Position numbers and translations under genes: made by a program. Below the pieces are notes generated by a model. It ran no database searches, had not been told where the DNA came from, and worked only from the letters and a program-made list of their open reading frames with translations. Of a stretch of 64,000 nt of DNA, positions 1-64,000 are shown piece by piece (position 1 is the stretch's first letter; every line of letters starts with the position of its first letter). The stretch is from Petrotoga mobilis SJ95 (GTDB lineage: Bacteria > Thermotogota > Thermotogae > Petrotogales > Petrotogaceae), in NCBI RefSeq assembly GCF_000018605.1, contig NC_010003.1:1650501-1714500 (forward strand), written 5' to 3'.

Positions 1-242
1 CGCTCGAATCAATTGCCAGAAATCCAGACAAACTCGCTGGTAAAACAGATCTATATATTTATCCGCCTTTTGAATTTAAAATAATTGATGCTATGATCAC
101 CAATTTTCATCTACCGAAATCTTCACTTCTTTTTCTTGTTTCGGCATTTGCTGGTCAAGATTTTATTATGAACTCCTATGAAATTGCTAAAGAAAAGAAA
201 TATAGGTTTTTTTCGTTTGGAGATGCTATGTTCATAATTTAA
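1..242 (+). CDS. queA: S-adenosylmethionine:tRNA ribosyltransferase-isomerase, C-terminal part
   Basis: This is the last 80 codons of a gene that begins before the window; the reading frame opens at base 3 and stops at TAA 240-242. QueA transfers and isomerises the ribosyl moiety of SAM onto 7-aminomethyl-7-deazaguanine in tRNA, giving epoxyqueuosine at the wobble base. The fragment carries the family's conserved tail: [20 protein letters not shown], then the FHLPKS block and the LVSAFAG block. It is followed by about 150 bp without a gene that contains a short piece of the GC-rich dispersed repeat near 297-315. Identity rests on these motifs and is fairly secure although the catalytic part lies outside the window. 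Confidence 0.9.
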
Positions 243-396
243 TTTCTATATTACACACTTTAGAAAAAATTTCAACATAATATTTAAATTTTAAAAGGGT
301 CACAGGGTGGGTTAAAGAAAGTATTCTTTATATTAAAGTTTATTAAATCTTAGACGATAAAAAAAATGAATAAAACTTTGAAGGTTGGGTGATATT

Positions 397-771
397 ATGG
401 GAATATCAAATATTGGGGGAAAAGAAGACTTTTTGATTAACAATCCTATATCTAATAGGCAGCAAATGGAAATGGTGAATGCCAATTTGAAAAATCCTGA
501 AAATTCAAACCAGCCAATCCAAAAAGAAGAGATTACTCCTGACGAACTCGACAAAGTCACTAAGATAATTGAAGATAGATTAAAAAAGCTATCCAATATT
601 TTCAAAGGAGAAGCAAAGTTTGAAATAGAAAGGGATTTGGATATTATTGTTGTAAAAATTATAGATAAAGATAGCAAGCAAATTATAAGACAGATACCAC
701 CTGAAGTCTCTGTGAAACTTGCCAAAGCCCTAAACGATGTTCAAGGCATATTACTTGATGAAATAGCCTGA
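397..771 (+). CDS. flaG: FlaG family flagellar protein
   Basis: A 124-residue protein. The N-terminal half is low-complexity and Asn/Gln-rich. The C-terminal half is a FlaG domain with an acidic/basic helix followed by VVKIIDKDSKQIIRQIPPE, the typical end-domain signature of FlaG. FlaG proteins influence flagellar filament length or flagellin handling and are usually encoded near flagellin genes. I chose ATG 397 because the GGGTGAT box sits just upstream; a TTG at 385 in frame would add four residues with poorer spacing. It is a lone gene facing dus and the two stops almost touch (771/775), so they converge without an obvious terminator. The role in this organism is inferred from the family. 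Confidence 0.8.
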   Translation: MGISNIGGKEDFLINNPISNRQQMEMVNANLKNPENSNQPIQKEEITPDELDKVTKIIEDRLKKLSNIFKGEAKFEIERDLDIIVVKIIDKDSKQIIRQIPPEVSVKLAKALNDVQGILLDEIA

Positions 772-774
772 TCA

Positions 775-1680
775 TTAACGTTTTAATGTTTTATAAACCA
801 TTTCGGCGACATCATTATAAGATAAAAGTAGATCTAAATTTCTTCTTATCTCTTTTGCACCTTCAATCCCAGAAAAGTATTTCATTAATACTTTTCTGAA
901 TTTTTTTACTGCATAGACCTCTGAACCATAAAATTCAATCATAAGTTTCAAGTGCTCTAAGCAAGTATCGATTCTTTCATCTATAGTCGGATTATAATTA
1001 TTCTTTGTGAATATCCAAGGGTTACCGATAGCACCCCTTGCTACTAAAACAAAATCTGCACCATAATTCAACAAATAATCATCTATATCTTTTTTACTAA
1101 ACACATCTCCGCTAGCCCCTAAAGGTATAGTGATCTTCGCTTTTAACTTTTTTAATATTTCTCTATTTGCGATCCCACTGTACATTTGTGACCTAGTTCT
1201 ACCATGAACAATAATATAATCAGCACCTGCTTTTTCCACTGTTTCAGCTACTTCTTCTATATTTATTTGATCGTATCCTAATCTTACCTTTACTCCAACT
1301 GGCAAATCAATACTCTTTTTTAAATTAAAAACTATATCCCCTAATAATTTTGGATTTTTCAATAAAGCTGCCCCTGAACCTTTTTTCACTACTTTATTGA
1401 CAGGACAAGCAGCGTTTATATCTATCCAACTAGCTAAATGCTGGATGGATTTGGCTGCCTCGATAAATTTTGTTGTCTCATTGCCAAAAAGTTGTACGCC
1501 TATATTATCTTCGCCCTTCTGAGGAAGCATTTTTTCAACTTTTTCGTTTTCTCTTATTATTGAATCTACGGAAATCATTTCAGTGAAAGTAAACTTGGCC
1601 CCAAACCTTCTGCAAATCTCTCTAAAAGGGTAATCTGTATAATCAGCCATCGGAGCTAAACCAATTTGATTTTCTAACAT
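775..1680 (-). CDS. dus: tRNA-dihydrouridine synthase (DusB-like)
   Basis: A 301-residue TIM-barrel flavoenzyme that reduces specific uridines in the tRNA D-loop using FMN and NADPH. Visible family motifs are the N-terminal LAPMADYTDYPFR (FMN-binding APM motif), the catalytic-cysteine block INAACPVNKVVKKGSGAALL, the VKVRLGYD strand, the VHGRTRSQMYSG block and the FMN phosphate-binding LVARGAIGNPWIF. The length is slightly short for Dus proteins (usually 310-350) because the C-terminal helical domain is compact. A strong AGGAGG box precedes ATG 1680. It stands alone, convergent with flaG. The DusB-type assignment, as opposed to another bacterial Dus, is by general resemblance only. Confidence 0.9.
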   Translation of the reverse strand: MLENQIGLAPMADYTDYPFREICRRFGAKFTFTEMISVDSIIRENEKVEKMLPQKGEDNIGVQLFGNETTKFIEAAKSIQHLASWIDINAACPVNKVVKKGSGAALLKNPKLLGDIVFNLKKSIDLPVGVKVRLGYDQINIEEVAETVEKAGADYIIVHGRTRSQMYSGIANREILKKLKAKITIPLGASGDVFSKKDIDDYLLNYGADFVLVARGAIGNPWIFTKNNYNPTIDERIDTCLEHLKLMIEFYGSEVYAVKKFRKVLMKYFSGIEGAKEIRRNLDLLLSYNDVAEMVYKTLKR

Positions 1681-1830
1681 CCACTTACTCCTCCTGAATC
1701 TTATTCGTAATTTATTTTAGCTCTTTTCATTAAACAGCTATATACACTAATTTTAAATCTACATACAATAACTAAATTCAAAAATTTTTAGTAAGAATAT
1801 AAAAATTATTGAATTATTTTATTTTTATAC

Positions 1831-1859
1831 TTGACATTCTTTATTTAATCTGTTATAAT
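1831..1859 (+). promoter_or_regulatory. Consensus sigma-70-type promoter for the 37-codon gene
   Basis: TTGACA at 1831-1836 and TATAAT at 1854-1859 are separated by exactly 17 bp. Both hexamers match the consensus perfectly. The start codon of the small gene lies about 50 bp downstream. Confidence 0.85.
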
Positions 1860-1910
1860 TTTTCTGAAATATTTGAAATCAGTTTAAAATTATTAAAGGA
1901 GGTTATAAAA

Positions 1911-2024
1911 ATGTTGAGAAAACCACTGAAAAAAATTAAAAAGGTAGAATCTTATCACACTGCTTATGACATACTTTCGGATGAATTATGGCAGGTTTAT
2001 CTCGAAAACATAAGGAAATTGTGA
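1911..2024 (+). CDS. Small basic protein of 37 residues, unknown function
   Basis: I do not recognise this product. It begins at ATG 1911, seven bases after a strong AAAGGAGG box, and is served by a perfect promoter at 1831-1859, so it is probably well expressed. The N-terminus is very basic (MLRKPLKKIKKVESYH) and the remainder is a predicted amphipathic helix with acidic and aromatic residues ending LWQVYLENIRKL. There is no signal peptide, double-glycine leader or cysteine. The next gene on the same strand, 240 bp on, is an ABC exporter. A peptide substrate for that exporter is therefore possible but unproven; a small regulatory or ribosome-associated protein is an alternative. The in-frame extension back to 1809 lacks a ribosome binding site and overlaps the promoter. 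Confidence 0.65.
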   Translation: MLRKPLKKIKKVESYHTAYDILSDELWQVYLENIRKL

Positions 2025-2093
2025 AAGTAAAGAATATAGATGGATAGTTTAGGACCCTATTTTTCCTTCCTAAGATGGGTGCTGTGGGAGGAC

Positions 2094-2116
2094 GGTAGAT
2101 AAATTAATTATCTACC
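2094..2116. repeat. Palindromic element, 9-bp perfect stem
   Basis: GGTAGATAA, a 5-base AT loop, then TTATCTACC. The same palindrome with matching flanks (GGAC before, TACCCGAT after) occurs inverted at 51319-51361, and a decayed version occurs at 45976-46000. No T-tract follows, so it is not a standard terminator. Confidence 0.7.
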
Positions 2117-2124
2117 TCTACCCG

Positions 2125-2215
2125 ATCTTCCTTATGGGTGGGGAGCGGGGTAAAAGGGTGCTAATAAAAATCCTTTTCCTATCGGGTGGGGAGCGGGGGA
2201 AGGGTGCTAAAACGA
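2125..2215. repeat. GC-rich dispersed intergenic repeat
   Basis: Two units containing GGGTGGGGAGCGGGG followed by a GGGTGCTAA end. They belong to the family found in several other intergenic gaps here (for example 21743, 26089, 29307 and 29397), in sharp contrast to the AT-rich surroundings. Confidence 0.75.
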
Positions 2216-2265
2216 GTTTTAGAATTTCTAAAGAAAAAAACTTATTTATAGGGGGAAGTTAAGGT

Positions 2266-3972
2266 ATGAGTTTGTACACAAGAAGATTGATAAGATATGG
2301 TATAAAAAATTATAAAAAGTATATGGTTTTCGTGTTTCTTTTGGGTGTTGCTGCTTTAGCGTTAGCAGCTTTGAGACCTTTTTTCATTCAGTTTTTAATC
2401 GACGATATAATATCTTTTCAAAGAATTAATATACTGCCTTTTTTCCTTGTCTTTTTAATCGGTATAGTAGCTTTAGAAAGAGTTTTCAATTATTTTTTCA
2501 ATACTTATCATCGAAAAGTTAATTTTATTACTATCAAAAACGAGCAGATGAACCTTTATAATAAAATTCAAAACTCAAAATTTGTTGATTATTCTAAGAT
2601 GGATTCTGGGGATATAATGAGTAGGTTATTGTCTGATATTGATGAAACTTCTTATGCAATGGCCCTTGTATTACCAACCATGTGTTTAAACTTTTTGAAT
2701 TTAATAGTTACTTCTGCTATATTGACTTATCTGAATTGGCAATTATTTTTGATAGTACTTGCTTCTTTACCTTTCTATTGGCTTATTATAAGAAGTTCAC
2801 AAACAAAATTGCAGAATTATTCAAAAATAGAAAGAAAATCTTTTGGAAAATTAACTTCTTCTATAAAAGAAAAGTTAGATGGTCAATTAATTATTAAAGT
2901 ATTTGGGAAAACAAAATACTTTTCAAATTCATTTTCCAAGGATGCGGAAAATTGGGCTATACAAGCGACTAAAGCAGGGATATTTCAAATAACCATTTTA
3001 AATATAGCCTTTTTTATCAGTTATGTAATTCCTGTGATTATATTAGGATTTGGAGGAGTACTTGTGATAAGAGGGAATATATCTTTGGGAACTTTAATAG
3101 CTTTTTATTCTTTTGTGCCATGGATATACGAACCCATAGGAATCATAAATGAAAATTTGGTTCAACTACAACGGGTTGAACCTCTAGCTGAAAGATTCTT
3201 TGAAATCCTCGATATGCCTGAAGAGGAAGGTGATGGTATATATCTTTTCCCCGAGGATTACAACATCGAATACAAAAACGTCTCATTCAAATACAGAGAC
3301 GAGATAGTTTTGAAAAACATAAATCTCTCCATTGGCAAAAACGAAAAGGTAGCGTTGGTAGGAACGAGTGGATCCGGCAAAAGTACTATGGTGAGTCTTC
3401 TTGTGAGATTATATGATCCCACAAACGGTAAAATACTATTAGGAAATAAAAACATAAAAGATTACAAATTACAAGAAATCAGAGAAAAGATAAAGTTAGT
3501 CAGAGGTAACGAACCCTTATTCAACATGACGGTCAAAGAAAACATAATGCTGGATGATGAATTCACCGAAGAAGAATTCATGAAGGCGGTAAAGAAAGCG
3601 AAGGTAGATAAATTCATAGGGCTTTTAGATGAAGGATACGATACTGTAGTGGGAGAAAGGGGAAGTAAGCTATCAGATGGGCAAAGGCAGAGAGTAGCGA
3701 TAGCAAGAGCATTGATAAGGGGACCAAAAGTATTGATACTGGATGAAGCAACGTCAGGGGTAGATTCACAGACAGAAGAAGAAATATTTGATGAATTGAA
3801 AGAGTACGAGATGACTCTGATAATAATATCCCACAGATTATCGACGATAAGAAAAGCAGACAAGGTGATATTATTAAAAGATGGAGAGATAAGAGGAGAA
3901 GGAGTACACGAAGAGTTACTAAAAAATTCTCCCATTTACAAAGAAATAATAGAAAGTCAGTTGGTTGTATGA
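2266..3972 (+). CDS. ABC exporter, fused membrane and ATPase domains
   Basis: A 568-residue half-transporter of the type I exporter fold; it should act as a homodimer or a heterodimer. About six membrane helices occupy residues 15-300. The nucleotide-binding domain follows, with Walker A GTSGSGKST, signature LSDGQRQR, Walker B VLILDEATSG and a switch His in IIISHRLST. The usual Q-loop glutamine appears replaced: the segment reads KLVRGNEPLFN where VPQxxxLF is expected. GGGGGA precedes ATG 2266. The substrate is unknown. The 37-codon gene upstream and the peptide-signalling relic just downstream make peptide export a reasonable guess. A terminator follows at 4015-4039. Confidence 0.9.
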   Translation: MSLYTRRLIRYGIKNYKKYMVFVFLLGVAALALAALRPFFIQFLIDDIISFQRINILPFFLVFLIGIVALERVFNYFFNTYHRKVNFITIKNEQMNLYNKIQNSKFVDYSKMDSGDIMSRLLSDIDETSYAMALVLPTMCLNFLNLIVTSAILTYLNWQLFLIVLASLPFYWLIIRSSQTKLQNYSKIERKSFGKLTSSIKEKLDGQLIIKVFGKTKYFSNSFSKDAENWAIQATKAGIFQITILNIAFFISYVIPVIILGFGGVLVIRGNISLGTLIAFYSFVPWIYEPIGIINENLVQLQRVEPLAERFFEILDMPEEEGDGIYLFPEDYNIEYKNVSFKYRDEIVLKNINLSIGKNEKVALVGTSGSGKSTMVSLLVRLYDPTNGKILLGNKNIKDYKLQEIREKIKLVRGNEPLFNMTVKENIMLDDEFTEEEFMKAVKKAKVDKFIGLLDEGYDTVVGERGSKLSDGQRQRVAIARALIRGPKVLILDEATSGVDSQTEEEIFDELKEYEMTLIIISHRLSTIRKADKVILLKDGEIRGEGVHEELLKNSPIYKEIIESQLVV

Positions 3973-4014
3973 AAAGTTAATTAGCCATTATTTTCAAGAG
4001 AACCTAATTTCTGA

Positions 4015-4039
4015 AAAGACGCCCAACATGGGCGTTTTT
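4015..4039 (+). terminator. Rho-independent terminator after the ABC exporter
   Basis: Stem ACGCCC/GGGCGT with a five-base loop followed by TTTTT on the plus strand. The complementary A-run on the left means it could also serve the minus-strand relic at 4043-4182. Confidence 0.75.
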
Positions 4040-4042
4040 AAA

Positions 4043-4182
4043 TTAAAAATTGCTGATAATTTTGATGAACTCTTCTCTCTCTCTTCCTCTTCAAAAACAT
4101 AAAAAGAAACAACAGAAGGTTTTCTCTGTAATACTTTATCAATGCGTATTTGAAACCATTTAAAAAAATACTTGAAAATCAT
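4043..4182 (-). pseudogene. C-terminal relic of the TPR/HTH peptide-receptor family
   Basis: The minus-strand frame contains LQRKPSVVSFYVFEEEERE, which matches the C-terminus of the proteins encoded at 49586-51307 and 60691-62164 (LKRKPSALSFYVFEGEEREE). A one-base slip in the run of GA repeats then breaks the frame. After it the other frame reads EFIKIISNF and stops at 4043-4045, matching EFVEIISNF of the intact copy. The sequence upstream of the relic (4183-4260) matches the intergenic control region of the other two loci. About 1.6 kb of coding sequence has therefore been lost, fusing the control region to the last 30 or so codons. Confidence 0.8.
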
Positions 4183-4199
4183 TTGGAAAAGTGTATTAT
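4172..4199 (+). promoter_or_regulatory. Promoter of the small membrane protein/ABC operon, shared with the peptide loci
   Basis: TTGAAA at 4172-4177 and TATTAT at 4194-4199 are 16 bp apart. The same hexamers and spacing lie in front of both secreted-peptide genes at 49290-49317 and 60395-60422. The spacer palindrome CCATATGG of those copies is partly degraded here to CATTTGG. Confidence 0.65.
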
Positions 4200-4269
4200 T
4201 AAAATGAGGGATTGGATTATTTGAAATTTTAGTTTTAATTTAAAGAATAATCTAAGGGGGAATATTAAC

Positions 4270-4449
4270 ATGTCTAATTTAGTGGCTGTTTTTGTGATTC
4301 TCACCATAGGCTACGCTTTACGAACAACATACGAGTTCCGCATTGGAGAAGGCAAAGGTTTTCTAAAATTATTCCTTAAAAATTTTGTAACACCAACATT
4401 AGTAATTTTATTTCTTATCATGCTATCTCATCTTTTAGGAGGAAGATAG
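4270..4449 (+). CDS. Small membrane protein, 59 residues
   Basis: An unrecognised two-helix membrane protein. Hydrophobic segments lie at residues 3-16 (SNLVAVFVILTIGY) and 40-55 (TPTLVILFLIMLSH), with a basic, Gly/Lys/Phe-rich loop between. AAGGGGG lies nine bases before ATG 4270. Its stop at 4447-4449 is four bases before the next start, so it is the first gene of an operon with an ABC ATPase and permease. The promoter region is the one used by the secreted-peptide genes elsewhere in the window. It may be a subunit of the transporter or a small immunity protein; neither is shown. Confidence 0.7.
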   Translation: MSNLVAVFVILTIGYALRTTYEFRIGEGKGFLKLFLKNFVTPTLVILFLIMLSHLLGGR

Positions 4450-4453
4450 ATTT

Positions 4454-5368
4454 ATGGATACGATAATATTAAAAGATATTCGAAAGGTTTATAAAAACGG
4501 GGTAGAAGCTTTGAAAGATATAAATATTTCAATAAAGGCCGGAGAAATTGTAGGATTGATAGGGCCAAACGGCGCAGGAAAAACTACCCTGCTAAATATA
4601 ATATTAGGACTTTTGAAACCAACTGAAGGGGTTTCAAAAATTTTAGGGGTAGATACTGATAAGATGACCAAGCGTGAAAGAAAAAAGATAGGTTTTATTT
4701 TGGACGGACCTGGTCTATATGATGATTTAACCGTTGATGAAAATATAAAGTTCTGGAGTGAATTATATGAGGTTTCCCAAATACGGGGAGAAGCACTACT
4801 AAACCAATGGGGACTTTATGAAAATAAGGGAAGTTTAGTTAAGGAACTTTCCGCAGGTATGAAACAAAAGTTAGCCATATCAAGAGCATTTTTGCATGAT
4901 CCTTCAATTGTTTTAATGGATGAACCCACGTCCAATCTTGATCCTGTAGCCAGGAAAAACATGGTAGAATTTTTAAAAAGCTTACATGATAAAGAAAAAA
5001 CGCTTTTAATAACCTCTCATGATCTTTTCGATATAGAAAGAATATGTTCAAGGATAATACTTTTGAGAAAAGGACAAATAGTTGTATCTGGAAATATGGA
5101 AGAATTGAAAGAGGCTTTGGGAGTTAGAATGGGTGTAACGATAAAGGTAAGTAACAAAATTCCCGATGATATAATAAATGAGATTTCCAAGGATTCTGAA
5201 ATAAATGTAATAGGGGAAAAAGAGTTGATACTCTCTGGGGATAAAATAAGTCCACCATCAGTAGTCCGATATCTTGTGAATAAAGGAATAGACGTTGAAA
5301 GGGTGGAAGAAGAAAAAGTAACGCTTGAGGATATATATACTTATATCGTGAAGGAGGACGAAGAATGA
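4454..5368 (+). CDS. ABC transporter ATP-binding protein
   Basis: A 304-residue ATPase of the ABC-2/bacitracin-type (CcmA/NatA-like) group. It shows Walker A GPNGAGKTT near residue 37, signature LSAGMKQKLA, Walker B IVLMDEPTSNLDP and the switch His in LLITSHDL. The last 80 residues are the extra C-terminal domain common in this group (ending LEDIYTYIVKEDEE). It partners the permease that follows, whose start overlaps its stop by ATGA. Such pairs commonly export drugs, lipids or antimicrobial peptides or give self-immunity. Its position behind a peptide-locus promoter makes immunity or export of a peptide the most attractive, but unproven, role. Confidence 0.9.
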   Translation: MDTIILKDIRKVYKNGVEALKDINISIKAGEIVGLIGPNGAGKTTLLNIILGLLKPTEGVSKILGVDTDKMTKRERKKIGFILDGPGLYDDLTVDENIKFWSELYEVSQIRGEALLNQWGLYENKGSLVKELSAGMKQKLAISRAFLHDPSIVLMDEPTSNLDPVARKNMVEFLKSLHDKEKTLLITSHDLFDIERICSRIILLRKGQIVVSGNMEELKEALGVRMGVTIKVSNKIPDDIINEISKDSEINVIGEKELILSGDKISPPSVVRYLVNKGIDVERVEEEKVTLEDIYTYIVKEDEE

Positions 5369-6012
5369 TGAGAGCCCTAATTAAAAAAGAGTTACGAATG
5401 TTCATAAGGAAACGATTTCAATTATTGCTTTTTTTGACGGTTATTACAATCTTTATAATAGCGTTTAATTTGGAAAATTCAAATAATTTAAACCCTATTC
5501 TTATCTCCTCTTTTATGGTTACTTTTTTCGTGCCTTATTCATTTGGTTGGATAAGCTTTCAAAAAGAGAAGGAGAATAAAAACATCTCATACCTTTTGGC
5601 ATCACCTTTAAATATAAAAGAAATATTCTTGGGGAAAATGTTGGCAGTATTATTGTTCACCCAGGTATTTATGTTATGGGGAGTTATTGTGCAATATATA
5701 ACAAACATTTTTTTTATGGGAGTAATTCCTAGTTTTGAAATACTTTTGACGGTATTGATAGCCTTTCCGATTTGGTCGGCGGTACTTAGTGGGTTAGTTG
5801 GAGTAGGGCTTCTCGTGTTTGATAACCCTTTCATAATTAGAATCCTTCTATTTTTATTCATATTTTTTGTGGGAATAAATGGAAATCTGTGGGAAAAGTT
5901 AATTATTTTAGAAAAATGGCAAAATCTTATTTTGATATTTCTGGGATTAATGGCTATGTTAGGAATCATCTACTTCGTAGATATCTTTGGTAAAAGATTG
6001 ATGGTTGAATAA
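5365..6012 (+). CDS. ABC-2 type permease subunit
   Basis: A 215-residue, very hydrophobic protein with about six membrane segments: FLTVITIFIIAFNL, ILISSFMVTFFVPYSFGW, LFTQVFMLWGVIVQYI, ILLTVLIAFPIWSAVLSGLV and two near the C-terminus. A cytoplasmic FQKEKENKNISYLLASPLN loop followed by KEIFLGKM is typical of ABC-2 permeases. Two adjacent ATGs are present; the first overlaps the ATPase stop, indicating translational coupling. At 215 residues it is short for the family, yet complete. The 195 bp after it hold only a decayed AbrB-like scrap. Confidence 0.85.
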   Translation: MMRALIKKELRMFIRKRFQLLLFLTVITIFIIAFNLENSNNLNPILISSFMVTFFVPYSFGWISFQKEKENKNISYLLASPLNIKEIFLGKMLAVLLFTQVFMLWGVIVQYITNIFFMGVIPSFEILLTVLIAFPIWSAVLSGLVGVGLLVFDNPFIIRILLFLFIFFVGINGNLWEKLIILEKWQNLILIFLGLMAMLGIIYFVDIFGKRLMVE

Positions 6013-6315
6013 GAAAAACAGATCCCAGAAAATATGCATATACTTGAGGGAAATTTGGTGTACAAGGTGAGTGCTACAATTTAGCGTGGAAATTTAGTTA
6101 TACCAGAAAAAGCGAAGAGTAGATTTTTTAAAATTAAAGAAAAAGAATTAGTATGATCAATAACTTGTTTTTTATAATAGAATTCTGGTGGTAATTATTT
6201 AACCTCATTGTTTCCTGTGACAGAACAGTCTAACGGCATACTTTTATGGATATTGTTAGGAGTAGGGATATTTTTACGTTTCACATCTATACATATTATA
6301 CGAGGGGGAAATTCA

Positions 6316-7587
6316 ATGACAAATGAGCAAAAAAGAAACTTTTTGCTATATTCTGCAGGTAGGCTTGTATCTTTAATAGGAACTGGCGTACAAATGATTG
6401 CTTTACCTCTTTATATTCTTGATCTTACAGGCTCTGGAACCCTTATGGGTACATTTGCTCTTTTAAGCATGCTTCCAGGATTAATTTTTTCACCGATAGC
6501 AGGGGTTTTGGGAGATCGAAGAAATCGAAAGAAAATTATGGTGAATATGGACTATTTACGTGGGATAATTATACTTTTTATGGCATATTCAGCCTATCAA
6601 GGTTGGATGAACATCGCCTTTATCTTCACTGCTCAAGTATTTATTTCTATATTAGACAGTGTTTTCGGCGGCTCAACCAATGCGATGCTTCCAGACTTAG
6701 TCCCTATTGAATTCCTCACAAAAGCTAATTCATTAAATTCTTCAATAAATGGTATTTCTAATATTATAGGACCAATTCTTGGAGGAATCATATATGGATT
6801 TGGCGGAATAAAAGTTGTGTTTCTTATAAATGGAATTTCCTTCGTTATTTCTGCTATAAGCGAAATGTTTATTACTTACGTACCACATTTTGAAGGTAAG
6901 CAGAAAATATCCTTTAAATCCATGTTTTCAGACATCAAAGAAGGCTTAGTTTTTATAAGAGGAAGAAAGGGTTTGAAAGAACTGCTTTTATTTGCATTGG
7001 TTGTCAATTTTTTAATGGCTCCTATTCTTACGATTGTGCTCCCTTATGTATTAAGGCAAGAAATTGGGTTTACGAGCGAACAGTATGGAATCACACAATC
7101 ATCTTTTACCGTGGGAATACTAATTGGCAGTATTTTAATTGGTACTATTTTTTCTAAAAGTAATCCAAAAAAATCTATGACACTCGGTTTAACAGTAGAG
7201 GCTGTCATGTTTTTCATCATTTCAGGTTTATTTTTTCCTAATATCGTTACCAAATTCGGAGGTGCCTCATGGACCTTCTTAATAATTTTGTACATAAACC
7301 TTATGATAATAGGTGTGAGCAATGCTTTTATAAATATACCTATTGATACCAACATGCAAAAAATGACACCAACCAACGTAAGATCTCGTGTTTTTACAGT
7401 TTTGGGGTTGATTGCTCAAGGAGCTGTACCTGTTGGTATGCAGATATATGGTATTCTTTTAGATTTAATGAAGGGATATCAAATTGCACTGTTTGCGAGC
7501 ATAGTATCAGTTATTGTAATTATCCTCTTTTTAAAAATTGCACCAGAAGAAACGTTCAATCCTAAACCTGTTAGTGAAGAAGCGTGA
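6316..7587 (+). CDS. MFS efflux transporter (macrolide-efflux type)
   Basis: A 423-residue protein starting at ATG 6316, preceded by GAGGGGG; the open frame back to 6208 has no ribosome site. Twelve membrane segments are apparent. The family hallmark after helix 2 is the loop GVLGDRRNRKKIM, and the central DIKEGLVFIRGRKGLKELL loop is shared with the two efflux MFS copies at 19718 and 43709, to which it is a distant relative. Helix 10-11 motif MQKMTPTNVRSRVF is also typical of this DHA3 (MefA-like) group, which exports drugs by proton antiport. The substrate is unknown. Confidence 0.85.
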   Translation: MTNEQKRNFLLYSAGRLVSLIGTGVQMIALPLYILDLTGSGTLMGTFALLSMLPGLIFSPIAGVLGDRRNRKKIMVNMDYLRGIIILFMAYSAYQGWMNIAFIFTAQVFISILDSVFGGSTNAMLPDLVPIEFLTKANSLNSSINGISNIIGPILGGIIYGFGGIKVVFLINGISFVISAISEMFITYVPHFEGKQKISFKSMFSDIKEGLVFIRGRKGLKELLLFALVVNFLMAPILTIVLPYVLRQEIGFTSEQYGITQSSFTVGILIGSILIGTIFSKSNPKKSMTLGLTVEAVMFFIISGLFFPNIVTKFGGASWTFLIILYINLMIIGVSNAFINIPIDTNMQKMTPTNVRSRVFTVLGLIAQGAVPVGMQIYGILLDLMKGYQIALFASIVSVIVIILFLKIAPEETFNPKPVSEEA

Positions 7588-7614
7588 AAGTCGAACCTAG
7601 ATAAAATCAATTTA

Positions 7615-7713
7615 TTATTTAGTGTTTTTTGAATATATATGTTTTTCCACAATCTTTATTTCTTCTTCTGTTAAACCATATAACGAATATACCAATCTGT
7701 CTATCTCTTGTTC
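7615..7713 (-). pseudogene. C-terminal scrap of an Eco57I-type methyltransferase gene
   Basis: The minus-strand frame reads EQEIDRLVYSLYGLTEEEIK and stops at 7615-7617. This closely resembles the end of the methyltransferase encoded at 10075-13437 (EQEIDRLVYKLYELTKEDVE). It lies just downstream of the RloC-like gene, 2.3 kb from the intact methyltransferase terminus. It looks like the original tail of the operon, or of a sister copy, separated when the RloC-like gene was acquired. Confidence 0.6.
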
Positions 7714-7811
7714 TCAGGAAAAAGTTTTGGAGCGGTGTTCCACTCTGATCCTCCCAAGATGTGAGAATATTTGAATAGATCAACAATCTTTTTTTGCCTT
7801 ATAAATTATGT

Positions 7812-10085
7812 TTAACTTACAGGTTTTTCAATTCCCATCATCATATTAAAGTGTTCTATCTGTTTTGTATGTTCGAAGATTTTTTGAAATACTTTTTTAT
7901 ACTTTTCTATTTCTTCAAAATTTGGACTGTAATTTATATCATCAAATATTTCATGAGATCCTACATTAACCCAAGATACTAACGAACGACAAATTTTTTT
8001 ATCTTCCTCATTTTCAAAATTATTTATGAGTGTTTCTTCGTCTAGATTTGCCAAAAGTTTAAAGTAGAATTCAATTATTCTACGCATAGCATTTTGAATG
8101 CATACTTTATCCACATCCTTTCTTTTAATCTCCTCCCATAATAACTGATAGGAAGATTTAATTGGGTTTTCTTCATAAGCAACAATTCCGCTTATATTGT
8201 CTTTTTTTCTGATAATGTAGTAAATCGTATCTTTACGCTTATTATAAGTTTTCCTTGATGATATATAAGAAACTTCTTTGAAAAAGTAAACATTGTGCGT
8301 TAAAATGAATGCTTGCTTGATATTACTATTATTATCTCTAATATCTTTTAATAGTTTTTTTATTAATGTACTAACGATAAATAAAACGTCTGAATCAAGA
8401 CTTGAAACAGGGTCGTCGAAAACAACAATTTTATCGTCATTTATGTTTTCAGCTGGATCTAAAACTCCCTGAATTAAATTGTAAAAATAGAGAAAAATAA
8501 TAAAATTTCTTTCACCTTCACTTAAGTTTTCTTTTGCGGGAGAACCATCTTCTCTAACAATTTTATAATGTTTATCATCATCTAAAGCTTCAAGTCTAAA
8601 CCCTTTAAAACCAAAATGATCTAATAGTTTATTTATTACTTCTACAGTAGGCTTAATACTTTTTATTTTCTTTTCAAGAGTAGAAATATCAGTATTTATA
8701 TCAACTTGCTTTTGATCATTAATTTCAATTTTTCCCTCAATACTATTTAAAGCCTTTTCAGCATTAGAAGTATTTGTTTTATATGTATCGATATACTGAG
8801 ATATTTCATTACAAAAAAAATGCCAAATCTCTGATTCAAGCCTTTCTTGTTCTGTTTTTCTATTTTTTATTAAATTATTATGATTATGAATTTCTCTATT
8901 AATTCCATCAAAAATTTCATTTATCTCGTATAGGATTTCTAAAATTGATTCTAATTCGATTACGATACTTGGTTTATCTTTCTTTTCTTTCAACTTTTCA
9001 ATATTAGTAGACATAATTTGAAATAATAATCTGAATTTTTCTTCTGTTTCTTGTTTTTTCTCATTAAAATATTGATTATTTTGGATTGTACTAAGTTTTT
9101 GATAATATTCTTCCAATGCCTTTTTTACGCCTGTATATCTATCGTTAAGGCTTTCTAAATTCTTTATTTGATTTTCGTAAGTTTCATCAAAATATTCTTC
9201 AAGCTTGTGTTTGAAATCTTTATCAACACGTTGTTGACAGAAGGGACATATATATTTTTGCTCAGATTCAATAAAACTATTCTCCAGATAATTTTTACCT
9301 TCTCTAACCCAATCATGATTCTGCAGTTTATGAATCAATTTTCCTATATCAACATTTTCTTTTCCTATTATACTTGTGCTTAATATCTTGTCAACTTCTA
9401 TCAATTTAACATCATTAATTAAAGTATCTTCAATTTTAGTAATCTCATCCAGTTTATTAAGTGTTTGATTATAGATTATATTATATTCCTTTAATAATTC
9501 ACCATAATCTTTAACAGCTGCATGGTTTGTTTTGTATTCTAATAAAATTTTATCTGCAAAATTTTTTTTATTGTTTCTATAACCTTTGAAAACCTCAGTA
9601 AAGTTTTGCTGGTATTTTAGATATAAACTCTGCCAACATACTTCGTTAAAATTATCCTGAATTTGGGTTTTTTCCTTTTCTTTATTTTCTATAGTTTCAT
9701 TCAAATTTATAAGTTCTTCTTTTATTTTATCTAACTCATCTTTTTTCTTTTTTATTTCTTCCTCTATATCTTTTGCACCTTCACCCATGGTATAGATACC
9801 AGGAAAGTTTTCAGATTGATAAAAGTAATTTCTTACAAAATCATCATTGTAAACTAAGGTTTTTAATTTAATGTCAGATCTCCATTTTACCTCACAATTT
9901 TTATAATTATTAGGTGAAGCAATAATTTTTGAAATGGTGGTTTTACCCGTGCCGTTAGAGCCATAAAAGAAATTGATTTTTCTCAAATCATTAATTTCAA
10001 CATTTTCTTTGTAAGTGGCGACATCACTTATTTTTATTTTTTCAATCCTAAGATCTTTCTCTATTTTACTCCCTTTATTTTCCAC
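7812..10085 (-). CDS. RloC/PrrC-like AAA ATPase, candidate anticodon nuclease
   Basis: A 757-residue SMC-like ATPase. Walker A FFYGSNGTGKTTISK lies near residue 40. Two long coiled-coil arms flank a zinc-hook CPFCQQ near residue 280. The second half has the ABC-type signature NLSEGERNF, Walker B KIVVFDDPVSSLDSD and a switch His in FILTHNVYFF. The C-terminal 100 residues contain AMRRIIEFYF (Arg-x3-Glu) followed by VNVGSHEIFDD, matching the Arg/Glu/His pattern of PrrC and RloC anticodon nucleases. RloC proteins cleave tRNA when host restriction is compromised. Its start overlaps the methyltransferase stop by 11 bases, so it is co-translated with a restriction-type module. ATPase identity is secure; nuclease activity is inferred. 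Confidence 0.75.
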   Translation of the reverse strand: MENKGSKIEKDLRIEKIKISDVATYKENVEINDLRKINFFYGSNGTGKTTISKIIASPNNYKNCEVKWRSDIKLKTLVYNDDFVRNYFYQSENFPGIYTMGEGAKDIEEEIKKKKDELDKIKEELINLNETIENKEKEKTQIQDNFNEVCWQSLYLKYQQNFTEVFKGYRNNKKNFADKILLEYKTNHAAVKDYGELLKEYNIIYNQTLNKLDEITKIEDTLINDVKLIEVDKILSTSIIGKENVDIGKLIHKLQNHDWVREGKNYLENSFIESEQKYICPFCQQRVDKDFKHKLEEYFDETYENQIKNLESLNDRYTGVKKALEEYYQKLSTIQNNQYFNEKKQETEEKFRLLFQIMSTNIEKLKEKKDKPSIVIELESILEILYEINEIFDGINREIHNHNNLIKNRKTEQERLESEIWHFFCNEISQYIDTYKTNTSNAEKALNSIEGKIEINDQKQVDINTDISTLEKKIKSIKPTVEVINKLLDHFGFKGFRLEALDDDKHYKIVREDGSPAKENLSEGERNFIIFLYFYNLIQGVLDPAENINDDKIVVFDDPVSSLDSDVLFIVSTLIKKLLKDIRDNNSNIKQAFILTHNVYFFKEVSYISSRKTYNKRKDTIYYIIRKKDNISGIVAYEENPIKSSYQLLWEEIKRKDVDKVCIQNAMRRIIEFYFKLLANLDEETLINNFENEEDKKICRSLVSWVNVGSHEIFDDINYSPNFEEIEKYKKVFQKIFEHTKQIEHFNMMMGIEKPVS

Positions 10086-13000
10086 TCTCTATCACCTCAA
10101 CATCTTCCTTCGTTAACTCATATAGCTTATACACCAGTCTGTCTATCTCTTGTTCCCATTGGCTGGTATCCGTAAGAGGATTCTCCTTTTTGGTGGAAAT
10201 GATTTTATCTACCAACTCTTCAATCTGCTGCACAACGGATTGATTGGATGGAGTGATGGGGGGAAGGGGGATTTTTTCAAAATTTGATTTTTGTCCAATT
10301 TTCACATTATTACCTAAATTTCCTGTAATTGCATTCAGGTAACGTTCAATTATTTTTGAGTTTAACAATCCAAGAAAATATTTTCTTTGATACTTACCAC
10401 CGATCATATATTCATTACTTGATAAATATATTCCAGCTTCACAATACGAATATTCAGCAGAATCTTGAAATTGGCCATACACTACTTTCTCCTTCTCAAA
10501 CTCTTGGTAGTAGGTACATGGACGAAGTTCCCACCAGTAATCTCCTTGATCGTCTCGTTTTTTAGCTTTTTCTTCGTACCGCTTTAAGTGGTCCATCAAT
10601 GCTGGGAATTTCTCGTAAATAAATTCATCAGCTTTTTTATTTTTTCTGTTTTCATTTGTCCAACCAGCGGGAATTATTATCACCCACAATCCAGCCCATT
10701 CGTAATAGTAACGCTTGATATCCCTGCCTCGAAGTATTGGTTTTATAACGGCTTCGGTGCGGCGGCGTTCTTCTTCGTCCCTGCAATTGTTCAAAATTTC
10801 TTCCCGCTTTTGGCTGTCAATAATAAATGCTTCGTTGAGTCCAGTTTTTATTCCATAATAAATTTTTACATCCCATTCTTTTAAAGGCTTACCTATTTGT
10901 TCTATCTTTTCCTTGAGCTTTTGTTCTGTAGCTGAGCCAATAAACCATGCATCTTTTGTGAGGTCAGTAAGTATAACACCGCGTTTTTTTAATTCTGCCT
11001 TTATGTCTATAGGTTCGTGGTTTTCCCTTTGTAAAGTTACAGCGTTCAGATTTTTCTCGTTAGGCTTTTTTTGAATTAATAGTATATTAGTGTCTACTGT
11101 GGCTGTTTCGAAGATGCCAGGGCCTAAGTCAATTAGTATTTGTGGGTTGTACCTGGCGAAAAAGTTTCTTAGTTTTTCTCCATATCCTGCACGCATCCAT
11201 TTGTTAGAGGTAATAAAGCAAAGTAAGCCATTATCTTTGAGCAGTTGTATACCTCTTTCGTAAAACAGTGCGTAAATATCTCCTGTTCGGGCAAAGGTTT
11301 CATAATTTAGTTTTTCATAAAGCTTTGCAAGTTTACCTCCATTTTTTTGGAGTTGAATATATGGAGGATTAGCAATCACAACATCAAAACCGCCTTTTTG
11401 GTGAAACACTTCTGAGAAATAAACTTCAATATCAAATTCAGTGTTGCCATTGGTGATCTTGCTGAAGAGTTCGTCAATTTGCTTTTTGTAATCTTGCTTT
11501 TTGGAAGGACTAGTCTCGCTAAAAAGCAAGGGTTTGGTTATTTCTAAATCTTCGAAAAGCTGAAAATTTAAAAGTTTTTTCTCTATTTTAAGTAATGAAT
11601 CTCCTTTAACTACTTTGTAATCAAGATTAGGAAGTGGTTTTATATTGTAAAAGTCCTCTTCATCCACGATCATTGACAACCAGAATCTTAATTTACATAT
11701 TTCAACTGCACCGTTATCTATATCAACTCCATAGAGCGAGTTTTCAATGCAAGATCGCTTAAAATTATAAGTTTTTTCCTCTTTACCAAGATAAATGGAA
11801 AGCAATTTTCTCAATCTCACAATCTCATGCATCATACCGATTGGGAAAGCGCCTGAGCCAACTGCAGGGTCTAATACTTTTATGTTCTCAAGTAGTTGGT
11901 CTAATTCTTTTGCGTTTCGCCTTATGATTTCAGGTGTTTGTATTTTATAACGTGTTGTTTTTTGATCGCCAGAGAAAATTTTTTCTTCTTTTTCAAGAGC
12001 AATGGCTTCTATTTCAGTAACTGAATCAGCTATTTCTACAAACTTTTCTAAATCTTTTCTTAAAACTTTGCCATTCATTTCAGTTTCAAGATAATTTATC
12101 AAACTTTTCTGACACATGTAGTGAACTATCTCTCTTGGTGTGTAATAGACGCCGTATTCTTTGTTGAATTTTGTTTCTAAACTTCTTTTTCCGGCTTTTA
12201 AAACTTTTACATATTCATCAAAGTTATCTTCTCTTATGGCATTTAACTTTTCGTAGATTTTTCCAAGAAGTTCGGGGTCCAAGGCAACTTCTTTTTCAAG
12301 TGGTTCTTCTTCGTTTACTGTGAAGTTGAATCTATCGAAGATATCGAGTATTCCATCACTTTGATCTATTTCTTGTGTTTTATCGATATTTGAAAAAAGA
12401 TCATTTGGAATCATAATATCAATTTCTACCCAGTTATAATTATTTATGGGGTCGAACAATCCACCGTTTAAAAATGGTAATTTGCAGTCAAACCTGCTAA
12501 AGTAATGGTCAGCATCGCTTCTATCTGTTCTCAACGCTTCATAAAAGAGGGGTTCAAGGATATCGTTATAAAAATTCTGATAATCTCCAAATTCTTTATT
12601 AAACAATTTTCTCATAAAGTCTTTTTGACCTGTCCCCCAGGGTTGACCTTTTTTAACCCCAAACCAGCCTTTCTTTTGCAGAAAGTAAAGGAAAGTAATT
12701 TGAGATAAAAGCTTTTTGGTAAAATCAACGGTGCTTATATTTTTTGTTTGAAATTCCTGTTTTACCTCTGGATTTTGCATAACAATTTTATCGAGTTCTA
12801 ATTTTGTTCTAATAAAAAGGTCTCTGTATTTTTGGAAAAATTCATCTGTTACTATCTCAACGTTGAATGCTTCTTCTAAATCTTCAAGGGTTGGTTTGTA
12901 TTCATCGTTCATTAGTATTGGGATAAACCTGCTTTGAGCAGTATGGCTATTTTCATTTTTACCAACCAGGAATGACCATCTTTTTGCAGGTGTGAATTCT

Positions 13001-13437
13001 TCTTTGGCTTTGACCTTTCCGGTAATTGTTTCTTGAAAGCGATAATCCATCTTAACTAGCGAAAATCTCCAATCTTGGTTCTCTGGGGAAACAAAGGCAA
13101 CAAGAGCTGCATCTTTTAATTTCCCACCTCTTGAACCTTTTAAGTACCAAGCTATGAAGTTTCTTTGCATCGCTCTAGCTCGCTCAAGTGATGTTTCTTT
13201 TTTTAACTGCACGATGAGTAAATCGATTTCTTTGCCATCATATGAATACTTACCGATTCTTTCCAACGAACTTATATAAGGTTCAAACGCATAGGGAATA
13301 TACTTGCCTTTATAGACAAAAGGTTTCTCTTCAAATGTTTTCAAGAGATTTTTAAGAAAAAGGATAAAGTTGTTTTTATCGAAAGGATTTTCGAAAATTT
13401 TAACTACAAGATTTTTAGCTTGTTCTCTATTCATCAT
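10075..13437 (-). CDS. Eco57I-type (class I, N6-adenine) DNA methyltransferase, type IIG-like
   Basis: A 1120-residue modification enzyme with target recognition. The N-terminal quarter holds GKEIDLLIVQLKK, possibly a PD-(D/E)xK-type nuclease strand. In the middle are PREIVHYMC, the SAM-binding motif LDPAVGSGAFPIGMM and the catalytic VVIANPPYIQL (NPPY, adenine-N6). The C-terminal third is a target-recognition region ending in helices EQEIDRLVYKLYELT. Two ATGs start the frame at 13437; it overlaps the helicase stop by 11 bases. It is the middle gene of a three-gene minus-strand operon (PLD-helicase, methyltransferase, RloC-like). Protection of host DNA and possible cleavage of foreign DNA are inferred from family knowledge. 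Confidence 0.88.
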   Translation of the reverse strand: MMNREQAKNLVVKIFENPFDKNNFILFLKNLLKTFEEKPFVYKGKYIPYAFEPYISSLERIGKYSYDGKEIDLLIVQLKKETSLERARAMQRNFIAWYLKGSRGGKLKDAALVAFVSPENQDWRFSLVKMDYRFQETITGKVKAKEEFTPAKRWSFLVGKNENSHTAQSRFIPILMNDEYKPTLEDLEEAFNVEIVTDEFFQKYRDLFIRTKLELDKIVMQNPEVKQEFQTKNISTVDFTKKLLSQITFLYFLQKKGWFGVKKGQPWGTGQKDFMRKLFNKEFGDYQNFYNDILEPLFYEALRTDRSDADHYFSRFDCKLPFLNGGLFDPINNYNWVEIDIMIPNDLFSNIDKTQEIDQSDGILDIFDRFNFTVNEEEPLEKEVALDPELLGKIYEKLNAIREDNFDEYVKVLKAGKRSLETKFNKEYGVYYTPREIVHYMCQKSLINYLETEMNGKVLRKDLEKFVEIADSVTEIEAIALEKEEKIFSGDQKTTRYKIQTPEIIRRNAKELDQLLENIKVLDPAVGSGAFPIGMMHEIVRLRKLLSIYLGKEEKTYNFKRSCIENSLYGVDIDNGAVEICKLRFWLSMIVDEEDFYNIKPLPNLDYKVVKGDSLLKIEKKLLNFQLFEDLEITKPLLFSETSPSKKQDYKKQIDELFSKITNGNTEFDIEVYFSEVFHQKGGFDVVIANPPYIQLQKNGGKLAKLYEKLNYETFARTGDIYALFYERGIQLLKDNGLLCFITSNKWMRAGYGEKLRNFFARYNPQILIDLGPGIFETATVDTNILLIQKKPNEKNLNAVTLQRENHEPIDIKAELKKRGVILTDLTKDAWFIGSATEQKLKEKIEQIGKPLKEWDVKIYYGIKTGLNEAFIIDSQKREEILNNCRDEEERRRTEAVIKPILRGRDIKRYYYEWAGLWVIIIPAGWTNENRKNKKADEFIYEKFPALMDHLKRYEEKAKKRDDQGDYWWELRPCTYYQEFEKEKVVYGQFQDSAEYSYCEAGIYLSSNEYMIGGKYQRKYFLGLLNSKIIERYLNAITGNLGNNVKIGQKSNFEKIPLPPITPSNQSVVQQIEELVDKIISTKKENPLTDTSQWEQEIDRLVYKLYELTKEDVEVIESGK

Positions 13438-16400
13438 TATCCTCTCCTAAATAAAGTGATAATATTACTTCTCTTTTACCTTCTGTTACAGCAGCAGTTT
13501 GTGCATAGTGGCTTTTAAGGAAGGCTGGTGAGATTTCACTTTGTAAAACACCAATTACTTTTAAAGGATTTTGTATCTCTTTTGAGATCTTGTTTAATGA
13601 AGTGAGGGTTTTCTTCACTGTTTGTTTGGGTATACCGCCTTCTTCAATCTTAGTTATAATTTGATTAAGATATTCTTCCTGATCTTTTGTGAGTTGTTTT
13701 CCGTTTTTTTGGGTTACTTTTAAGATTTTAAGAAGTTCGATTTCATTTTTAGAACCCCTCTGACGGGTGTCAACGATGATTTCTTCAATGGTTGCGTCAT
13801 AGAATGTGCTTTTATTTTTATCTAATAGTTCATAGTAATGTTGAGTTAGAATATTCGTTCTTTTTTCATCAGCTGTACTCTCAAAAATTTTTGCGGCAGT
13901 TAAAAAATCTGTCTCTTTTGCTGGTTTGCTTTTATTCGATAGATAGAATTTCATCAATTTGCCTTTTCTGAAAAAAGTTATGAGAGATTGAGGACGGGCT
14001 ATGTCTTTGAGCGGTTCAGAAAGTACCTTTGCAGAACGAGCTTTCTTTGGTAGATGCTTTACTTTTTCAAAAAGTTCGGGATTATTTTTTTGAATATCTT
14101 CAATTAATCTTAGATACTTGAGTTCGCTTTCTTCCTCTTCTTCTGGTGCAATAGTATCCTTTGAGAGTAATTTGTTGAATAATTCGTGAGAAGATACTGG
14201 CTCTCCTTCGGTGAGAATCGAGGTGTCTCCACCAAGTAACGTTAAAAATGCTTCTATTTTTGAACGAGCTATGTTTGTTAACTCTATTTGGGAATCGGCT
14301 TGTTTGGTTGGGAAAAAGTTAAAGGTATAAATTTTGTTAAACGGGGTATCTATACGGTTTATTCTCCCCACCCTTTGCATCAACCTTGTGGGGTTCCATG
14401 GTATGTCATAGTTGATTACAATGTTTGACCTGTGTAGGTTAACGCCTTCAGAAAGTACTTCGGTGGAAATGAGTATTTTATAATCATCTTTTTGGTTTTT
14501 TGACCTTGCATCGAAATTTTCTATTACTATGTCTTTAATTGTTTCTGGCGAATTTCCATGAAAAACAAGGGCGATGTTACCTAAAGAATTATTTATATTT
14601 TCACTCAAATACTCTGCAGTCTCTTTTGACTCTGTAAAGAGAATTATTTTCTTATTTTTCAAGATTTTGTGGTTTTTCAAATTTTCAATTAGGGTTTCGA
14701 GTTTCGGGTCTCTTTTTATAGACTGCCACATTGTTCTTATTTCTTTTAGAATTTCAAGGTCTTTCTTTAGATCTTTTTCGAATTCTGGGTTAAAATCTTT
14801 ACTTTCGTACTTTTCGGCTTTCCCTTCTTCTATAAGTTTCTGAATCGTTTCATCATCTTCAGCTTCGGATAGTTCGAAGATTTTGTTTATGTACTTTTTG
14901 CTTATGTATACTCTTCCCTCTCTATATTCTTTAATAAACATTTCGTAGTAGTTGATGAATCGCTCTATGCTTTTTTTAAATGAGTAGAAGCTACTTTCAA
15001 GGCGTTTTACTAGTAGAACTTTCATAAAACCGACCATATTTTTTTGGGATTGTTCTTGTTGGGAATTTATACCTTTTTTTAAATAGAGTAAGGGTGTATA
15101 ACGAGCATATTTGAACTCTTGTGTTATTAACCTTATACTTTCCATGAAGATGCTGTCTTCATGCTCGTTTAATTGATAATAAAATGGTTTGGGATCTTCT
15201 ACTTGAGGGAATTTTATTTTGTTTTTCTTTAAATCTTCTGCAAAGTATTTTTCGATTTCCTTTCTTGTCCTTCTAACCATTAGATATTTTAATACCTTTT
15301 CACGGATCTCTTTTGCATTACTTTTTGTAATTTCTAAGAATTTGTTGTAATCTTTTTGACGGTCAACTCTTTTTAACTTACTCTCAAGTCTTCCAAAGAA
15401 CTCTTCTAGATTAGTAACGCCTGGGATATTGCTTTTTTTGGTATTCTGGAAGAGTTTAATGAGCGAGAGAAGATCCTTAGGTGAATTGTTGTAGGGGGTG
15501 GCGGATACTAAGATAACTCTTTTTCCACGTGCGATTTCAGCAATTTTTTCGTAGTTGATATTCGTCTCATTTCTGAAACGATGTGCTTCGTCAATGATTA
15601 TATTTTTATATTCTCTTTGTTCTGTTAACCTTTTTGCCTCGTCAATTTTGCCGATTGATACAAAATTGGCTGGAAGATGAAAATCTGCGAAAACATTTTG
15701 CCACGAACCGGGGTTGTTTTTATTAAGTAAGGCTGGTGGAGCTATAACAAGGGTTCTACCATCAAGCTGTCCTGCTAGCATCGCACTGATGTAGGTTTTC
15801 CCGAGGCCTACTACGTCAGAAATAAAAACTCCACCGTATTCTTCTAATATCCTTTTTGCATTTATAACAGCTTGCTTTTGGTAATCAAAACTTTTGAAAT
15901 TCTCAGGAAAATATTGAGTGAAGATTTCATCGCTTTTACTTAGTTCTTCTTTAAAATACTCATACAGGAATTTGAGATACAGATGGTATGGGGTAATTGT
16001 TTGATTGAGCCAGGTTCTTTCGCTTATTGTTTGTATATATTTTTCACTGACATCTACAGCATCTTTCCATAACTCTTCAAATTGCCGTTTTGCAAACTCG
16101 TAATCTGAACGGTTCTTTAACTCGACGTTGAATTCGAGGTTGTCCAGTAATCCAGATTGTGTAAAATTGCTTGAGCCAGTGATAACCCTTCCTACATCTC
16201 TGTCGCCCTCTTTGAAAGTCATAATATATACTTTTGCATGAATATTCTGTGAGGGGTAAGCCTTTATTTGTAATTTCCCTTCTTTTATCCATTCAACAAA
16301 CTTTCGAACTCCTTCTTCTACATTTTGGTTATCTTCAGAATCACCCATCTCACTTTCTACCATTTTTTCAACTTCTTGTTTTGTCTCTGAATGTGACAGA

Positions 16401-16687
16401 AGTTGATTTCCTGAGACATTCATTAAATTGTATGTTTCCCTACTAGTTCCAATTCCGATTAGTATTTTGATTTTTTCGGTTTTTTCAAGCGATTTATATA
16501 TAAGATGGAAACCACTTATATAAAAATATGCAACCAAACAATCAAAGGATTGACAATCCTTTATTAACTGTTCAAATCTATCTTTGAGGGTTTGATTGGG
16601 TGCGTTTGTTATAAACGTTAGATCTGACATTGATTTCACAAATTCGTGAATGTTATTAGATGGATAGAGATCGCTTTCTTTATTCAT
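13427..16687 (-). CDS. PLD-nuclease/SNF2-type helicase fusion
   Basis: A 1086-residue protein. Residues about 30-240 form a phospholipase D-type nuclease domain with IHAKVYIM and GSSNFTQSGLLDN. The SNF2/superfamily 2 motor follows: DVVGLGKTYISAMLAG (Walker A), IIIDEAHRFRN (DEAH), LVSATPYNNSP, a helicase C domain with ILISTEVLSEGVNLHRS and RLMQRVGRINRID. The C-terminal tail is helical. Combined with the methyltransferase next door it forms a restriction-like defence unit reminiscent of DISARM and type I/ISP-like systems, but the gene set matches none exactly. It begins the operon; no strong promoter was identified upstream. Confidence 0.88.
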   Translation of the reverse strand: MNKESDLYPSNNIHEFVKSMSDLTFITNAPNQTLKDRFEQLIKDCQSFDCLVAYFYISGFHLIYKSLEKTEKIKILIGIGTSRETYNLMNVSGNQLLSHSETKQEVEKMVESEMGDSEDNQNVEEGVRKFVEWIKEGKLQIKAYPSQNIHAKVYIMTFKEGDRDVGRVITGSSNFTQSGLLDNLEFNVELKNRSDYEFAKRQFEELWKDAVDVSEKYIQTISERTWLNQTITPYHLYLKFLYEYFKEELSKSDEIFTQYFPENFKSFDYQKQAVINAKRILEEYGGVFISDVVGLGKTYISAMLAGQLDGRTLVIAPPALLNKNNPGSWQNVFADFHLPANFVSIGKIDEAKRLTEQREYKNIIIDEAHRFRNETNINYEKIAEIARGKRVILVSATPYNNSPKDLLSLIKLFQNTKKSNIPGVTNLEEFFGRLESKLKRVDRQKDYNKFLEITKSNAKEIREKVLKYLMVRRTRKEIEKYFAEDLKKNKIKFPQVEDPKPFYYQLNEHEDSIFMESIRLITQEFKYARYTPLLYLKKGINSQQEQSQKNMVGFMKVLLVKRLESSFYSFKKSIERFINYYEMFIKEYREGRVYISKKYINKIFELSEAEDDETIQKLIEEGKAEKYESKDFNPEFEKDLKKDLEILKEIRTMWQSIKRDPKLETLIENLKNHKILKNKKIILFTESKETAEYLSENINNSLGNIALVFHGNSPETIKDIVIENFDARSKNQKDDYKILISTEVLSEGVNLHRSNIVINYDIPWNPTRLMQRVGRINRIDTPFNKIYTFNFFPTKQADSQIELTNIARSKIEAFLTLLGGDTSILTEGEPVSSHELFNKLLSKDTIAPEEEEESELKYLRLIEDIQKNNPELFEKVKHLPKKARSAKVLSEPLKDIARPQSLITFFRKGKLMKFYLSNKSKPAKETDFLTAAKIFESTADEKRTNILTQHYYELLDKNKSTFYDATIEEIIVDTRQRGSKNEIELLKILKVTQKNGKQLTKDQEEYLNQIITKIEEGGIPKQTVKKTLTSLNKISKEIQNPLKVIGVLQSEISPAFLKSHYAQTAAVTEGKREVILSLYLGEDNDE

Positions 16688-16733
16688 AAATTATTATCCC
16701 ATCTCTTTTCTCTTCGATTTATTTTGATTATAG

Positions 16734-16990
16734 TCATAAGAAACTTTGGTGGTCTAATGCTTTCACAATTTCCTTTTCGGCTTCTTGTATTGTGTCAGAG
16801 TTAATTATAAGGGGAGTATATCCCGCTTTCATAATTACTTCTTTTGATTTTTTTCCCATAGACTTAGCTATCCAAACATTGCAATCAGAAAGGATTTCCA
16901 TTATATCTTCAACTTCGGGTGTTTGTGCTGGTTATATTTTAGTAATATTTGAGTACAAAATAGCCTGTTTTCAGGCCACCGTTCAGCCTC
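16734..16990 (-). pseudogene. Relic of a NifX/NifB-type cofactor-binding domain gene
   Basis: The minus-strand frame gives PEVEDIMEILSDCNVWIAKS, then MGKKSKEVIMKAGYTPLII, and a helix ending EKEIVKALDHQSFL with the stop at 16734-16736. This pattern is that of dinitrogenase iron-molybdenum cofactor-type (NifX-like) domains. A stop codon interrupts the frame just before this segment and no ribosome site precedes the internal ATG at 16901. It fills the gap between the helicase and the ERCC4 nuclease genes. The family match is by eye and moderate. Confidence 0.45.
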
Positions 16991-17010
16991 TTTGCAATAA
17001 CATCATTGAT

Positions 17011-18075
17011 CTATATCTTTTTCCATACACTTTTTTTGCCTTTGCCAAAATTTTCTATATAACCTTCTTCTCTGAGATCGTTCAATACCTTTCTGATCTT
17101 AGTGTCAGAAGTTAATGGGGATTTTTTTCTAAGTTCATCTATAGTGAAAGTATCTTCACGATTTTCAAGTATTTCTCTTCTTATATCGTAGTATATGCCG
17201 CCGGTAAAATCTTTTTTAGTTTCATATTTAGATGCCACTTCTGAAACTATTGTGGGGATGTTATCCTTTTCATGTGACATGACAGCTTGAAAGAAACGTA
17301 AAGTCCATTCATTTGCCAATTTTCTGTTTCCAGCGAATATTATTTGAAACCCAGGATGATAAGCAAAAATTTCTGCTAAAACTTTAGATAAATAGGATGG
17401 TGTGTACGCCTTCAGCTTAGTTGGATTCAAAAAATCGGAGTAATTTGCTTCAACAACGAAAGCAGAATGTTTGTACTTAGCCAATTCACCAAGCTTCATG
17501 TGTAAAAGAGGCAAATTTCCAATATCTCCAATAAAATTGGTAAAGGTTTTTCTTTCAGCAACCGCTATTATCCCGCTTTCACTTAGTAAGGCATAATCGC
17601 CGGCTTTGAGCTGAGCTCTTTCAACGTTACAATTGGCAAATTTCCATGGATATCTTTCATTTATGTCAATCAATATATGAAGATGATGATCGCCTTTTGC
17701 GGTTAATTTAACTTTAGGGCGATGTTCTTTTAGCCCTTGTTCCGTCCTCCAAAATATCTGTTCGTATTCTCCTTCTTTATTTTTATACTTCTTTTTTAAA
17801 AAGAGAAAGTCGCATCTTTTGTTTTGTGCTCTGTCAAGAACTACCGACAACCTTTTCCCATAACGATTTAACGATATAATCGGAACCCTTTCAATCTCTT
17901 GGTAATTGCTCGATGGTTCTTCCATGTCTCTCATGCAAAAGATATGTTTACCAGCACCTGGCCATTTGTCCTGGACAAATAGTGATAATATTATTTTTTC
18001 TTCTTTTCTAATAGTTACCCTGTAAGGAAATCTGTATTTTTCCGTTGATTCAAGAACCCATAAAAAAGAACCCAT
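17011..18075 (-). CDS. ERCC4-domain nuclease with C-terminal winged helix
   Basis: A 354-residue protein. Start chosen at ATG 18075, preceded by AAAGGTGA; a frame extension to 18114 exists without such a site. The middle has the XPF/ERCC4 nuclease pattern: LIDINERYPWKF, LKAGDYALLSE, then AVAERKTFTNFIGDI (ERK-x3-D-like catalytic box). The last 80 residues look like a winged helix (FTIDELRKKSPLTSDTKIRK, VLNDLREEGYIENFGKG). It lies on the same strand as the defence operon, separated by the NifX-like relic, so a defence or repair role is plausible. Structure-specific DNA cleavage is family knowledge, not shown. Confidence 0.75.
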   Translation of the reverse strand: MGSFLWVLESTEKYRFPYRVTIRKEEKIILSLFVQDKWPGAGKHIFCMRDMEEPSSNYQEIERVPIISLNRYGKRLSVVLDRAQNKRCDFLFLKKKYKNKEGEYEQIFWRTEQGLKEHRPKVKLTAKGDHHLHILIDINERYPWKFANCNVERAQLKAGDYALLSESGIIAVAERKTFTNFIGDIGNLPLLHMKLGELAKYKHSAFVVEANYSDFLNPTKLKAYTPSYLSKVLAEIFAYHPGFQIIFAGNRKLANEWTLRFFQAVMSHEKDNIPTIVSEVASKYETKKDFTGGIYYDIRREILENREDTFTIDELRKKSPLTSDTKIRKVLNDLREEGYIENFGKGKKSVWKKI

Positions 18076-18287
18076 CTTGCATTCACCTTTCTTACAAAAT
18101 AGAAAATATTTCACATTTCTTTCTATGTCTAATTTTATAATATTTTTTAGTTTTTACAAAACTGATTTTCAAGTTTTTGAAATTTGTTGGACTTTTATTA
18201 CAAAAGTGATTTCAATGAAATTTTTTTCATACTGCCCAGGATCGCCTCTAAAAAGTTATAATCGGCTATAAACAGGAATAATCGTCT

Positions 18288-18316
18288 TTGACTAAACAAT
18301 TTTATTCACATATAAT
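18288..18316 (+). promoter_or_regulatory. Promoter of the fructose bisphosphatase gene
   Basis: TTGACT at 18288-18293 and TATAAT at 18311-18316 have 17-bp spacing, about 110 bp before the start codon. The rest of the gap 18076-18429 shows nothing else I can name. Confidence 0.7.
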
Positions 18317-18429
18317 TAACTTGCAAGTTGGGAAAATATAGTTGGGGGTGCAGAGTAGTGGAGAATTACATATAAAGTTTTAGAGTTTCTAAATATCATT
18401 AATAAATTACTGGTGGAGGTGATAACAAG

Positions 18430-19545
18430 ATGGAAAAAGTTTCTGTAAGTTTAATAAAAGCAGATGTTGGAGGAATTCCAGGTCATTCGACTGTACATCC
18501 CAAACTTAAAGAAAAGGCCTCTGAGTGTTTGGCGGAGGCAAAAGAAAAAGGATTGTTGGTAGATTACAGAGTTTTACACGTAGGCGATGATTTACAACTA
18601 CTTATGAGTCATCGTAAGGGGATTGATTCTGAAGAAATTCATAAACTTGCTTGGGAAACGTTTGAAGCAGCAACGAAGATTGCTAAAGAGTTAAAGTTAC
18701 ACGGTGCCGGTCAAGATCTGCTATCAGACGCTTTCAGCGGAAATATTAAAGGAATGGGGCCAGGCATAGCAGAAATGGAATTTACAGAACGTGGGTCTGA
18801 AACTTTAGTTGCATTTATGATGGATAAAACAGAACCAGGTTCTTTTAACTTTCCCATTTACAAAATTTTTGCAGATCCATTCAATACCGCAGGATTAATT
18901 ATTGACCCTTTGCTAATTGATGGATTTATATTTGAAGTATGGAATATAAAAGAAAGAAAAAGAATTTTTCTCAAATGTCCAGAAGATTTGTATCTTTTAT
19001 TATCTTTGATAGGTGCAAAAAGCAAATATGTTATAAAAAGGGTTTTTCCCAAAGATTCCAGCCCGCTACCTAAAGATGAACCCGCTGTAGTAGTAAGCAC
19101 AGAAAAGCTATTCTTTATCGCAGAAAAATATGTAGGGAAAGACGATCCAGTAGCGTTGGTAAGAGCGCAATCAGGCTTACCAGCTTTGGGAGAGGTCTTA
19201 GAACCCTTTAGCGTACCTTATTTAGTCAGCGGCTGGATGCGTGGTTCACATAATGGTCCTTTAATGCCCGTTTCTTTCAAAGATGCTCAATGTACACGAT
19301 TTGATGGGCCACCTCGTGTAATTGCAGCTGGCTTCCAGATAAGTCACGGTAATTTTATCGGTCCCATAGATTTGTTTGATGATCCTGCTTTTGACCTCTC
19401 TCGGAAAAAAGCTTTGGAATTAGCAGATTACCTAAGGGTACAAGGTCCCTTCGAACCACACAGGCTTCCACCTGAAGAGATGGAATATACTACCCTTCCA
19501 GGAGTATTAAAAAAGCTTGAAACAAGGTTTGAAGAATTGGAATAA
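18430..19545 (+). CDS. fbp: Class V fructose-1,6-bisphosphate aldolase/phosphatase
   Basis: A 371-residue bifunctional gluconeogenic enzyme of the archaeal type. It condenses triose phosphates to fructose-1,6-bisphosphate and dephosphorylates it to fructose 6-phosphate in one active site. The N-terminus VSLIKADVGGIPGHSTVHP, the metal-binding HVGDDLQLLMSH and HGAGQDLLSDAFSGNIKGMG are hallmark blocks. Further on are SGWMRGSHNGPLMPV and the C-terminal DYLRVQGPFEPHRLPPEEME. Length matches the family. It is a single-gene unit with its own promoter (18288) and a strong terminator (19563). GGAGG precedes ATG 18430. The family is common in archaea and deep-branching thermophilic bacteria. Confidence 0.93.
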   Translation: MEKVSVSLIKADVGGIPGHSTVHPKLKEKASECLAEAKEKGLLVDYRVLHVGDDLQLLMSHRKGIDSEEIHKLAWETFEAATKIAKELKLHGAGQDLLSDAFSGNIKGMGPGIAEMEFTERGSETLVAFMMDKTEPGSFNFPIYKIFADPFNTAGLIIDPLLIDGFIFEVWNIKERKRIFLKCPEDLYLLLSLIGAKSKYVIKRVFPKDSSPLPKDEPAVVVSTEKLFFIAEKYVGKDDPVALVRAQSGLPALGEVLEPFSVPYLVSGWMRGSHNGPLMPVSFKDAQCTRFDGPPRVIAAGFQISHGNFIGPIDLFDDPAFDLSRKKALELADYLRVQGPFEPHRLPPEEMEYTTLPGVLKKLETRFEELE

Positions 19546-19562
19546 TATCTTCTCTTAATAGA

Positions 19563-19598
19563 TAACTCCCGAAGTAGCATGCGGGAGTTACTTTTTTA
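19563..19598 (+). terminator. Terminator of the fructose bisphosphatase gene
   Basis: Perfect 9-bp stem TAACTCCCG/CGGGAGTTA followed by CTTTTTT. A copy carrying this hairpin is found at 45069-45107 next to the duplicated MFS gene. Confidence 0.9.
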
Positions 19599-19638
19599 TT
19601 TAAATTACGGCATTGCTTTAAAAATTTTAATAAAATAC

Positions 19639-19667
19639 TTGACTTTCTTGAAGTTCTATTTTATAAT
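19639..19667 (+). promoter_or_regulatory. Promoter of efflux MFS copy 1
   Basis: TTGACT at 19639-19644, a 17-bp spacer and TATAAT at 19662-19667; the start codon lies 50 bp downstream. Confidence 0.8.
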
Positions 19668-19717
19668 CTTTGTAGAATATTTATTATTATATTCAAAATC
19701 TTAAAGGGGGAGATAAA

Positions 19718-20956
19718 ATGTCAAAATCAACCGGCGGGTTACAACTTTTAATAAAAAACCGTGATTTTCTACTTCTGTTCTTCGGTAGGCTAGTATCCAG
19801 TGTCGGATCTGCTATTTTTATTATAGCTATTCTTTGGTCAGCCGCAGCTGAGATAGGCGGGGTGGGTGCAGTTAGTACTGTTTTAAGTACTATAGCTGTT
19901 ACGAATATTATTTTTTCTCCTTTTGCAGGTGTTTGGGCAGATAGATGGAAAAAGAAAAATATTCTTGTGATAACAGATTTAATCAGTGGCGGAATCCTTA
20001 TTTTACTGGGTATTTTCTTTGGAACATATTTCTATCAAATTTGGGTATTGATAATAACCATTTTTGGATTACAGATCTGTGGTACTTTATTTGGTCCTGC
20101 GTTGTTGTCGTTAATCCCGATTATGATAAACGATAATGAGCTTTCTCAAGCTAATGCCATGATTTCAATGACAGATAGGCTTTCTCAACTTATTGGGATG
20201 GCTATTGGTGGTGTGATTGTGTCTTTAGTGGGAATAAAATGGGCAATTTTAATCGATGGGATGACTTTTATTTTCTCGGCAGTCTCTGAAATGTTCATAA
20301 AAGCGGAAGAAAAAGGCAGAAAAGAAGAGGAAGCTAGAAAAAATGGGATGATTTTTTCAGATATAAAAGAAGGTTTCAAAGTGATATGGTCCAATGTTCA
20401 ACTTAAAGGGTTAATAACCTTAGAGACATTAGATGATTTTTTTGGAACCACGATATTCGTTTTCCTACCTGTATTGGCTAGTGAAATACTGAAAGTAGGT
20501 CCTGGTGAGTATGGAATTATGCAAACAATGTTGGGAGCAGGATCTTTTATTTCCGCACTTGTTCTATCATCAATTAAAGAGATAAAAATGAAGTACCTGG
20601 CACTGATGCTATCCTCCGTTTTGGCAGGAGTATTTCTGGCTTCTCTTGGTATAGTTAACAGTTATATATACGTCTTGATTGCCTTGTTGATGTTGGGTGT
20701 TATGACTGAGATAGGAAATATCAATGAAAATCTTTTGATTCAAAGAATTACCCCTGAAAACACAAGGGGACGGGTTTTTGCGTTGCGATCAACGATAGAT
20801 AATTCGCTGAGACCTTTTTCTTATGCTTTTGCAGGGATAATGGCAACATTTTTTTCATTGAAAAGTTTGTTCTTTGTGTTTGGAATAATAACTAGCATAC
20901 TTGGAATATTTTATCTATTGATACCTTATCAATTGAAAAAGCGGAATGTTTCATAA
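19718..20956 (+). CDS. MFS efflux transporter (macrolide-efflux type), copy 1
   Basis: A 412-residue, twelve-helix DHA3-type exporter. The loop 2-3 motif reads GVWADRWKKKNIL, the mid-loop FSDIKEGFKVIWSNVQLKGL resembles MefA-like pumps, and helix 11 has RITPENTRGRVFALRSTIDN. AAGGGGGAG precedes ATG 19718. A near-identical 412-residue copy lies at 43709-44947 in opposite orientation. The copied segment includes the promoter and the preceding fbp terminator, so this is taken as the donor copy. The substrate is unknown; a proton-driven drug efflux role is inferred. Confidence 0.88.
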   Translation: MSKSTGGLQLLIKNRDFLLLFFGRLVSSVGSAIFIIAILWSAAAEIGGVGAVSTVLSTIAVTNIIFSPFAGVWADRWKKKNILVITDLISGGILILLGIFFGTYFYQIWVLIITIFGLQICGTLFGPALLSLIPIMINDNELSQANAMISMTDRLSQLIGMAIGGVIVSLVGIKWAILIDGMTFIFSAVSEMFIKAEEKGRKEEEARKNGMIFSDIKEGFKVIWSNVQLKGLITLETLDDFFGTTIFVFLPVLASEILKVGPGEYGIMQTMLGAGSFISALVLSSIKEIKMKYLALMLSSVLAGVFLASLGIVNSYIYVLIALLMLGVMTEIGNINENLLIQRITPENTRGRVFALRSTIDNSLRPFSYAFAGIMATFFSLKSLFFVFGIITSILGIFYLLIPYQLKKRNVS

Positions 20957-21004
20957 AAATTTGACGTTCATTAGAAAATATGATATAATTTTCCTGGAGT
21001 AAAC

Positions 21005-21080
21005 CGGAGCGTAGCGCAGTTGGTAGCGCGTCAGCATGGGGTGTTGAAGGTCGCTGGTTCAAATCCAGTCGCTCCGACCA
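21005..21080 (+). tRNA. tRNA-Pro (anticodon GGG), CCA encoded
   Basis: Acceptor CGGAGCG pairs with CGCTCCG; D-arm GCGC/GCGC; anticodon stem TCAGC/GTTGA around loop ATGGGGT, giving anticodon GGG; T-arm GCTGG/CCAGT region with TTCAAAT; discriminator A and encoded CCA. A strong terminator follows. Confidence 0.95.
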
Positions 21081-21082
21081 AG

Positions 21083-21110
21083 AATACGGGGTTGTTCCCC
21101 GTATTTTTTT
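21083..21110 (+). terminator. Terminator after tRNA-Pro
   Basis: AATACGGGG/CCCCGTATT stem with a five-base loop and a T7 tail. It also faces the stop of the minus-strand nicotinamidase gene and could act for both. Confidence 0.9.
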
Positions 21111-21114
21111 AAAT

Positions 21115-21720
21115 CTAGATTATTCTACCAAATTTTTCTTCTATGAGTTCTTTAATATCCTTTTTGTTAACAGCTTTTATATATTGGCTTATTGGGAATA
21201 CCTTATATCCTCGTTTTAAAGCATCTTCTATCGTCGCTATGACGCATACGTCTCCTGCTAAGCCTAAAACTACTAAATTTTCTATCTTATGCTTTCTCAA
21301 AAGTTCGTCTAATTCTGATTCAATTCTTCTTTCAATGTCTTTGTAAAATGCTGAATAGCTATCCCCATCTACTTCTTCGCCTTTTTTTATAATGAAATCA
21401 TAGGTATTTATAAATAGTTGATTCCCATAAGTTCCTTTTATGCAGTGAGGGGGCCATTTTTCAAAAGAGATGTGATTTTCAGGGTGATCATCCATACTGG
21501 CAAAAATCTTAAAATTTCTCTCTTTCATTAAAGTCAAAAACTCGTTTACCTGATCTATCCACTCTTCATTTGTTCCAACTACTGGAAGTTCGTTAGGACA
21601 TCTTTCGGTAAATCCGTTTTGACAATCAACACATAATATTGCTGTGTTTGAAGGAGATAATTTCAATATGTTTACTATATAATTGGTAAAATCGTAAGGT
21701 GTTTTGTTGTTTTCGAACAT
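21115..21720 (-). CDS. pncA: Nicotinamidase-like isochorismatase-family hydrolase
   Basis: A 201-residue cysteine hydrolase that probably converts nicotinamide to nicotinate in NAD salvage. The catalytic Asp is in LCVDCQNGF, the metal-site residues in SMDDHPENHISF and the nucleophilic Cys in LGLAGDVCVIAT. The mid-segment WPPHCIKGTYG is typical of PncA. Length and order match the family. It is a single gene on the minus strand with GGAGGC before ATG 21720, followed upstream by repeat DNA. Another isochorismatase-family amidase activity cannot be excluded. Confidence 0.85.
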   Translation of the reverse strand: MFENNKTPYDFTNYIVNILKLSPSNTAILCVDCQNGFTERCPNELPVVGTNEEWIDQVNEFLTLMKERNFKIFASMDDHPENHISFEKWPPHCIKGTYGNQLFINTYDFIIKKGEEVDGDSYSAFYKDIERRIESELDELLRKHKIENLVVLGLAGDVCVIATIEDALKRGYKVFPISQYIKAVNKKDIKELIEEKFGRII

Positions 21721-21739
21721 TTTTTTAGCCTCCTTTTCT

Positions 21740-22134
21740 ATATAGCGCCCCTTCGCCCCGCTCCCCGCCCGTTTTTAGGAAGGGACCTGCGGTCCCTTGG
21801 ACCCAGGCGTTAAGGGGCAAGCCCCTTAAAAACCCCAAATTCGCGTAACATCATTTGCTTCGCAAATGAGAATATGGAAATTGTTTCTAAAGCATTATAA
21901 AAGCGTTTTGCACAGAACAGCAAAAAGTTTTTTGCACAAGACTGCAAAAGGGCAAGCCCCTTAAAAACCCCAAATTCGCGTAACATCATTTGCTTCGCAA
22001 ATGAGAATATGGAAATTGTTTCTAAAGCATTATAAAAACGTTTTGCACAAATCAGCAAAAAGCTTTTTGCACAGAACAACAAAAGGGCTTCGCCCTGCAG
22101 CCCGCCCCCTTCTTTGGCCGGCTTGGTCTAACTT
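21740..22134. repeat. GC-rich dispersed repeat plus 135-bp tandem duplication
   Basis: From 21743 the GCGCCCCTTCGCCCCGCTCC unit and a GGGACC..GGTCCC hairpin unit appear. Then a block beginning GGGCAAGCCCCTTAAAAACC is repeated almost exactly with a 135-bp period (about 21814-21948 and 21949-22083). The second unit ends in a GGGCTTCGCCC hairpin. No ribosome sites or plausible coding content are seen in this 395-bp gap. Confidence 0.8.
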
Positions 22135-22779
22135 TTACCCACTAATTTTAAATTTGACCAATCCCAAGTATTCATGCCATGCAGAAGAAGTTGCTTCTAG
22201 GAATCTCATATCTGGTAAGAAATCATACCATTTCAATTCTTCTCGGGAAATCTTATAATCTGTGGGAACGGGAACAACATCTATGTTTGTATAACTTTTG
22301 AAATAATTCATAGCCCTTGGTAAATGTATTGCACTTGTGATTAAATATATTTTTTGTACTTCATCGCTTTCCAATAGTGTAAGCGTAAATTCCGCATTTT
22401 GCTTTGTGTTTTTGGCAAGTGGTTCTACATAAATATCGTTTGGTTTGACTCCCATTTTTAGCAATTCTTCTTTCATTATTTGAGCTTCTGGTATCTCCGT
22501 GCCTAGGAGTTTCCCGCCAGTTACAACAATAGGAATCTGTAAATTTTTGTAAAGTAAGAAACCTTCATAAACCCTTTTCATAGCGCTATCAGATAACTCT
22601 CCGGATCCTTCCCTTGGGGTTTCAGGAATTATTCCGCCTCCAAGTACAACTATTACCCCTTTTTCTTGAGTATCATCCAACTGAGAAACATTCACAGGAG
22701 GATATCTATTTTCCAACGGTAAAACAATTATTTTTGCAAACCACCCAGAAGAAAATATATAGATTACAATGCAAACCAT
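22135..22779 (-). CDS. YdcF/DUF218-family membrane-anchored protein
   Basis: A protein of at least 214 residues with an N-terminal hydrophobic stretch and a DUF218 domain: VVLGGGIIPE, VVTGGKLLGTE, MGVKPNDIYVE, then KNTKQNAEF and ITSAIHLPRAMNYF. YdcF-like proteins (SanA/ElyC group) act at the envelope, in some species on undecaprenyl-linked intermediates. The frame stays open upstream of ATG 22779 and encodes another hydrophobic helix overlapping the A24 peptidase terminus. No standard start codon with a ribosome site is visible there, so the true start may be non-AUG. Confidence 0.75.
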   Translation of the reverse strand: MVCIVIYIFSSGWFAKIIVLPLENRYPPVNVSQLDDTQEKGVIVVLGGGIIPETPREGSGELSDSAMKRVYEGFLLYKNLQIPIVVTGGKLLGTEIPEAQIMKEELLKMGVKPNDIYVEPLAKNTKQNAEFTLTLLESDEVQKIYLITSAIHLPRAMNYFKSYTNIDVVPVPTDYKISREELKWYDFLPDMRFLEATSSAWHEYLGLVKFKISG

Positions 22780-22885
22780 TAAAAGAGAAAAAGATAGTTT
22801 TTTCCTTCTTATTAGCCCAATGATTAAAAATATTATGCAGAGTGAGATAAAAATACCTGGAATTTCTATGAAAGATGTAAAAATA

Positions 22886-23299
22886 TCATAAAATATAATA
22901 AGCCCCCCTAAAAATATATAAAATGAATGTACTCAACATTACATAGAAACCTAGTGGAACCTTGGTGACTTTCTTTTTTGTGTTCGATAAAATAATTAGG
23001 ATTATGCTGATAATTAATACCGGAAATATATAAATACCAATAAGAAGAGAGAGGACTGATAGAAATTTCACGTCTCCAAAACCCATTTTCCCATTTCGCC
23101 AATAATAAAAGGTGATTAAAAAGGTAATGATAGTAAAAATAAGATTAAAGTAATCAAAGTTTAGTAAAGCAATTGCTAAAATAACTACTATTCCTAGATC
23201 AGGAATGATAAAGGTGAAATAATCATATAACCCTATGTATAAAAGGCTATTAGCAAAAAACAAATTTTGCCAGTTAAAAGAGGTGAGTATGACAAACAT
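22886..23299 (-). CDS. Prepilin peptidase-type (A24) membrane protease, short form
   Basis: A 137-residue integral membrane protein of the type IV prepilin peptidase family lacking the N-terminal methylase domain. The first catalytic Asp is in the DYFTFIIPD block and the second in the GxGD motif GFGDVKF. Around five membrane helices are apparent. The open frame continues upstream of ATG 23299 for about 15 codons with a basic RKNKK and a hydrophobic segment. It begins right after the stop of the TPR gene, with AAAGGTG in front of a CTG, so a non-AUG start near 23343 is possible. It probably processes pilin-like signal sequences. It forms an operon with the TPR gene and YdcF. Confidence 0.7.
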   Translation of the reverse strand: MFVILTSFNWQNLFFANSLLYIGLYDYFTFIIPDLGIVVILAIALLNFDYFNLIFTIITFLITFYYWRNGKMGFGDVKFLSVLSLLIGIYIFPVLIISIILIILSNTKKKVTKVPLGFYVMLSTFILYIFRGAYYIL

Positions 23300-23359
23300 A
23301 TTTACAACTATATAAGATAAAACGATAATTAGGACCTTTTTATTCTTTCTCAGTGTTTT

Positions 23360-24436
23360 TTACACCTTTTCTATTACTTCCATTTCCTCTTTGGTTAAAT
23401 TTTTGTTCAGAATTTCTTCAAGTCCATAAATGTACCACATGTACTTATCTTTTATTTCTTGGTATATACTTTTGGCTTCTTCGAATTTCTTAACCTTTAA
23501 GTAGGGGATAACCAATAACAATTTAAAGTGTTCATTTTCTTTATCTTGGTCTATATATTTTTCTAAGAAGTTTTGAACTTCTTTATATTTACCGTTTTCA
23601 AACATTACTTTAGCCCAAACTTCTATGTCGGTTGAATATTCAGGTGTTGTATTGAGAATTTCCTCTTTGAGTTCATTGGCTTCTGTAGTTCTCGATAATT
23701 TCTCATAAATAGTGGATAACTCATACTTACCCAATACGCTGTTGGGGAATCTATTTAGGAATTTTTCTAAAATGTGGGCGGCTTTTTCATAATCTCCTTT
23801 TTGCATGTAAGCATCTGCAATCATGAAGTAAGTTACGTAATTGTTGGGTGAAAGTTCTATTTCTTTTTTCCAGATTTCAGCAGCTTTTTCGTATTCGCCT
23901 AAATTAAAGTATAGTTCACCTAATTCAGACAAAGCTGCTATATTCCAAGGGTCTAATTTAACTGCTTTTTCTAAATACTCTTCCCCCTCTTCCATTTCGC
24001 CTTTTTCTACTAGCACTGAGCCCATTAATTCGTAGGCTGGAGCGAAACTTGGATCAATTTTGAGTATAAAATCTACGACATCTTTCACGAACTCAAAGTT
24101 CTTTTTATCGGCTTCCAATAAGACCGTGTCGAATAGTCCATTCAAGGAAATATGTACTAGGTCGGAGTAATTGATTTGGAACTCAGAAAAATAAGCCAAA
24201 AATTCGGAAAGGACGAAAGGATAAATCACAAAGTTGGAGGTTAAACCGGGTAAGTGTTCAACAAGTTTTTCGATTTTCTTTGCTTCTTCAATAAATTTTG
24301 AGTTGTTTTTTAAGTCAGCCTTCATTAACTCAAAATCTCCTTCGTACAAGAACTCACAAAGCAAGATTGGAAAAGGGGTTAAATCAGTTATTTCAATCTC
24401 TTCTTCTCCAATGTTAAACTTTACTATATGCTCCAT
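23360..24436 (-). CDS. TPR-repeat protein
   Basis: A 358-residue protein. Tetratricopeptide units are clear from about residue 125 to 300, for example PWNIAALSELGELYFNLGEY, NYVTYFMIADAYMQKGDYEK and SVLGKYELSTIYEKLSR. The N-terminal 120 residues are an acidic helical domain starting MEHIVKFNIGEEEIEITDL. No signal peptide is seen, so it should be a cytoplasmic scaffold for protein contacts. GGAGGAG lies before ATG 24436. It heads a minus-strand operon with the A24 peptidase and YdcF genes, and a link to pilus or envelope assembly is guesswork. Confidence 0.8.
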   Translation of the reverse strand: MEHIVKFNIGEEEIEITDLTPFPILLCEFLYEGDFELMKADLKNNSKFIEEAKKIEKLVEHLPGLTSNFVIYPFVLSEFLAYFSEFQINYSDLVHISLNGLFDTVLLEADKKNFEFVKDVVDFILKIDPSFAPAYELMGSVLVEKGEMEEGEEYLEKAVKLDPWNIAALSELGELYFNLGEYEKAAEIWKKEIELSPNNYVTYFMIADAYMQKGDYEKAAHILEKFLNRFPNSVLGKYELSTIYEKLSRTTEANELKEEILNTTPEYSTDIEVWAKVMFENGKYKEVQNFLEKYIDQDKENEHFKLLLVIPYLKVKKFEEAKSIYQEIKDKYMWYIYGLEEILNKNLTKEEMEVIEKV

Positions 24437-24721
24437 GGGTATCTCCTCCTCTTTTAGTTGAATTACAGTTTTTAGAAATTTTAAAACTTTATAAATAGCG
24501 CCCCTTCGCCCCGCTGCCCACCCTAATTTTATTTTTAAATTAGCTAAGTAGGATGTTGTTGCTGTTATTTTTTATTATACCATAATTAAGAATTATTAAG
24601 AAAATTTATTTACATTTTTTTGCATTTCAGATTATTAAACCAAATAAAATAGGCTCTAATTGTAGAAACGACTAAAATTTCTCAAGAGCTTGAAAGAATA
24701 ACTATAAAATTACTTTGTAAA
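24437..24721. repeat. Gap with one GC-rich repeat unit
   Basis: A GCGCCCCTTCGCCCCGCTGC unit lies at 24498-24526. The rest is AT-rich and shows no gene. Confidence 0.6.
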
Positions 24722-24749
24722 ATTATAAAAAGCAGGCTTACGCCTGCCT
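24722..24749 (-). terminator. Terminator of the hsp20 gene
   Basis: On the minus strand GCAGGC-GTAA-GCCTGC is followed by TTTTTATAATTT, immediately after the hsp20 stop. Confidence 0.9.
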
Positions 24750-24767
24750 TCTTAATTATTGTCAGTT

Positions 24768-25208
24768 TTATTCAATTTTGATCTCTTTTCCTTCACCTTT
24801 AGCTGTCTCAACTTTTGGTATAGTTAGTTTCAAAACTCCATTTTCATATTCAGCTTTAATTTTGTCTTTGTCAATGTACTCTGGTAGTCTTATAGTTCGT
24901 TCAATTCTACCAAAGTATCTTTCTCTCCTATATACGTTCCCTCTTTTTACTTCGTCGGATTCTTTCTTTTCTGCGGATATGGTTAATAGATCGTTGTTTA
25001 ATTGAACTTTTATATCTTTTTTGTTTAAACCAGGTAATTCACACTCTACGATGTAATCATCGTCAGTTTCATACACATCCATCTCACCACGAGAGGTCGT
25101 TCCAAAAGGCAATGATCTAAAGAAGTCTTCAAACTCTCTATTGAAGAAATCAAATGGAGATAACAAGTCTTCTCTGTCATCTCTGTCGTCTCTTCTTCTT
25201 TCTAACAT
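24768..25208 (-). CDS. hsp20: Small heat-shock protein, Hsp20 family
   Basis: A 146-residue alpha-crystallin-type chaperone that holds unfolding proteins. The N-terminal arm contains LSPFDFFNREFEDFFRSLPF. The crystallin domain starts at MDVYETDDDYIVECELPGL and includes the conserved ELPGLNKKDIKVQ and RRERYFGRIERTIRLPE. The A-x-x-x-n-G-v-L signature reads YENGVLKLTIPK. GGGAGGCGG precedes ATG 25208. It has its own terminator. Near-consensus promoter elements for heat-shock regulation were not identified. Confidence 0.93.
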   Translation of the reverse strand: MLERRRDDRDDREDLLSPFDFFNREFEDFFRSLPFGTTSRGEMDVYETDDDYIVECELPGLNKKDIKVQLNNDLLTISAEKKESDEVKRGNVYRRERYFGRIERTIRLPEYIDKDKIKAEYENGVLKLTIPKVETAKGEGKEIKIE

Positions 25209-25379
25209 TTGTCACCGCCTCCCTTTTAACTGTTTATTATTTTCACTAAAATTATATATCAAAAAAATCTTTTGTGTCAAGAGAGTCTTTAAAAAAGGTT
25301 ATGATTGTTTTTAATTGACAATAAAAGCTTTATATTAATACTAAATTTAAATATAATAAAAGATTTAATCACTTGTTAT

Positions 25380-26066
25380 CTATAAGTGATAATTATTTAG
25401 GGTTCGCTTCTTTAAGATAATTAAGTAAGTTATAGTTAGTCCATCTGAGAGGGTATGTATTATGATAGGATAGATCAAGCTATTTGAAATTTGAAAGGTG
25501 TATCCCAAAATCGATCCCATTATGATCCTTCCTGGTAAAAGACCTATAAATTGTTTTATACTTTCTCTGCCAAAGAAGAGATTGTTTAAATGGGCAAAAA
25601 CAAAGATTGATGTTGCTATGATCGTTGCATATTCAATAGAAAAAACTGAACCGGGTAAAAACATTCTTATATTTCCTTGGATAAATCCTCTATAAAATAG
25701 CTCTTCAGATGGTCCTACCACCAACCAAACATGTAATAACATAATTTTGTTATTTTGAAAACTTCCGTAGGGAATCTTCATGAGATCAGAAAGACTCATT
25801 TTTCTCATACTAAATAAAGATCCTATTATTAAAATTAAAGAAATTAGAAGCATAAACAGTCCTTTTTTAAAATTTCCTATTTGAAATCCAGCCTGTTGGA
25901 AGTTTATTGGTGAAAGATAGATAAGAAAGATTGAAATAGCAATACTGAAGATTCCTAAAATAAAATTTCCTAAATAAATACCTTTTCTTTTTAGAAAAAA
26001 TCGACCTATTGCATATATTAGTAAATAGTAGATAACAACTAAGATGATAAATCTAATAAAGAGCAT
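25380..26066 (-). CDS. CPBP-family intramembrane metalloprotease
   Basis: A 228-residue membrane protein with about seven helices. The three CPBP/Abi motifs are visible: EELFYRGFIQG (EExxxR), FVFAHLNNLFFG (F-x3-H) and IIHTLSDGLTI (HxxxD-like). The family includes CAAX-type proteases and bacteriocin self-immunity proteins; the substrate here is unknown. The gene stands alone between AT-rich DNA and a long GC-rich repeat block. No clear ribosome site precedes ATG 26066 except a weak GGTGAA. Confidence 0.8.
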   Translation of the reverse strand: MLFIRFIILVVIYYLLIYAIGRFFLKRKGIYLGNFILGIFSIAISIFLIYLSPINFQQAGFQIGNFKKGLFMLLISLILIIGSLFSMRKMSLSDLMKIPYGSFQNNKIMLLHVWLVVGPSEELFYRGFIQGNIRMFLPGSVFSIEYATIIATSIFVFAHLNNLFFGRESIKQFIGLLPGRIIMGSILGYTFQISNSLIYPIIIHTLSDGLTITYLIILKKRTLNNYHL

Positions 26067-26088
26067 ATATTCACCAACCTTTGTGTTA

Positions 26089-26355
26089 GCGCCCCTTCGC
26101 CCCGCTCCCCACCCTTCTAAGGAAAGGGACCTGCGGTCCCTTAGACCCGCTTTCTACCCTTCTGAGGAAGGGACCTTCGGTCCCTCGCCCGGAAGGTGGG
26201 AGGGCTCCGCCCTGTGACCCTTTTAAGATCAAAATCTTATTTTTGAAAATAATTAAGTTTTTAAAATATTAATTTTATCTAGGTTTGCGCCCCTTCGCCC
26301 CACTCCCCACCCTTCTAAGGAAAGGGACCTGCGGTCCCTTAGACCCGGCTCCGCA
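26089..26355. repeat. Array of GC-rich dispersed repeats
   Basis: Two copies of the GCGCCCCTTCGCCCC..CCCC unit joined to an AAGGGACC..GGTCCCTT hairpin (26089-26150 and 26286-26345). Between them are a second GGGACC..GGTCCC hairpin and a GGGCTCCGCCC segment followed by TGACCCTTTTAAGATCAAAA. The last motif recurs at 47585. These occupy most of the 490-bp gap before the next gene. Confidence 0.8.
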
Positions 26356-26461
26356 CTTTAAATGTCTGTATCTTTAATTTAATTATACAATATTAGGATG
26401 CTTAATTTTAATCAATATGATTAACCGATGCAATAAGAATTAAAAGGAAATATTGATTTAT

Positions 26462-26490
26462 TTGACTTTGTCTTTTTTTTAAACTATAAT
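26462..26490 (+). promoter_or_regulatory. Promoter of the first ArsB/NhaD-like gene
   Basis: TTGACT at 26462-26467, 17-bp spacer, TATAAT at 26485-26490. Confidence 0.8.
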
Positions 26491-26557
26491 TAGTTTGGGA
26501 TATTAAATCCTTTAAAAACATTAGTAAAAAAGAATGGTTCCGTTTCGGAGGAATTAT

Positions 26558-27847
26558 ATGTCAATTTATGCCTTAACATCTTTGATAGTCTTCATAATTG
26601 TCGTTGTAGGAATGGTTTTTCAGAAAATAGATAGAACGCTTATTGCAATGTTGGGGGCTATTTTTCTATTAGGAACAGGGATTTTCCCTGACCAAATTGG
26701 TGCAATAAAAGAGTACGTGGATTATAACACTCTGTTATTGCTGCTTGGAATGATGGTATTTGTTGAGACTTTAAGAAAGACAGGTATATTTACCTTCTTA
26801 GGTCTCTCCATGTTAAGATTGTTTGGGAATAACACCTATACCTTATTCATCTCTCTAATTTTTTTGGTTGCTTTATTTTCTGGCTTTATTGATAACGTTA
26901 CTACTGTTTTAGTTTTTATTCCAATGACTTTTGCCATTACGGATTCATTAAATATTAATTATCTCCCTTTTGTTTTAGGAGAAATTTTCGCATCAAATAT
27001 TGGAGGTATGGCAACTATAATTGGTGATCCTCCTAATATTATGATTGCTTCTGCGGCAGGTTATTCTTTCTCAGAGTTCGCTCTTATTATGTATCCGGTT
27101 ACATTGATCAATTTAGTATTCGCCATTCTCTTATTGATATATTTCTTCAAGGAAGATTTATCCGTTAAAATAGACAAAGAAGTGATTAAAAACTTTGATG
27201 TATCTCATATTGTAGAAAACAAAAAGGAATTTATCTTGTCTATACTTTTGTTTGGTGCAGTTATCGTGGCTTTTGCTTTACAACATGAGCTTAATTTAGA
27301 AAGCTCAACCGTTGCCTTAGCGGGTGGTTTTTTTTCATTATTTATTCTTAGGCCAAAGGATTTGAAAGATACATTATCTAAAGTTGAATGGGAAAATATT
27401 TTATTTTTCTTTGCTTTATTTTTAATTGCCGGTGCACTTGAAGAAACGGGTATCATTAACGCTTTTTCTAATATGCTTGTCAATTTTGCTGGTGGCTCTT
27501 TACTGTTATTTAGTTTTTCCATTCTAACAATTTCTTCTTTCTTTACTGGTTTCCTAAATAATGTTCCTTTAGTGGCTGCAATGATACCTGTCATTGAAAA
27601 ATTATCTATTTCTGAATCTTCCATATTTAGTAATCTTGACCCCATTTGGTATTCATTATCATTGGGGGCTTGCTTGGGAGGGAACTTAACTCCAATAGCC
27701 GCTTCAGCGAACGTTATAGCGTTAGGTCTCTTAACCCAATTTAAAGGGAAAACAATTTCTTTTTGGGAGTTTTCTAAATACGGTTTGATAATATTATTAG
27801 GGAATATAGTAATTTCTGGAATATATGTAAATTTCATTTTTTTCTGA
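26558..27847 (+). CDS. ArsB/NhaD-superfamily ion transporter, paralogue 1
   Basis: A 429-residue integral membrane protein of the ion-transporter superfamily. I start it at ATG 26558, right after GGAGG; the frame extends to 26534 without a site. Family motifs are the LIAMLGAIFLLGTG start, the FSGFIDNVTTVLVFIPMTFA helix-breaker segment, the IGDPPNIMIASAAG motif and the second-half equivalents FTGFLNNVPLVAAMIP and LGACLGGNLTPIAASANVI. Members carry sodium/proton, arsenite or dicarboxylates. It is followed by a close paralogue of identical length. The transported ion cannot be decided from sequence alone. Confidence 0.87.
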   Translation: MSIYALTSLIVFIIVVVGMVFQKIDRTLIAMLGAIFLLGTGIFPDQIGAIKEYVDYNTLLLLLGMMVFVETLRKTGIFTFLGLSMLRLFGNNTYTLFISLIFLVALFSGFIDNVTTVLVFIPMTFAITDSLNINYLPFVLGEIFASNIGGMATIIGDPPNIMIASAAGYSFSEFALIMYPVTLINLVFAILLLIYFFKEDLSVKIDKEVIKNFDVSHIVENKKEFILSILLFGAVIVAFALQHELNLESSTVALAGGFFSLFILRPKDLKDTLSKVEWENILFFFALFLIAGALEETGIINAFSNMLVNFAGGSLLLFSFSILTISSFFTGFLNNVPLVAAMIPVIEKLSISESSIFSNLDPIWYSLSLGACLGGNLTPIAASANVIALGLLTQFKGKTISFWEFSKYGLIILLGNIVISGIYVNFIFF

Positions 27848-27998
27848 TTTCTTACCCTTATAAGCTGGGATCAGGGATGAATTGGTCCAGATTTTTTTCC
27901 TTAGAAGGGTGGGAAGCGGGGCTAAGGGGGGTTATTTATAAAGTTCTTAAAGTTTCTAATGACAGTAAAAATATTAGATCAGGAGGAACCTTTAATTT

Positions 27999-29288
27999 AT
28001 GTCACAAACTGAACTAATAACCCTTATAGTATTCGCTGTAGTATTGTTTTTTATCATCACTCACAAAATTAACAGAACCATTATTGCCATGCTTGGAGCT
28101 TCGGTGCTTATTATATTCGGAGTTTTTCCTGACGAAATTGAAGCTATAAGAAATTATATTGATTTCAACACCCTTCTTTTACTGCTCGGGATGATGTTAT
28201 TTGTAAGCGTTATTCGTAGAACTGGCCTTTTTTCATATGTAGGTATTAAGACTTTGAAAATATTTGGACATAACGGATACATGTTGTTTATTTCCTTAAC
28301 TTTTTTGGTTGCATTAATTTCAGGTTTCATTGATAATGTTACTACGATACTTGTTTTTATACCTATTACCTTTGCTATAACGGATTCTTTAAAAGTCAAT
28401 TATTTCCCTTATGTTTTAGGTGAAATTTTTGCATCGAATATTGGAGGAATGGCAACCATCATTGGCGATCCACCCAATATTATGATAGCTTCAGCTGCAG
28501 GATTTTCCTTTTCAGAATTTGCTTTAGTTATGTACCCAATTGCAATAATGAATCTCTTGTTCATGGATATGCTTTTTATATTCATTTTTAAAAAAGATCT
28601 TCAAATCAAATTTGATAAAGAGAGTATAAAAAGTTTTGATACGTCCCATTTGATCGAAGATAAAAGAAGATTTTTCCTGTCCATAATTCTTTTTGTAAGT
28701 GTAATAATCGCTTTTTCTACTCAACACTTTTTAGGTTTGGAGAGTTCTACAATTGCAATAGTAGCAGGATTCTTCTCTTTACTACTATTAGCGCCAAATC
28801 AGGTGAGGGATACTTTGAATGAAGTTGAGTGGGAAAGTCTTTTATTCTTTTTTGGTTTATTTCTCATTACAGGGGCGATGGAAGAAACAGGACTGATAGC
28901 TAATTTATCCGATGTCATGGTAAAAGTTGCTGGAGATTCGGTAAAATCTTTCACTTTGTTTATTTTACCTGTTGCTAGCTTAATTTCGGGATTCATTGAT
29001 AATATTCCTTTTACAGCTACTATGATTCCCGTTGTTCAACATTTACAAGTGGTACAACCCGGTATTTTCAGTAATTTAGATCCAGTATGGTATTCTCTTG
29101 CGATGGGTGCATGTTTAGGTGGAAATGCAACTTCCATCGGTGCATCCGCTAATATAATTGGACTCGCTATGTTAACCCAGTTTAAGAATAAAACTATCTT
29201 GTTCAAAGATTTTGCTAAATACGGATTTTTACTTGTATTAGGAAATATAGTTATCTCAGAAATTTATTTATTATTATTGTTTTTTTAG
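27999..29288 (+). CDS. ArsB/NhaD-superfamily ion transporter, paralogue 2
   Basis: A 429-residue paralogue of the preceding gene with the same motif order: IAMLGASVLIIFGVFPDE, SGFIDNVTTILVFIPITFAI, IGDPPNIMIASAAGFSFSEF and MGACLGGNATSIGASANIIG. The two share the central LDPVWYSL segment almost unchanged. AGGAGG stands before ATG 27999. The 150-bp gap between them contains a GC-rich repeat unit at 27898-27927, so each copy may have its own transcript. Tandem duplication followed by divergence is the simplest history. Confidence 0.87.
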   Translation: MSQTELITLIVFAVVLFFIITHKINRTIIAMLGASVLIIFGVFPDEIEAIRNYIDFNTLLLLLGMMLFVSVIRRTGLFSYVGIKTLKIFGHNGYMLFISLTFLVALISGFIDNVTTILVFIPITFAITDSLKVNYFPYVLGEIFASNIGGMATIIGDPPNIMIASAAGFSFSEFALVMYPIAIMNLLFMDMLFIFIFKKDLQIKFDKESIKSFDTSHLIEDKRRFFLSIILFVSVIIAFSTQHFLGLESSTIAIVAGFFSLLLLAPNQVRDTLNEVEWESLLFFFGLFLITGAMEETGLIANLSDVMVKVAGDSVKSFTLFILPVASLISGFIDNIPFTATMIPVVQHLQVVQPGIFSNLDPVWYSLAMGACLGGNATSIGASANIIGLAMLTQFKNKTILFKDFAKYGFLLVLGNIVISEIYLLLLFF

Positions 29289-29304
29289 AAACTTTTGGTG
29301 GATT

Positions 29305-29493
29305 ATAGGGTGGGGAGCGGGGCAAGGGGCGCTAACAAAGACTAAACACGACTTACAAGAAAACTAAGCAAACAATTAATCCAAAAAAATGGTTTTTAAA
29401 AGGGTCACAGGGCGGAGCCCTCCCCCTGCCAGTTTAAGGGACCGCAGGTCCCTTCCTTAGAAGGGTGGGGAGCGGGGCAAGGGGCGCTAAAGA
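29305..29493. repeat. GC-rich dispersed repeats, inverted orientation
   Basis: GGGTGGGGAGCGGGGCAAGG at 29309 and again at 29465, with AAAAGGGTCACAGGGCGGAG at 29398 and a GGGACC..GGTCCC hairpin between. They are the reverse complement of the units at 26089. Confidence 0.8.
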
Positions 29494-29545
29494 AGCTTTC
29501 TAAAGGCATTAACAAAAGAACAATACTAAAAGGGGGAATACTTTT

Positions 29546-30703
29546 ATGAAAACACTTTTATTGAAAAATGGATACATTTATCCTATTTCTAGAGAACCAT
29601 TTGTCGGAGATATTTTGATAGAAGATGGCATAATCAAGCAAATAGGGGAAGATCTGCAGGTTAAAGCAGAAGAGGTAATAGATGCAACAAATAAGTATAT
29701 CCTACCAGGATTTATCGATGCACATTCCCATATTGGTTTGTTTGAAGAAGGTGTTGGAGCCTCTTACCAAGACGGAAATGAAGCGACGGACCCTGTTACA
29801 CCACAAGTTAGGGCGATTGATGCCTTTTATCCCGAAGACGCTGCTATAAAAAGAGCTCTATCTGGGGGGGTTACAACGGTGATGATAGTGCCAGGTAGTG
29901 CAAACCCCATTGGAGGTCAGGGGGCTATATTGAAGTTAAATTCTCAAATAACCGATGAAGCTATTTTAAGAGAACCTGCTGGCCTTAAAATGGCTTTGGG
30001 TGAAAATCCTAAAAGAGTATATGGTTCTTACAACAAAACTCCATCTACTAGGCTAGGAAATGCTGCAGTAATAAGAGATTATTTTACTAAAGTTAGAAAT
30101 TATATTGAAAAGAAGAAATCTGCAGAAAAAGAAGGGAAAGCTTTTACTGAGACAGACATCAAATTTGAAATTGGCGAGAAAGTTCTAAATAAGCAAATTC
30201 CAGCAAGGATTCACGCACACAGAAAAGACGATATTTTAACTGCGATAAGGTTATCTGAAGAATTTGGGTTTGACCTGGTTATTGAACACGCAACAGAGGC
30301 TTATAAAATCCCTGATTTTATTAAAGAAAAAAATATTCCATTGATTTTGGGACCTCTACTAGGTTTTAGAACAAAATTGGAAACCAGAGATATGCGGTTT
30401 GAGTCGATAAAAATAATTAATGAGAAGGGAATCTTAGCTGCGTTGATGTGTGATCATCCTGTAACTCATTTAGAACACGCTTCAATACAAGCAGCTACTG
30501 CCTTAAGGTATGGAGCCAAGGAAGAAGACTTGCTAAAAATGTTAACGATAAATCCAGCTAAAATTCTAAAGATAGAAAAACGTTTAGGAACTATTGATGA
30601 AAGCAAGGACGCAGATTTGGTTTTGTGGAGCGGTCATCCTTTTGACCCCAGAAGCATTGTAGAAAAGACACTGATAAATGGAACTGTGGTTTATGAATCG
30701 TAA
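29546..30703 (+). CDS. Amidohydrolase (imidazolonepropionase-like)
   Basis: A 385-residue metal-dependent hydrolase of the amidohydrolase superfamily. Visible metal-site blocks are GFIDAHSHIG (HxH), the RIHAHRKDD His, the VIEHATEAY His and the catalytic Asp in ALMCDHPVTH. The N- and C-terminal beta-sandwich pieces (KNGYIYPISREPFVGDILIE; DADLVLWSGHPFDP) are as expected. The preference, whether for a cyclic amide or a dipeptide such as in Xaa-Pro-type members, is not readable. AAAGGGGGA precedes ATG 29546. It is monocistronic, with tdh-kbl downstream after 147 bp. Confidence 0.83.
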   Translation: MKTLLLKNGYIYPISREPFVGDILIEDGIIKQIGEDLQVKAEEVIDATNKYILPGFIDAHSHIGLFEEGVGASYQDGNEATDPVTPQVRAIDAFYPEDAAIKRALSGGVTTVMIVPGSANPIGGQGAILKLNSQITDEAILREPAGLKMALGENPKRVYGSYNKTPSTRLGNAAVIRDYFTKVRNYIEKKKSAEKEGKAFTETDIKFEIGEKVLNKQIPARIHAHRKDDILTAIRLSEEFGFDLVIEHATEAYKIPDFIKEKNIPLILGPLLGFRTKLETRDMRFESIKIINEKGILAALMCDHPVTHLEHASIQAATALRYGAKEEDLLKMLTINPAKILKIEKRLGTIDESKDADLVLWSGHPFDPRSIVEKTLINGTVVYES

Positions 30704-30849
30704 AATTACTCGCTAATTTTGTTTTAATTAACCATAATCACCTATTATTGTCTATTTTTGCCTATAAACTACTCTCCTGAGGTTTGAAAAAAATTTCATA
30801 GTGAGTTACTATATATAATAGTAGTTATCTTTTAAAGGAGAGTGAAAAA

Positions 30850-31902
30850 ATGAAGGCTATTGTAAAAGCCAAACCAGGAAAAGGGTTAACCCTAATGGAA
30901 GTAGAAGAACCAACTTTACAGTTTTCACACGATGTAAAGATTAAAATTTTAAAAGTATCGGTATGTGGGACTGATGTACATATTTACGAATGGAATGATT
31001 GGGCAAAAGACCGAATTAAGCAATTCCCACAAATCGATGGCCATGAATTTGTTGGAAGGGTAATCGAAGTTGGAAATGAAGTTAAAAGCGTTAAACCTGG
31101 AGATTTAGTTGTTTCAGACAGTCATATACCTTGTGGTTATTGTCATCAGTGTAGAACAGGAAATATGCATGTATGCCAGAATTTAAAGATCTTAGGAGTA
31201 GATAGAGATGGCGTTTTTTCTGAATACGCCGTTCTACCAGATACAGTTTTGATAAAAATCGACGAAAGTATACCTTTAAAATATGCATCTGTGATGGAAC
31301 CTTTGGGAAATGCGATTTTTACAACAACTGCAGCCGATCTTAGAGGTAAAGTAGTTTTAATTGCCGGAGCGGGACCTATTGGCGCTATGGCGATAGAAAT
31401 TGCCAAATTATCCGGAGCAGCTTTCATTATAGTAAGTGAACCTTCTGATTACAGGATCAATATGGCAAAATCTTTAGGGGCTGATTTAGTTATAAATCCG
31501 AAGGAGAAGTCTGTAGTTGAAGAAGTATTAAAAATAACCTCTGGATTGGGAGCAGATGTCTTTCTTGAAATGTCAGGAAATGAAAACGCTTTGAATGATG
31601 GTATAAAATCATTAAAAAGCACAGGAGTGGCATCTATCTTAGGGGTTTATCCTGAAAGCAAGATAAAGTTTGAAATGAATACCGCAGTTTTTAAAAATCT
31701 TACTATTCACACGATTACTGGAAGAAAGATGTTTGAAACGTGGTATATGGCTATAAACTGGCTGAAATATCATAAATTGGATTTAAGTAAAGTCGTTACG
31801 CATGAATTTGACTTTGAAAATTTTGAAGAAGCTTTCGAATTGATGGCCAGTGGGAAAAGCGGTAAGATAGTTTTAAACGTTACAAAAGAGGAGGAGGTTT
31901 GA
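30850..31902 (+). CDS. tdh: L-threonine 3-dehydrogenase
   Basis: A 350-residue zinc-dependent medium-chain dehydrogenase that oxidises threonine to 2-amino-3-ketobutyrate with NAD. Catalytic-zinc ligands appear in [11 protein letters not shown] and [10 protein letters not shown], structural-zinc cysteines in [15 protein letters not shown], and the Rossmann loop in [16 protein letters not shown] typically has the DxHIYxWxxW signature, which is present. AAAGGAGAG precedes ATG 30850. It overlaps or abuts the next gene, which uses its product, so the two form a threonine-degradation operon. Confidence 0.92.
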
Positions 31903-31904
31903 TT

Positions 31905-33086
31905 ATGGATTTTTATGAACAATTGAGAGAAGAGTTGAAAAAGCTCGAAGACTCTGGTTTACTTATCACCATAAGAACACTTGAAAGTGCACAAGGCGCT
32001 TGGATCAATATCAATGGTAAAAAGGTTTTAAATATGTGTTCTAACAATTATTTGGGTTTGGCAAACAACGAAAGGCTTAAAGAAGCTGCTATTAATGCGA
32101 TTAAAAACTGGGGTGTAGGTCCAGGTGCAGTTAGAACAATAGCTGGGACTATGAAGATTCACGAAGAATTAGAAAAAAAGCTAGCGGAATTTAAAAAAGT
32201 AGAGGCAACTCTCGTTGTTCAATCTGGGTTCAACGCAAATCAAGCAGTTATTCCTACTATAACAAACGAAGAAGATGGCATTTTATCAGATGAACTTAAC
32301 CACGCTAGCATAATAGACGGTGTTAGATTATCAAAGGCAAAAAGATATATTTGGAAACATAAAGATTTAAACTCCTTGGAAGAGCAACTGGTTAAGGCTC
32401 AAAGGGATAATTGTAGAAGAAAATTAATTATAACTGACGGTGTTTTTAGTATGGATGGAGATATTGCGCCTCTACCAGGAATTGTAGAATTAGCCAAAAA
32501 ATATGATGCTTTAGTAATGGTGGATGATGCACATGGGGAAGGAGTACTAGGAGAAAACGGTAGAGGAATAGCGGATCATTTCAATTTGACAGAGGAAGTG
32601 GATATAGAAATTGGAACTTTATCGAAAGCTTTTGGAGTGGTAGGCGGATTTATAGCAGGTAAAAAAGTATTAATTGATTATTTGAAGCAACAAGCAAGGC
32701 CCTTTCTATTCTCTAGTTCTTTATCTCCAGCAGAAACGGCTGCCGCTTTAGAAGCAACAAAAATACTTTATGAATCTGACGATTTAGTGAAAAAGCTGTG
32801 GGATAATGCAAAATATTTTCAAAGTAAGATAAAAGAAATGGGCTATGATATCGGAGGCACTGAAACTCCTATAACCCCTGTGATGATATATGATGAAAAG
32901 AAAACAAAAGAATTTAGCTCAAAACTATATGAAGAAGGAATTTTTGCGTCTAGTATAGTTTATCCCACCGTTCCAAAAGGTAAAGCCAGGATAAGGGTAA
33001 TGATAAGCGCATTACACAGTAAAGAAGACTTAGACTTTGCTTTAAGCAAATTTGAAAAAATAGGTAAAAGTCTTGGTACTCTATAA
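31905..33086 (+). CDS. kbl: Glycine C-acetyltransferase (2-amino-3-ketobutyrate CoA ligase)
   Basis: A 393-residue PLP enzyme that cleaves 2-amino-3-ketobutyrate with CoA into glycine and acetyl-CoA. Start set at ATG 31905, six bases after GAGGAGGAGG; the upstream TTG at 31899 is less likely. The N-terminus [19 protein letters not shown] matches KBL. Conserved segments are [22 protein letters not shown], the [12 protein letters not shown] Asp-His region and the PLP lysine in GTLSKAFG. The start lies two bases after the tdh stop, so expression is coupled. Confidence 0.93.
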
Positions 33087-33237
33087 ATAAATTGTTGTGT
33101 AATTTTTAATTTTTATGATATAATAAATAAGAAAATGTTTTTTGTAATTTCAATAATTTTAAATTTAGAAATTAGATTTAAAGTAAGTTTTAGAGATTCT
33201 ATAGGTAGTAAAATATATAAAGATAGGAGGGATTGTG

Positions 33238-34383
33238 GTGAAATCAAAAATTGTTTTGGTATTGGTGTTAACAGTATCTCTTTTTGCGATGGCTTCTTTA
33301 ACCCTTGATTGGGGAAGAGTATACACCCTTGGTGGATCTCAGGAGATCTTCGATGTAAAATCTACAGATGAGGGGGTATATCTTTTTGGATACACCAATG
33401 AAAAAGGATTCAACGAAGATATTTTAATTTTGGAATTCGATCAAGAGGGTAACGTAGTTTATGAAAACAAGTTAGGTGGAAATTACAACGATTGGGCAAA
33501 TCAAGGAATTTTAACTTCTGATGGTGATATGCTCTTGGTTGGAACATCGAATTCTTACGGAAGTGATTCAGATTTCTACGTTTCAAAAATAGGTAACAAC
33601 AAATTCTCTACGAACATTAATAAACTAGGTAACGACAAAGGTTCAGCTGTTGTAGAAGTAGAGGATGGCTATGTTGTAGTAGGCTATGGTTCCGATCCTG
33701 ATACATTAAACATGCGAGGAAAAATGGTAAAATTGAATAAAGAAGGAAAAGTTGTATTTGAAAAGTGGCTTCCTTACTTTGTTGCTGGCTCTGATACTAA
33801 ACCTTTGAGTATTCAAAAAACTTCAGACGGTAATTTCATCATTGCAGGCACGGTAGTACAATTATTTGAAAATAAGACCAAATTTTATTTGGCTAAGGTT
33901 GATCCCAATGGAGAAGAAATCTGGACCAAAGTTTTTGCTCCTAGAGATTATGCTAGAGGCTTCGATGTTAAAGAAGTATCTGGAGGCTACGTAGCCGTTG
34001 GTTATGAAGGTTCATGGGATTCAAAATGGTCAGATATCTATGTTGTAAAGGTTAACCCAGAGGGACATATTTTATGGGAAGGTTTTTACGGAGATGTAGA
34101 AAGTGATCACGGTTATTCAGTTGCCGTAGGTCCAAATGGATATATATATGTTGCAGGATACGTTACAACCCTGAACGGCGACAAAGATTTTGCTATACTT
34201 GAATACGATAATAACGGTAATTTATTGAGCGAAAAATCTCTTGGTGGATACGGCGATGATGTCGCTTATGCCATAGATATTGATGATAATGGTAACCTCT
34301 ATGTTGCTGGATATTCTCAATCATCAGATTTGGGTGCAGATGCTCACAAAGATGTCTTTATTTTAAAATACACAGTAAAATAA
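33238..34383 (+). CDS. Secreted beta-propeller protein
   Basis: About 381 residues, GTG start at 33238 seven bases after AGGAGGG (a second GTG at 33235 is too close). A signal peptide (KSKIVLVLVLTVSLFAMAS) is followed by about six repeats of the form G(G/D)Y-V-VGY-x(n)-D-x-Y-V-K. Examples are VYLFGYTNEKGFNEDILILE, YVVVGYGSD and YIYVAGYVTTLNGDKDF. Such repeats form a propeller and act as extracellular or periplasmic binding or structural proteins. No catalytic site is evident. It is followed by a shared bidirectional terminator. Confidence 0.75.
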   Translation: MKSKIVLVLVLTVSLFAMASLTLDWGRVYTLGGSQEIFDVKSTDEGVYLFGYTNEKGFNEDILILEFDQEGNVVYENKLGGNYNDWANQGILTSDGDMLLVGTSNSYGSDSDFYVSKIGNNKFSTNINKLGNDKGSAVVEVEDGYVVVGYGSDPDTLNMRGKMVKLNKEGKVVFEKWLPYFVAGSDTKPLSIQKTSDGNFIIAGTVVQLFENKTKFYLAKVDPNGEEIWTKVFAPRDYARGFDVKEVSGGYVAVGYEGSWDSKWSDIYVVKVNPEGHILWEGFYGDVESDHGYSVAVGPNGYIYVAGYVTTLNGDKDFAILEYDNNGNLLSEKSLGGYGDDVAYAIDIDDNGNLYVAGYSQSSDLGADAHKDVFILKYTVK

Positions 34384-34388
34384 ATTTT

Positions 34389-34425
34389 AAACCGCCCCTA
34401 TAAAATGTTGGGGCGGTTTTTATTT
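34389..34425. terminator. Bidirectional terminator between the propeller gene and mnmG
   Basis: AAACCGCCCC and GGGGCGGTTT form a 10-bp stem with T-runs on both strands, sitting between converging genes. Confidence 0.9.
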
Positions 34426-34428
34426 TAA

Positions 34429-36306
34429 CTACCTTATTTTATCTTTTTGCTTCAAATAAATTCTTAAGTTTATAGCATCAGCCGGATTTATGCCAGGTAT
34501 CCTTAAGAGTTGTCCAAAAGTTTCTGGCTTAATTTTTTTCAATTTTTCTTTAGCTTCATAGGCAATGTTGTTAATTTTGTCATATTCTATATCGCTTGGT
34601 ATCTTTTCCTTTTCGAGCTCTTTCATTTTTGCGATCTCATCTTGCATCCTTTGAAAATATCCGTTATATTTGAAGTGAATGTCGATTTGTTCGATAACTT
34701 CCTTTTCTTCAACTGCTTCTTCGTCTAAGTGTTTTAAATCAGTATAAGATATTTCGCTTCTTTTGAGTAATTCACTCATGTGAACAGGCTGAGTGATTTT
34801 TGAAGAGCCTTTTGAGGCTAAAATGTCGTTAACTTGATTAGGTGATACTTTAATTTGGTCCAATCTCTCAATTTGATGATTTATTAGGTTTTCTAATCTA
34901 TGAAGTTGTTCGTATTGTTCTTTACTCAATAAACCGTATTTGTATCCATACTTATACAACCTTAAATGAGCGTTATCATGTCGGAGCAACAACCTGTATT
35001 CAGCGCGGGAAGTTAGCAATCTGTATGGCTCATCTACTCCTTTTGTGATAAGGTCGTCGATAAGAACCCCAAGGTAAGCCTCGGACCTGTCAAGAACAAA
35101 AGGTTCTTCCCCCCTGATTTTTAAAGCAGCATTAATTCCTGCTAGAAGCCCTTGACCTGCGGCTTCTTCGTAACCGCTTGTACCATTGATTTGGCCAGCT
35201 AAGAATAATCCTTCTATTTTTTTTGTTTCAAGGTTGTGTTTCAATTGGATCGGATTTACAAAATCGTATTCAACGGCATAAGCAGGCCTTTCAATTATAG
35301 CATTTTCTAAACCAGGTATAGTTTTCAAAATCTCAATCTGCGCTTCAAAAGGTAAACTCGTACTCAATCCATTTAAATAGATCTCTTTTGAATGTTTGGA
35401 TTCCGGTTCAAGGAAAAATTGATGGGTATCCTTATTGAATTTCATAACTTTATCTTCAATGGAAGGGCAATACCTAGGACCAATGGACTGGATTAATTTC
35501 ACATCTCCATACAAAGGAGAGAATGCGATATATTTTCTAATAACTTCGTGGGTCTTGCTGTTGGTTCTCCCTAAATAACAAGGATAATCCTTTGTTAAGA
35601 CTCTTGGTTGACTCCAGTAAGAAAAAGCGAGAGGTTCATCAGCGGTTTCTTGGATATCAAATTTAGAAAAATCGATAGAATCTTTTCTCACCCTTGCAGG
35701 TGTCCCCGTTTTAAATCTCGATACTTCCAAACCTTCTTTAATTAAAGAATATGTCAAGGAATTTGCGGGAAGTTCTCCCATTCTTCCTGCTTCGAAGGTG
35801 TTCCTACCAACAAAAATTTTACCTCTCAAAAATGTTCCTGTAGTTAAAATCACGACTTTAGCAAAGTATTTCATTCCTAATTCTGTTTCTAACCCTATTA
35901 TTTTACCGTTTTCTACTAGAATATTTTTCGCTATTCCATGTCTCAGAATCAGATTATCTGTGGTTTCTAATATTTCTTTCATTCTTTGTGAGTAATCGTA
36001 TTTGTCGATTTGAGCTCTTAAAGCCCTAACAGCGATACCTTTACTTGTATTTAGCATTCTGATGTTGATCATCGTTTCATCAGTTACCTTTGCTTGTACT
36101 CCGCCAAGTGCATCTATCTCCCTTGCTACAACCCCCTTAGCGGGGCCTCCAATGGCAGGATTACATGGAGCCCATCCTAAAGTGTCTAAATTTATATTCA
36201 ATATTAAAGTATTCATTCCCATTTTAGCTGAGGCTAAAGCAGCTTCAATCCCGGCGTGGCCTGCTCCTACAACAATAACATCAAAACTGTTTTCTTTGTT
36301 TTCCAA
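34429..36306 (-). CDS. mnmG: tRNA U34 carboxymethylaminomethyl modification enzyme
   Basis: A 625-residue FAD protein that with MnmE installs cmnm5U at the wobble position. The dinucleotide-binding motif [14 protein letters not shown] lies near residue 12. [12 protein letters not shown], the [14 protein letters not shown] region and [20 protein letters not shown] are MnmG signatures. The C-terminal helical domain ends [16 protein letters not shown]. Length matches the family. AGGTATGATT rather than a strong site precedes ATG 36306. No mnmE gene is in the window. Confidence 0.95.
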
Positions 36307-36390
36307 AAATCATACCTCCATTTTTTATACTTTCTTTAGCGCCCCTAGGGAGTTTATCTTTTTTCTATGTTTTATTATAGCACACAATGT

Positions 36391-37482
36391 TTAAAATACC
36401 TTTTCACCTTCGAAGATGGTTTCTTTCACGTTCAGGTCTTTGTCTAAAATGACAAGGTTTGCATAGTAGCCAACTTCAATCCTTCCCTTATCGTAAATAT
36501 GTAGGTCTTGAAGTGCGTTGTATGAGGATACCTTTGCAAGCTCTTGTAGTGTACAATTGGTAAATCTTTTAAAATTTTTGACACCTTCGTTGAAAAGTAG
36601 TGTACTTCCCGCGATTGTTCCATCACTAAGTGTTGCTTTGTTGTTTTTTACAGTGACGCTTAAACCACCCAATTCGTATTCACCGTCTTGTAACCCTGCA
36701 GCGGCTATAGAATCGGTTATCAATATAATTTTGTCTGCTCCTTTTATTTTGTATACCAACATCACAAACTCAGGAGAAAGATGAATCCCATCACATATCA
36801 TTTCTATATTAAAATCAAAATAAAAGCCAGAACCTGTTCCCCCTATGTTACGATGATGTAGCGGTGTTAATGCGTTTGAAAAATGGGTGATTCTGTTAAC
36901 TCCTGATTCGAAAGCTTTTTTGAAGATATCAAAATTCGCAGAAGTATGACCTAATGAGATCACTACATTCTTTTCTTCAAGATAATTTATTGCTTCAATA
37001 AAACCGTTAACCTCCGGTGCCATGGTTATTAATTTTACTTTATCGCTAATTATCTCTTTTAGTTCCTCCAAGGAAGGATCTCTTATATACTGAGGGTTCT
37101 GAGCTCCTTTTTTTTCTACATTTATATAAGGACCTTCCAAATGAATCCCTTCGATTGAAGAATTCACATCTTCTATACTGTCCAAAACTTTTAAAATCTG
37201 TTCTTTAGTGGCTGAGACCGTTGTTGGTAAAAAAGTAGTTACACCATATGAAAAATTATTTTTTGCCCAACTTTTGAACTCTTCCTTTGTTGCATGCATC
37301 GTATCTATACCCTTTTGTGCATGAGTGTGGGGGTCTACAAAGCCAGGCATAATGATGGTATCGAAATCTTTATAACCATAATCTTTTCTTATAACTCCAG
37401 AAATCGTTTTGCCTTTTATTTCGATATCTCCGGTATATTCTCCGTTTATAGGATCCACAATTAAAACGTTTTCTAATTTCAT
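36391..37482 (-). CDS. nagA: N-acetylglucosamine-6-phosphate deacetylase
   Basis: A 363-residue amidohydrolase that removes acetate from GlcNAc-6-phosphate. It shows the metal motif FVDPHTHAQKG, the substrate loop HLEGPYINVEKKGAQNP, the VISLGHTSAN His, FSNALTPLHHRN and the catalytic ITDSIAAAG Asp. It is third in the minus-strand gntR/SIS/nagA unit; the SIS gene ends eight bases before its start with GGGGGG in between. Together these turn amino-sugar phosphates into fructose 6-phosphate. The reaction order suits catabolism of chitin or peptidoglycan fragments. Confidence 0.93.
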   Translation of the reverse strand: MKLENVLIVDPINGEYTGDIEIKGKTISGVIRKDYGYKDFDTIIMPGFVDPHTHAQKGIDTMHATKEEFKSWAKNNFSYGVTTFLPTTVSATKEQILKVLDSIEDVNSSIEGIHLEGPYINVEKKGAQNPQYIRDPSLEELKEIISDKVKLITMAPEVNGFIEAINYLEEKNVVISLGHTSANFDIFKKAFESGVNRITHFSNALTPLHHRNIGGTGSGFYFDFNIEMICDGIHLSPEFVMLVYKIKGADKIILITDSIAAAGLQDGEYELGGLSVTVKNNKATLSDGTIAGSTLLFNEGVKNFKRFTNCTLQELAKVSSYNALQDLHIYDKGRIEVGYYANLVILDKDLNVKETIFEGEKVF

Positions 37483-37489
37483 ATTTATC

Positions 37490-38419
37490 TCACCCCCCCA
37501 ATTTGACAGATTTCGAAAGGTTCTTGGGTGAATCTGGATTGTACCCCATTTTTATCGCCTTTTTGTAACCTAAATACTGTATGGGAATGAGCCTTAGAGG
37601 AGCTTCAAATCCTTTCATGTTTGGGATTTTTACGTCTCCATCAGCAGAAATCATTAAGACTTTTCCCCCCAACCTTTCGATATCATTGATCAATTCTTTC
37701 TCTTCTTTCATACCCTTTGCGTTTATGATAACCAACGTTTTTTTTGTGAGTGTCGATATAGGCCCGTGTCTGTACTCTAACGGCTCATGATATTCAACGT
37801 ACTGTAAAGCCATCTCTTGTAATTTAAGGGCGCCTTCTTTTGAAATGCCATAATTTTCATCGTACCCAAGAAAGACAAAATGTTCATACTTTTCTAAAGC
37901 TAACTGATCAATAATCTTTTCGGAATCTTCTAAGATTTTTTCACTGTAATTATAATAATCATTTTTTTCTATCCCGTTTAGCAACATTGCCAGTATAAAA
38001 ACAAAAGACCCGGTCATAACAACACTGTTTTCTGCAGTAAAATCTAAAGTTATATTTTCTTCACATTGTTGAGTGATTGAAGAATTCTTTGAAGACGTTA
38101 TTCCTATGGTTTTCATGCCTTTTTGACTTAATTTTTTTGCCGCTAAAACAGTTTCAGTTGATTCACCGGTTCTGGTTATTAAAATTGCAACATCACTGTC
38201 AGGAATATCATCAAAAAGCATAACATGTCCACCGGTGAGCACTTTTGCTTTATAGCCATTTTTGTTCAATATTTCTTTCATTATAAATCCAATGTTGTAT
38301 GAAGAACCACATCCAACAAAAAGATATTTTTTCTCTTTTGAAAAAGAAAAATCAAGCTCATTTAACTTACTTAAGAGATTGGGGATTCTTCTTATTTCAT
38401 CTAATGTATAGTAGTGCAC
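37490..38419 (-). CDS. SIS-domain protein, likely glucosamine-6-phosphate deaminase (NagB-II type)
   Basis: A 309-residue double-SIS protein like the isomerase half of GlmS. SIS 1 has FVGCGSSYNIGFIMKEIL and LITRTGESTETV. SIS 2 has VFLGYDENYGISKEGALKLQ, then EMALQYVEYHEPLEYRHGP, the typical sugar-phosphate site. With nagA next to it and no classical NagB here, deamination of glucosamine 6-phosphate to fructose 6-phosphate is the natural reading. Known NagB-II and AgaS enzymes have this architecture. AGGAGGT precedes ATG 38419. Confidence 0.83.
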   Translation of the reverse strand: MHYYTLDEIRRIPNLLSKLNELDFSFSKEKKYLFVGCGSSYNIGFIMKEILNKNGYKAKVLTGGHVMLFDDIPDSDVAILITRTGESTETVLAAKKLSQKGMKTIGITSSKNSSITQQCEENITLDFTAENSVVMTGSFVFILAMLLNGIEKNDYYNYSEKILEDSEKIIDQLALEKYEHFVFLGYDENYGISKEGALKLQEMALQYVEYHEPLEYRHGPISTLTKKTLVIINAKGMKEEKELINDIERLGGKVLMISADGDVKIPNMKGFEAPLRLIPIQYLGYKKAIKMGYNPDSPKNLSKSVKLGG

Positions 38420-38445
38420 TTTTATACTACCTCCTCAGAAAAATC

Positions 38446-39171
38446 TTATGCCTTTCTGACTATCTTGAATTTGTATTTATCCCCTCTGTAAACTGATTTA
38501 ACGTATTCAATACACTTTTTATCTTCTATATAGGTATATCTCGTTCTCAATGCAGCAATAGATCCTTCACTTTGGGCCAAATATTTAGCTTGTTCTTTGT
38601 TTAAAGTTGTTACCTCGAGAGTTTCTACGGCATGAGTGAATTTTATACCATATTCGTTATTTAGTATTCTATATAACGATTCTTTTGACATATCTCTTTC
38701 TATTACGTTCAATACCCTTATATCTGCATTGGGATTCAAGTATGCTGTTTCGATTGCATAAGGCTCTTCATCTAAAAATCGAATTCTTTTTAATAGCACT
38801 ACTCTCCCGTCTTTTGGAACTTTAAACTCTTCAACTAACTCGGGAGGAATTTCTATTAGCCTGTTTTCTAATACAACGGATTTAGTTGAATGGCCTTGTT
38901 TAATTGCTTCATCGGTAAAACCTGTTAGCCTGGTTAATTCTTCCTCTTGTTTTTGTCCTGTATAAAACGTACCTTGTCCTCTTTTTCTTGTTATTAACCC
39001 TTCTTTTGAGAGTTCTTCCAACGCTCTTCTTACCGTCAAACGTGAAACACCAAATTTATTGCATATCTCGTTCTCTGTCAACAACCTATCTCCTTTTTTA
39101 TAATCTTCCTCTAATTCTCTTTTTAAGTCCAGATAAAGTTTATAATAGAGAGGAATAGGGGCTTCTTCCAT
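38446..39171 (-). CDS. GntR/HutC-family regulator of the nag genes
   Basis: A 241-residue repressor. An N-terminal winged helix-turn-helix (LLTENEICNKFGVSRLTVRR) is followed by a UTRA ligand-binding domain with RLTGFTDEAIKQGHST, VVLLKRIRFLDEEPYAIETA and LRTRYTYIEDKKCIEYVKS. It is the first gene of the operon with the SIS protein and nagA, so it is probably an NagR-like repressor that responds to GlcNAc-6-phosphate or glucosamine 6-phosphate. GGGAGTGAG precedes ATG 39171. Operators were not identified. Confidence 0.87.
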   Translation of the reverse strand: MEEAPIPLYYKLYLDLKRELEEDYKKGDRLLTENEICNKFGVSRLTVRRALEELSKEGLITRKRGQGTFYTGQKQEEELTRLTGFTDEAIKQGHSTKSVVLENRLIEIPPELVEEFKVPKDGRVVLLKRIRFLDEEPYAIETAYLNPNADIRVLNVIERDMSKESLYRILNNEYGIKFTHAVETLEVTTLNKEQAKYLAQSEGSIAALRTRYTYIEDKKCIEYVKSVYRGDKYKFKIVRKA

Positions 39172-39332
39172 TTTAATCTCACTCCCTTCTTATTGGTATA
39201 TTCCAATTATATAATAGTTATAACAATAAGTCAAATTTAAGATTGATTTTTCTGAATTGAATGTGCTAAAATACTTGAGGAAGATTGCGGGGCGAAGGGG
39301 CGCTAAATTAGTTTGTTGAAGGAGGCTAAAAA

Positions 39333-39671
39333 ATGCCATATTTAAAGGTAACCACAAATAAAAAGATAGATAACAAAGAAGAATTGTTAAGTATTCTTTC
39401 AAAGGAAGTTGCTAACGTTCTTGGTAAACCAGAATTTTATGTTATGGTTAGTTTAGAAGATAGTGCTCATATTCACTTTCAAGGAAGCTCAGATTTAGCA
39501 GCTTTTGTGGAATTAAGGAGCATAGGTTTGCCTGAATCACAAACAAAAGATCTCTCTAAGTTACTCTGTCAATTACTAGAGCAACAATTGAATATACCAA
39601 AAGATCGCGTGTATATAAACTTCTTAGATATTAAAAACACGATGTGGGGTTGGAAAGGGGATACATTTTAG
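39333..39671 (+). CDS. MIF/phenylpyruvate tautomerase-family protein
   Basis: A 112-residue member of the macrophage migration inhibitory factor group. The catalytic Pro2 is present (MPYLKVTT), as are the FYVMVSLEDSAHIHFQGSSD strand and the C-terminal VYINFLDIKNTMWGWKG. Enzymes of this family tautomerise enol-keto acids. The in vivo substrate in bacteria is rarely known. AAGGAGGC precedes ATG 39333 and a GC-rich repeat end lies at 39287-39304. Confidence 0.82.
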   Translation: MPYLKVTTNKKIDNKEELLSILSKEVANVLGKPEFYVMVSLEDSAHIHFQGSSDLAAFVELRSIGLPESQTKDLSKLLCQLLEQQLNIPKDRVYINFLDIKNTMWGWKGDTF

Positions 39672-39746
39672 TTTTAATGAAAAATATTTAACAAATATGC
39701 AATTGTTAATGATTTAAAAAAATTAGATAGTAGGGAGCCACCCGCC

Positions 39747-40439
39747 ATGTATAAAGACGAATTAGAAATGCTCGTAAAATTTTTAGGGGAAGACCTATTA
39801 AAAGAAGAAAATCAAAAAAAACTTCAAGAACTTGTTTTTAACGAAATTAAAAGAAAAGAAGATTTTCAGTCAACACACGAATTACTCAAAACACTTGAAA
39901 GTTATGAGTTAAGGGACTTTTTATATTCAAAACTTTTAGAAAGTTATTTTTCTATTTTCAATATTATTTACGAAAAAGGTAGCCTAAAATACGGAGACGA
40001 AAATTACAAAGTTACCATAGATAACGAAACCTTCGATTCTCTTATTGAAATACTGGATGAATCAGAAATAAATGGAGAAATTCTATTTTACCTTCTCTCT
40101 AACGATTTAAAAAAGAGAGTAGAAATAATACAACAATTGATAAGCGGAAGATCAAAAAAAGAGTGGAATGAAGAAGAATTAAAAAGCTTTGTAAAAAACT
40201 TAAAGCCACTAACAACAAGGTTTCTTGAATTATTGATCGAAAAAGGGAAGTTGAAGTCTGAAGAAATCATGGAAACCTTAGAATTGAAGAACAAAAAATC
40301 AGTTTCCGCCCTGGTAAGCGCCATAATCAGAAACGGCCCGAACGATAAAGAAAAATTAATTTTTAAAGACAGTGAGTACATATGTATTAATGAAAAGTAC
40401 AGAAACAAAATTTTTGAAATTATGAATAATAAAAAATAA
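39747..40439 (+). CDS. Hypothetical helical protein with C-terminal winged-helix-like part
   Basis: I do not recognise the family. The 230-residue protein is acidic and alpha-helical. Its last 80 residues look like a winged helix: RFLELLIEKGKLKSEEIMET, ELKNKKSVSALVSAIIRNGP then the wing KLIFKDSEYICINEKYR. No enzyme motif, signal or membrane segment is seen. The start context GGGAGCCACCCGCC is moderate. It is monocistronic, with a terminator right after it. Confidence 0.6.
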   Translation: MYKDELEMLVKFLGEDLLKEENQKKLQELVFNEIKRKEDFQSTHELLKTLESYELRDFLYSKLLESYFSIFNIIYEKGSLKYGDENYKVTIDNETFDSLIEILDESEINGEILFYLLSNDLKKRVEIIQQLISGRSKKEWNEEELKSFVKNLKPLTTRFLELLIEKGKLKSEEIMETLELKNKKSVSALVSAIIRNGPNDKEKLIFKDSEYICINEKYRNKIFEIMNNKK

Positions 40440-40440
40440 A

Positions 40441-40467
40441 AGCAGGATAAAGTTCATCCTGCTTTTA
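40441..40467 (+). terminator. Terminator of the hypothetical gene
   Basis: AGCAGGAT/ATCCTGCT stem, seven-base loop, then TTTT. Confidence 0.85.
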
Positions 40468-40499
40468 TTAGCAATATATATAAATTGGATGAAAACGAA

Positions 40500-40574
40500 T
40501 GGTGGGTGCGGTAGGGATTGAACCTACGGCCTCTTCCGCGTCAAGGAAGCGCTCTCCCACTGAGCTACGCACCC
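40500..40574 (-). tRNA. tRNA-Val (anticodon GAC), CCA encoded
   Basis: On the minus strand: acceptor GGGTGCG/CGCACCC, D-stem GCTC/GAGC, anticodon stem CTTCC/GGAAG around loop TTGACGC giving GAC, T-arm GTAGG/CCTAC with TTCAATC, discriminator A and CCA. Confidence 0.95.
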
Positions 40575-40709
40575 TTTTCCAATCGTATAAAGTATAACAT
40601 ATTTTTTTAACTCTGTCAACAAAATGCGGGCTCTTTGTCAAATATGGTTGATAGAATAGACTGAAGAGATGATGAAAAAGGTAATACAGCGATTTTTTGT
40701 TGAGTAGTT

Positions 40710-42104
40710 TCAGCTCAGAAAGGATAACTGTTTGCAATATGTTGTTCCTTCTGTGATGAAATTTGGTAGTTTTATGAATCTTTCTGGCATCACTCCTAAT
40801 AGAACTTTTTTGGTATATCTCAAAACTTCCTTGAATCCAAAACTTATTCTTTTTATTAATTTTATGTGTGTATGTCGTCCTTCTACTTTAGCCGTCGTTG
40901 TTCTATTAACGAAATATTGGAGTATTTCTTTTTCCCACCTTATATATGTTTTGGCCCATCTCCATACCTGAGGATCTTCACTTTCTTCCATCTTCTCTAT
41001 CAATATGTGTAATCTTCTTTTCCCTTCTTCATACGTTTCTGCTTTATACATCCATTTCAACATTAGTAGGTATCTATAATACTCTTTTAGATATGGATGT
41101 TCCTTCAATGTTTTGTATAATTTCTTTACCTTTTTCTTCTCTTTTAATAATTTCTTTCCATTCAAAAAGAATAATTTTACAGGTATCTTTTTATTGTTAT
41201 TCGTTACTTCTTCTTCTATCTTTATACTTTCTCTTAGCTTTTTCTGTGCGTCTTTTACTACATGAAAATGGTCCGCTACTACTTTCACTCCAGGTAATTC
41301 TTCTTTGACTGCATTCTTAAACGAGGCTCTCATATCGATAGCTACTTCTGTTATCTTTTGCTTTATTTCATACGGTATTTTATTTAAAAATCCTTTCAAC
41401 TCTTCTTTTTTGTCTGACTTCAATATCGCTATTGTGTTTGAGGTGTTTAATTCTACTATCGTCGTCACCATCTTAAACCCTCTAAATGAGTGTTCATCTA
41501 TCCCTAACTTTATATCTTCCATATCTTGAAATTTCGTCCAATCTACTTTTACTTCAATCGAATCTAATAAATTACTCACAGTTCTCACACTTACACCAAA
41601 CTCTTTCGCGGTTGCTGATATGCTCATCTTACGCAAACCCTTTACAATGTTTTCTGTCTCTGCTCTTGTTATTCTTTGCCATCTATAACTTATCTTCTCA
41701 TCTCTGAAAGTTTTCCCTGTTTTTTTACACATGTATCTTTGTGGTCTGTGTATCAGATATATTCTTTGTGTTCCAACTTTGCCAGCCTTGATAATCCTTT
41801 CTTTTGCTTTACCGTTACGTACTATGTATTCTCGCTTGTCTTTACATCCTTTACATTTATACGGACATTCTGGTATCTTTACCTTTTTCGAATATTTCAC
41901 TTCAAAGTAAATCTCTCCCTCTTTTCTCAAATCTTTTCTCTCTTCTATGATATTTGATGATACAATATAAGCATAAACAACTATTTTCTTTAAAAAATGA
42001 GTGGGTAGTAGAACGCTTATTCTTTCTGAACTTTTAAGTTCGTTTAAAAGTTTGTTCGCTACCCACTTTCCGCCCATAAATCCGATACTTGATTGACCTT
42101 TCAA
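40710..42104 (-). CDS. ISL3-family transposase, 5' end probably displaced
   Basis: The frame encodes 464 residues. The N-terminal zinc-binding block has CPYKCKGCKD and further Cys/His (RYMCKKTGKTF). A helix-turn-helix SATAKEFGVSVRTVSNLL follows. The DDE core reads IKLGIDEHSFRG, VAIDMRASFKNAV..VVADHFHVVK and TTTAKVEGRHTHIKLIKRIS. Residues 1 to about 54 are encoded by the sequence that is repeated at 45130 as the left end of IS110. The real N-terminus has therefore probably been cut off by that insertion, and the apparent start at 42104 is artificial. Activity is doubtful. Confidence 0.8.
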   Translation of the reverse strand: MKGQSSIGFMGGKWVANKLLNELKSSERISVLLPTHFLKKIVVYAYIVSSNIIEERKDLRKEGEIYFEVKYSKKVKIPECPYKCKGCKDKREYIVRNGKAKERIIKAGKVGTQRIYLIHRPQRYMCKKTGKTFRDEKISYRWQRITRAETENIVKGLRKMSISATAKEFGVSVRTVSNLLDSIEVKVDWTKFQDMEDIKLGIDEHSFRGFKMVTTIVELNTSNTIAILKSDKKEELKGFLNKIPYEIKQKITEVAIDMRASFKNAVKEELPGVKVVADHFHVVKDAQKKLRESIKIEEEVTNNNKKIPVKLFFLNGKKLLKEKKKVKKLYKTLKEHPYLKEYYRYLLMLKWMYKAETYEEGKRRLHILIEKMEESEDPQVWRWAKTYIRWEKEILQYFVNRTTTAKVEGRHTHIKLIKRISFGFKEVLRYTKKVLLGVMPERFIKLPNFITEGTTYCKQLSFLS

Positions 42105-42170
42105 GGCCGTATTAGAAGGATGATTGCAAAAGGCGGATCCTCAAACAATACTAAAGCGAGGTGAAAAAAT
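41941..42170 (+). ncRNA. IS110 left end, candidate bridge-RNA region
   Basis: The 230-bp untranslated stretch before the IS110 transposase recurs at 45130-45359 before the truncated copy. It contains a long stem: GTGGGTAG at 42001-42008 with GAAC, pairing with GTTC and CTACCCAC at 42054-42066. The inner arms AACTTTTAAGTT and AAAAGTTTG also pair. IS110-group elements are known to encode a guide (bridge) RNA in this position. Assignment as an RNA is inference. Confidence 0.45.
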
Positions 42171-43433
42171 ATGTATTTTGTAGGTATTGATATTTCTAAA
42201 AACTCTTTTCATTACTACATCTCCGATTCAGGTAGGACCAAAATCGATAGTGGTAAATTCAAACAGAATATGAGTGGTTTCACCACTTTCGACAAAATTC
42301 TTAAAAAGTTCAACAAAAGAGAGATTATAATTGGTATGGAATCCACTTCTATTTACCATCAACATTTGTTTTCTTATTTACTTAAACACGATTATGATGT
42401 CCATATCATTAATCCCCTTTTGTTGAAAGAATTCAGAAAAAGTGAAACTCTTCGCCATTCTAAAAACGACAACATTGATTCCAAGCTGATCTCCATTTGG
42501 CTGAAAGAAAAGTATCCAGACAACATCCCTTCTTCTAAGGAGATAGATAATTTCACTCAATACTCTCGCGAGATCATTAACCTTTCTGAGGAGATTTCAA
42601 GGGTTAAGAATGAAATCAAACGTTATGTCTACCTTTTGTTCCCTGAATTGGAATCTTTTCAATCTAATATCTTTATCAAGAGTTTAATGAATTTATTGTA
42701 TAACTTCCCTTCTGCAAGGAAGATCGCTACAACCAACAAAAAACAGCTTATTGATGCGATGAAGATAGATAATCAATTGTATTTCGATGAAAATAAGTTG
42801 GACCAAATCATTGAACTTTCTAAAAATTCAATAGCAAGTGGCAACGATGCGCATGAGTTAGCTCTTCAAAAAAGAATAGAATTGTTGTTCAAACTTGAAT
42901 CAGATCAAAAGCTCTTCAAAGAAAAATTGAAAGAAACTTTGAACAATTCATCAAACGATGTAATTAAAAACCAGGTAGAATTAATACAATCTCTTGATGG
43001 TTTCAATGAAACAGCTTTAAATATTGTAGCAGAAACAGGAGATATTAACCGATTCTATTCTGCTTCTGCCCTGGTGGCTTTCGTTGGCATCGATCCTCGT
43101 ACAGAGGAATCAGGTCAAATGAAAAAAGGCTGGTTCATCAATAGAAAAGGTAACAGATACCTAAGAAAAGCTGTTTACATCGCTGCCATCGTTGCTATTC
43201 AAAACAATGAATACTTCAAGAATTATTACATGAAACTACGTACTCGAGGTAAATCACATACTGTTGCTGTGTTAGCCGTAGCGGGAAAATTGTTGAGAAT
43301 AATATATTCACTGGTAAAGAGTGGGAAAAAATATGATTCTGACTATCATTACAAATTACAAAATCAAGAACTGAGAGCTCATGGCAATTATACAGCAAAA
43401 AAATTAAAAAGGAAAAGAGAAATAGTAACCTGA
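42171..43433 (+). CDS. IS110-family transposase
   Basis: A 420-residue DEDD recombinase. The N-terminal RuvC-like domain starts VGIDISKNSFHYYI and has IIIGMESTSIYHQHL, LLLKEFRKSETLRHSKNDNI and DSKLISIWL, giving the acidic DEDD residues. The C-terminal transposase_20 domain has LDGFNETALNIVAETGDINR, FVGIDPRTEESGQMKKG and the GNRYLRKAVYIAA segment with the catalytic serine region. GAGGTGAAAA precedes ATG 42171. The gene is full length and may be active. A truncated copy lies at 45360. Confidence 0.92.
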   Translation: MYFVGIDISKNSFHYYISDSGRTKIDSGKFKQNMSGFTTFDKILKKFNKREIIIGMESTSIYHQHLFSYLLKHDYDVHIINPLLLKEFRKSETLRHSKNDNIDSKLISIWLKEKYPDNIPSSKEIDNFTQYSREIINLSEEISRVKNEIKRYVYLLFPELESFQSNIFIKSLMNLLYNFPSARKIATTNKKQLIDAMKIDNQLYFDENKLDQIIELSKNSIASGNDAHELALQKRIELLFKLESDQKLFKEKLKETLNNSSNDVIKNQVELIQSLDGFNETALNIVAETGDINRFYSASALVAFVGIDPRTEESGQMKKGWFINRKGNRYLRKAVYIAAIVAIQNNEYFKNYYMKLRTRGKSHTVAVLAVAGKLLRIIYSLVKSGKKYDSDYHYKLQNQELRAHGNYTAKKLKRKREIVT

Positions 43434-43456
43434 ATAAACAACAACTGCTACTTTCA

Positions 43457-43534
43457 ACCTAGAAGTATGACTGAATGAGGATTTTTTAAATAGAAAATAT
43501 TTAAAATTTTTTTAATTAAATAGGGGACTATCAT
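43457..43534 (-). pseudogene. Possible detached N-terminus of the ISL3 transposase
   Basis: The minus-strand frame begins MIVPYLIKKILNIFYLKNP. It resembles the usual start of ISL3 transposases (compare FFEQILNITDPWYI in the copies at 47726 and 48395). It lies on the far side of IS110, at the right end of the presumed ISL3 element. Short and weakly supported. Confidence 0.35.
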
Positions 43535-43708
43535 ACTTGACTTTTAACTTAAAACCTTTGTCAATATCCAGTATTTGTGCTATAATTTTGTTGCTCCTGA
43601 TATCATTTCTCTCTTTTTATTTTTATTTTGTGCTCTATGAGAAGTGATATCTTTTTTTACCCCTTTTGTCAAGTACCTCATCAACCATTTTTATTATACA
43701 GCCATTTT

Positions 43709-44947
43709 TTAGAAAACATTCCTCTTTTTCAATTGATAAGGTATCAATAGGTAAAATATTCCAAGTATGCTAGTTATTATTCCGAAGACAAAGAACAAAC
43801 TTTTCAATGAAAAAAATACTGCCATTATCCCCGCAAAAGCATAAGAAAAAGGTCTCAGCGAATTATCTATCGTTGATCGCAACGCAAAAACCCTTCCCCT
43901 TGTGTTTTCAGGGGTAATTCTTTGAATCAAAAGATTTTCATTGATGTTTCCTATCTCAGTCATAACACCTAACATCAACAAGGCAATCAATACGTAAATA
44001 TAACTGTTAACTATACCAAGAGAAGCCAGGAATACTCCTGCCAAAACGGAGGATAGCATTAGTGCTACGTACTTCATTTTTATTTCTTTAATGGATGATA
44101 GAACAAAGGCGGTTATAAAAGAGCCTGCGCCCAACATTGTTTGCATAATTCCATACTCACCAGGACCTACTTTCAGTATCTCACTAGCCAATACGGGTAG
44201 GAAAACGAATATAGTGGTTCCAAAAAAATCATCTAAAGTCTCTAAAGTTATCAACCCTTTAAGCTGAACATTGGTCCATATCACTTTGAAACCTTCTTTG
44301 ATATCTGAAAAGATCAAACCAGTTTTTCTAGCTTCCACTTTTTTTCTGCCCTTTTCTTCTGCTTTAATGAACATTTCAGAAACTGCCGAAAAAATAAAAG
44401 TCAAACCATCGATTAAAATTGCCCATTTTATTCCCACTAAAGACACAATCACACCGCCGATAGCCATCCCAATAAGTTGAGAAAGTCTATCTGTCATTGA
44501 AATCATGGCGTTAGCTTGAGAAAGCTCATCATCGTTTACCATAATCGGGATTAACGACAACAAAGCAGGACCAAATAAAGTACCACAGATCTGTAATCCA
44601 AAAATGGTTATTATCAATACCCAAATTTGATAGAAATATGTTCCAAAGAAAATACCGAGTAAAATAAGGATTCCACCACTTATTAAATCTGTTATCACAA
44701 GAATATTTTTCTTTTTCCATCTATCTGCCCAAACACCTGCAAAAGGAGAAAAAATAATATTCGTAACAGCTATAGTACTTAAAACAGTACTAACTGCACC
44801 TACCCCGCCTATCTCAGCTGCAGCTGACCAAAGAATAGCTATAATAAAAATAGCAGATCCGACGCTGGATACTAGTCTACCGAAGAACAAAAGTAGAAAA
44901 TTACGGTTTTTTATTAAAAGATGTAACCCTCCAGTTGATTTTGACAT
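43709..44947 (-). CDS. MFS efflux transporter (macrolide-efflux type), copy 2
   Basis: A 412-residue near-duplicate of the transporter at 19718-20956, differing at scattered positions (for example GGLHLLIKNRNF against GGLQLLIKNRDF). Start at ATG 44947 after AAAGGGGGAG; an upstream frame extension to 44980 is unlikely. All motifs, including GVWADRWKKKNIL and RITPENTRGRVFALRST, are intact, so it should be functional. The ISL3 right end lies directly beyond its stop and a truncated IS110 lies beyond its promoter, suggesting transfer with mobile elements. Confidence 0.88.
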   Translation of the reverse strand: MSKSTGGLHLLIKNRNFLLLFFGRLVSSVGSAIFIIAILWSAAAEIGGVGAVSTVLSTIAVTNIIFSPFAGVWADRWKKKNILVITDLISGGILILLGIFFGTYFYQIWVLIITIFGLQICGTLFGPALLSLIPIMVNDDELSQANAMISMTDRLSQLIGMAIGGVIVSLVGIKWAILIDGLTFIFSAVSEMFIKAEEKGRKKVEARKTGLIFSDIKEGFKVIWTNVQLKGLITLETLDDFFGTTIFVFLPVLASEILKVGPGEYGIMQTMLGAGSFITAFVLSSIKEIKMKYVALMLSSVLAGVFLASLGIVNSYIYVLIALLMLGVMTEIGNINENLLIQRITPENTRGRVFALRSTIDNSLRPFSYAFAGIMAVFFSLKSLFFVFGIITSILGIFYLLIPYQLKKRNVF

Positions 44948-44998
44948 TTTATCTCCCCCTTTAAGATTTTTGAATATCATAATAAATATTCTACAAAG

Positions 44999-45027
44999 AT
45001 TATAATATATTACTTTAAAAAAGTCAA
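44999..45027 (-). promoter_or_regulatory. Promoter of efflux MFS copy 2
   Basis: TTGACT and TATAAT on the minus strand with 17-bp spacing. The spacer sequence differs from copy 1, but hexamers and position are kept. Confidence 0.75.
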
Positions 45028-45129
45028 GTATTTTATTAAAATTTTTAAAGTAATGCCGTAATTTAAATAAAAAAGTAACTCCCGCATGCTACTTCGGGAA
45101 TTTACTCTTAAGAGAAGATATTATACTGT

Positions 45130-45570
45130 CTTCTATGATATTTGATAATACAATATAAGTATAAATAACTATTTTCTTTGAAAAATGAGTGGGTAGTAGA
45201 ACGCGTATACTCTCTGAACTTTTAAGTTCGTTCTAAAGTTTGTTCGCTACCCACCTTCCGCCCATAAATCCGATACTTGATTGACCTTTCAAGGCCGTAT
45301 TAGCAAGGATGATTGTAAAAGGCGGATTTTCAAACAATACTAAAGTGGGGTGAAAAAATATGTATTTTGTAGGTATTGATATTTCTAAAAATTCTTTTCA
45401 TTACTACGTCTCCAATTCAGATAGAATCAAAATCGTTAGCGGTAAACTCAAACAGAATATGAGTGGTTTCACAACTTTCGACAAGATCCTTAAAAAGAGT
45501 TCAGAAAAAGTGAAACTCTTCGTCATTCTAAAAACGATAATATTGATTCCAAGCTGATCTCCATTTGGTT
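45130..45570 (+). pseudogene. Truncated IS110 copy with its left end
   Basis: 45130-45359 repeats the IS110 left end. From ATG 45360 the transposase frame MYFVGIDISKNSFHYYVSNS runs for about 48 codons. A deletion of roughly 125 bp relative to the full copy then joins KILKK to the FRKSE region in the wrong frame, and similarity stops near 45570. Not functional. Confidence 0.85.
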
Positions 45571-45839
45571 AAAAGGAAATGCCCCGAAGGGGTTCAAGGA
45601 AATAAATGTTCTTGTGAATAAATTTTACAACATTCAACTAACAAAAAGCGAATCAATTTCAAAGACATACTTACTATCTAACCACTACCCTATTTCGATG
45701 ACAATTAATTATGATCTAACACGACCTTAAAACTCGGCTGTATACTAAAAATACTTTTTGAATAAGGTAAAAGGAGAGAAAGATGTTAATCTTTTAATGA
45801 GTAAACCTTACAAGAAATACGATAACGCTCATATGGAAC
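45571..45839. other. Gap without a recognisable gene
   Basis: AT-rich sequence with one small GCCCCGAAGGGG hairpin just after the IS110 relic. No reading frame with a ribosome site was found. Confidence 0.5.
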
Positions 45840-45990
45840 GGCACTGAGACTTTGCTTTGGGCTTCCTTCAGATTCCACTTCACGATGAACACCCTAGTCT
45901 TCGACTACTGGTTTCTGCCATCTACCCCACAACAGGCTTTCACCGCTTAGCTATTGCCCACGCTGACTAACCTTTAAGAAGTAGATAAAT
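45840..45990 (-). mobile_element. Group II intron 5' fragment, decayed
   Basis: The reverse complement reads GGGCAATAGCTAAGCGGTGAA, then a block ending GAATCTGAAGGAAGCCCAA, which matches the better-preserved fragment at 51361-51740. No reverse transcriptase gene is attached. Confidence 0.6.
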
Positions 45991-46026
45991 TAATTTTCTA
46001 TCTCCTATTCCTTTCTAAACGGGGAT

Positions 46027-47394
46027 TTAGGTAAATTGTCTGGTAGAAAATTTACTTTTTCTCAAGCGCTCTTTTACAAATAATGTTAGATATTTTTCTG
46101 GATCATATTTAACATTAGAACAAACAGATTTAGACATATCTCCATTTTCACTTAAAGCTTCCGCCAAGCAACCACCTCCACATAGAGCAAAGACTTCACA
46201 TTTTTTACACTTATCTTGGTTAAGAGGGTTATAACCTTTCAGTGTTTCTAAGTTCTTTAAGTATGCTTTGTTAGGTTTTTCATCATAAATTGTTCCAATT
46301 ACAAAATCATCCATTTCACCACTTGTGCCCCAACAAGTAGCTATTCTTCCGTCTGGTAATATATGAAAAACTTTTAAGGAATTAGCTCCACAATGTAGCA
46401 TCCTTGGAAACGATAGAGGTAAATCTACATTTTTAAATCCTTTAAAGCGAGCTAATTCATGGAATTTTAAAGACATTAACCCCCACTGTGAAGAACTACA
46501 TGTTAACCCTTCAAGTTTATCTCTTATGGTTTCACAAAAGTTTTGAATTTGATGAAAGCCCAGAATTAAATTACTTTTTTCTGCATATCCATTTTTTTTC
46601 AAGTAATCTAATAAGTCATTTATTCCGCTTATATTTTGAGGCCATACATTTATCCTCAAAATAACTTCTTTACAGTACTTCAAGGCATTATCCAAACCTT
46701 TAATTACATCCTGGAACGACCCTTCTCCATTTCTATAAGGTCTCATTTTATTATGATAGTATTCGGTGCCATCCATAGTAATTTGAGTAGAAACCCAATT
46801 ATGTTTTTCAAAAAACCTGCATTTTTCTTCATCCAATAATGAACCATTAGAAATTAATCTTGTTGATAAACGATTCTTACCTACTTGACTTTCTAACTTC
46901 GTTACTATTTCTTGAATTAAAGGGAATTTTAAAAGTGGCTCTCCACCAGTTAATGTTAAAGTTAGTTTCTCATCATCGGAGGCATCAAATTTTTTCTTTA
47001 TAAAATTTACTATTAGCTCACTATCATTTTTTTTAAAAGTTATATTTCTATTTTTGTTTTCTTCACCTTGAAAACAATACACACAATTGAAATTACAGTT
47101 CAAAGTCAAATATAGTACAAAAGTAAGAGAAATGTCATTTTTTGCTTTCTCAAAATTAGTATAAAGTATTTCACTTTCTATGGCCTCATTCTTGACAATA
47201 AAACCATTTTCATAAAGATATTTTACAACATTTGGGTTAGAATCTAAATAAGAATTAGGGTTTTCTACAATATCTTTCACTGCGGTGTCACCTATCATTA
47301 CCTTTGATGTTAGATTAGAAAGAAAAACAAATTTCCCATTTTCATAAGGTACAATATATGTAGTTTTCGCCTTTCTCAAATTTTGCTTTTCCAT
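46027..47394 (-). CDS. Radical SAM/SPASM peptide maturase (locus B)
   Basis: A 455-residue enzyme. Residues 1-75 look like an N-terminal peptide-recognition segment of SPASM maturases (YIVPYENGKFVFLSN...YLYENGFIVKN). The [4Fe-4S] radical SAM motif CNFNCVYC lies at C100, C104 and C107. TLTGGEPLLKFP is the SAM-binding GGEP motif. The C-terminal SPASM domain has CWGTSG, CKKCEVFALCGGGC and a final VCSNVKYD cysteine for auxiliary clusters. Such enzymes crosslink cysteine or other side chains in ribosomal peptides. A 33-residue Cys-containing precursor gene lies upstream on the same strand at 48155, separated only by transposase debris. GAGGAGG precedes ATG 47394. Confidence 0.9.
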   Translation of the reverse strand: MEKQNLRKAKTTYIVPYENGKFVFLSNLTSKVMIGDTAVKDIVENPNSYLDSNPNVVKYLYENGFIVKNEAIESEILYTNFEKAKNDISLTFVLYLTLNCNFNCVYCFQGEENKNRNITFKKNDSELIVNFIKKKFDASDDEKLTLTLTGGEPLLKFPLIQEIVTKLESQVGKNRLSTRLISNGSLLDEEKCRFFEKHNWVSTQITMDGTEYYHNKMRPYRNGEGSFQDVIKGLDNALKYCKEVILRINVWPQNISGINDLLDYLKKNGYAEKSNLILGFHQIQNFCETIRDKLEGLTCSSSQWGLMSLKFHELARFKGFKNVDLPLSFPRMLHCGANSLKVFHILPDGRIATCWGTSGEMDDFVIGTIYDEKPNKAYLKNLETLKGYNPLNQDKCKKCEVFALCGGGCLAEALSENGDMSKSVCSNVKYDPEKYLTLFVKERLRKSKFSTRQFT

Positions 47395-47725
47395 AATTAT
47401 TTCTTACCTCCTCTTTCAAAATAAATATTTATTGTCTTCCGTAATTCTTAACTCGCTTTAAACAAAACCTTTTAATTCAAAAATTTAAAAAATATCTCCA
47501 TCAACGTAAGTTACATGCAATCTGCTTTAGCTCCCCTTTGTCCAGCAGCTCATCCCGAGCAGGATGAAAGGACACCGCCCGTAACCCTTTTAAAATCAAA
47601 GTCTTGTTTTCTGAAATCCTTTTTGGTTCTCTTCCAAAAAGTGTGGGTAGAAAAAATTAAATATGAATAAATGATTAAATAATCTGGTATCATGTAAGAA
47701 AACACAGAATAGATAAGGAGTGATA
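47395..47725. other. Gap upstream of the locus B maturase
   Basis: AT-rich at first, then a damaged piece of the GC-rich repeat family around 47530-47620, recognisable by the CCTTTTAAAATCAAAGTCTT tail shared with 26216. No precursor-like frame was found here on the minus strand. Confidence 0.5.
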
Positions 47726-48027
47726 TCAGAGAAGAAAAGAACTACCAAAATTCTTTGAGCAGATACTGAATATAACAGATCCATGGTACATAGCAAGGAT
47801 AGAACAACATGGAGATACAATCAACATATATGTGGATTTCAAAAAAGGTGCAAAGTTTGAATACAACGGTAAATATTACAGTGCATATACTCCCGTCCAA
47901 AGGATATGTTCCCCCTTTCAAAGCTGGAGCAAGGTAACACTTTCAAAAAGCAAAGATAATATTTGATAAATTCAAAGAAATATTCGATTACAATAAATCT
48001 TCTTATGCTGCAAAGTATTTTCTTTAG
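47726..48027 (+). pseudogene. ISL3-family transposase relic 1
   Basis: The plus-strand frame reads LPKFFEQILNITDPWYIARI, then DTINIYVDFKKGAKFEYNGK, the N-terminal part of an ISL3 transposase. It then jumps to the DNF-type middle segment and to a SSYAAKYF fragment seen in relic 2. Internal deletions and a stop make it non-functional. It separates the maturase from its presumed precursor. Confidence 0.7.
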
Positions 48028-48154
48028 TGCCCTAGATAAACTTAATTTAACTCCAGCTTACTTACCCACTTTTTTCATGAGAGAACCATTAAAATTATTC
48101 ATATTAAAGCTAAGAATGCTGCCCAGCGTAATAATTCCATTCTCTTATTTTGTA

Positions 48155-48256
48155 CTAAACATTACCATTGCCACACATATCATACTTACAAGTTGACTCA
48201 AATTCGACGTTATTCAATTCTATTATCTCTATTTTATCCTTTGTGTTATTTTCCAT
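48155..48256 (-). CDS. Candidate RiPP precursor peptide, 33 residues (locus B)
   Basis: Starts at ATG 48256 behind a strong GGAAAGGAGGTG box. The product opens with a charged leader (MENNTKDKIEIIELNNVEF) and ends in a short core ESTCKYDMCGNGNV with two cysteines four residues apart. Length, leader/core layout and polarity fit a radical SAM-modified peptide. The SPASM maturase lies on the same strand at 46027-47394. ISL3 debris now sits between them. No database comparison was possible, and the function of the mature peptide is unknown. The longer open frame back to 48568 lacks any start signal. Confidence 0.7.
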   Translation of the reverse strand: MENNTKDKIEIIELNNVEFESTCKYDMCGNGNV

Positions 48257-48394
48257 TATGAAAACACCTCCTTTCCCAAAATCTTTAGTTAAACCATTGT
48301 ATAAAGTGTTCAATTTTAATAGAGTAATAATACTATTTTTACGCTGGGCAACATATAGGACACTGATTAAGATAACTGATACTAAGAACCATTT

Positions 48395-49057
48395 GAACAG
48401 ATATTGAATATAACAGATCCATGGTACATAGAAAAGATAGAACAATAACCCGATACACTCAATATATATAAAGACATAGAGTCCATATGTATGGATATGT
48501 CGGTACCTTTCAAAGCTGGAGCAAGAAAACATTTCCCAAAAGCAAAGATAATATTTGACAAATTCCATGTACTTAATGTATTAAGTGCCCAACTTGATAA
48601 AGTGAGAGCCAGAGAGAATAAAGGGTACCATGAGATACTCAAAAGGACGAAATACTTGCTATTAAAAAATCCTAACAACCTTACCAAGAAAGATAAAGTT
48701 AGACTCGATGAATTGATGGAATATCAACATCTTGGCACACTTCAAGCCTACGGATCGGTACTTGAGTTTAAAAAGATGTTCGATTACAAGAAACCTTCTT
48801 ATGCAGCTAAGTATTTTAAACGATGGTATGAAAAGGTAATAGAATCAAATATACCCGAAATGATTAAAGCCGCTAAGACTCTCTTAAATCACATAGAAGG
48901 TATCTTGTTACACATAAAAACGAATATTTCAAACGGTAAAATAGAAGGTATGAACTCTAAACTTAGAGGATTTACTAAAAGGGCTTTTGGTTTTAAAACA
49001 TTAAAGAATTTAAAAATCACTATCTTTATTGCCTTTGTTGCTTCTTGTACAAAGTAA
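48395..49057 (+). pseudogene. ISL3-family transposase relic 2 (C-terminal half)
   Basis: A short N-terminal scrap (EQILNITDPWYIEKIEQ then stop) is joined by deletion to an open C-terminal half from ATG 48491. That half contains DMSVPFKAGARKHFPKAKII, FDKFHVLNVL and the final catalytic block ISNGKIEGMNSKLRGFTKRA. The N-terminal zinc finger, helix-turn-helix and first catalytic Asp are missing. Its stop lies 18 bases from the stop of the secreted peptide gene on the other strand, so it has probably replaced whatever followed that gene. Confidence 0.85.
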
Positions 49058-49074
49058 AAGCCCTAACCAAGCAT

Positions 49075-49218
49075 TTACCCTACTTCTTCCACAACACTTA
49101 CCATCTCTGTGGGTTCTACTCCATCTGTTGATCCTGTAATGCGACCATCTCCACCAAAAACAAATATACCACTCAATAGCAGACCTGTGATCAACAAAAC
49201 AACAAAAAATCCCTTCAT
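49075..49218 (-). CDS. 47-residue secreted peptide, candidate pheromone precursor (locus B)
   Basis: The frame starts at ATG 49218 after GGGGGTGAAAAAGG. A signal peptide (MKGFFVVLLITGLLLSGIFV) is followed by FGGDGRITGSTDGVEPTEM and VSVVEEVG. A sister peptide of the same length at 60180 keeps the pattern TGSTDGV-x-P-x3-VSVVEE. The gene is divergent from a TPR/HTH regulator gene and shares its 367-bp intergenic region. That is the layout of peptide-pheromone/receptor pairs such as shp/rgg. The mature peptide would be cut from the C-terminal 25 residues. Secretion is predicted; signalling is inferred. Confidence 0.7.
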   Translation of the reverse strand: MKGFFVVLLITGLLLSGIFVFGGDGRITGSTDGVEPTEMVSVVEEVG

Positions 49219-49775
49219 CCTTTTTCACCCCCTTGAATTATTTTTTTAATTTAAAACTAATATCTCAAATAATTCAATCCCTTATTTTAATCATACGCTT
49301 TTCCATATGGTTTTCAACTGTTTTTTTAATTGGCTTCAAATATGTATTTATAAAGTATTACAGAGATCGGTCAAAAAATACTTATATTAAAATCAAACTC
49401 GATAATTTTTGTTATCTTTAAATTACTTATATTTTCTTTTTCTTTTTTTATCTGTATTATGGTACAATTATGTTTGAATGGTTTCGGTTTATTTTTAGAA
49501 AATTTCTAAGTTGAATTGAAGTAAATTTATATTGTATTATTATAACGCTGTGTAAACATTTCGTGAGGATAAGGAGGTTCTTAGAATGAATCTTCGATCT
49601 TTGGTCAAAATTGTTAATAAAGGACAGTTCATAAGACCAATTTTGAATTATGTTGTTCATTACTTAGAAAGTGATAAAACAGATAAAAATAAAAACATTG
49701 TCAATTACATAAACGTTTTGAAATTAAAATGGGATGTTAAATATAATGAAGCCCTTGAGATAATAGATAAAGAGA
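49219..49775. repeat. Duplicated control region and regulator 5' end (locus B copy)
   Basis: The segment corresponds to 60324-60880. From about 49330 to 49740 the two copies are identical by eye, whereas the peptide genes and the rest of the regulators differ appreciably. Confidence 0.85.
49290..49317 (-). promoter_or_regulatory. Promoter of secreted peptide B with operator-like palindrome
   Basis: Minus-strand TTGAAA and TATGAT are 16 bp apart. The spacer holds the palindrome CCATATGG (49303-49310), well placed for a repressor or activator. The arrangement is shared with 60395-60422 and, degraded, with 4172-4199. Confidence 0.65.
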
Positions 49776-51307
49776 TAAAGGGGTTGAAAAAAGGTAGTTT
49801 GTATTGTCTAATTTTAGTTGAAAAGATAAGTATTTTAGTCAATCTTTCTAGAAATGAAGAGATTAAAGAAGTATTCAATCAATTGAAGGAAGAATCCGAA
49901 AAACTTCCTAAGTATTTAAGAGGAATAGTCGTTGAGAAGTTAAAGAATGTTCGTGAATTAAATTTTGAAGAAAAAGATTTGCAAACCATTAGGATTTGGA
50001 GTGAAAGTTATGAAAATACTCCCGCCACCAAAGGCTTCATATTACTATCAAAATCAAGAGGAAAAAAGAATGAAGAACAATACGATGAAGCAGTTTGTTT
50101 AAACATCGAAGCATTTAAGATTTTAAAAACTGTTCCACATCCCTCTGGTATGGTGCAAGCTTTAAACAATATATCTTGGTGGTTGAAAGATACAAACAAA
50201 GAAAAGGCTTTAGCTTTTACCTTTCCATTGGGATTCTATCTTGGTTACTATTTCCATGATGATAACTTTGATGTTTTCAATTCCCTTGATACTACATTTC
50301 AAGTACAAAAGAATAATAACGATCCGTTGTTTTATGAAACCGCCTTTATTTTTTCACGCTTAGTTTCATTGTTGAGTGTCGATAAGAAAAAAATAATATG
50401 GAATAAGTTTGAATATACCATTCATGATGTCAGACGTTTTGTTTTGAATATTAGAAATAGAAATTACTTAAACACAAAAACGCTAAGAGATTTCATAAGG
50501 AAAGAGATAGGAAAAGAAAAGATACCCATAGATTCAATAAATGTTTCTGAAAGAACATTAAAAGAGTTTTTATCTGCAAAGACACAGTACATTCAACCAA
50601 GTATCTTGAGAAACATTATAGATGCTCTTGAGTTTGAAATCACCACATCCGCACCTATATGTATAATCAAAGAATTGAAAAAGAAGGATATAGATAAAAA
50701 GTTTGAGATAAACCTTGAAAAGTTTAAAAACCTTTCAAAAGAAAGGCAAATATCAGAACTCTTTACATCTTACCTCGTTCATTACTACAAAGAAGAGATC
50801 GATCTAAAAAAGATAATTAAAGAGATACAAGATGACAGTTTAATTGAAGAAAGATGTGATTACTACACTAAAGAGTTAATAAACTCTGTCTTTGAAAGAA
50901 ATCAAAAGATAGAGTTTAATTCTTTACTAACAAACGCTCAAGAACCAAAAATCTACACAAACAAAAATATAACCTTCAAAGAACATCCTTTTTATTTGGG
51001 AAGGGAAGAAGTTGTAAAAAGATTTATGAAAGACTTAAATAAAAAGAATTTAAAAGAGTTCATTGAAAATTACATTGGTCTTGATACAAGACAAAAAAAG
51101 ACGATAGAAAAGTTCATAATGAATTACGGTAGGTACTATGATTTAAAGGTAAAGGATATCCCCAAAGAATTCACACCGAAAGTACCAAAAGAGATTAATC
51201 CATTCGTGAAAAAATATACGTTGAAAAGAAAACCTTCTGCCCTTTCTTTTTATGTGTTTGAAGGGGAAGAAAGAGAAGAGTTTGTGGAAATTATCAGCAA
51301 TTTTTAA
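49586..51307 (+). CDS. TPR protein with central helix-turn-helix, candidate peptide receptor/regulator (locus B)
   Basis: A 573-residue protein. Residues about 40-290 are alpha-helical pairs resembling tetratricopeptide repeats (NEALEIIDKEIKGLKKG, EEQYDEAVCLNIEAFKIL, MVQALNNISWWLKD). Residues 300-350 look like a Cro/C1-type DNA-binding domain: LRDFIRKEIGKEKIP, NVSERTLKEFLSAKTQ, then PSILRNIIDALEF. The last 220 residues are a conserved helical tail ending RKPSALSFYVFEGEEREE. TPR plus HTH is the build of RRNPP peptide receptors (Rap, Rgg, PlcR), although there the HTH is N-terminal. AAGGAGG precedes ATG 49586. The adjacent divergent secreted peptide is the obvious ligand. Function inferred. Confidence 0.75.
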   Translation: MNLRSLVKIVNKGQFIRPILNYVVHYLESDKTDKNKNIVNYINVLKLKWDVKYNEALEIIDKEIKGLKKGSLYCLILVEKISILVNLSRNEEIKEVFNQLKEESEKLPKYLRGIVVEKLKNVRELNFEEKDLQTIRIWSESYENTPATKGFILLSKSRGKKNEEQYDEAVCLNIEAFKILKTVPHPSGMVQALNNISWWLKDTNKEKALAFTFPLGFYLGYYFHDDNFDVFNSLDTTFQVQKNNNDPLFYETAFIFSRLVSLLSVDKKKIIWNKFEYTIHDVRRFVLNIRNRNYLNTKTLRDFIRKEIGKEKIPIDSINVSERTLKEFLSAKTQYIQPSILRNIIDALEFEITTSAPICIIKELKKKDIDKKFEINLEKFKNLSKERQISELFTSYLVHYYKEEIDLKKIIKEIQDDSLIEERCDYYTKELINSVFERNQKIEFNSLLTNAQEPKIYTNKNITFKEHPFYLGREEVVKRFMKDLNKKNLKEFIENYIGLDTRQKKTIEKFIMNYGRYYDLKVKDIPKEFTPKVPKEINPFVKKYTLKRKPSALSFYVFEGEEREEFVEIISNF

Positions 51308-51318
51308 ATCGGGTAGGA

Positions 51319-51361
51319 GGTAGATAATTAATTAATTAATTAATTTATTTATTTATCTACC
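51319..51361. repeat. Palindromic element, AT-rich loop
   Basis: GGTAGATAA and TTATCTACC arms around a 25-base A/T loop of ATTA repeats. It is the inverted counterpart of 2094-2116 with the same flanks, just after the regulator stop, where it may act as a transcript end. Confidence 0.65.
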
Positions 51362-51740
51362 GTCCTTCCTCATCTTCCAATGAGTATTATGACCTCTGCT
51401 AACTTCTCAAGATTCAGCCATACATTGCTGCATGGGTTGCCTTAACAGCATGTTCTTGAGATCTCCCCAGGTAAGTGCAATAACTTTCATCCCATATATC
51501 CGCCAGATCTACTCCGTGAAGTTCTGGATAGCTGTTGGACTTCGTTTTGTTAGGCAAACTCGTCCACTCCACTTAGCCTTGTATCTGGTTCTTGTTCATC
51601 GGACCGGGACTTTGTCTTGGGCTTCCTTCAGATTCCACCTCACGATGGACACCCTTGCCTTCGACTAGTGGTTCCCGCTACCTGGCCCACAACGGACTTT
51701 CACCGCTTAGCTATTGCCCATGCTGGGCAACTTGGTCGGC
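51361..51740 (-). mobile_element. Group II intron 5' fragment without reverse transcriptase
   Basis: On the minus strand the sequence begins TTGCCCAGCATGGGCAATAG and continues GCGGTGAAAGTCCG, GAATCTGAAGGAAGCCC and, near the end, GAAGTTAGCAGAGGTCATA. These blocks are typical of domain I to the pre-ORF part of bacterial group II introns. The sequence stops where the reverse transcriptase gene should start. Plus-strand frames in this region are spurious. A shorter relic lies at 45840. Confidence 0.65.
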
Positions 51741-52136
51741 TTTTAGTTTAAAGTATGGTCTATTTTTTGTCTTTAAGCTTGAGATCTTATAATAGATTTT
51801 TATTCAATAACTTATCTATCTTCAATTGGAAAAGATACGTATTTAGGAATACCCTGAGTTTGACAATTACAAAAATGTAAGAATTCTAAAACAGGCATGA
51901 ATAAATGTAAAAAAGCGTTTTTTGCTTTCTGTGTTTTTCAAAAGTGTCACTACATCAAAAATTTTTTTCAAAAAAATAGGCGATTTATTCTCTCAAACTC
52001 GCTTTCTTTCGTTCGGTTTACTGAAAAACCATCTCTCAACTGTCAAACTCAAGAGAACACATTGTGATGAATTTCATATCTTAGATCATGCAAAGAACGC
52101 TTGAATTAGAACAAAAATATTTGTTATTAAGTGCAA
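51741..52136. other. Gap without a recognisable gene
   Basis: AT-rich, with a few frames of up to 60 codons but no ribosome site or familiar protein. Possibly insertion-sequence debris. Confidence 0.4.
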
Positions 52137-53027
52137 CTAAAATACTCCAAGACAAGCGGTTTTTATGCATGACGCAGGTTGAACCTGAGTAAAAAATTTT
52201 CTTTTATTTTCTTCAACCTCTTCAGGACTTGTCTGAGTAATGTTACCGAGCCTATACCTTTTATCATCTTTATGTTGATAACATGGATATATACTTCCAT
52301 CCGAATCGATTACTATAGATTGTCTTGTGAAAGGGCAATCGCTCAATCTTGGAGGAGCTCCAAACTTCATAATTGAATAAATTAATCCTAAATAGTATTC
52401 TTTATTATTTTGTTTAGCCCATGAATTTAAGCTGTTTAATATTAAAGATTGTTCTTGCTTGGAGCAATTACCTAAAAATAGTGGGTTATCTTCTCCAACT
52501 GCAATAGGATGAAACCTGATTCCAAAATTATTCCGCCTTGCAAAATTTATTAGTTCTTCAATTTGATCAAAATTACCTTTACTAATAATAGAGGTCAAAT
52601 ACCTGCGCCTGACCTTATGATCGCGTAGTTTTAAAATCCCTTCCATTGTTCTTTCAAATCCACCACGATGTTGTTTGTGATAATTAGAAGATATACTGTC
52701 TAAACTCACACAAACCTCAACATTATTATCACGAAAGAAACTTGCATGTTTATCAGTTAGTAATGTGCCATTGGTCAAAACTCTGGTATCAATTCCGTAT
52801 CTTATAGGTATCTCCACAAACTCAAAAAAATCTCTCCTTAATAAGGGCTCTCCTCCAGTAAAGGTAATGGATTCTATTTTCATTAAATGCATGCATTTTT
52901 CAACCCATTGTTCAACATCTGAAGGTTTTAAACGAGTGGGAGAATAGTGAAGGTTACCTACCTGGTAATAGCAATAGGAGCAACTTAAATTACAACCACC
53001 CATAATTAAAAAAGATTGATGGAGCAT
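52137..53027 (-). CDS. Second radical SAM enzyme of the RiPP operon (locus C)
   Basis: A 296-residue radical SAM protein. CNLSCSYC lies at C12, C16 and C19, followed by TFTGGEPLLRRDFFE and VCVSLDSISSNYHKQHRGGF. The C-terminus carries four further cysteines (DCPFTRQ, IYPCYQH, SCIKTACLGVF), a shortened SPASM/twitch region. GAGGTGAAGAG precedes ATG 53027, and the stop of the M1-like gene is 12 bases upstream, so it is the last gene of the operon. It may install a second modification in the same precursor or mature an intermediate. Its substrate is not shown. Confidence 0.88.
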   Translation of the reverse strand: MLHQSFLIMGGCNLSCSYCYYQVGNLHYSPTRLKPSDVEQWVEKCMHLMKIESITFTGGEPLLRRDFFEFVEIPIRYGIDTRVLTNGTLLTDKHASFFRDNNVEVCVSLDSISSNYHKQHRGGFERTMEGILKLRDHKVRRRYLTSIISKGNFDQIEELINFARRNNFGIRFHPIAVGEDNPLFLGNCSKQEQSLILNSLNSWAKQNNKEYYLGLIYSIMKFGAPPRLSDCPFTRQSIVIDSDGSIYPCYQHKDDKRYRLGNITQTSPEEVEENKRKFFTQVQPASCIKTACLGVF

Positions 53028-53038
53028 CTCTTCACCTC

Positions 53039-54358
53039 TTATTGGAAATATCCCGAAAATAACTTTATCAGGAAATGAATGTCTATTTTTGCTGCTGATG
53101 CAAATCTGCTTAAAAATTCATCAACTTGAACAATTCGAGTGCTAGAACAAAGTAACTCATTTAAAAGATTGAAGTAACTATTTGTTCCTAATGTTTCAAA
53201 TATATCGTGCCATTTCAACAATAGAAACGCATACTTTTGAAATTTATTATTTGAAATTTCATTTTTTTTGTACCAGTTTAAACGACGCTCTAAAAAGGAA
53301 TGCCCAAAACGGTAAGTATCATATAATAACTGTAAATGTTCTGCTATTGTTTCTGTAAGTAACGATGCACCTTTACCCCTAAACTTAATATTATTTCCAA
53401 ACCACTGATGAGCGATTTCATGGGGTAAATAACTAAATAGTAGAGTTTCTGGACTGGCTAGCAATTCCTTTCGAAATAATATTAAATGTGAAAAACTTAC
53501 TGCATTCGCAATATCTCCTGAATATGTTGAAATGTGAAGATACTTAAGAGGTTTAAAGTGGTCTTCATAATATTGAATAATTTTTGTAATTTCTGATTTA
53601 TAATCCCATTTATCTTTAAGTGGAACATTAGATATAACTGATCCGTAATAATAACTGTATTGAAAATTGCTAGGTTCGGTCTCTATATTAATTACGATAT
53701 TTCTAATATCTTCAAAAAACAATTCATTTTTGTTAGCTATACTATGATTTGAAGAATAATAAAGAGAACTATCATTAATTTTTACAACAGCTGGACAAGA
53801 AATTGTCCAGGTGGGGAGTGTAAAAGATCCTTTTTGTGACGTTAGCAACAATGAAGATACATCTTCCCAGACAAGTATATAACTTAAATTTATCCTACTT
53901 ATTCCTTCATGAAGTGCCCCAATAATAAAAGGGCCAAATCTTTGATAATCAACAATCATTAAATCATTGATTGATATTTTTTTTATTTTTTTTATTTTTT
54001 CTTCAACTAATAGTATCAAATAAGAGTCTATATTAACTCCTCTTATTTGGTACTGTACATTTAGGGTCAATTCATTTCCTACTTTTTCGATTACAATATT
54101 TGCTTGGCATTTATCAAAAAGCTCATCTCTACCATCAAAAAAAACTGTTAGCCACTCTATCGTATTCTCAGTATAGTAAGCAACAAAAATCTTCCTTTCT
54201 CCTTTTTTACCAAAAAGGACTAAAAAGAACTGATCCCCATCTTCGATAGGTATATAAGGAATTAAATCGTGAAAGTCGATCCAATTACCGTTAAGAGATA
54301 AAATTTCTATCTTTTTTTTATTGTAAAGAAAATGTCTTATTGTCATGACATAAATCAT
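53039..54358 (-). CDS. M1-like zinc metallopeptidase of the RiPP operon
   Basis: A 439-residue protein with the gluzincin motif HEIAHQWFGN and a third ligand Glu 18 residues on (SLLTETIAEHL), as in M1 aminopeptidases. The N-terminal 230 residues are a beta-rich domain with little resemblance to classical M1 saddles, and no clear GAMEN exopeptidase motif is seen (GSVISN occupies a similar place). No signal peptide is visible. Its start overlaps the M29-like gene stop by ATGA. Leader removal or destruction of the peptide product are plausible tasks. Confidence 0.75.
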   Translation of the reverse strand: MIYVMTIRHFLYNKKKIEILSLNGNWIDFHDLIPYIPIEDGDQFFLVLFGKKGERKIFVAYYTENTIEWLTVFFDGRDELFDKCQANIVIEKVGNELTLNVQYQIRGVNIDSYLILLVEEKIKKIKKISINDLMIVDYQRFGPFIIGALHEGISRINLSYILVWEDVSSLLLTSQKGSFTLPTWTISCPAVVKINDSSLYYSSNHSIANKNELFFEDIRNIVINIETEPSNFQYSYYYGSVISNVPLKDKWDYKSEITKIIQYYEDHFKPLKYLHISTYSGDIANAVSFSHLILFRKELLASPETLLFSYLPHEIAHQWFGNNIKFRGKGASLLTETIAEHLQLLYDTYRFGHSFLERRLNWYKKNEISNNKFQKYAFLLLKWHDIFETLGTNSYFNLLNELLCSSTRIVQVDEFLSRFASAAKIDIHFLIKLFSGYFQ

Positions 54359-55320
54359 TCCAAAATTGTTATCGTAGGTTCATCAATTATGATGTCATAA
54401 TGATACTCAGTGGAAATTTGCCCACCTATATCTGTATTGTTACCAAAACCAAAATGGCAAGTTCCGTAAGCCTTTTCACCTGAAGATAACGAAAATAGCT
54501 TAGCCATTGATCTATTGGTGCCTATACCAAATTCCCCTAAAAAGGATTCATTAGGTATTTTAAGAAACCTTTCATCTTCAAATCTAGCAACACCATTCTT
54601 TATACTAATCTCTATCTTTTTCTTACCCACTTTTGTTACTAGTACTCCATTTGAAGCTTTTTCAATGGGCGCAAAAAAGACCTCTCCACATGGCAGTTGC
54701 AAAATACTTTTATTCGTTTTGTTAATAAGACAATCTTCAGTATGGATAGGGCGCTCTTCTCGTTTAATTAATATGTCGGTACCGTTACTGGTAGTTATTC
54801 GATATGCACGTCCCCTATTCAACCAATTTTTTAAGCGTTCATTTTCTGTATGAACATTTGAGTAATCAGCACATAAAGCCCGGATATATAAGTGACTTAC
54901 TAGTTCTTTGAGCGAAGATTCTATATCTTCAGGTGGCCAGTCAATCATAATAGTAGGTTGACCAGAGGTTTGAAGTTCGATAAATCTCTCATGCAAGCGT
55001 TTTTGAAATATATAATCGCGGGCTTCTATTGGTAGTCCGAATATCGTCAAATCAGCTTCGTAGAAACCTAACGGCTCAATAAAAAATAATCCATTTTCAC
55101 ATCTTTTGGGAATCCACGAGTTAATATCTTTTTCTTCATTAGGAATACGAACCATTATAGTATTAACTTCATATTTTTCCAATACGTTTTTAAGTTCTAT
55201 CCAAACGTATTCATTCTCTTTAAAGATAATGATCACTTTTTTAAATTGATCAATTACTCCGCATTCAGATAGTACCTTATGGAAACAAGTATTGATTTCA
55301 CTATTTTGATTTCTCGACAT
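54355..55320 (-). CDS. M29-like aminopeptidase of the RiPP operon
   Basis: A 321-residue protein starting at ATG 55320 (a TTG at 55326 is possible). The C-terminal half resembles thermophilic M29 aminopeptidases: LPCGEVFFAPIEKASNGVL, FLGEFGIGTNRSMA, AYGTCHFGFGNNTDIGG and ISTEYHYDIII, containing the expected Glu/Glu/His/Tyr/His/Asp metal-site residues. The N-terminal half (FKKVIIIFKENEYVWIEL) is family-like but diverged. The start lies inside the end of the MFS gene and the stop overlaps the M1-like gene, so all three are translated together. A role in precursor or leader trimming is inferred. Confidence 0.7.
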   Translation of the reverse strand: MSRNQNSEINTCFHKVLSECGVIDQFKKVIIIFKENEYVWIELKNVLEKYEVNTIMVRIPNEEKDINSWIPKRCENGLFFIEPLGFYEADLTIFGLPIEARDYIFQKRLHERFIELQTSGQPTIMIDWPPEDIESSLKELVSHLYIRALCADYSNVHTENERLKNWLNRGRAYRITTSNGTDILIKREERPIHTEDCLINKTNKSILQLPCGEVFFAPIEKASNGVLVTKVGKKKIEISIKNGVARFEDERFLKIPNESFLGEFGIGTNRSMAKLFSLSSGEKAYGTCHFGFGNNTDIGGQISTEYHYDIIIDEPTITILE

Positions 55321-56530
55321 TCTCAATCACTTCTCTCACAGTTCTTATTTTTGTACCAATTTTGATTAATAGAGTAATAGTAATAATGCTTCCTATAAAG
55401 GCTAACAACCAATTGTAGCGAAAACCTATTTGATCCGCAATATAACCACTTACCAAAGGGATAGTGAAACCAAACAAGGATCCAGCAGCAGAAATAGCTG
55501 AAATATAAGATGCTCTTCTCTCACTTGGAATAAAATCATGAACCCATACTGAACTAGCACTCATATCTATGCCCAATCCCAATTCGATTAAACAGGCTCC
55601 TATGTAGAAAGCAACAATTGAAGTGTGAGAAGCAATTGTAATAGAACCTATTGCAATTAAACCTTGCCCCATTATTGATACTTTCACACCTTCAAAACGC
55701 TTTAGAAGTATGCCTGCTAAACTATTTCCGATGGCTAAAACTACAAGAAAAATGGCCATTGTGAAACCTAAGTATGCAGTAGGCAATTTAAGCTCTTTGA
55801 CCATATATAATTGCCATATCATTACAAAGGTCTGAAATGCAATTCTTCCTGACATAGAGTAAATCAAAATTAATCTCATTGTCGTACTTTTAAAAATATC
55901 AATTGTGTTTCGAGCAAGGGCTTTTCTAAATGAAATTGCCCTATCTCCGTAATTTTCATTTAAAATGAAAATAAGTATGATCGATGTCCCAAGTGCCATT
56001 ATACCAGCAACCAATAAGGGAAAATCCGGACGACCAATTGCAAGAGCAGAGGACAATAAAGCCACAATAGCACCGAATATTAGTGAAATTGCATTTGCAT
56101 TCGGAAACACTTTCGCTTTTAAATGCGCTCGACCCTCTTTAGTAATTTCATCTACAAACCAAGCTCCTGGAGTACCACTAATCAATGAAACGCCGACCGC
56201 CCATAGTAAAATACTCAAGATAAAAGTAAATAGATTATTTGCTTGGAAGAATACCAGTAAACCTATGGACCATATAAAAAATCCTAACACTAAAGATCTT
56301 TTCCGACCGTATCTATCAGCAATGTTTCCAGTTGGATAGTCAAATATACTTAATGCTATTGAAGCAATCGCTAATACCTGGCCAATTTGAAATGAAGTTA
56401 ATCCCCTTATCCCCATATGAGCAACATAGACAGTCCCGAATAATTTATCAATACTTTCGTAAAGTATAATTATAAAATAATATTTGACTATTGTAGAGTC
56501 AAGTTTGATTGATTTACCAAAACGCCTCAT
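55301..56530 (-). CDS. MFS transporter of the RiPP operon
   Basis: A 409-residue, twelve-helix major facilitator. The loop 2-3 motif is GNIADRYGRKRSLVLGF, followed by LISGTPGAWFVDEI in helix 5. The cytoplasmic mid-loop is short and basic. It is not closely related to the two efflux MFS copies elsewhere in the window. Position between the ABC exporter and the peptidases suggests export of product or uptake of a fragment. No ribosome site better than AGGACTT is seen before ATG 56530. Confidence 0.85.
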   Translation of the reverse strand: MRRFGKSIKLDSTIVKYYFIIILYESIDKLFGTVYVAHMGIRGLTSFQIGQVLAIASIALSIFDYPTGNIADRYGRKRSLVLGFFIWSIGLLVFFQANNLFTFILSILLWAVGVSLISGTPGAWFVDEITKEGRAHLKAKVFPNANAISLIFGAIVALLSSALAIGRPDFPLLVAGIMALGTSIILIFILNENYGDRAISFRKALARNTIDIFKSTTMRLILIYSMSGRIAFQTFVMIWQLYMVKELKLPTAYLGFTMAIFLVVLAIGNSLAGILLKRFEGVKVSIMGQGLIAIGSITIASHTSIVAFYIGACLIELGLGIDMSASSVWVHDFIPSERRASYISAISAAGSLFGFTIPLVSGYIADQIGFRYNWLLAFIGSIITITLLIKIGTKIRTVREVIENVEKSK

Positions 56531-56595
56531 AAGTCCTACCCCCGGTTTTTATGAGATTACTGCCTGATGAATGAACTATAATTCCTTTTAAGCTT

Positions 56596-58314
56596 TTATC
56601 TGTCATTCTGAGCATCTTTGACATACTGTTTCTTAAATAATTCTCTATAACTTTCATTCTTTTGGTATAACTCTATGTGTGAGCCCGAATCCACTATAGT
56701 ACCGTTTGCCATAAAATATATCTTATCTGCTTTTGTTATTGTTGAAAGACGATGAGAAACCAAGATTATTGCCATATCTTTTTCCTTTTCCTTTAGACTT
56801 TCAAATATTAATTCTTCAGTGTGTGAATCCATTGCAGAAGTAGCTTCATCCAGCAACAGCACCTTAGGGGGATGTAATAATGTTCGAGCTAAATTGACTC
56901 TTTGCCTTTGCCCACTGGATAAGAGCAAACAGTTTTTATTAAGAGACTCTGAAAATTCTGTTAGTTGTGTGATTTCTAAAATCTCATTTATTGTACTTTT
57001 TTCAACTTTTTCACCTAATAAGATATTCTCTTCTATACTTGCATTGAATATAAAAGGAGAACCTTCTACATATTTTATATTTCTTCGTAAATCTAAAAGA
57101 TCATATTGTGAAAGTTTTAATTTGTTCAGTAATATTTCTCCTCTTTGCGGTTTATATAATTCAGTTAACAGTAAAAGTAAAGTGCTTTTCCCTGTTCCGG
57201 TAGATCCAACAATGGCTATCTTTTCACCTTTGTTGATTTGTAAATTTATATTCTTTAATATATAATTATTTTCCTCATATGAAAAGAAAACATCGTGGAA
57301 ATCAATTGTAAATTCTTTTGGAAAGGGCTTCCCTTTACGTACTTTTTCCTCTTCTTGGTTTAGTAAAGTTTCAATTCTATTTATTGATGGAAAAGCAGCA
57401 GGTGTGGTAGTGAAGAGAAAAGCAAGGTTCCATACTGGGACATATAGCCTTCCAACGAATGTGAAAAAGGCGATCAGCGTTGGAATATCTACTAAACCCC
57501 TCATTGATAAAATTGCACCTATACACAAAATAATAATAGGTAAACCTTCTTCAATATACATAGTTATACTATTATATAGTTTTTCATAAAAACTTTTGTT
57601 TTTCATAGAATTATGCCAGTTGCGGATCTTGTTTTGAAAAAGATGGTAAAAATAGGCGGTTTTTTCCAATAATCTTATGATAATTGCTGAATTTATCCCT
57701 TCTTCTATTGATTTTACAACATTATCGTTTGCCTCTCGTTCTAACAAAGACATACTTTCCATCTTTGGTTTGAACTGCTTTTGGCATAATAAGTATATGG
57801 GCAAGGAACAAACAAATATTATCGCTAAATAAGTATTTAATTTAAAAGCGACATAACATCCTACCGAAAACTCAGCTATTGCCTGAAAAACAGATGTGAA
57901 AAAAAGCGCTTCTTCTCCAACTATGTCAATATCAGAGGTGAATCGCGCCATCAATTCACCTGATGGCTTCCTTTTATGGTACGAAGCTGGCAACTTTAGA
58001 ACCTTTAGATATAATTTCTCACGCAAGTTTCCTTTCACTAACAATTTCAAAATGTCTCCATGATAATCACAAAAAAACCAAATGAAACGTGTGAAGGAAT
58101 AAATAACAAGAATCAGTATAGCTGTAATTAAGGCATTTTTCATTCCTTGCCCATCGTTTATTGTTGTAATTTCTTGCATCAAGTTTTCGATTAAAAATGG
58201 AGTCACGGCTACTAATGGTATTGATGAGAAAATTAGTATGAAATTTATGAATAACTCTTTTTTAAAACGAGAGACCTCTTCCCAAAGAAAATACAAGGCG
58301 TGTTTATATTTCAT
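56596..58314 (-). CDS. ABC exporter of the RiPP operon
   Basis: A 572-residue fused half-transporter: six membrane helices in residues 15-300, then an ATPase domain with Walker A GSTGTGKST, signature LSSGQRQR, Walker B VLLLDEATSAMD and switch His IILVSHRLST. The Q-loop region reads YVEGSPFIFN where a Gln is expected, as in the exporter at 2266. No N-terminal C39 peptidase domain is present, so leader cleavage must be done elsewhere, possibly by the neighbouring peptidases. Its ATG overlaps the maturase stop by one base. Export of the modified peptide is the natural inference. Confidence 0.9.
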   Translation of the reverse strand: MKYKHALYFLWEEVSRFKKELFINFILIFSSIPLVAVTPFLIENLMQEITTINDGQGMKNALITAILILVIYSFTRFIWFFCDYHGDILKLLVKGNLREKLYLKVLKLPASYHKRKPSGELMARFTSDIDIVGEEALFFTSVFQAIAEFSVGCYVAFKLNTYLAIIFVCSLPIYLLCQKQFKPKMESMSLLEREANDNVVKSIEEGINSAIIIRLLEKTAYFYHLFQNKIRNWHNSMKNKSFYEKLYNSITMYIEEGLPIIILCIGAILSMRGLVDIPTLIAFFTFVGRLYVPVWNLAFLFTTTPAAFPSINRIETLLNQEEEKVRKGKPFPKEFTIDFHDVFFSYEENNYILKNINLQINKGEKIAIVGSTGTGKSTLLLLLTELYKPQRGEILLNKLKLSQYDLLDLRRNIKYVEGSPFIFNASIEENILLGEKVEKSTINEILEITQLTEFSESLNKNCLLLSSGQRQRVNLARTLLHPPKVLLLDEATSAMDSHTEELIFESLKEKEKDMAIILVSHRLSTITKADKIYFMANGTIVDSGSHIELYQKNESYRELFKKQYVKDAQNDR

Positions 58315-59738
58315 TAAAGTTCCTCCAATGTAACAAATTCTGAGTTATATAATTCGTTAATGAAAAAAACCACGTCTTCTTTGATTTTATCTCTTTTTAC
58401 TTCATTATTGTATTTTTTATCTAATTCTTTTATTATATTTCTTATTTCATTTTCTCCTTTTTCAATTAGCCTCCAAATCTCGTTACCACTTCCTTCAATT
58501 AGTCTGTATGTTTTCCATTGATGATCCCATAAATAAATTTTATCATTCTCTTCTTTCTTTAAAACTTCTCTTCTTAAGAAAACTTTTTTATTAATCATGT
58601 CTCTTATGAAATTATTTTTTAGTTTTTTCACTTTTGAACATATTTCGATATTGTTTTTGTAATAATAAATTATAGGACATAATTGGGAACAAATTGTACG
58701 ATGCTCACAACTTGAACATATAGGAAATTGGGTAAATTGTCTTGCTCTAAACAATTTTTTAAAATTAAGAAAAGTTTGATTATAATCACTTTTTACCATC
58801 TCTTCTAAAGAGCGAATGTTTTTAATATTTATAGATTCAATCTTATAAGCGCCATCATTTAAAAGATTTTTATTATAAAGTGGATTATTAGCTACCCCAC
58901 ACGGATGCAATTCACCATCTGCTTGCATATAAAACATTCCATCACTTGCTGTACAATTTGTAAATTCAGGATTAAAACTAAAATTTGCCAAGTATTTTTT
59001 ATTTAAATACTCAACCAGAGAAAATACAGTATCTAATTGTACAAAAAAATTTGAGAAATACTTTTGATTGTTTCTTAGTTTTCTAGCTAACATCTCCATT
59101 TGCTTAATAGATTCATCCTTAGAATAATCAAATTTTCCATTTGATGCATTTCCTGAGGAATATAATTCCATAATATCTATACCATCTAGGCCCATATTCA
59201 TTGCCAAATCTACGATTAAAGGTATTTGATGAATGTTATAGTTCAACATTGTAAAGGCAATAAATACTTTGATTTTACTCTTCAATTCATTTCTTTTATT
59301 AAGAAAAACTTCTAAATTTTTTATAACCTGGTCAAATACCCCTCTTCCTCTGATTCTATCGTGAACCTCTGAGGTAGCCCCATCAAGGCTTACTGTTATG
59401 GAATCAACTTCTGAAAAAACAAGTTTTTCGCAATTTTCAGGTGTCAGAAACAAGCCATTAGTGTTTACAGTAACCATTAATCCTTCTTTTTTTGCAAAAC
59501 TACATAATTCAAAAATATCCTTTCTACAAAATGGTTCTCCACCAAGGAGATGTATATGTTTGACTCCTGAATTCGCTATTTTTTCTATAGCATTCCTAGC
59601 TTCTTCTGTTGTAAGGTCTTTTCCAGAATGGTAAATATTGTTTTTTCCATATCTATCATTATTATAACAATGTATACATGATAAATTGCAAAGTTGTGTA
59701 ACATCCCAAATCAAAGTTTCTGGCATAATATTCAGCAT
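58314..59738 (-). CDS. Radical SAM/SPASM maturase with C-terminal PqqD-like domain (locus C)
   Basis: A 474-residue peptide-modifying enzyme. CNLSCIHC sits at C17, C21 and C24, with HLLGGEPFCRKDIFE and SITVSLDGATSEVHDRIRG following. The SPASM cysteines are in NCTASDGM, LHPCGVANNP, FPICSSCEHRTICSQLCPII and EICSK. Residues about 385-474 resemble PqqD, the RiPP leader-recognition fold: YRLIEGSGNEIWRLIEKGEN through EDVVFFINELYN. Such domains are more often N-terminal or separate. GGGGTGAC precedes ATG 59738. The 47-residue precursor is encoded just upstream at 59856. It probably installs carbon-centred crosslinks or thioethers. Confidence 0.9.
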   Translation of the reverse strand: MLNIMPETLIWDVTQLCNLSCIHCYNNDRYGKNNIYHSGKDLTTEEARNAIEKIANSGVKHIHLLGGEPFCRKDIFELCSFAKKEGLMVTVNTNGLFLTPENCEKLVFSEVDSITVSLDGATSEVHDRIRGRGVFDQVIKNLEVFLNKRNELKSKIKVFIAFTMLNYNIHQIPLIVDLAMNMGLDGIDIMELYSSGNASNGKFDYSKDESIKQMEMLARKLRNNQKYFSNFFVQLDTVFSLVEYLNKKYLANFSFNPEFTNCTASDGMFYMQADGELHPCGVANNPLYNKNLLNDGAYKIESINIKNIRSLEEMVKSDYNQTFLNFKKLFRARQFTQFPICSSCEHRTICSQLCPIIYYYKNNIEICSKVKKLKNNFIRDMINKKVFLRREVLKKEENDKIYLWDHQWKTYRLIEGSGNEIWRLIEKGENEIRNIIKELDKKYNNEVKRDKIKEDVVFFINELYNSEFVTLEEL

Positions 59739-59755
59739 TTTGTCACCCCTTATTT

Positions 59756-59790
59756 GGAAGAAGAGAAGAGGAATTTCCCTTCTCTTCCTT
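59756..59790 (-). terminator. Hairpin between precursor and maturase genes
   Basis: GAAGAGAAG (59760-59768) pairs perfectly with CTTCTCTTC (59779-59787), with further pairing inside the loop. There is no T-run after it on the minus strand, so it is more likely an attenuator or mRNA-stabilising hairpin than a full stop. Confidence 0.65.
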
Positions 59791-59855
59791 AAGCATTTTT
59801 ATTCCACTATTTCATTTTAACAATATTTAACAAAGATAGTCTTTGTTGTGAAAGC

Positions 59856-59999
59856 TTATTTTGTACTAATTGGCCAGGTTTTTTTACACATCCCCATTCC
59901 GGATCTTGCTGTAATGATACTTGGATCATAATTTGATCTAGGAAGTTTAATTACTGGACTAGAATAATTTTTTCTCGTCCCAGAATTAGTTCTTGACAT
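59856..59999 (-). CDS. Candidate RiPP precursor peptide, 47 residues (locus C)
   Basis: The frame begins at ATG 59999, behind GGAGGGAAATGCG. An overlapping ATG four bases upstream opens only a 17-codon frame. The product has a Ser/Asn/Arg-rich leader (MSRTNSGTRKNYSSPVIKLP), a middle RSNYDPSIITARSG and a C-terminal MGMCKKTWPISTK with one Cys and one Trp. There is no signal peptide. It lies directly before a SPASM maturase with a PqqD-like domain and is followed by a hairpin, as is common for abundantly made RiPP precursors. The modified residues are unknown; Cys38, Lys39/40 and Trp42 are the obvious candidates. Confidence 0.72.
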   Translation of the reverse strand: MSRTNSGTRKNYSSPVIKLPRSNYDPSIITARSGMGMCKKTWPISTK

Positions 60000-60054
60000 C
60001 GCATTTCCCTCCTTTCATTTTTATTTTTCACCTTTTTCCCTGCAGGTTTGCTAC

Positions 60055-60064
60055 TTGCCGGCAA
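60055..60064. promoter_or_regulatory. Palindrome TTGCCGGCAA upstream of the precursor
   Basis: A perfect 10-bp palindrome of unusual GC content, 55 bp before the precursor start. It may be an operator or part of an mRNA hairpin. No direct support for either. Confidence 0.35.
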
Positions 60065-60179
60065 ATAATTCCTCTCCTCACAATCTTTTCCTTCAAAAAC
60101 TTATCTAGATACTTTCTTAAATCTTCTAAGCTTTTTCAAATGTTTTTTTTCACCTAAAGTAAATACTTCAACCAAACAT

Positions 60180-60323
60180 TTACTCTATTTCTTCCACAAC
60201 ACTTACAATCGTTCTGGGTACTACACCATCTGTTGATCCTGTATCGAGATCTTCTCCACCAAAAACAAATAAACCCCCTAATACCAGAACAGTGATTATC
60301 AAAACAACAACAAATTTCTTCAT
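60180..60323 (-). CDS. 47-residue secreted peptide, candidate pheromone precursor (locus C)
   Basis: Starts at ATG 60323 after GGGGGTGAAAGAGG. A hydrophobic signal peptide (MKKFVVVLIITVLVLGGLFV) is followed by FGGEDLDTGSTDGVVPRTI and VSVVEEIE. It matches the locus B peptide in length, in the TGSTDGV and VSVVEE blocks and in promoter and leader. It is the first gene of the minus-strand RiPP operon and is divergent from a damaged TPR/HTH regulator. It may be the autoinducer that controls the operon. Alternatively it is a small structural or immunity peptide. Confidence 0.7.
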   Translation of the reverse strand: MKKFVVVLIITVLVLGGLFVFGGEDLDTGSTDGVVPRTIVSVVEEIE

Positions 60324-60394
60324 CCTCTTTCACCCCCTTGAATTATTCTTTTAATTTAAAACTAATATCTCAAATAATCCAACCCTCAATTTTA

Positions 60395-60422
60395 ATCATA
60401 CACTTTTCCATATGGTTTTCAA
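60395..60422 (-). promoter_or_regulatory. Promoter of the locus C operon with operator-like palindrome
   Basis: TTGAAA and TATGAT on the minus strand with 16-bp spacing and CCATATGG at 60408-60415 in the spacer, as in locus B. It should drive the peptide, the precursor and at least part of the RiPP operon. Confidence 0.65.
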
Positions 60423-60690
60423 GTGTTTTTTTAATTAGCTTCAAATATGTATTTATAAAGTATTACAGAGATCGGTCAAAAAATACTTATATTAAAATCA
60501 AACTCGATAATTTTTGTTATCTTTAAATTACTTATATTTTCTTTTTCTTTTTTTATCTGTATTATGGTACAATTATGTTTGAATGGTTTCGGTTTATTTT
60601 TAGAAAATTTCTAAGTTGAATTGAAGTAAATTTATATTGTATTATTATAACGCTGTGTAAACATTTCGTGAGGATAAGGAGGTTCTTAGA

Positions 60691-62164
60691 ATGAATCTTC
60701 GATCTTTGGTCAAAATTGTTAATAAAGGACAGTTCATAAGACCAATTTTGAATTATGTTGTTCATTACTTAGAAAGTGATAAAACAGATAAAAATAAAAA
60801 CATTGTCAATTACATAAACGTTTTGAAATTAAAATGGGATGTTAAATACGATGAAGCCCTTGAGATAATAGATAAAGAGATAAAGAGATAAAGGGATTGA
60901 AAAAAGATGGTTTGTATTATCTTTTAACGAAGAAAGATACGATGAAGCAGTTTCTTTAAACATCGAAGCATTTAAGGTTTTAAAAACTATTCCACATCCT
61001 TCTGGCATGGTGCAGGCTTTAAACAATATATCTTGGTGGTTGAAAGATATTAACAAAGAAAAGGCTTTAGCTTTTACTTTACCATTGGGATTTTATCTTG
61101 GTTACTATTTCGATGATGATAACTTTAAAGTTTTCAATTCCCTTGATACTGTGTTTCAAGTACAGAAGAATAATAACGACCCTCTGGTTTATGAGACCGC
61201 CTTTATCTTTTCGAGGTGTTTATCTCAACTAAACAAATCTGAAAGTGAACCGATAAAAAATACTTTTAAAGATATCATTAACCAATTAAAGTACTATGTA
61301 TTCAATTTGGATAACAACCAACACAGAGGTACACCAAAGCTGAGAGATTTCATAAGGAAAGAGATAGGAAAAGAAAAGATACCCATAGACTCAATGAACA
61401 TTTCTGAAAAAACGTTGAAAGAGTTTTTATTTGAAGAGACACAGTACATTCAACCAAGTACCTTGAGAAACATAATAGATGCTCTTGAGTTTGAAATCGA
61501 TACATCCACACCTATATGTATAATCAAAGAATTGAAAAAGAAGGATATAGATAAGAAGTTTGAGATAAACCTTGAAAAGTTTAAAAACCTTCCAAAAGGA
61601 AGACAAATATCAGAATTCTTTACCTCTTACCTCATTCATTACTACAAAGAAGAGATTGATCTAAAAGAGATAATTAGAGAAATACAAGATGACAGTTTAA
61701 TTGAAGAAAGATGTGATTACTACACTAAAGAGTTAATAAACTCTATCTTTGAAAGAAATACAAAGATAGATTTCAATTCTTTACTAACAAACGTTCAAGA
61801 ACCAAAAATCTACACAAACAAAAATATAACCTTCAACGAACATCCTTTTTATTTGGGAAAGAAAGAAGTTGTAAAAAGGTTTATGAAAGACTTAAATAAA
61901 AAGAATTTAAAAGAGTTCATTGAAAATTACATTGATCTTGATACAACTCAACAAAAGACAGTAGAAAAGTTCATAATGAATTACGGTAGGTACTATGATT
62001 TAAAGGATATACCCAAAGAATTCACACCGAAAGTACCAAAAGAGATTAATCCATTCGTGAAAAAATATACGTTGAAAAGAAAACCTTCTGCTATTTCTTT
62101 TTATGTGTTTGAAGGGGAGGAAAGAGAAGAGTTTGTGGAAATAGTCAAGGCTTTTGAAATTTAG
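60691..62164 (+). pseudogene. TPR/HTH regulator, broken copy (locus C)
   Basis: The first 66 codons from ATG 60691 match the locus B regulator. An 8-bp tandem duplication (AGATAAAG) then shifts the frame into a stop at 60889-60891. A deletion of about 300 bp follows relative to locus B. The frame resumes near 60920 (EERYDEAVSLNIEAFKVLKT) and continues to 62164, including the helix-turn-helix (ISEKTLKEFLFEETQ, PSTLRNIIDALEF) and the RKPSAISFYVFEGEER tail. An internal ATG at 61007 could give a 385-residue protein that lacks most of the TPR region but keeps the DNA-binding part. It might still bind the shared operator without peptide control. Confidence 0.8.
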
Positions 62165-62570
62165 AGGTTCTATCTTTTGAAACGTAGAATTCTAACAATT
62201 TCCACAACCTATTTTGGGTTATATTAAACTTTTTAACCAACTCGGCTACCATCATGTGGTTATTTTAGTCCTATGTTCATATTTCGCTTTTTCTACCCAT
62301 ACTTCTTAGAAGCAAGTTAAATTTTATAAACCATGAAAAAATTTTCATATTTTAATTATTCTGGTAATATTTGCTTTTAATTGGTCTTAATCGTTTATAA
62401 TTCCTTCAAATAGACTGTAATCGAACTTGATAAAAATCTAATTTTGTGGAATACTAGAGAAGAAAAGTAAATCAATTTTTAAGAACAAAATATGCTTTTT
62501 TTAATATTTTATAACTTGGATTCCATATGATAGGGGCAATATAACCCTATGAAATAAAAACCTTTAAAGT
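62165..62570. other. Gap with a possible transposase HTH scrap
   Basis: On the minus strand around 62180-62270 a short frame reads MMVAELVKKFNITQNRLWKL, resembling an ISL3-type helix-turn-helix. The rest is AT-rich without a recognisable gene. Confidence 0.35.
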
Positions 62571-62579
62571 GTGGTTAAA

Positions 62580-63290
62580 ATGAAGAATGAGACTATAAAG
62601 TATCCAAAAAAAATTTTAGGGATTTTGGGAGGTATGGGGCCGGCAGCCACCGCTGAATTCGTTAACATTTTGATCAGACAATTTCCTGCACCTTGTGATC
62701 AAGAATATCCAAAGATTATTTTATTTTCAAATCCACAAATCCCTGATCGAAACAAAGCTATATTGGAAAACGGCCAAGATCCTACTCCATACTTAAAAGA
62801 AGGTCTTCTTACTTTAAAGAAATGGGGCGCAGATTTTTTGGCAATCCCGTGTAATACTGCCCATTATTTTATTGATTCGTTTATTAGTGAGATCGACATT
62901 CCTTTAGTTCACATTGTTGAAGCAACGATAAAAAAAGCAAAAATTTTTTCTCCTGAAGGGGCATGGGTTCTTTCAACTCTAGCAACTAAAAAAACTGAAT
63001 TATATGGAAAATACGCTAAAAAAGAAAACTACAACTTATTTCATCCTGATTGGGACTTTATGAAAAAAATTCAAAGAGTTATTGATATGGTGAAAATGGG
63101 AAATATTGAAGAAAGTGCAAAAGATTTAAAGCCATTATTAGAAAATTTATGGAAAGCAAAAAATGTTCCAATAATAGCAGGTTGTACCGAACTACCTATT
63201 GCCTACAAAGCAACTAAATTACCTAAGGATCTTATAATTTCAAGTTTGGAAGCTTTGGCTGAGGAGTGCATCGAGGAGGTTTTGAAGTAG
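62580..63290 (+). CDS. Aspartate/glutamate racemase-family protein
   Basis: A 236-residue cofactor-independent racemase. The start ILGILGGMGPAATAEFVNIL is the family signature. The two catalytic cysteines lie in IPCNTAHYF and IAGCTELPIAY. Length fits aspartate racemases. ATG 62580 is chosen over the in-frame GTG 62571; neither has a strong ribosome site. It probably interconverts L- and D-aspartate for cell-wall or storage use. The next gene follows after about 80 bp on the same strand. Confidence 0.87.
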   Translation: MKNETIKYPKKILGILGGMGPAATAEFVNILIRQFPAPCDQEYPKIILFSNPQIPDRNKAILENGQDPTPYLKEGLLTLKKWGADFLAIPCNTAHYFIDSFISEIDIPLVHIVEATIKKAKIFSPEGAWVLSTLATKKTELYGKYAKKENYNLFHPDWDFMKKIQRVIDMVKMGNIEESAKDLKPLLENLWKAKNVPIIAGCTELPIAYKATKLPKDLIISSLEALAEECIEEVLK

Positions 63291-63368
63291 AAGGAGATAC
63301 ACAATAATTCTTTCGGACAAACCTGGTTTAGGAATAGAAATCAATATGTGAAAGGCGGGGAGAGAACT

Positions 63369-64000
63369 TTGAACGATAACAATTTAGGTTTTTTAATCGC
63401 AAATTTACCAGAAGATGTGGAAAAACTTGTAGATTCTGGAGAGTTTGAAAAAGCTAATAAACTAATAGATATTTATTTACAAAGAAACATCTCAGGTGCT
63501 TTAAAAGAAAGGTTGAACTTTGAAAGATACCGAATGGAAATTCTAAAAAAAGAGTATATTTATGATTTTGAAATGGCCTTGAAAATGCTTCAAGAACAAA
63601 TAAAAGACTTTGAAGTAGAAGAATTAGAAAGGTTGAAAGAAGAAAGATACGCTGATTGGATCAATATTAATGGTAAAGTAATGTTTCACAAAAGATTTCT
63701 TGAAAACATCCCAAAAACACATCCATCGATGAAAGAACGTCTAATAAATAAACCTCAAGAAAATGAAGAAGCAAGAAAATTACAAGAAAGTATTATAAAA
63801 GAAATTATCGAAAAAGGTGAGAAAAGTTACTTCATACATTTAAAAACAGGAATTAAGTTTAAAAAGGGAAAAGGGCGATTAAACGAAACCGTGAGAGTTC
63901 ACCTGCCTATTCCACAAAAAGCTCGGCAAATCAAAAATATCAAGATTCTAAACACCTCTCACATACCAAAATTTATTTCTCCCGAAACTTATCCTCAAAG
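63369..64000 (+). CDS. Transglutaminase-like domain protein, N-terminal part
   Basis: An open frame running off the window end, starting at TTG 63369 behind GGCGGGGAGAG. The N-terminal 140 residues are charged and helical (PEDVEKLVDSGEFEKANKLI). From about residue 170 the sequence GRLNETVRVHLPIPQKARQI and KNIKILNTSHIPKF resembles the beta-domain that precedes transglutaminase-like cysteine-protease cores. The catalytic triad would lie beyond the window. Partial gene, so identity is moderate. Confidence 0.6.
   Translation, partial: MNDNNLGFLIANLPEDVEKLVDSGEFEKANKLIDIYLQRNISGALKERLNFERYRMEILKKEYIYDFEMALKMLQEQIKDFEVEELERLKEERYADWININGKVMFHKRFLENIPKTHPSMKERLINKPQENEEARKLQESIIKEIIEKGEKSYFIHLKTGIKFKKGKGRLNETVRVHLPIPQKARQIKNIKILNTSHIPKFISPETYPQ

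Follow-up and report, generated by a model that had tools for sequence, protein, structure and literature searches.

A putative radical-SAM peptide cassette at a conserved docking module in Petrotoga mobilis

The window analyzed here is a 64,000-nucleotide stretch of the genome of Petrotoga mobilis SJ95, a thermophilic oilfield bacterium; the genome is a single contig of 2,169,548 bp. The features on which the argument rests are as follows.

46027-47394, minus strand: a 455-aa radical SAM protein, whose nearest models are CefB, TIGR04463, and PapB
48155-48256, minus strand: a second unannotated precursor, MENNTKDKIEIIELNNVEFESTCKYDMCGNGNV, ahead of the 455-aa radical SAM gene
52137-56530, minus strand: genes for MFS, M29-like, M1-like, and second radical SAM/SPASM (rSAM2) proteins, part of a pathway that is complete in genomes G048 and G050
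56514-56657, minus strand: a scar ORF with NLIKTGG from the DUF885 C terminus of a replaced cluster (left junction at about 56559)
56596-58314, minus strand: a 572-aa ABC exporter, membrane and ATPase parts fused, the putative product exporter (Pfam)
58314-59738, minus strand: rSAM1, a 474-aa radical SAM/SPASM/PqqD protein and putative maturase (Pfam, Cys positions)
59739-59855, minus strand: the stretch separating precursor from maturase, with a strong predicted hairpin (-29.1 kcal/mol, z -3.05)
59856-59999, minus strand: the 47-aa putative RiPP precursor (ORF map, ATG start)
60000-60179, minus strand: a conserved 180-nt leader from the secreted-peptide stop codon to the precursor ATG (locus alignment)
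60180-60323, minus strand: a small 47-aa peptide with a signal-peptide-like N terminus, upstream of the precursor and in the same direction; eight copies in the genome
60691-62164, plus strand: a divergent gene for an all-helical protein of about 573 residues, partner of the secreted peptide; a pseudogene here

The same-strand order is therefore signal-like peptide, 47-aa precursor, rSAM1, and ABC protein. An earlier note had pointed to an unannotated 47-residue frame with one cysteine, a Lys-Lys pair, and a tryptophan, and its coordinates, its ATG start, C38 (the single Cys), K39-K40, and W42 are all confirmed. The translation is MSRTNSGTRKNYSSPVIKLPRSNYDPSIITARSGMGMCKKTWPISTK, of which residues 35 to 47 are MGMCKKTWPISTK, and the C-terminal stretch reads KKTW. 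Upstream of the start, the mRNA runs AAAGGAGGGAAATGCG-ATG and contains the ribosome site AAAGGAGG, as the note had claimed. Residues 1 to about 32 would make up the leader peptide, with Y12-S-S-P15-V-I17 inside it, and S33 to K47 are likely the core. Inspection by eye also bears out the absence of a signal peptide, and the position expected of a SPASM substrate holds, since the next same-strand gene, 117 nt downstream, encodes a radical SAM/SPASM/PqqD protein.

In 5,000 dinucleotide shuffles of the 441-bp gap around the precursor, an ORF of 47 codons or more, starting with ATG and ending in the gap, arose in 9.8% of cases, and such an ORF with AAGGAG or AGGAGG at 3 to 12 nt arose in 0.08%. Codon usage is ambiguous, with log-odds of -0.004 per codon beside means of 0.20 for coding and -0.19 for noncoding sequence; 4% of coding and 10% of noncoding 47-codon pieces deviate as far as this score or further. 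One could argue that the ORF arises by chance within a leader or spacer that is not translated, and that rSAM1 acts on the peptide at 60180-60323 or on one encoded elsewhere. The weak codon signal, the presence of further short frames overlapping the region, and the lack of homologues carrying substitutions are consistent with that idea. We nevertheless consider it unlikely: length and ribosome site together are rare by chance, and the gap holds no other ORF of at least 20 codons with a comparable ribosome site, save a TTG frame inside the conserved leader. Moreover, all loci have the secreted peptide regardless of their radical SAM type, so it is not the specific substrate. A further objection comes from the way in which homology between loci ends, described below.

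Among 103 Thermotogota genomes, the 47-aa peptide and rSAM1 each occur only in P. mobilis and one congener (G051), 100% identical in both cases. The DNA of the two shows zero differences from 57284 to 60399 (3.1 kb, maturase included) and about 5% just to the left; the substitution comparison is identical over these 3.1 kb and hence uninformative. Searches of plasmids, GTDB contigs, and viral contigs for rSAM1 orthologues gave remote matches only, a further scan of GTDB with the M29-like proteins as queries found nothing, and the sequences searched contained no diverged homologue for either the 47-aa peptide or rSAM1. The next match to the 47-aa peptide, in G065 (L023, E value of 0.003), lacks a nearby maturase and was set aside as chance. 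The comparison neither supports nor refutes the note's proposals of the last 12 residues as core and of Cys, Lys, and Trp as crosslink sites, and a disrupted frame beside an intact maturase, the refuting outcome it had named, was not observed, the one other copy being identical. The congener carries the cluster, with a single repeat copy, on a contig of 11,111 bp (C53, locus L038) whose two ends fall at one position (about 55330 to 55340 of the window). This contig represents an excised circle, a tandem arrangement, or an artifact of assembly caused by the flanking repeats, which are 93 to 95% direct repeats of the secreted peptide and helical protein at 49065-51307 and 60170-62164 of the window.

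The sequence upstream of the precursor has a very different distribution. Over the 160 nt before the ATG, P. mobilis is 82 to 93% identical to five other Petrotogaceae loci; downstream of the ATG, identity to the same five falls to 57 to 62%, the level of shuffled sequence. BLAST alignments of the module from loci L066 to L071 likewise mostly end within 20 nt of the precursor ATG. The five loci with the conserved module carry unrelated peptides in the slot and other radical SAM enzymes, and in G050 the last 110 nt of the leader are nearly identical and are followed by a different peptide, MFELNSKAKMNPAGGCGGIGCGACAALRT. Because module homology stops at the ATG, we take the ORF start to be a genuine precursor start; this is our strongest evidence, and it also speaks against a chance ORF.

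At more than 12 loci, the slot that separates the secreted-peptide gene from the radical SAM gene is occupied by short ORFs, most of them Cys-rich and usually equipped with an AAGGAG site. Several of these peptides have homologues of their own: MIKLNTTSRDVPACGCLIGSCGNQPAPK has relatives in G050 and G037, MFELNSKAKMNPAGGCGGIGCGACAALRT has one in G051, and MENNTKDKIEIIELNNVEFESTCKYDMCGNGNV, the second precursor of the window, has one in G008 (L099:6508-6600), a member of another Thermotogota family, with the same gene set adjoining. None of the family models scored above its cutoff for the 455-aa radical SAM protein that follows MENNTKDKIEIIELNNVEFESTCKYDMCGNGNV. In related genera (L091:3508-4276 in G045, L088, and L092), the slot holds Cys-rich peptides such as MQWIEKNNDYMLEFEFSCAILRLICPCFGESCLFKCHCQGDNSCHEQR, in tandem runs of as many as four, after a 43-aa secreted peptide and a helical gene. 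In G052 (L108:6152-6253), the short peptide MYEKPEVKKVEKVYEKPVFLAKASSECGCGQGY, which has a Cys-rich tail and carries the YxxPx[VF] motif twice, adjoins two radical SAM genes and a helical gene.

The secreted-peptide family has eight copies in P. mobilis and further copies in relatives. For all eight, a radical SAM gene lies on the same strand no more than 4 kb away, compared with an expectation of 0.0375 per copy given the 32 radical SAM genes of the genome. The copy at 60180-60323 is a candidate signaling peptide. Within the 180-nt leader, which has no match in Rfam, lies a TTGCCGGCAAG-N5-CCTGCAGGG-type element (60038-60064, minus strand) composed of two adjacent palindromes, TTGCCGGCAA and CCTGCAGG. 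Many Petrotogaceae loci retain this pair ahead of the slot, and it could be an operator, an RNA element, or an exchange site.

The helical family occurs in 55 of the 103 Thermotogota genomes. In sampled loci outside the genus, the helical gene and a small signal-peptide-like ORF are often divergently oriented, and radical SAM genes and Cys peptides adjoin the helical gene in several genera. Identification as a TPR protein was rejected, as Pfam finds neither TPR nor HTH in it; a search against PDB profiles gave no match to RRNPP proteins, and the AlphaFold model is unusable (pLDDT of 38.8). By analogy with the streptococcal Rgg/SHP and RaS-RiPP systems, the helical protein and secreted peptide may have a role in peptide sensing. 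The P. mobilis gene at 60691-62164 has lost about 260 bp internally, a deletion also present in G048, while the gene is intact in G051; the other helical gene of the window, at 49586-51307, is intact. Because the adjacent helical gene is broken, the cassette may be deregulated or silent in P. mobilis.

The enzyme downstream of the 47-aa ORF has a complete set of the expected cysteines. The radical SAM core motif is C17xxxC21xxC24 (CxxxCxxC), and the SPASM cysteines (C262, C280, C341, C344, C350, C354, and C367) comprise CX2CX5CX3C in full plus flanking Cys, although the Pfam SPASM score of 21.1 bits lies slightly below the cutoff of 21.5. Residues 413 to 468 at the C terminus form a PqqD/RRE-like domain that passes the Pfam cutoff. 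No NCBIfam maturase equivalog scored above its cutoff, and the closest solved structures are SkfB (the best), MoaA, and PqqE. In the ABC protein, the membrane and ATPase domains alone pass the Pfam scan, with no match to a C39 peptidase; no leader protease is evident for the cassette. The spacer hairpin may favor expression of the precursor over that of the maturase.

The leader peptide offers a plausible contact for the PqqD domain. Its YSSPVI stretch fits the RRE-binding motif [Y/W]xxPx[LVIFA], which occurs in lasso and LPP leaders (PMC13381572). The motif was spotted post hoc, and by our own arithmetic composition alone predicts it in about 4% of such peptides; motif and domain are both present and are candidate binding partners. 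The same pairing bears on the idea that the 47-aa product has a regulatory, toxin, or immunity-type function independent of rSAM1 activity. The peptide is small and basic, and no homologue fixes its function; however, the slot elsewhere holds Cys-rich, radical-SAM-linked peptides, and the RRE-type domain of the downstream enzyme would otherwise have no partner, making this idea highly improbable. Taken with its position, its ribosome site, and the end of the module at the ATG, the leader motif and the PqqD domain lead us to conclude that the 47-aa ORF very probably encodes the precursor on which the neighboring SPASM enzyme acts.

Comparison with G048 reveals how the P. mobilis locus was assembled. 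The two genomes are 99% identical from 43521 to 56559, share no homology from there to about 60090, and are 100% identical from about 60450 to 61550, with exchange junctions near 56559 (left) and 60430 (right). The flanks match and the middle differs; therefore, a block has been exchanged. Between the junctions, G048 has a 56-aa precursor, a 444-aa radical SAM protein, a class II tRNA-synthetase-like protein, and a DUF885 protein, and this block precedes the same MFS, M29, M1, and second radical SAM genes that P. mobilis has; the G050 set is equal. The alignments thus indicate that the secreted peptide, leader, 47-aa ORF, rSAM1, and ABC gene replaced the front half of another cluster, leaving the DUF885 scar.

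These alignments also bear on whether the window encodes one long pathway, in which the 47-aa peptide is fed to rSAM1 and then to the M29 and M1 peptidases and rSAM2, yielding a small molecule by a route like that to PQQ or mycofactocin. The genes are contiguous, intact, and on one strand, and the M1 HExxH motif and several conserved M29 residues are retained. Nevertheless, their intactness says little, because near-identity to G048 implies that the swap was recent. G048, G050, and a plasmid of Streptomyces sp. NBC_01727 pair these genes with another precursor, another radical SAM enzyme, and a tRNA-synthetase-like protein, and it is this front half that was replaced in P. mobilis, with the scar left behind. 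We rejected a single composite pathway, for which little probability remains, on the strength of the intact original cluster in G048 and G050. The genes at 52137-56530 are a remnant of a different pathway and not demonstrably part of the 47-aa cassette.

The Streptomyces plasmid carries a syntenic set with a 66-aa peptide that shares the pattern GDxCxRS. Across the three loci (L064:8620-17604 in G048, L065:5466-14450 in G050, and L037:8076-15117 on the NBC_01727 plasmid), the pathway comprises the GDxCxRS peptide, a radical SAM enzyme, a class II (Asp/Lys-type) tRNA-synthetase-like protein, M29-like and M1-like peptidases, a second radical SAM enzyme, and an MFS protein. There are lineage-specific extras: DUF885 in Petrotoga and an FAD oxidoreductase and P450 in Streptomyces. 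Half of the set survives in the window, at 52137-56530. Its product is possibly a peptide-templated small molecule, and the cluster may represent an undescribed peptide-derived small-molecule pathway.

We propose that a three-gene radical-SAM RiPP cassette, consisting of the 47-aa precursor, the rSAM/SPASM/PqqD maturase, and the ABC exporter, has recombined into a Petrotogaceae docking module, and we hold this explanation to be probable. The module comprises the divergent helical-protein gene, the secreted-peptide gene, and the 180-nt leader that ends at the precursor ATG, and it would drive leftward transcription and may have a signaling role. The hairpin after the precursor would keep the level of precursor ahead of that of the enzyme. 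The PqqD domain of rSAM1 would then bind the leader via Y12-S-S-P15-V-I17, and the SPASM enzyme would set one radical-made bond within residues 33 to 47; candidates are a thioether at C38, as SkfB makes, or a C-C/C-X bond at Lys or Trp. Some protease would cut off the leader, and the ABC protein would export the product, which may be bioactive.

Several known systems resemble the cassette. Sactipeptides (SkfB and AlbA), ranthipeptides (PapB and SCIFF), and Lys-Trp or cyclophane peptides (StrB, WgkB, and DarE) share with it a small precursor, a SPASM enzyme, and an exporter in one unit, and the single Cys and the Lys/Trp residues of the likely core are shared as well. In contrast, the P. mobilis precursor fits no family, and the RRE-like domain of rSAM1 is C-terminal. 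The one Cys of the peptide (C38) and SkfB as the best PDB match of rSAM1 invite the sactipeptide comparison. The peptide lacks a motif of the KGxxW, WGK, or SCIFF type, and the pair does not match the WgkB/DarW/DynA-type models and the KGxxW or WGK spacing of the Lys-Trp crosslink class (streptide, WGK, darobactin type): rSAM1 scores 82.6 bits with the WgkB model, which has a cutoff of 650, and the peptide reads KKTW.

The module has a counterpart in streptococcal Rgg/SHP-controlled RaS-RiPPs, in which genes for a small secreted peptide and a large partner protein lie beside diverse radical-SAM RiPP operons (PMC13361665). The Petrotogaceae module likewise pairs a secreted peptide and a large protein near diverse radical-SAM sets, but neither Pfam nor PDB searches link the helical protein of Thermotogota to Rgg/RRNPP proteins, and the payload boundary is at the precursor ATG. 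For SJ95, Murphy et al. (2011, PMC3132745) described only Pmob_0676-0678, a sactibiotic-like cluster in which no Cys-containing precursor was found, without mention of the locus studied here or of the shared module. The 464-aa radical SAM protein at L072:5222-6616 (CNLQCRYC) matches the published description of Pmob_0678, and it sits behind another copy of the module. In genus g35, loci contain a 31-aa Cys peptide beside a radical SAM enzyme and a helical protein. Frock et al. reportedly described in 2013 a novel, stationary-phase-induced small peptide at the TM1316 locus of Thermotoga maritima, and we infer that the g35 loci are this locus; its peptide and enzyme differ from those of the P. 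mobilis cassette. The literature searched, which lay largely outside subscription journals, yielded no account of a shared docking module whose payloads can be exchanged.

Such a module is more interesting than the 47-aa peptide itself. We tentatively suggest, as a bolder idea with less than even chances, that a so far undescribed peptide-sensing pair of secreted peptide and helical protein of about 550 residues is a fixed docking module in Thermotogota, at which radical-SAM RiPP cassettes are interchangeable and the exchange points lie at the start codon of the precursor. Reading the ORF after the conserved leader is a simple, chemistry-independent way of finding modified-peptide precursors in the phylum, and it yields more than 12 unannotated precursors at once, two of them in the window. 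The loci also show RiPP cassettes exchanged as whole units, with the precursor start codon as the boundary, and the module suggests peptide-linked control in a phylum for which little such control is known. If this idea is true, then a deep-branching thermophilic phylum would have a cell-density-controlled, plug-in arsenal of modified peptides, and the 47-aa peptide of P. mobilis would be one payload of new chemistry.
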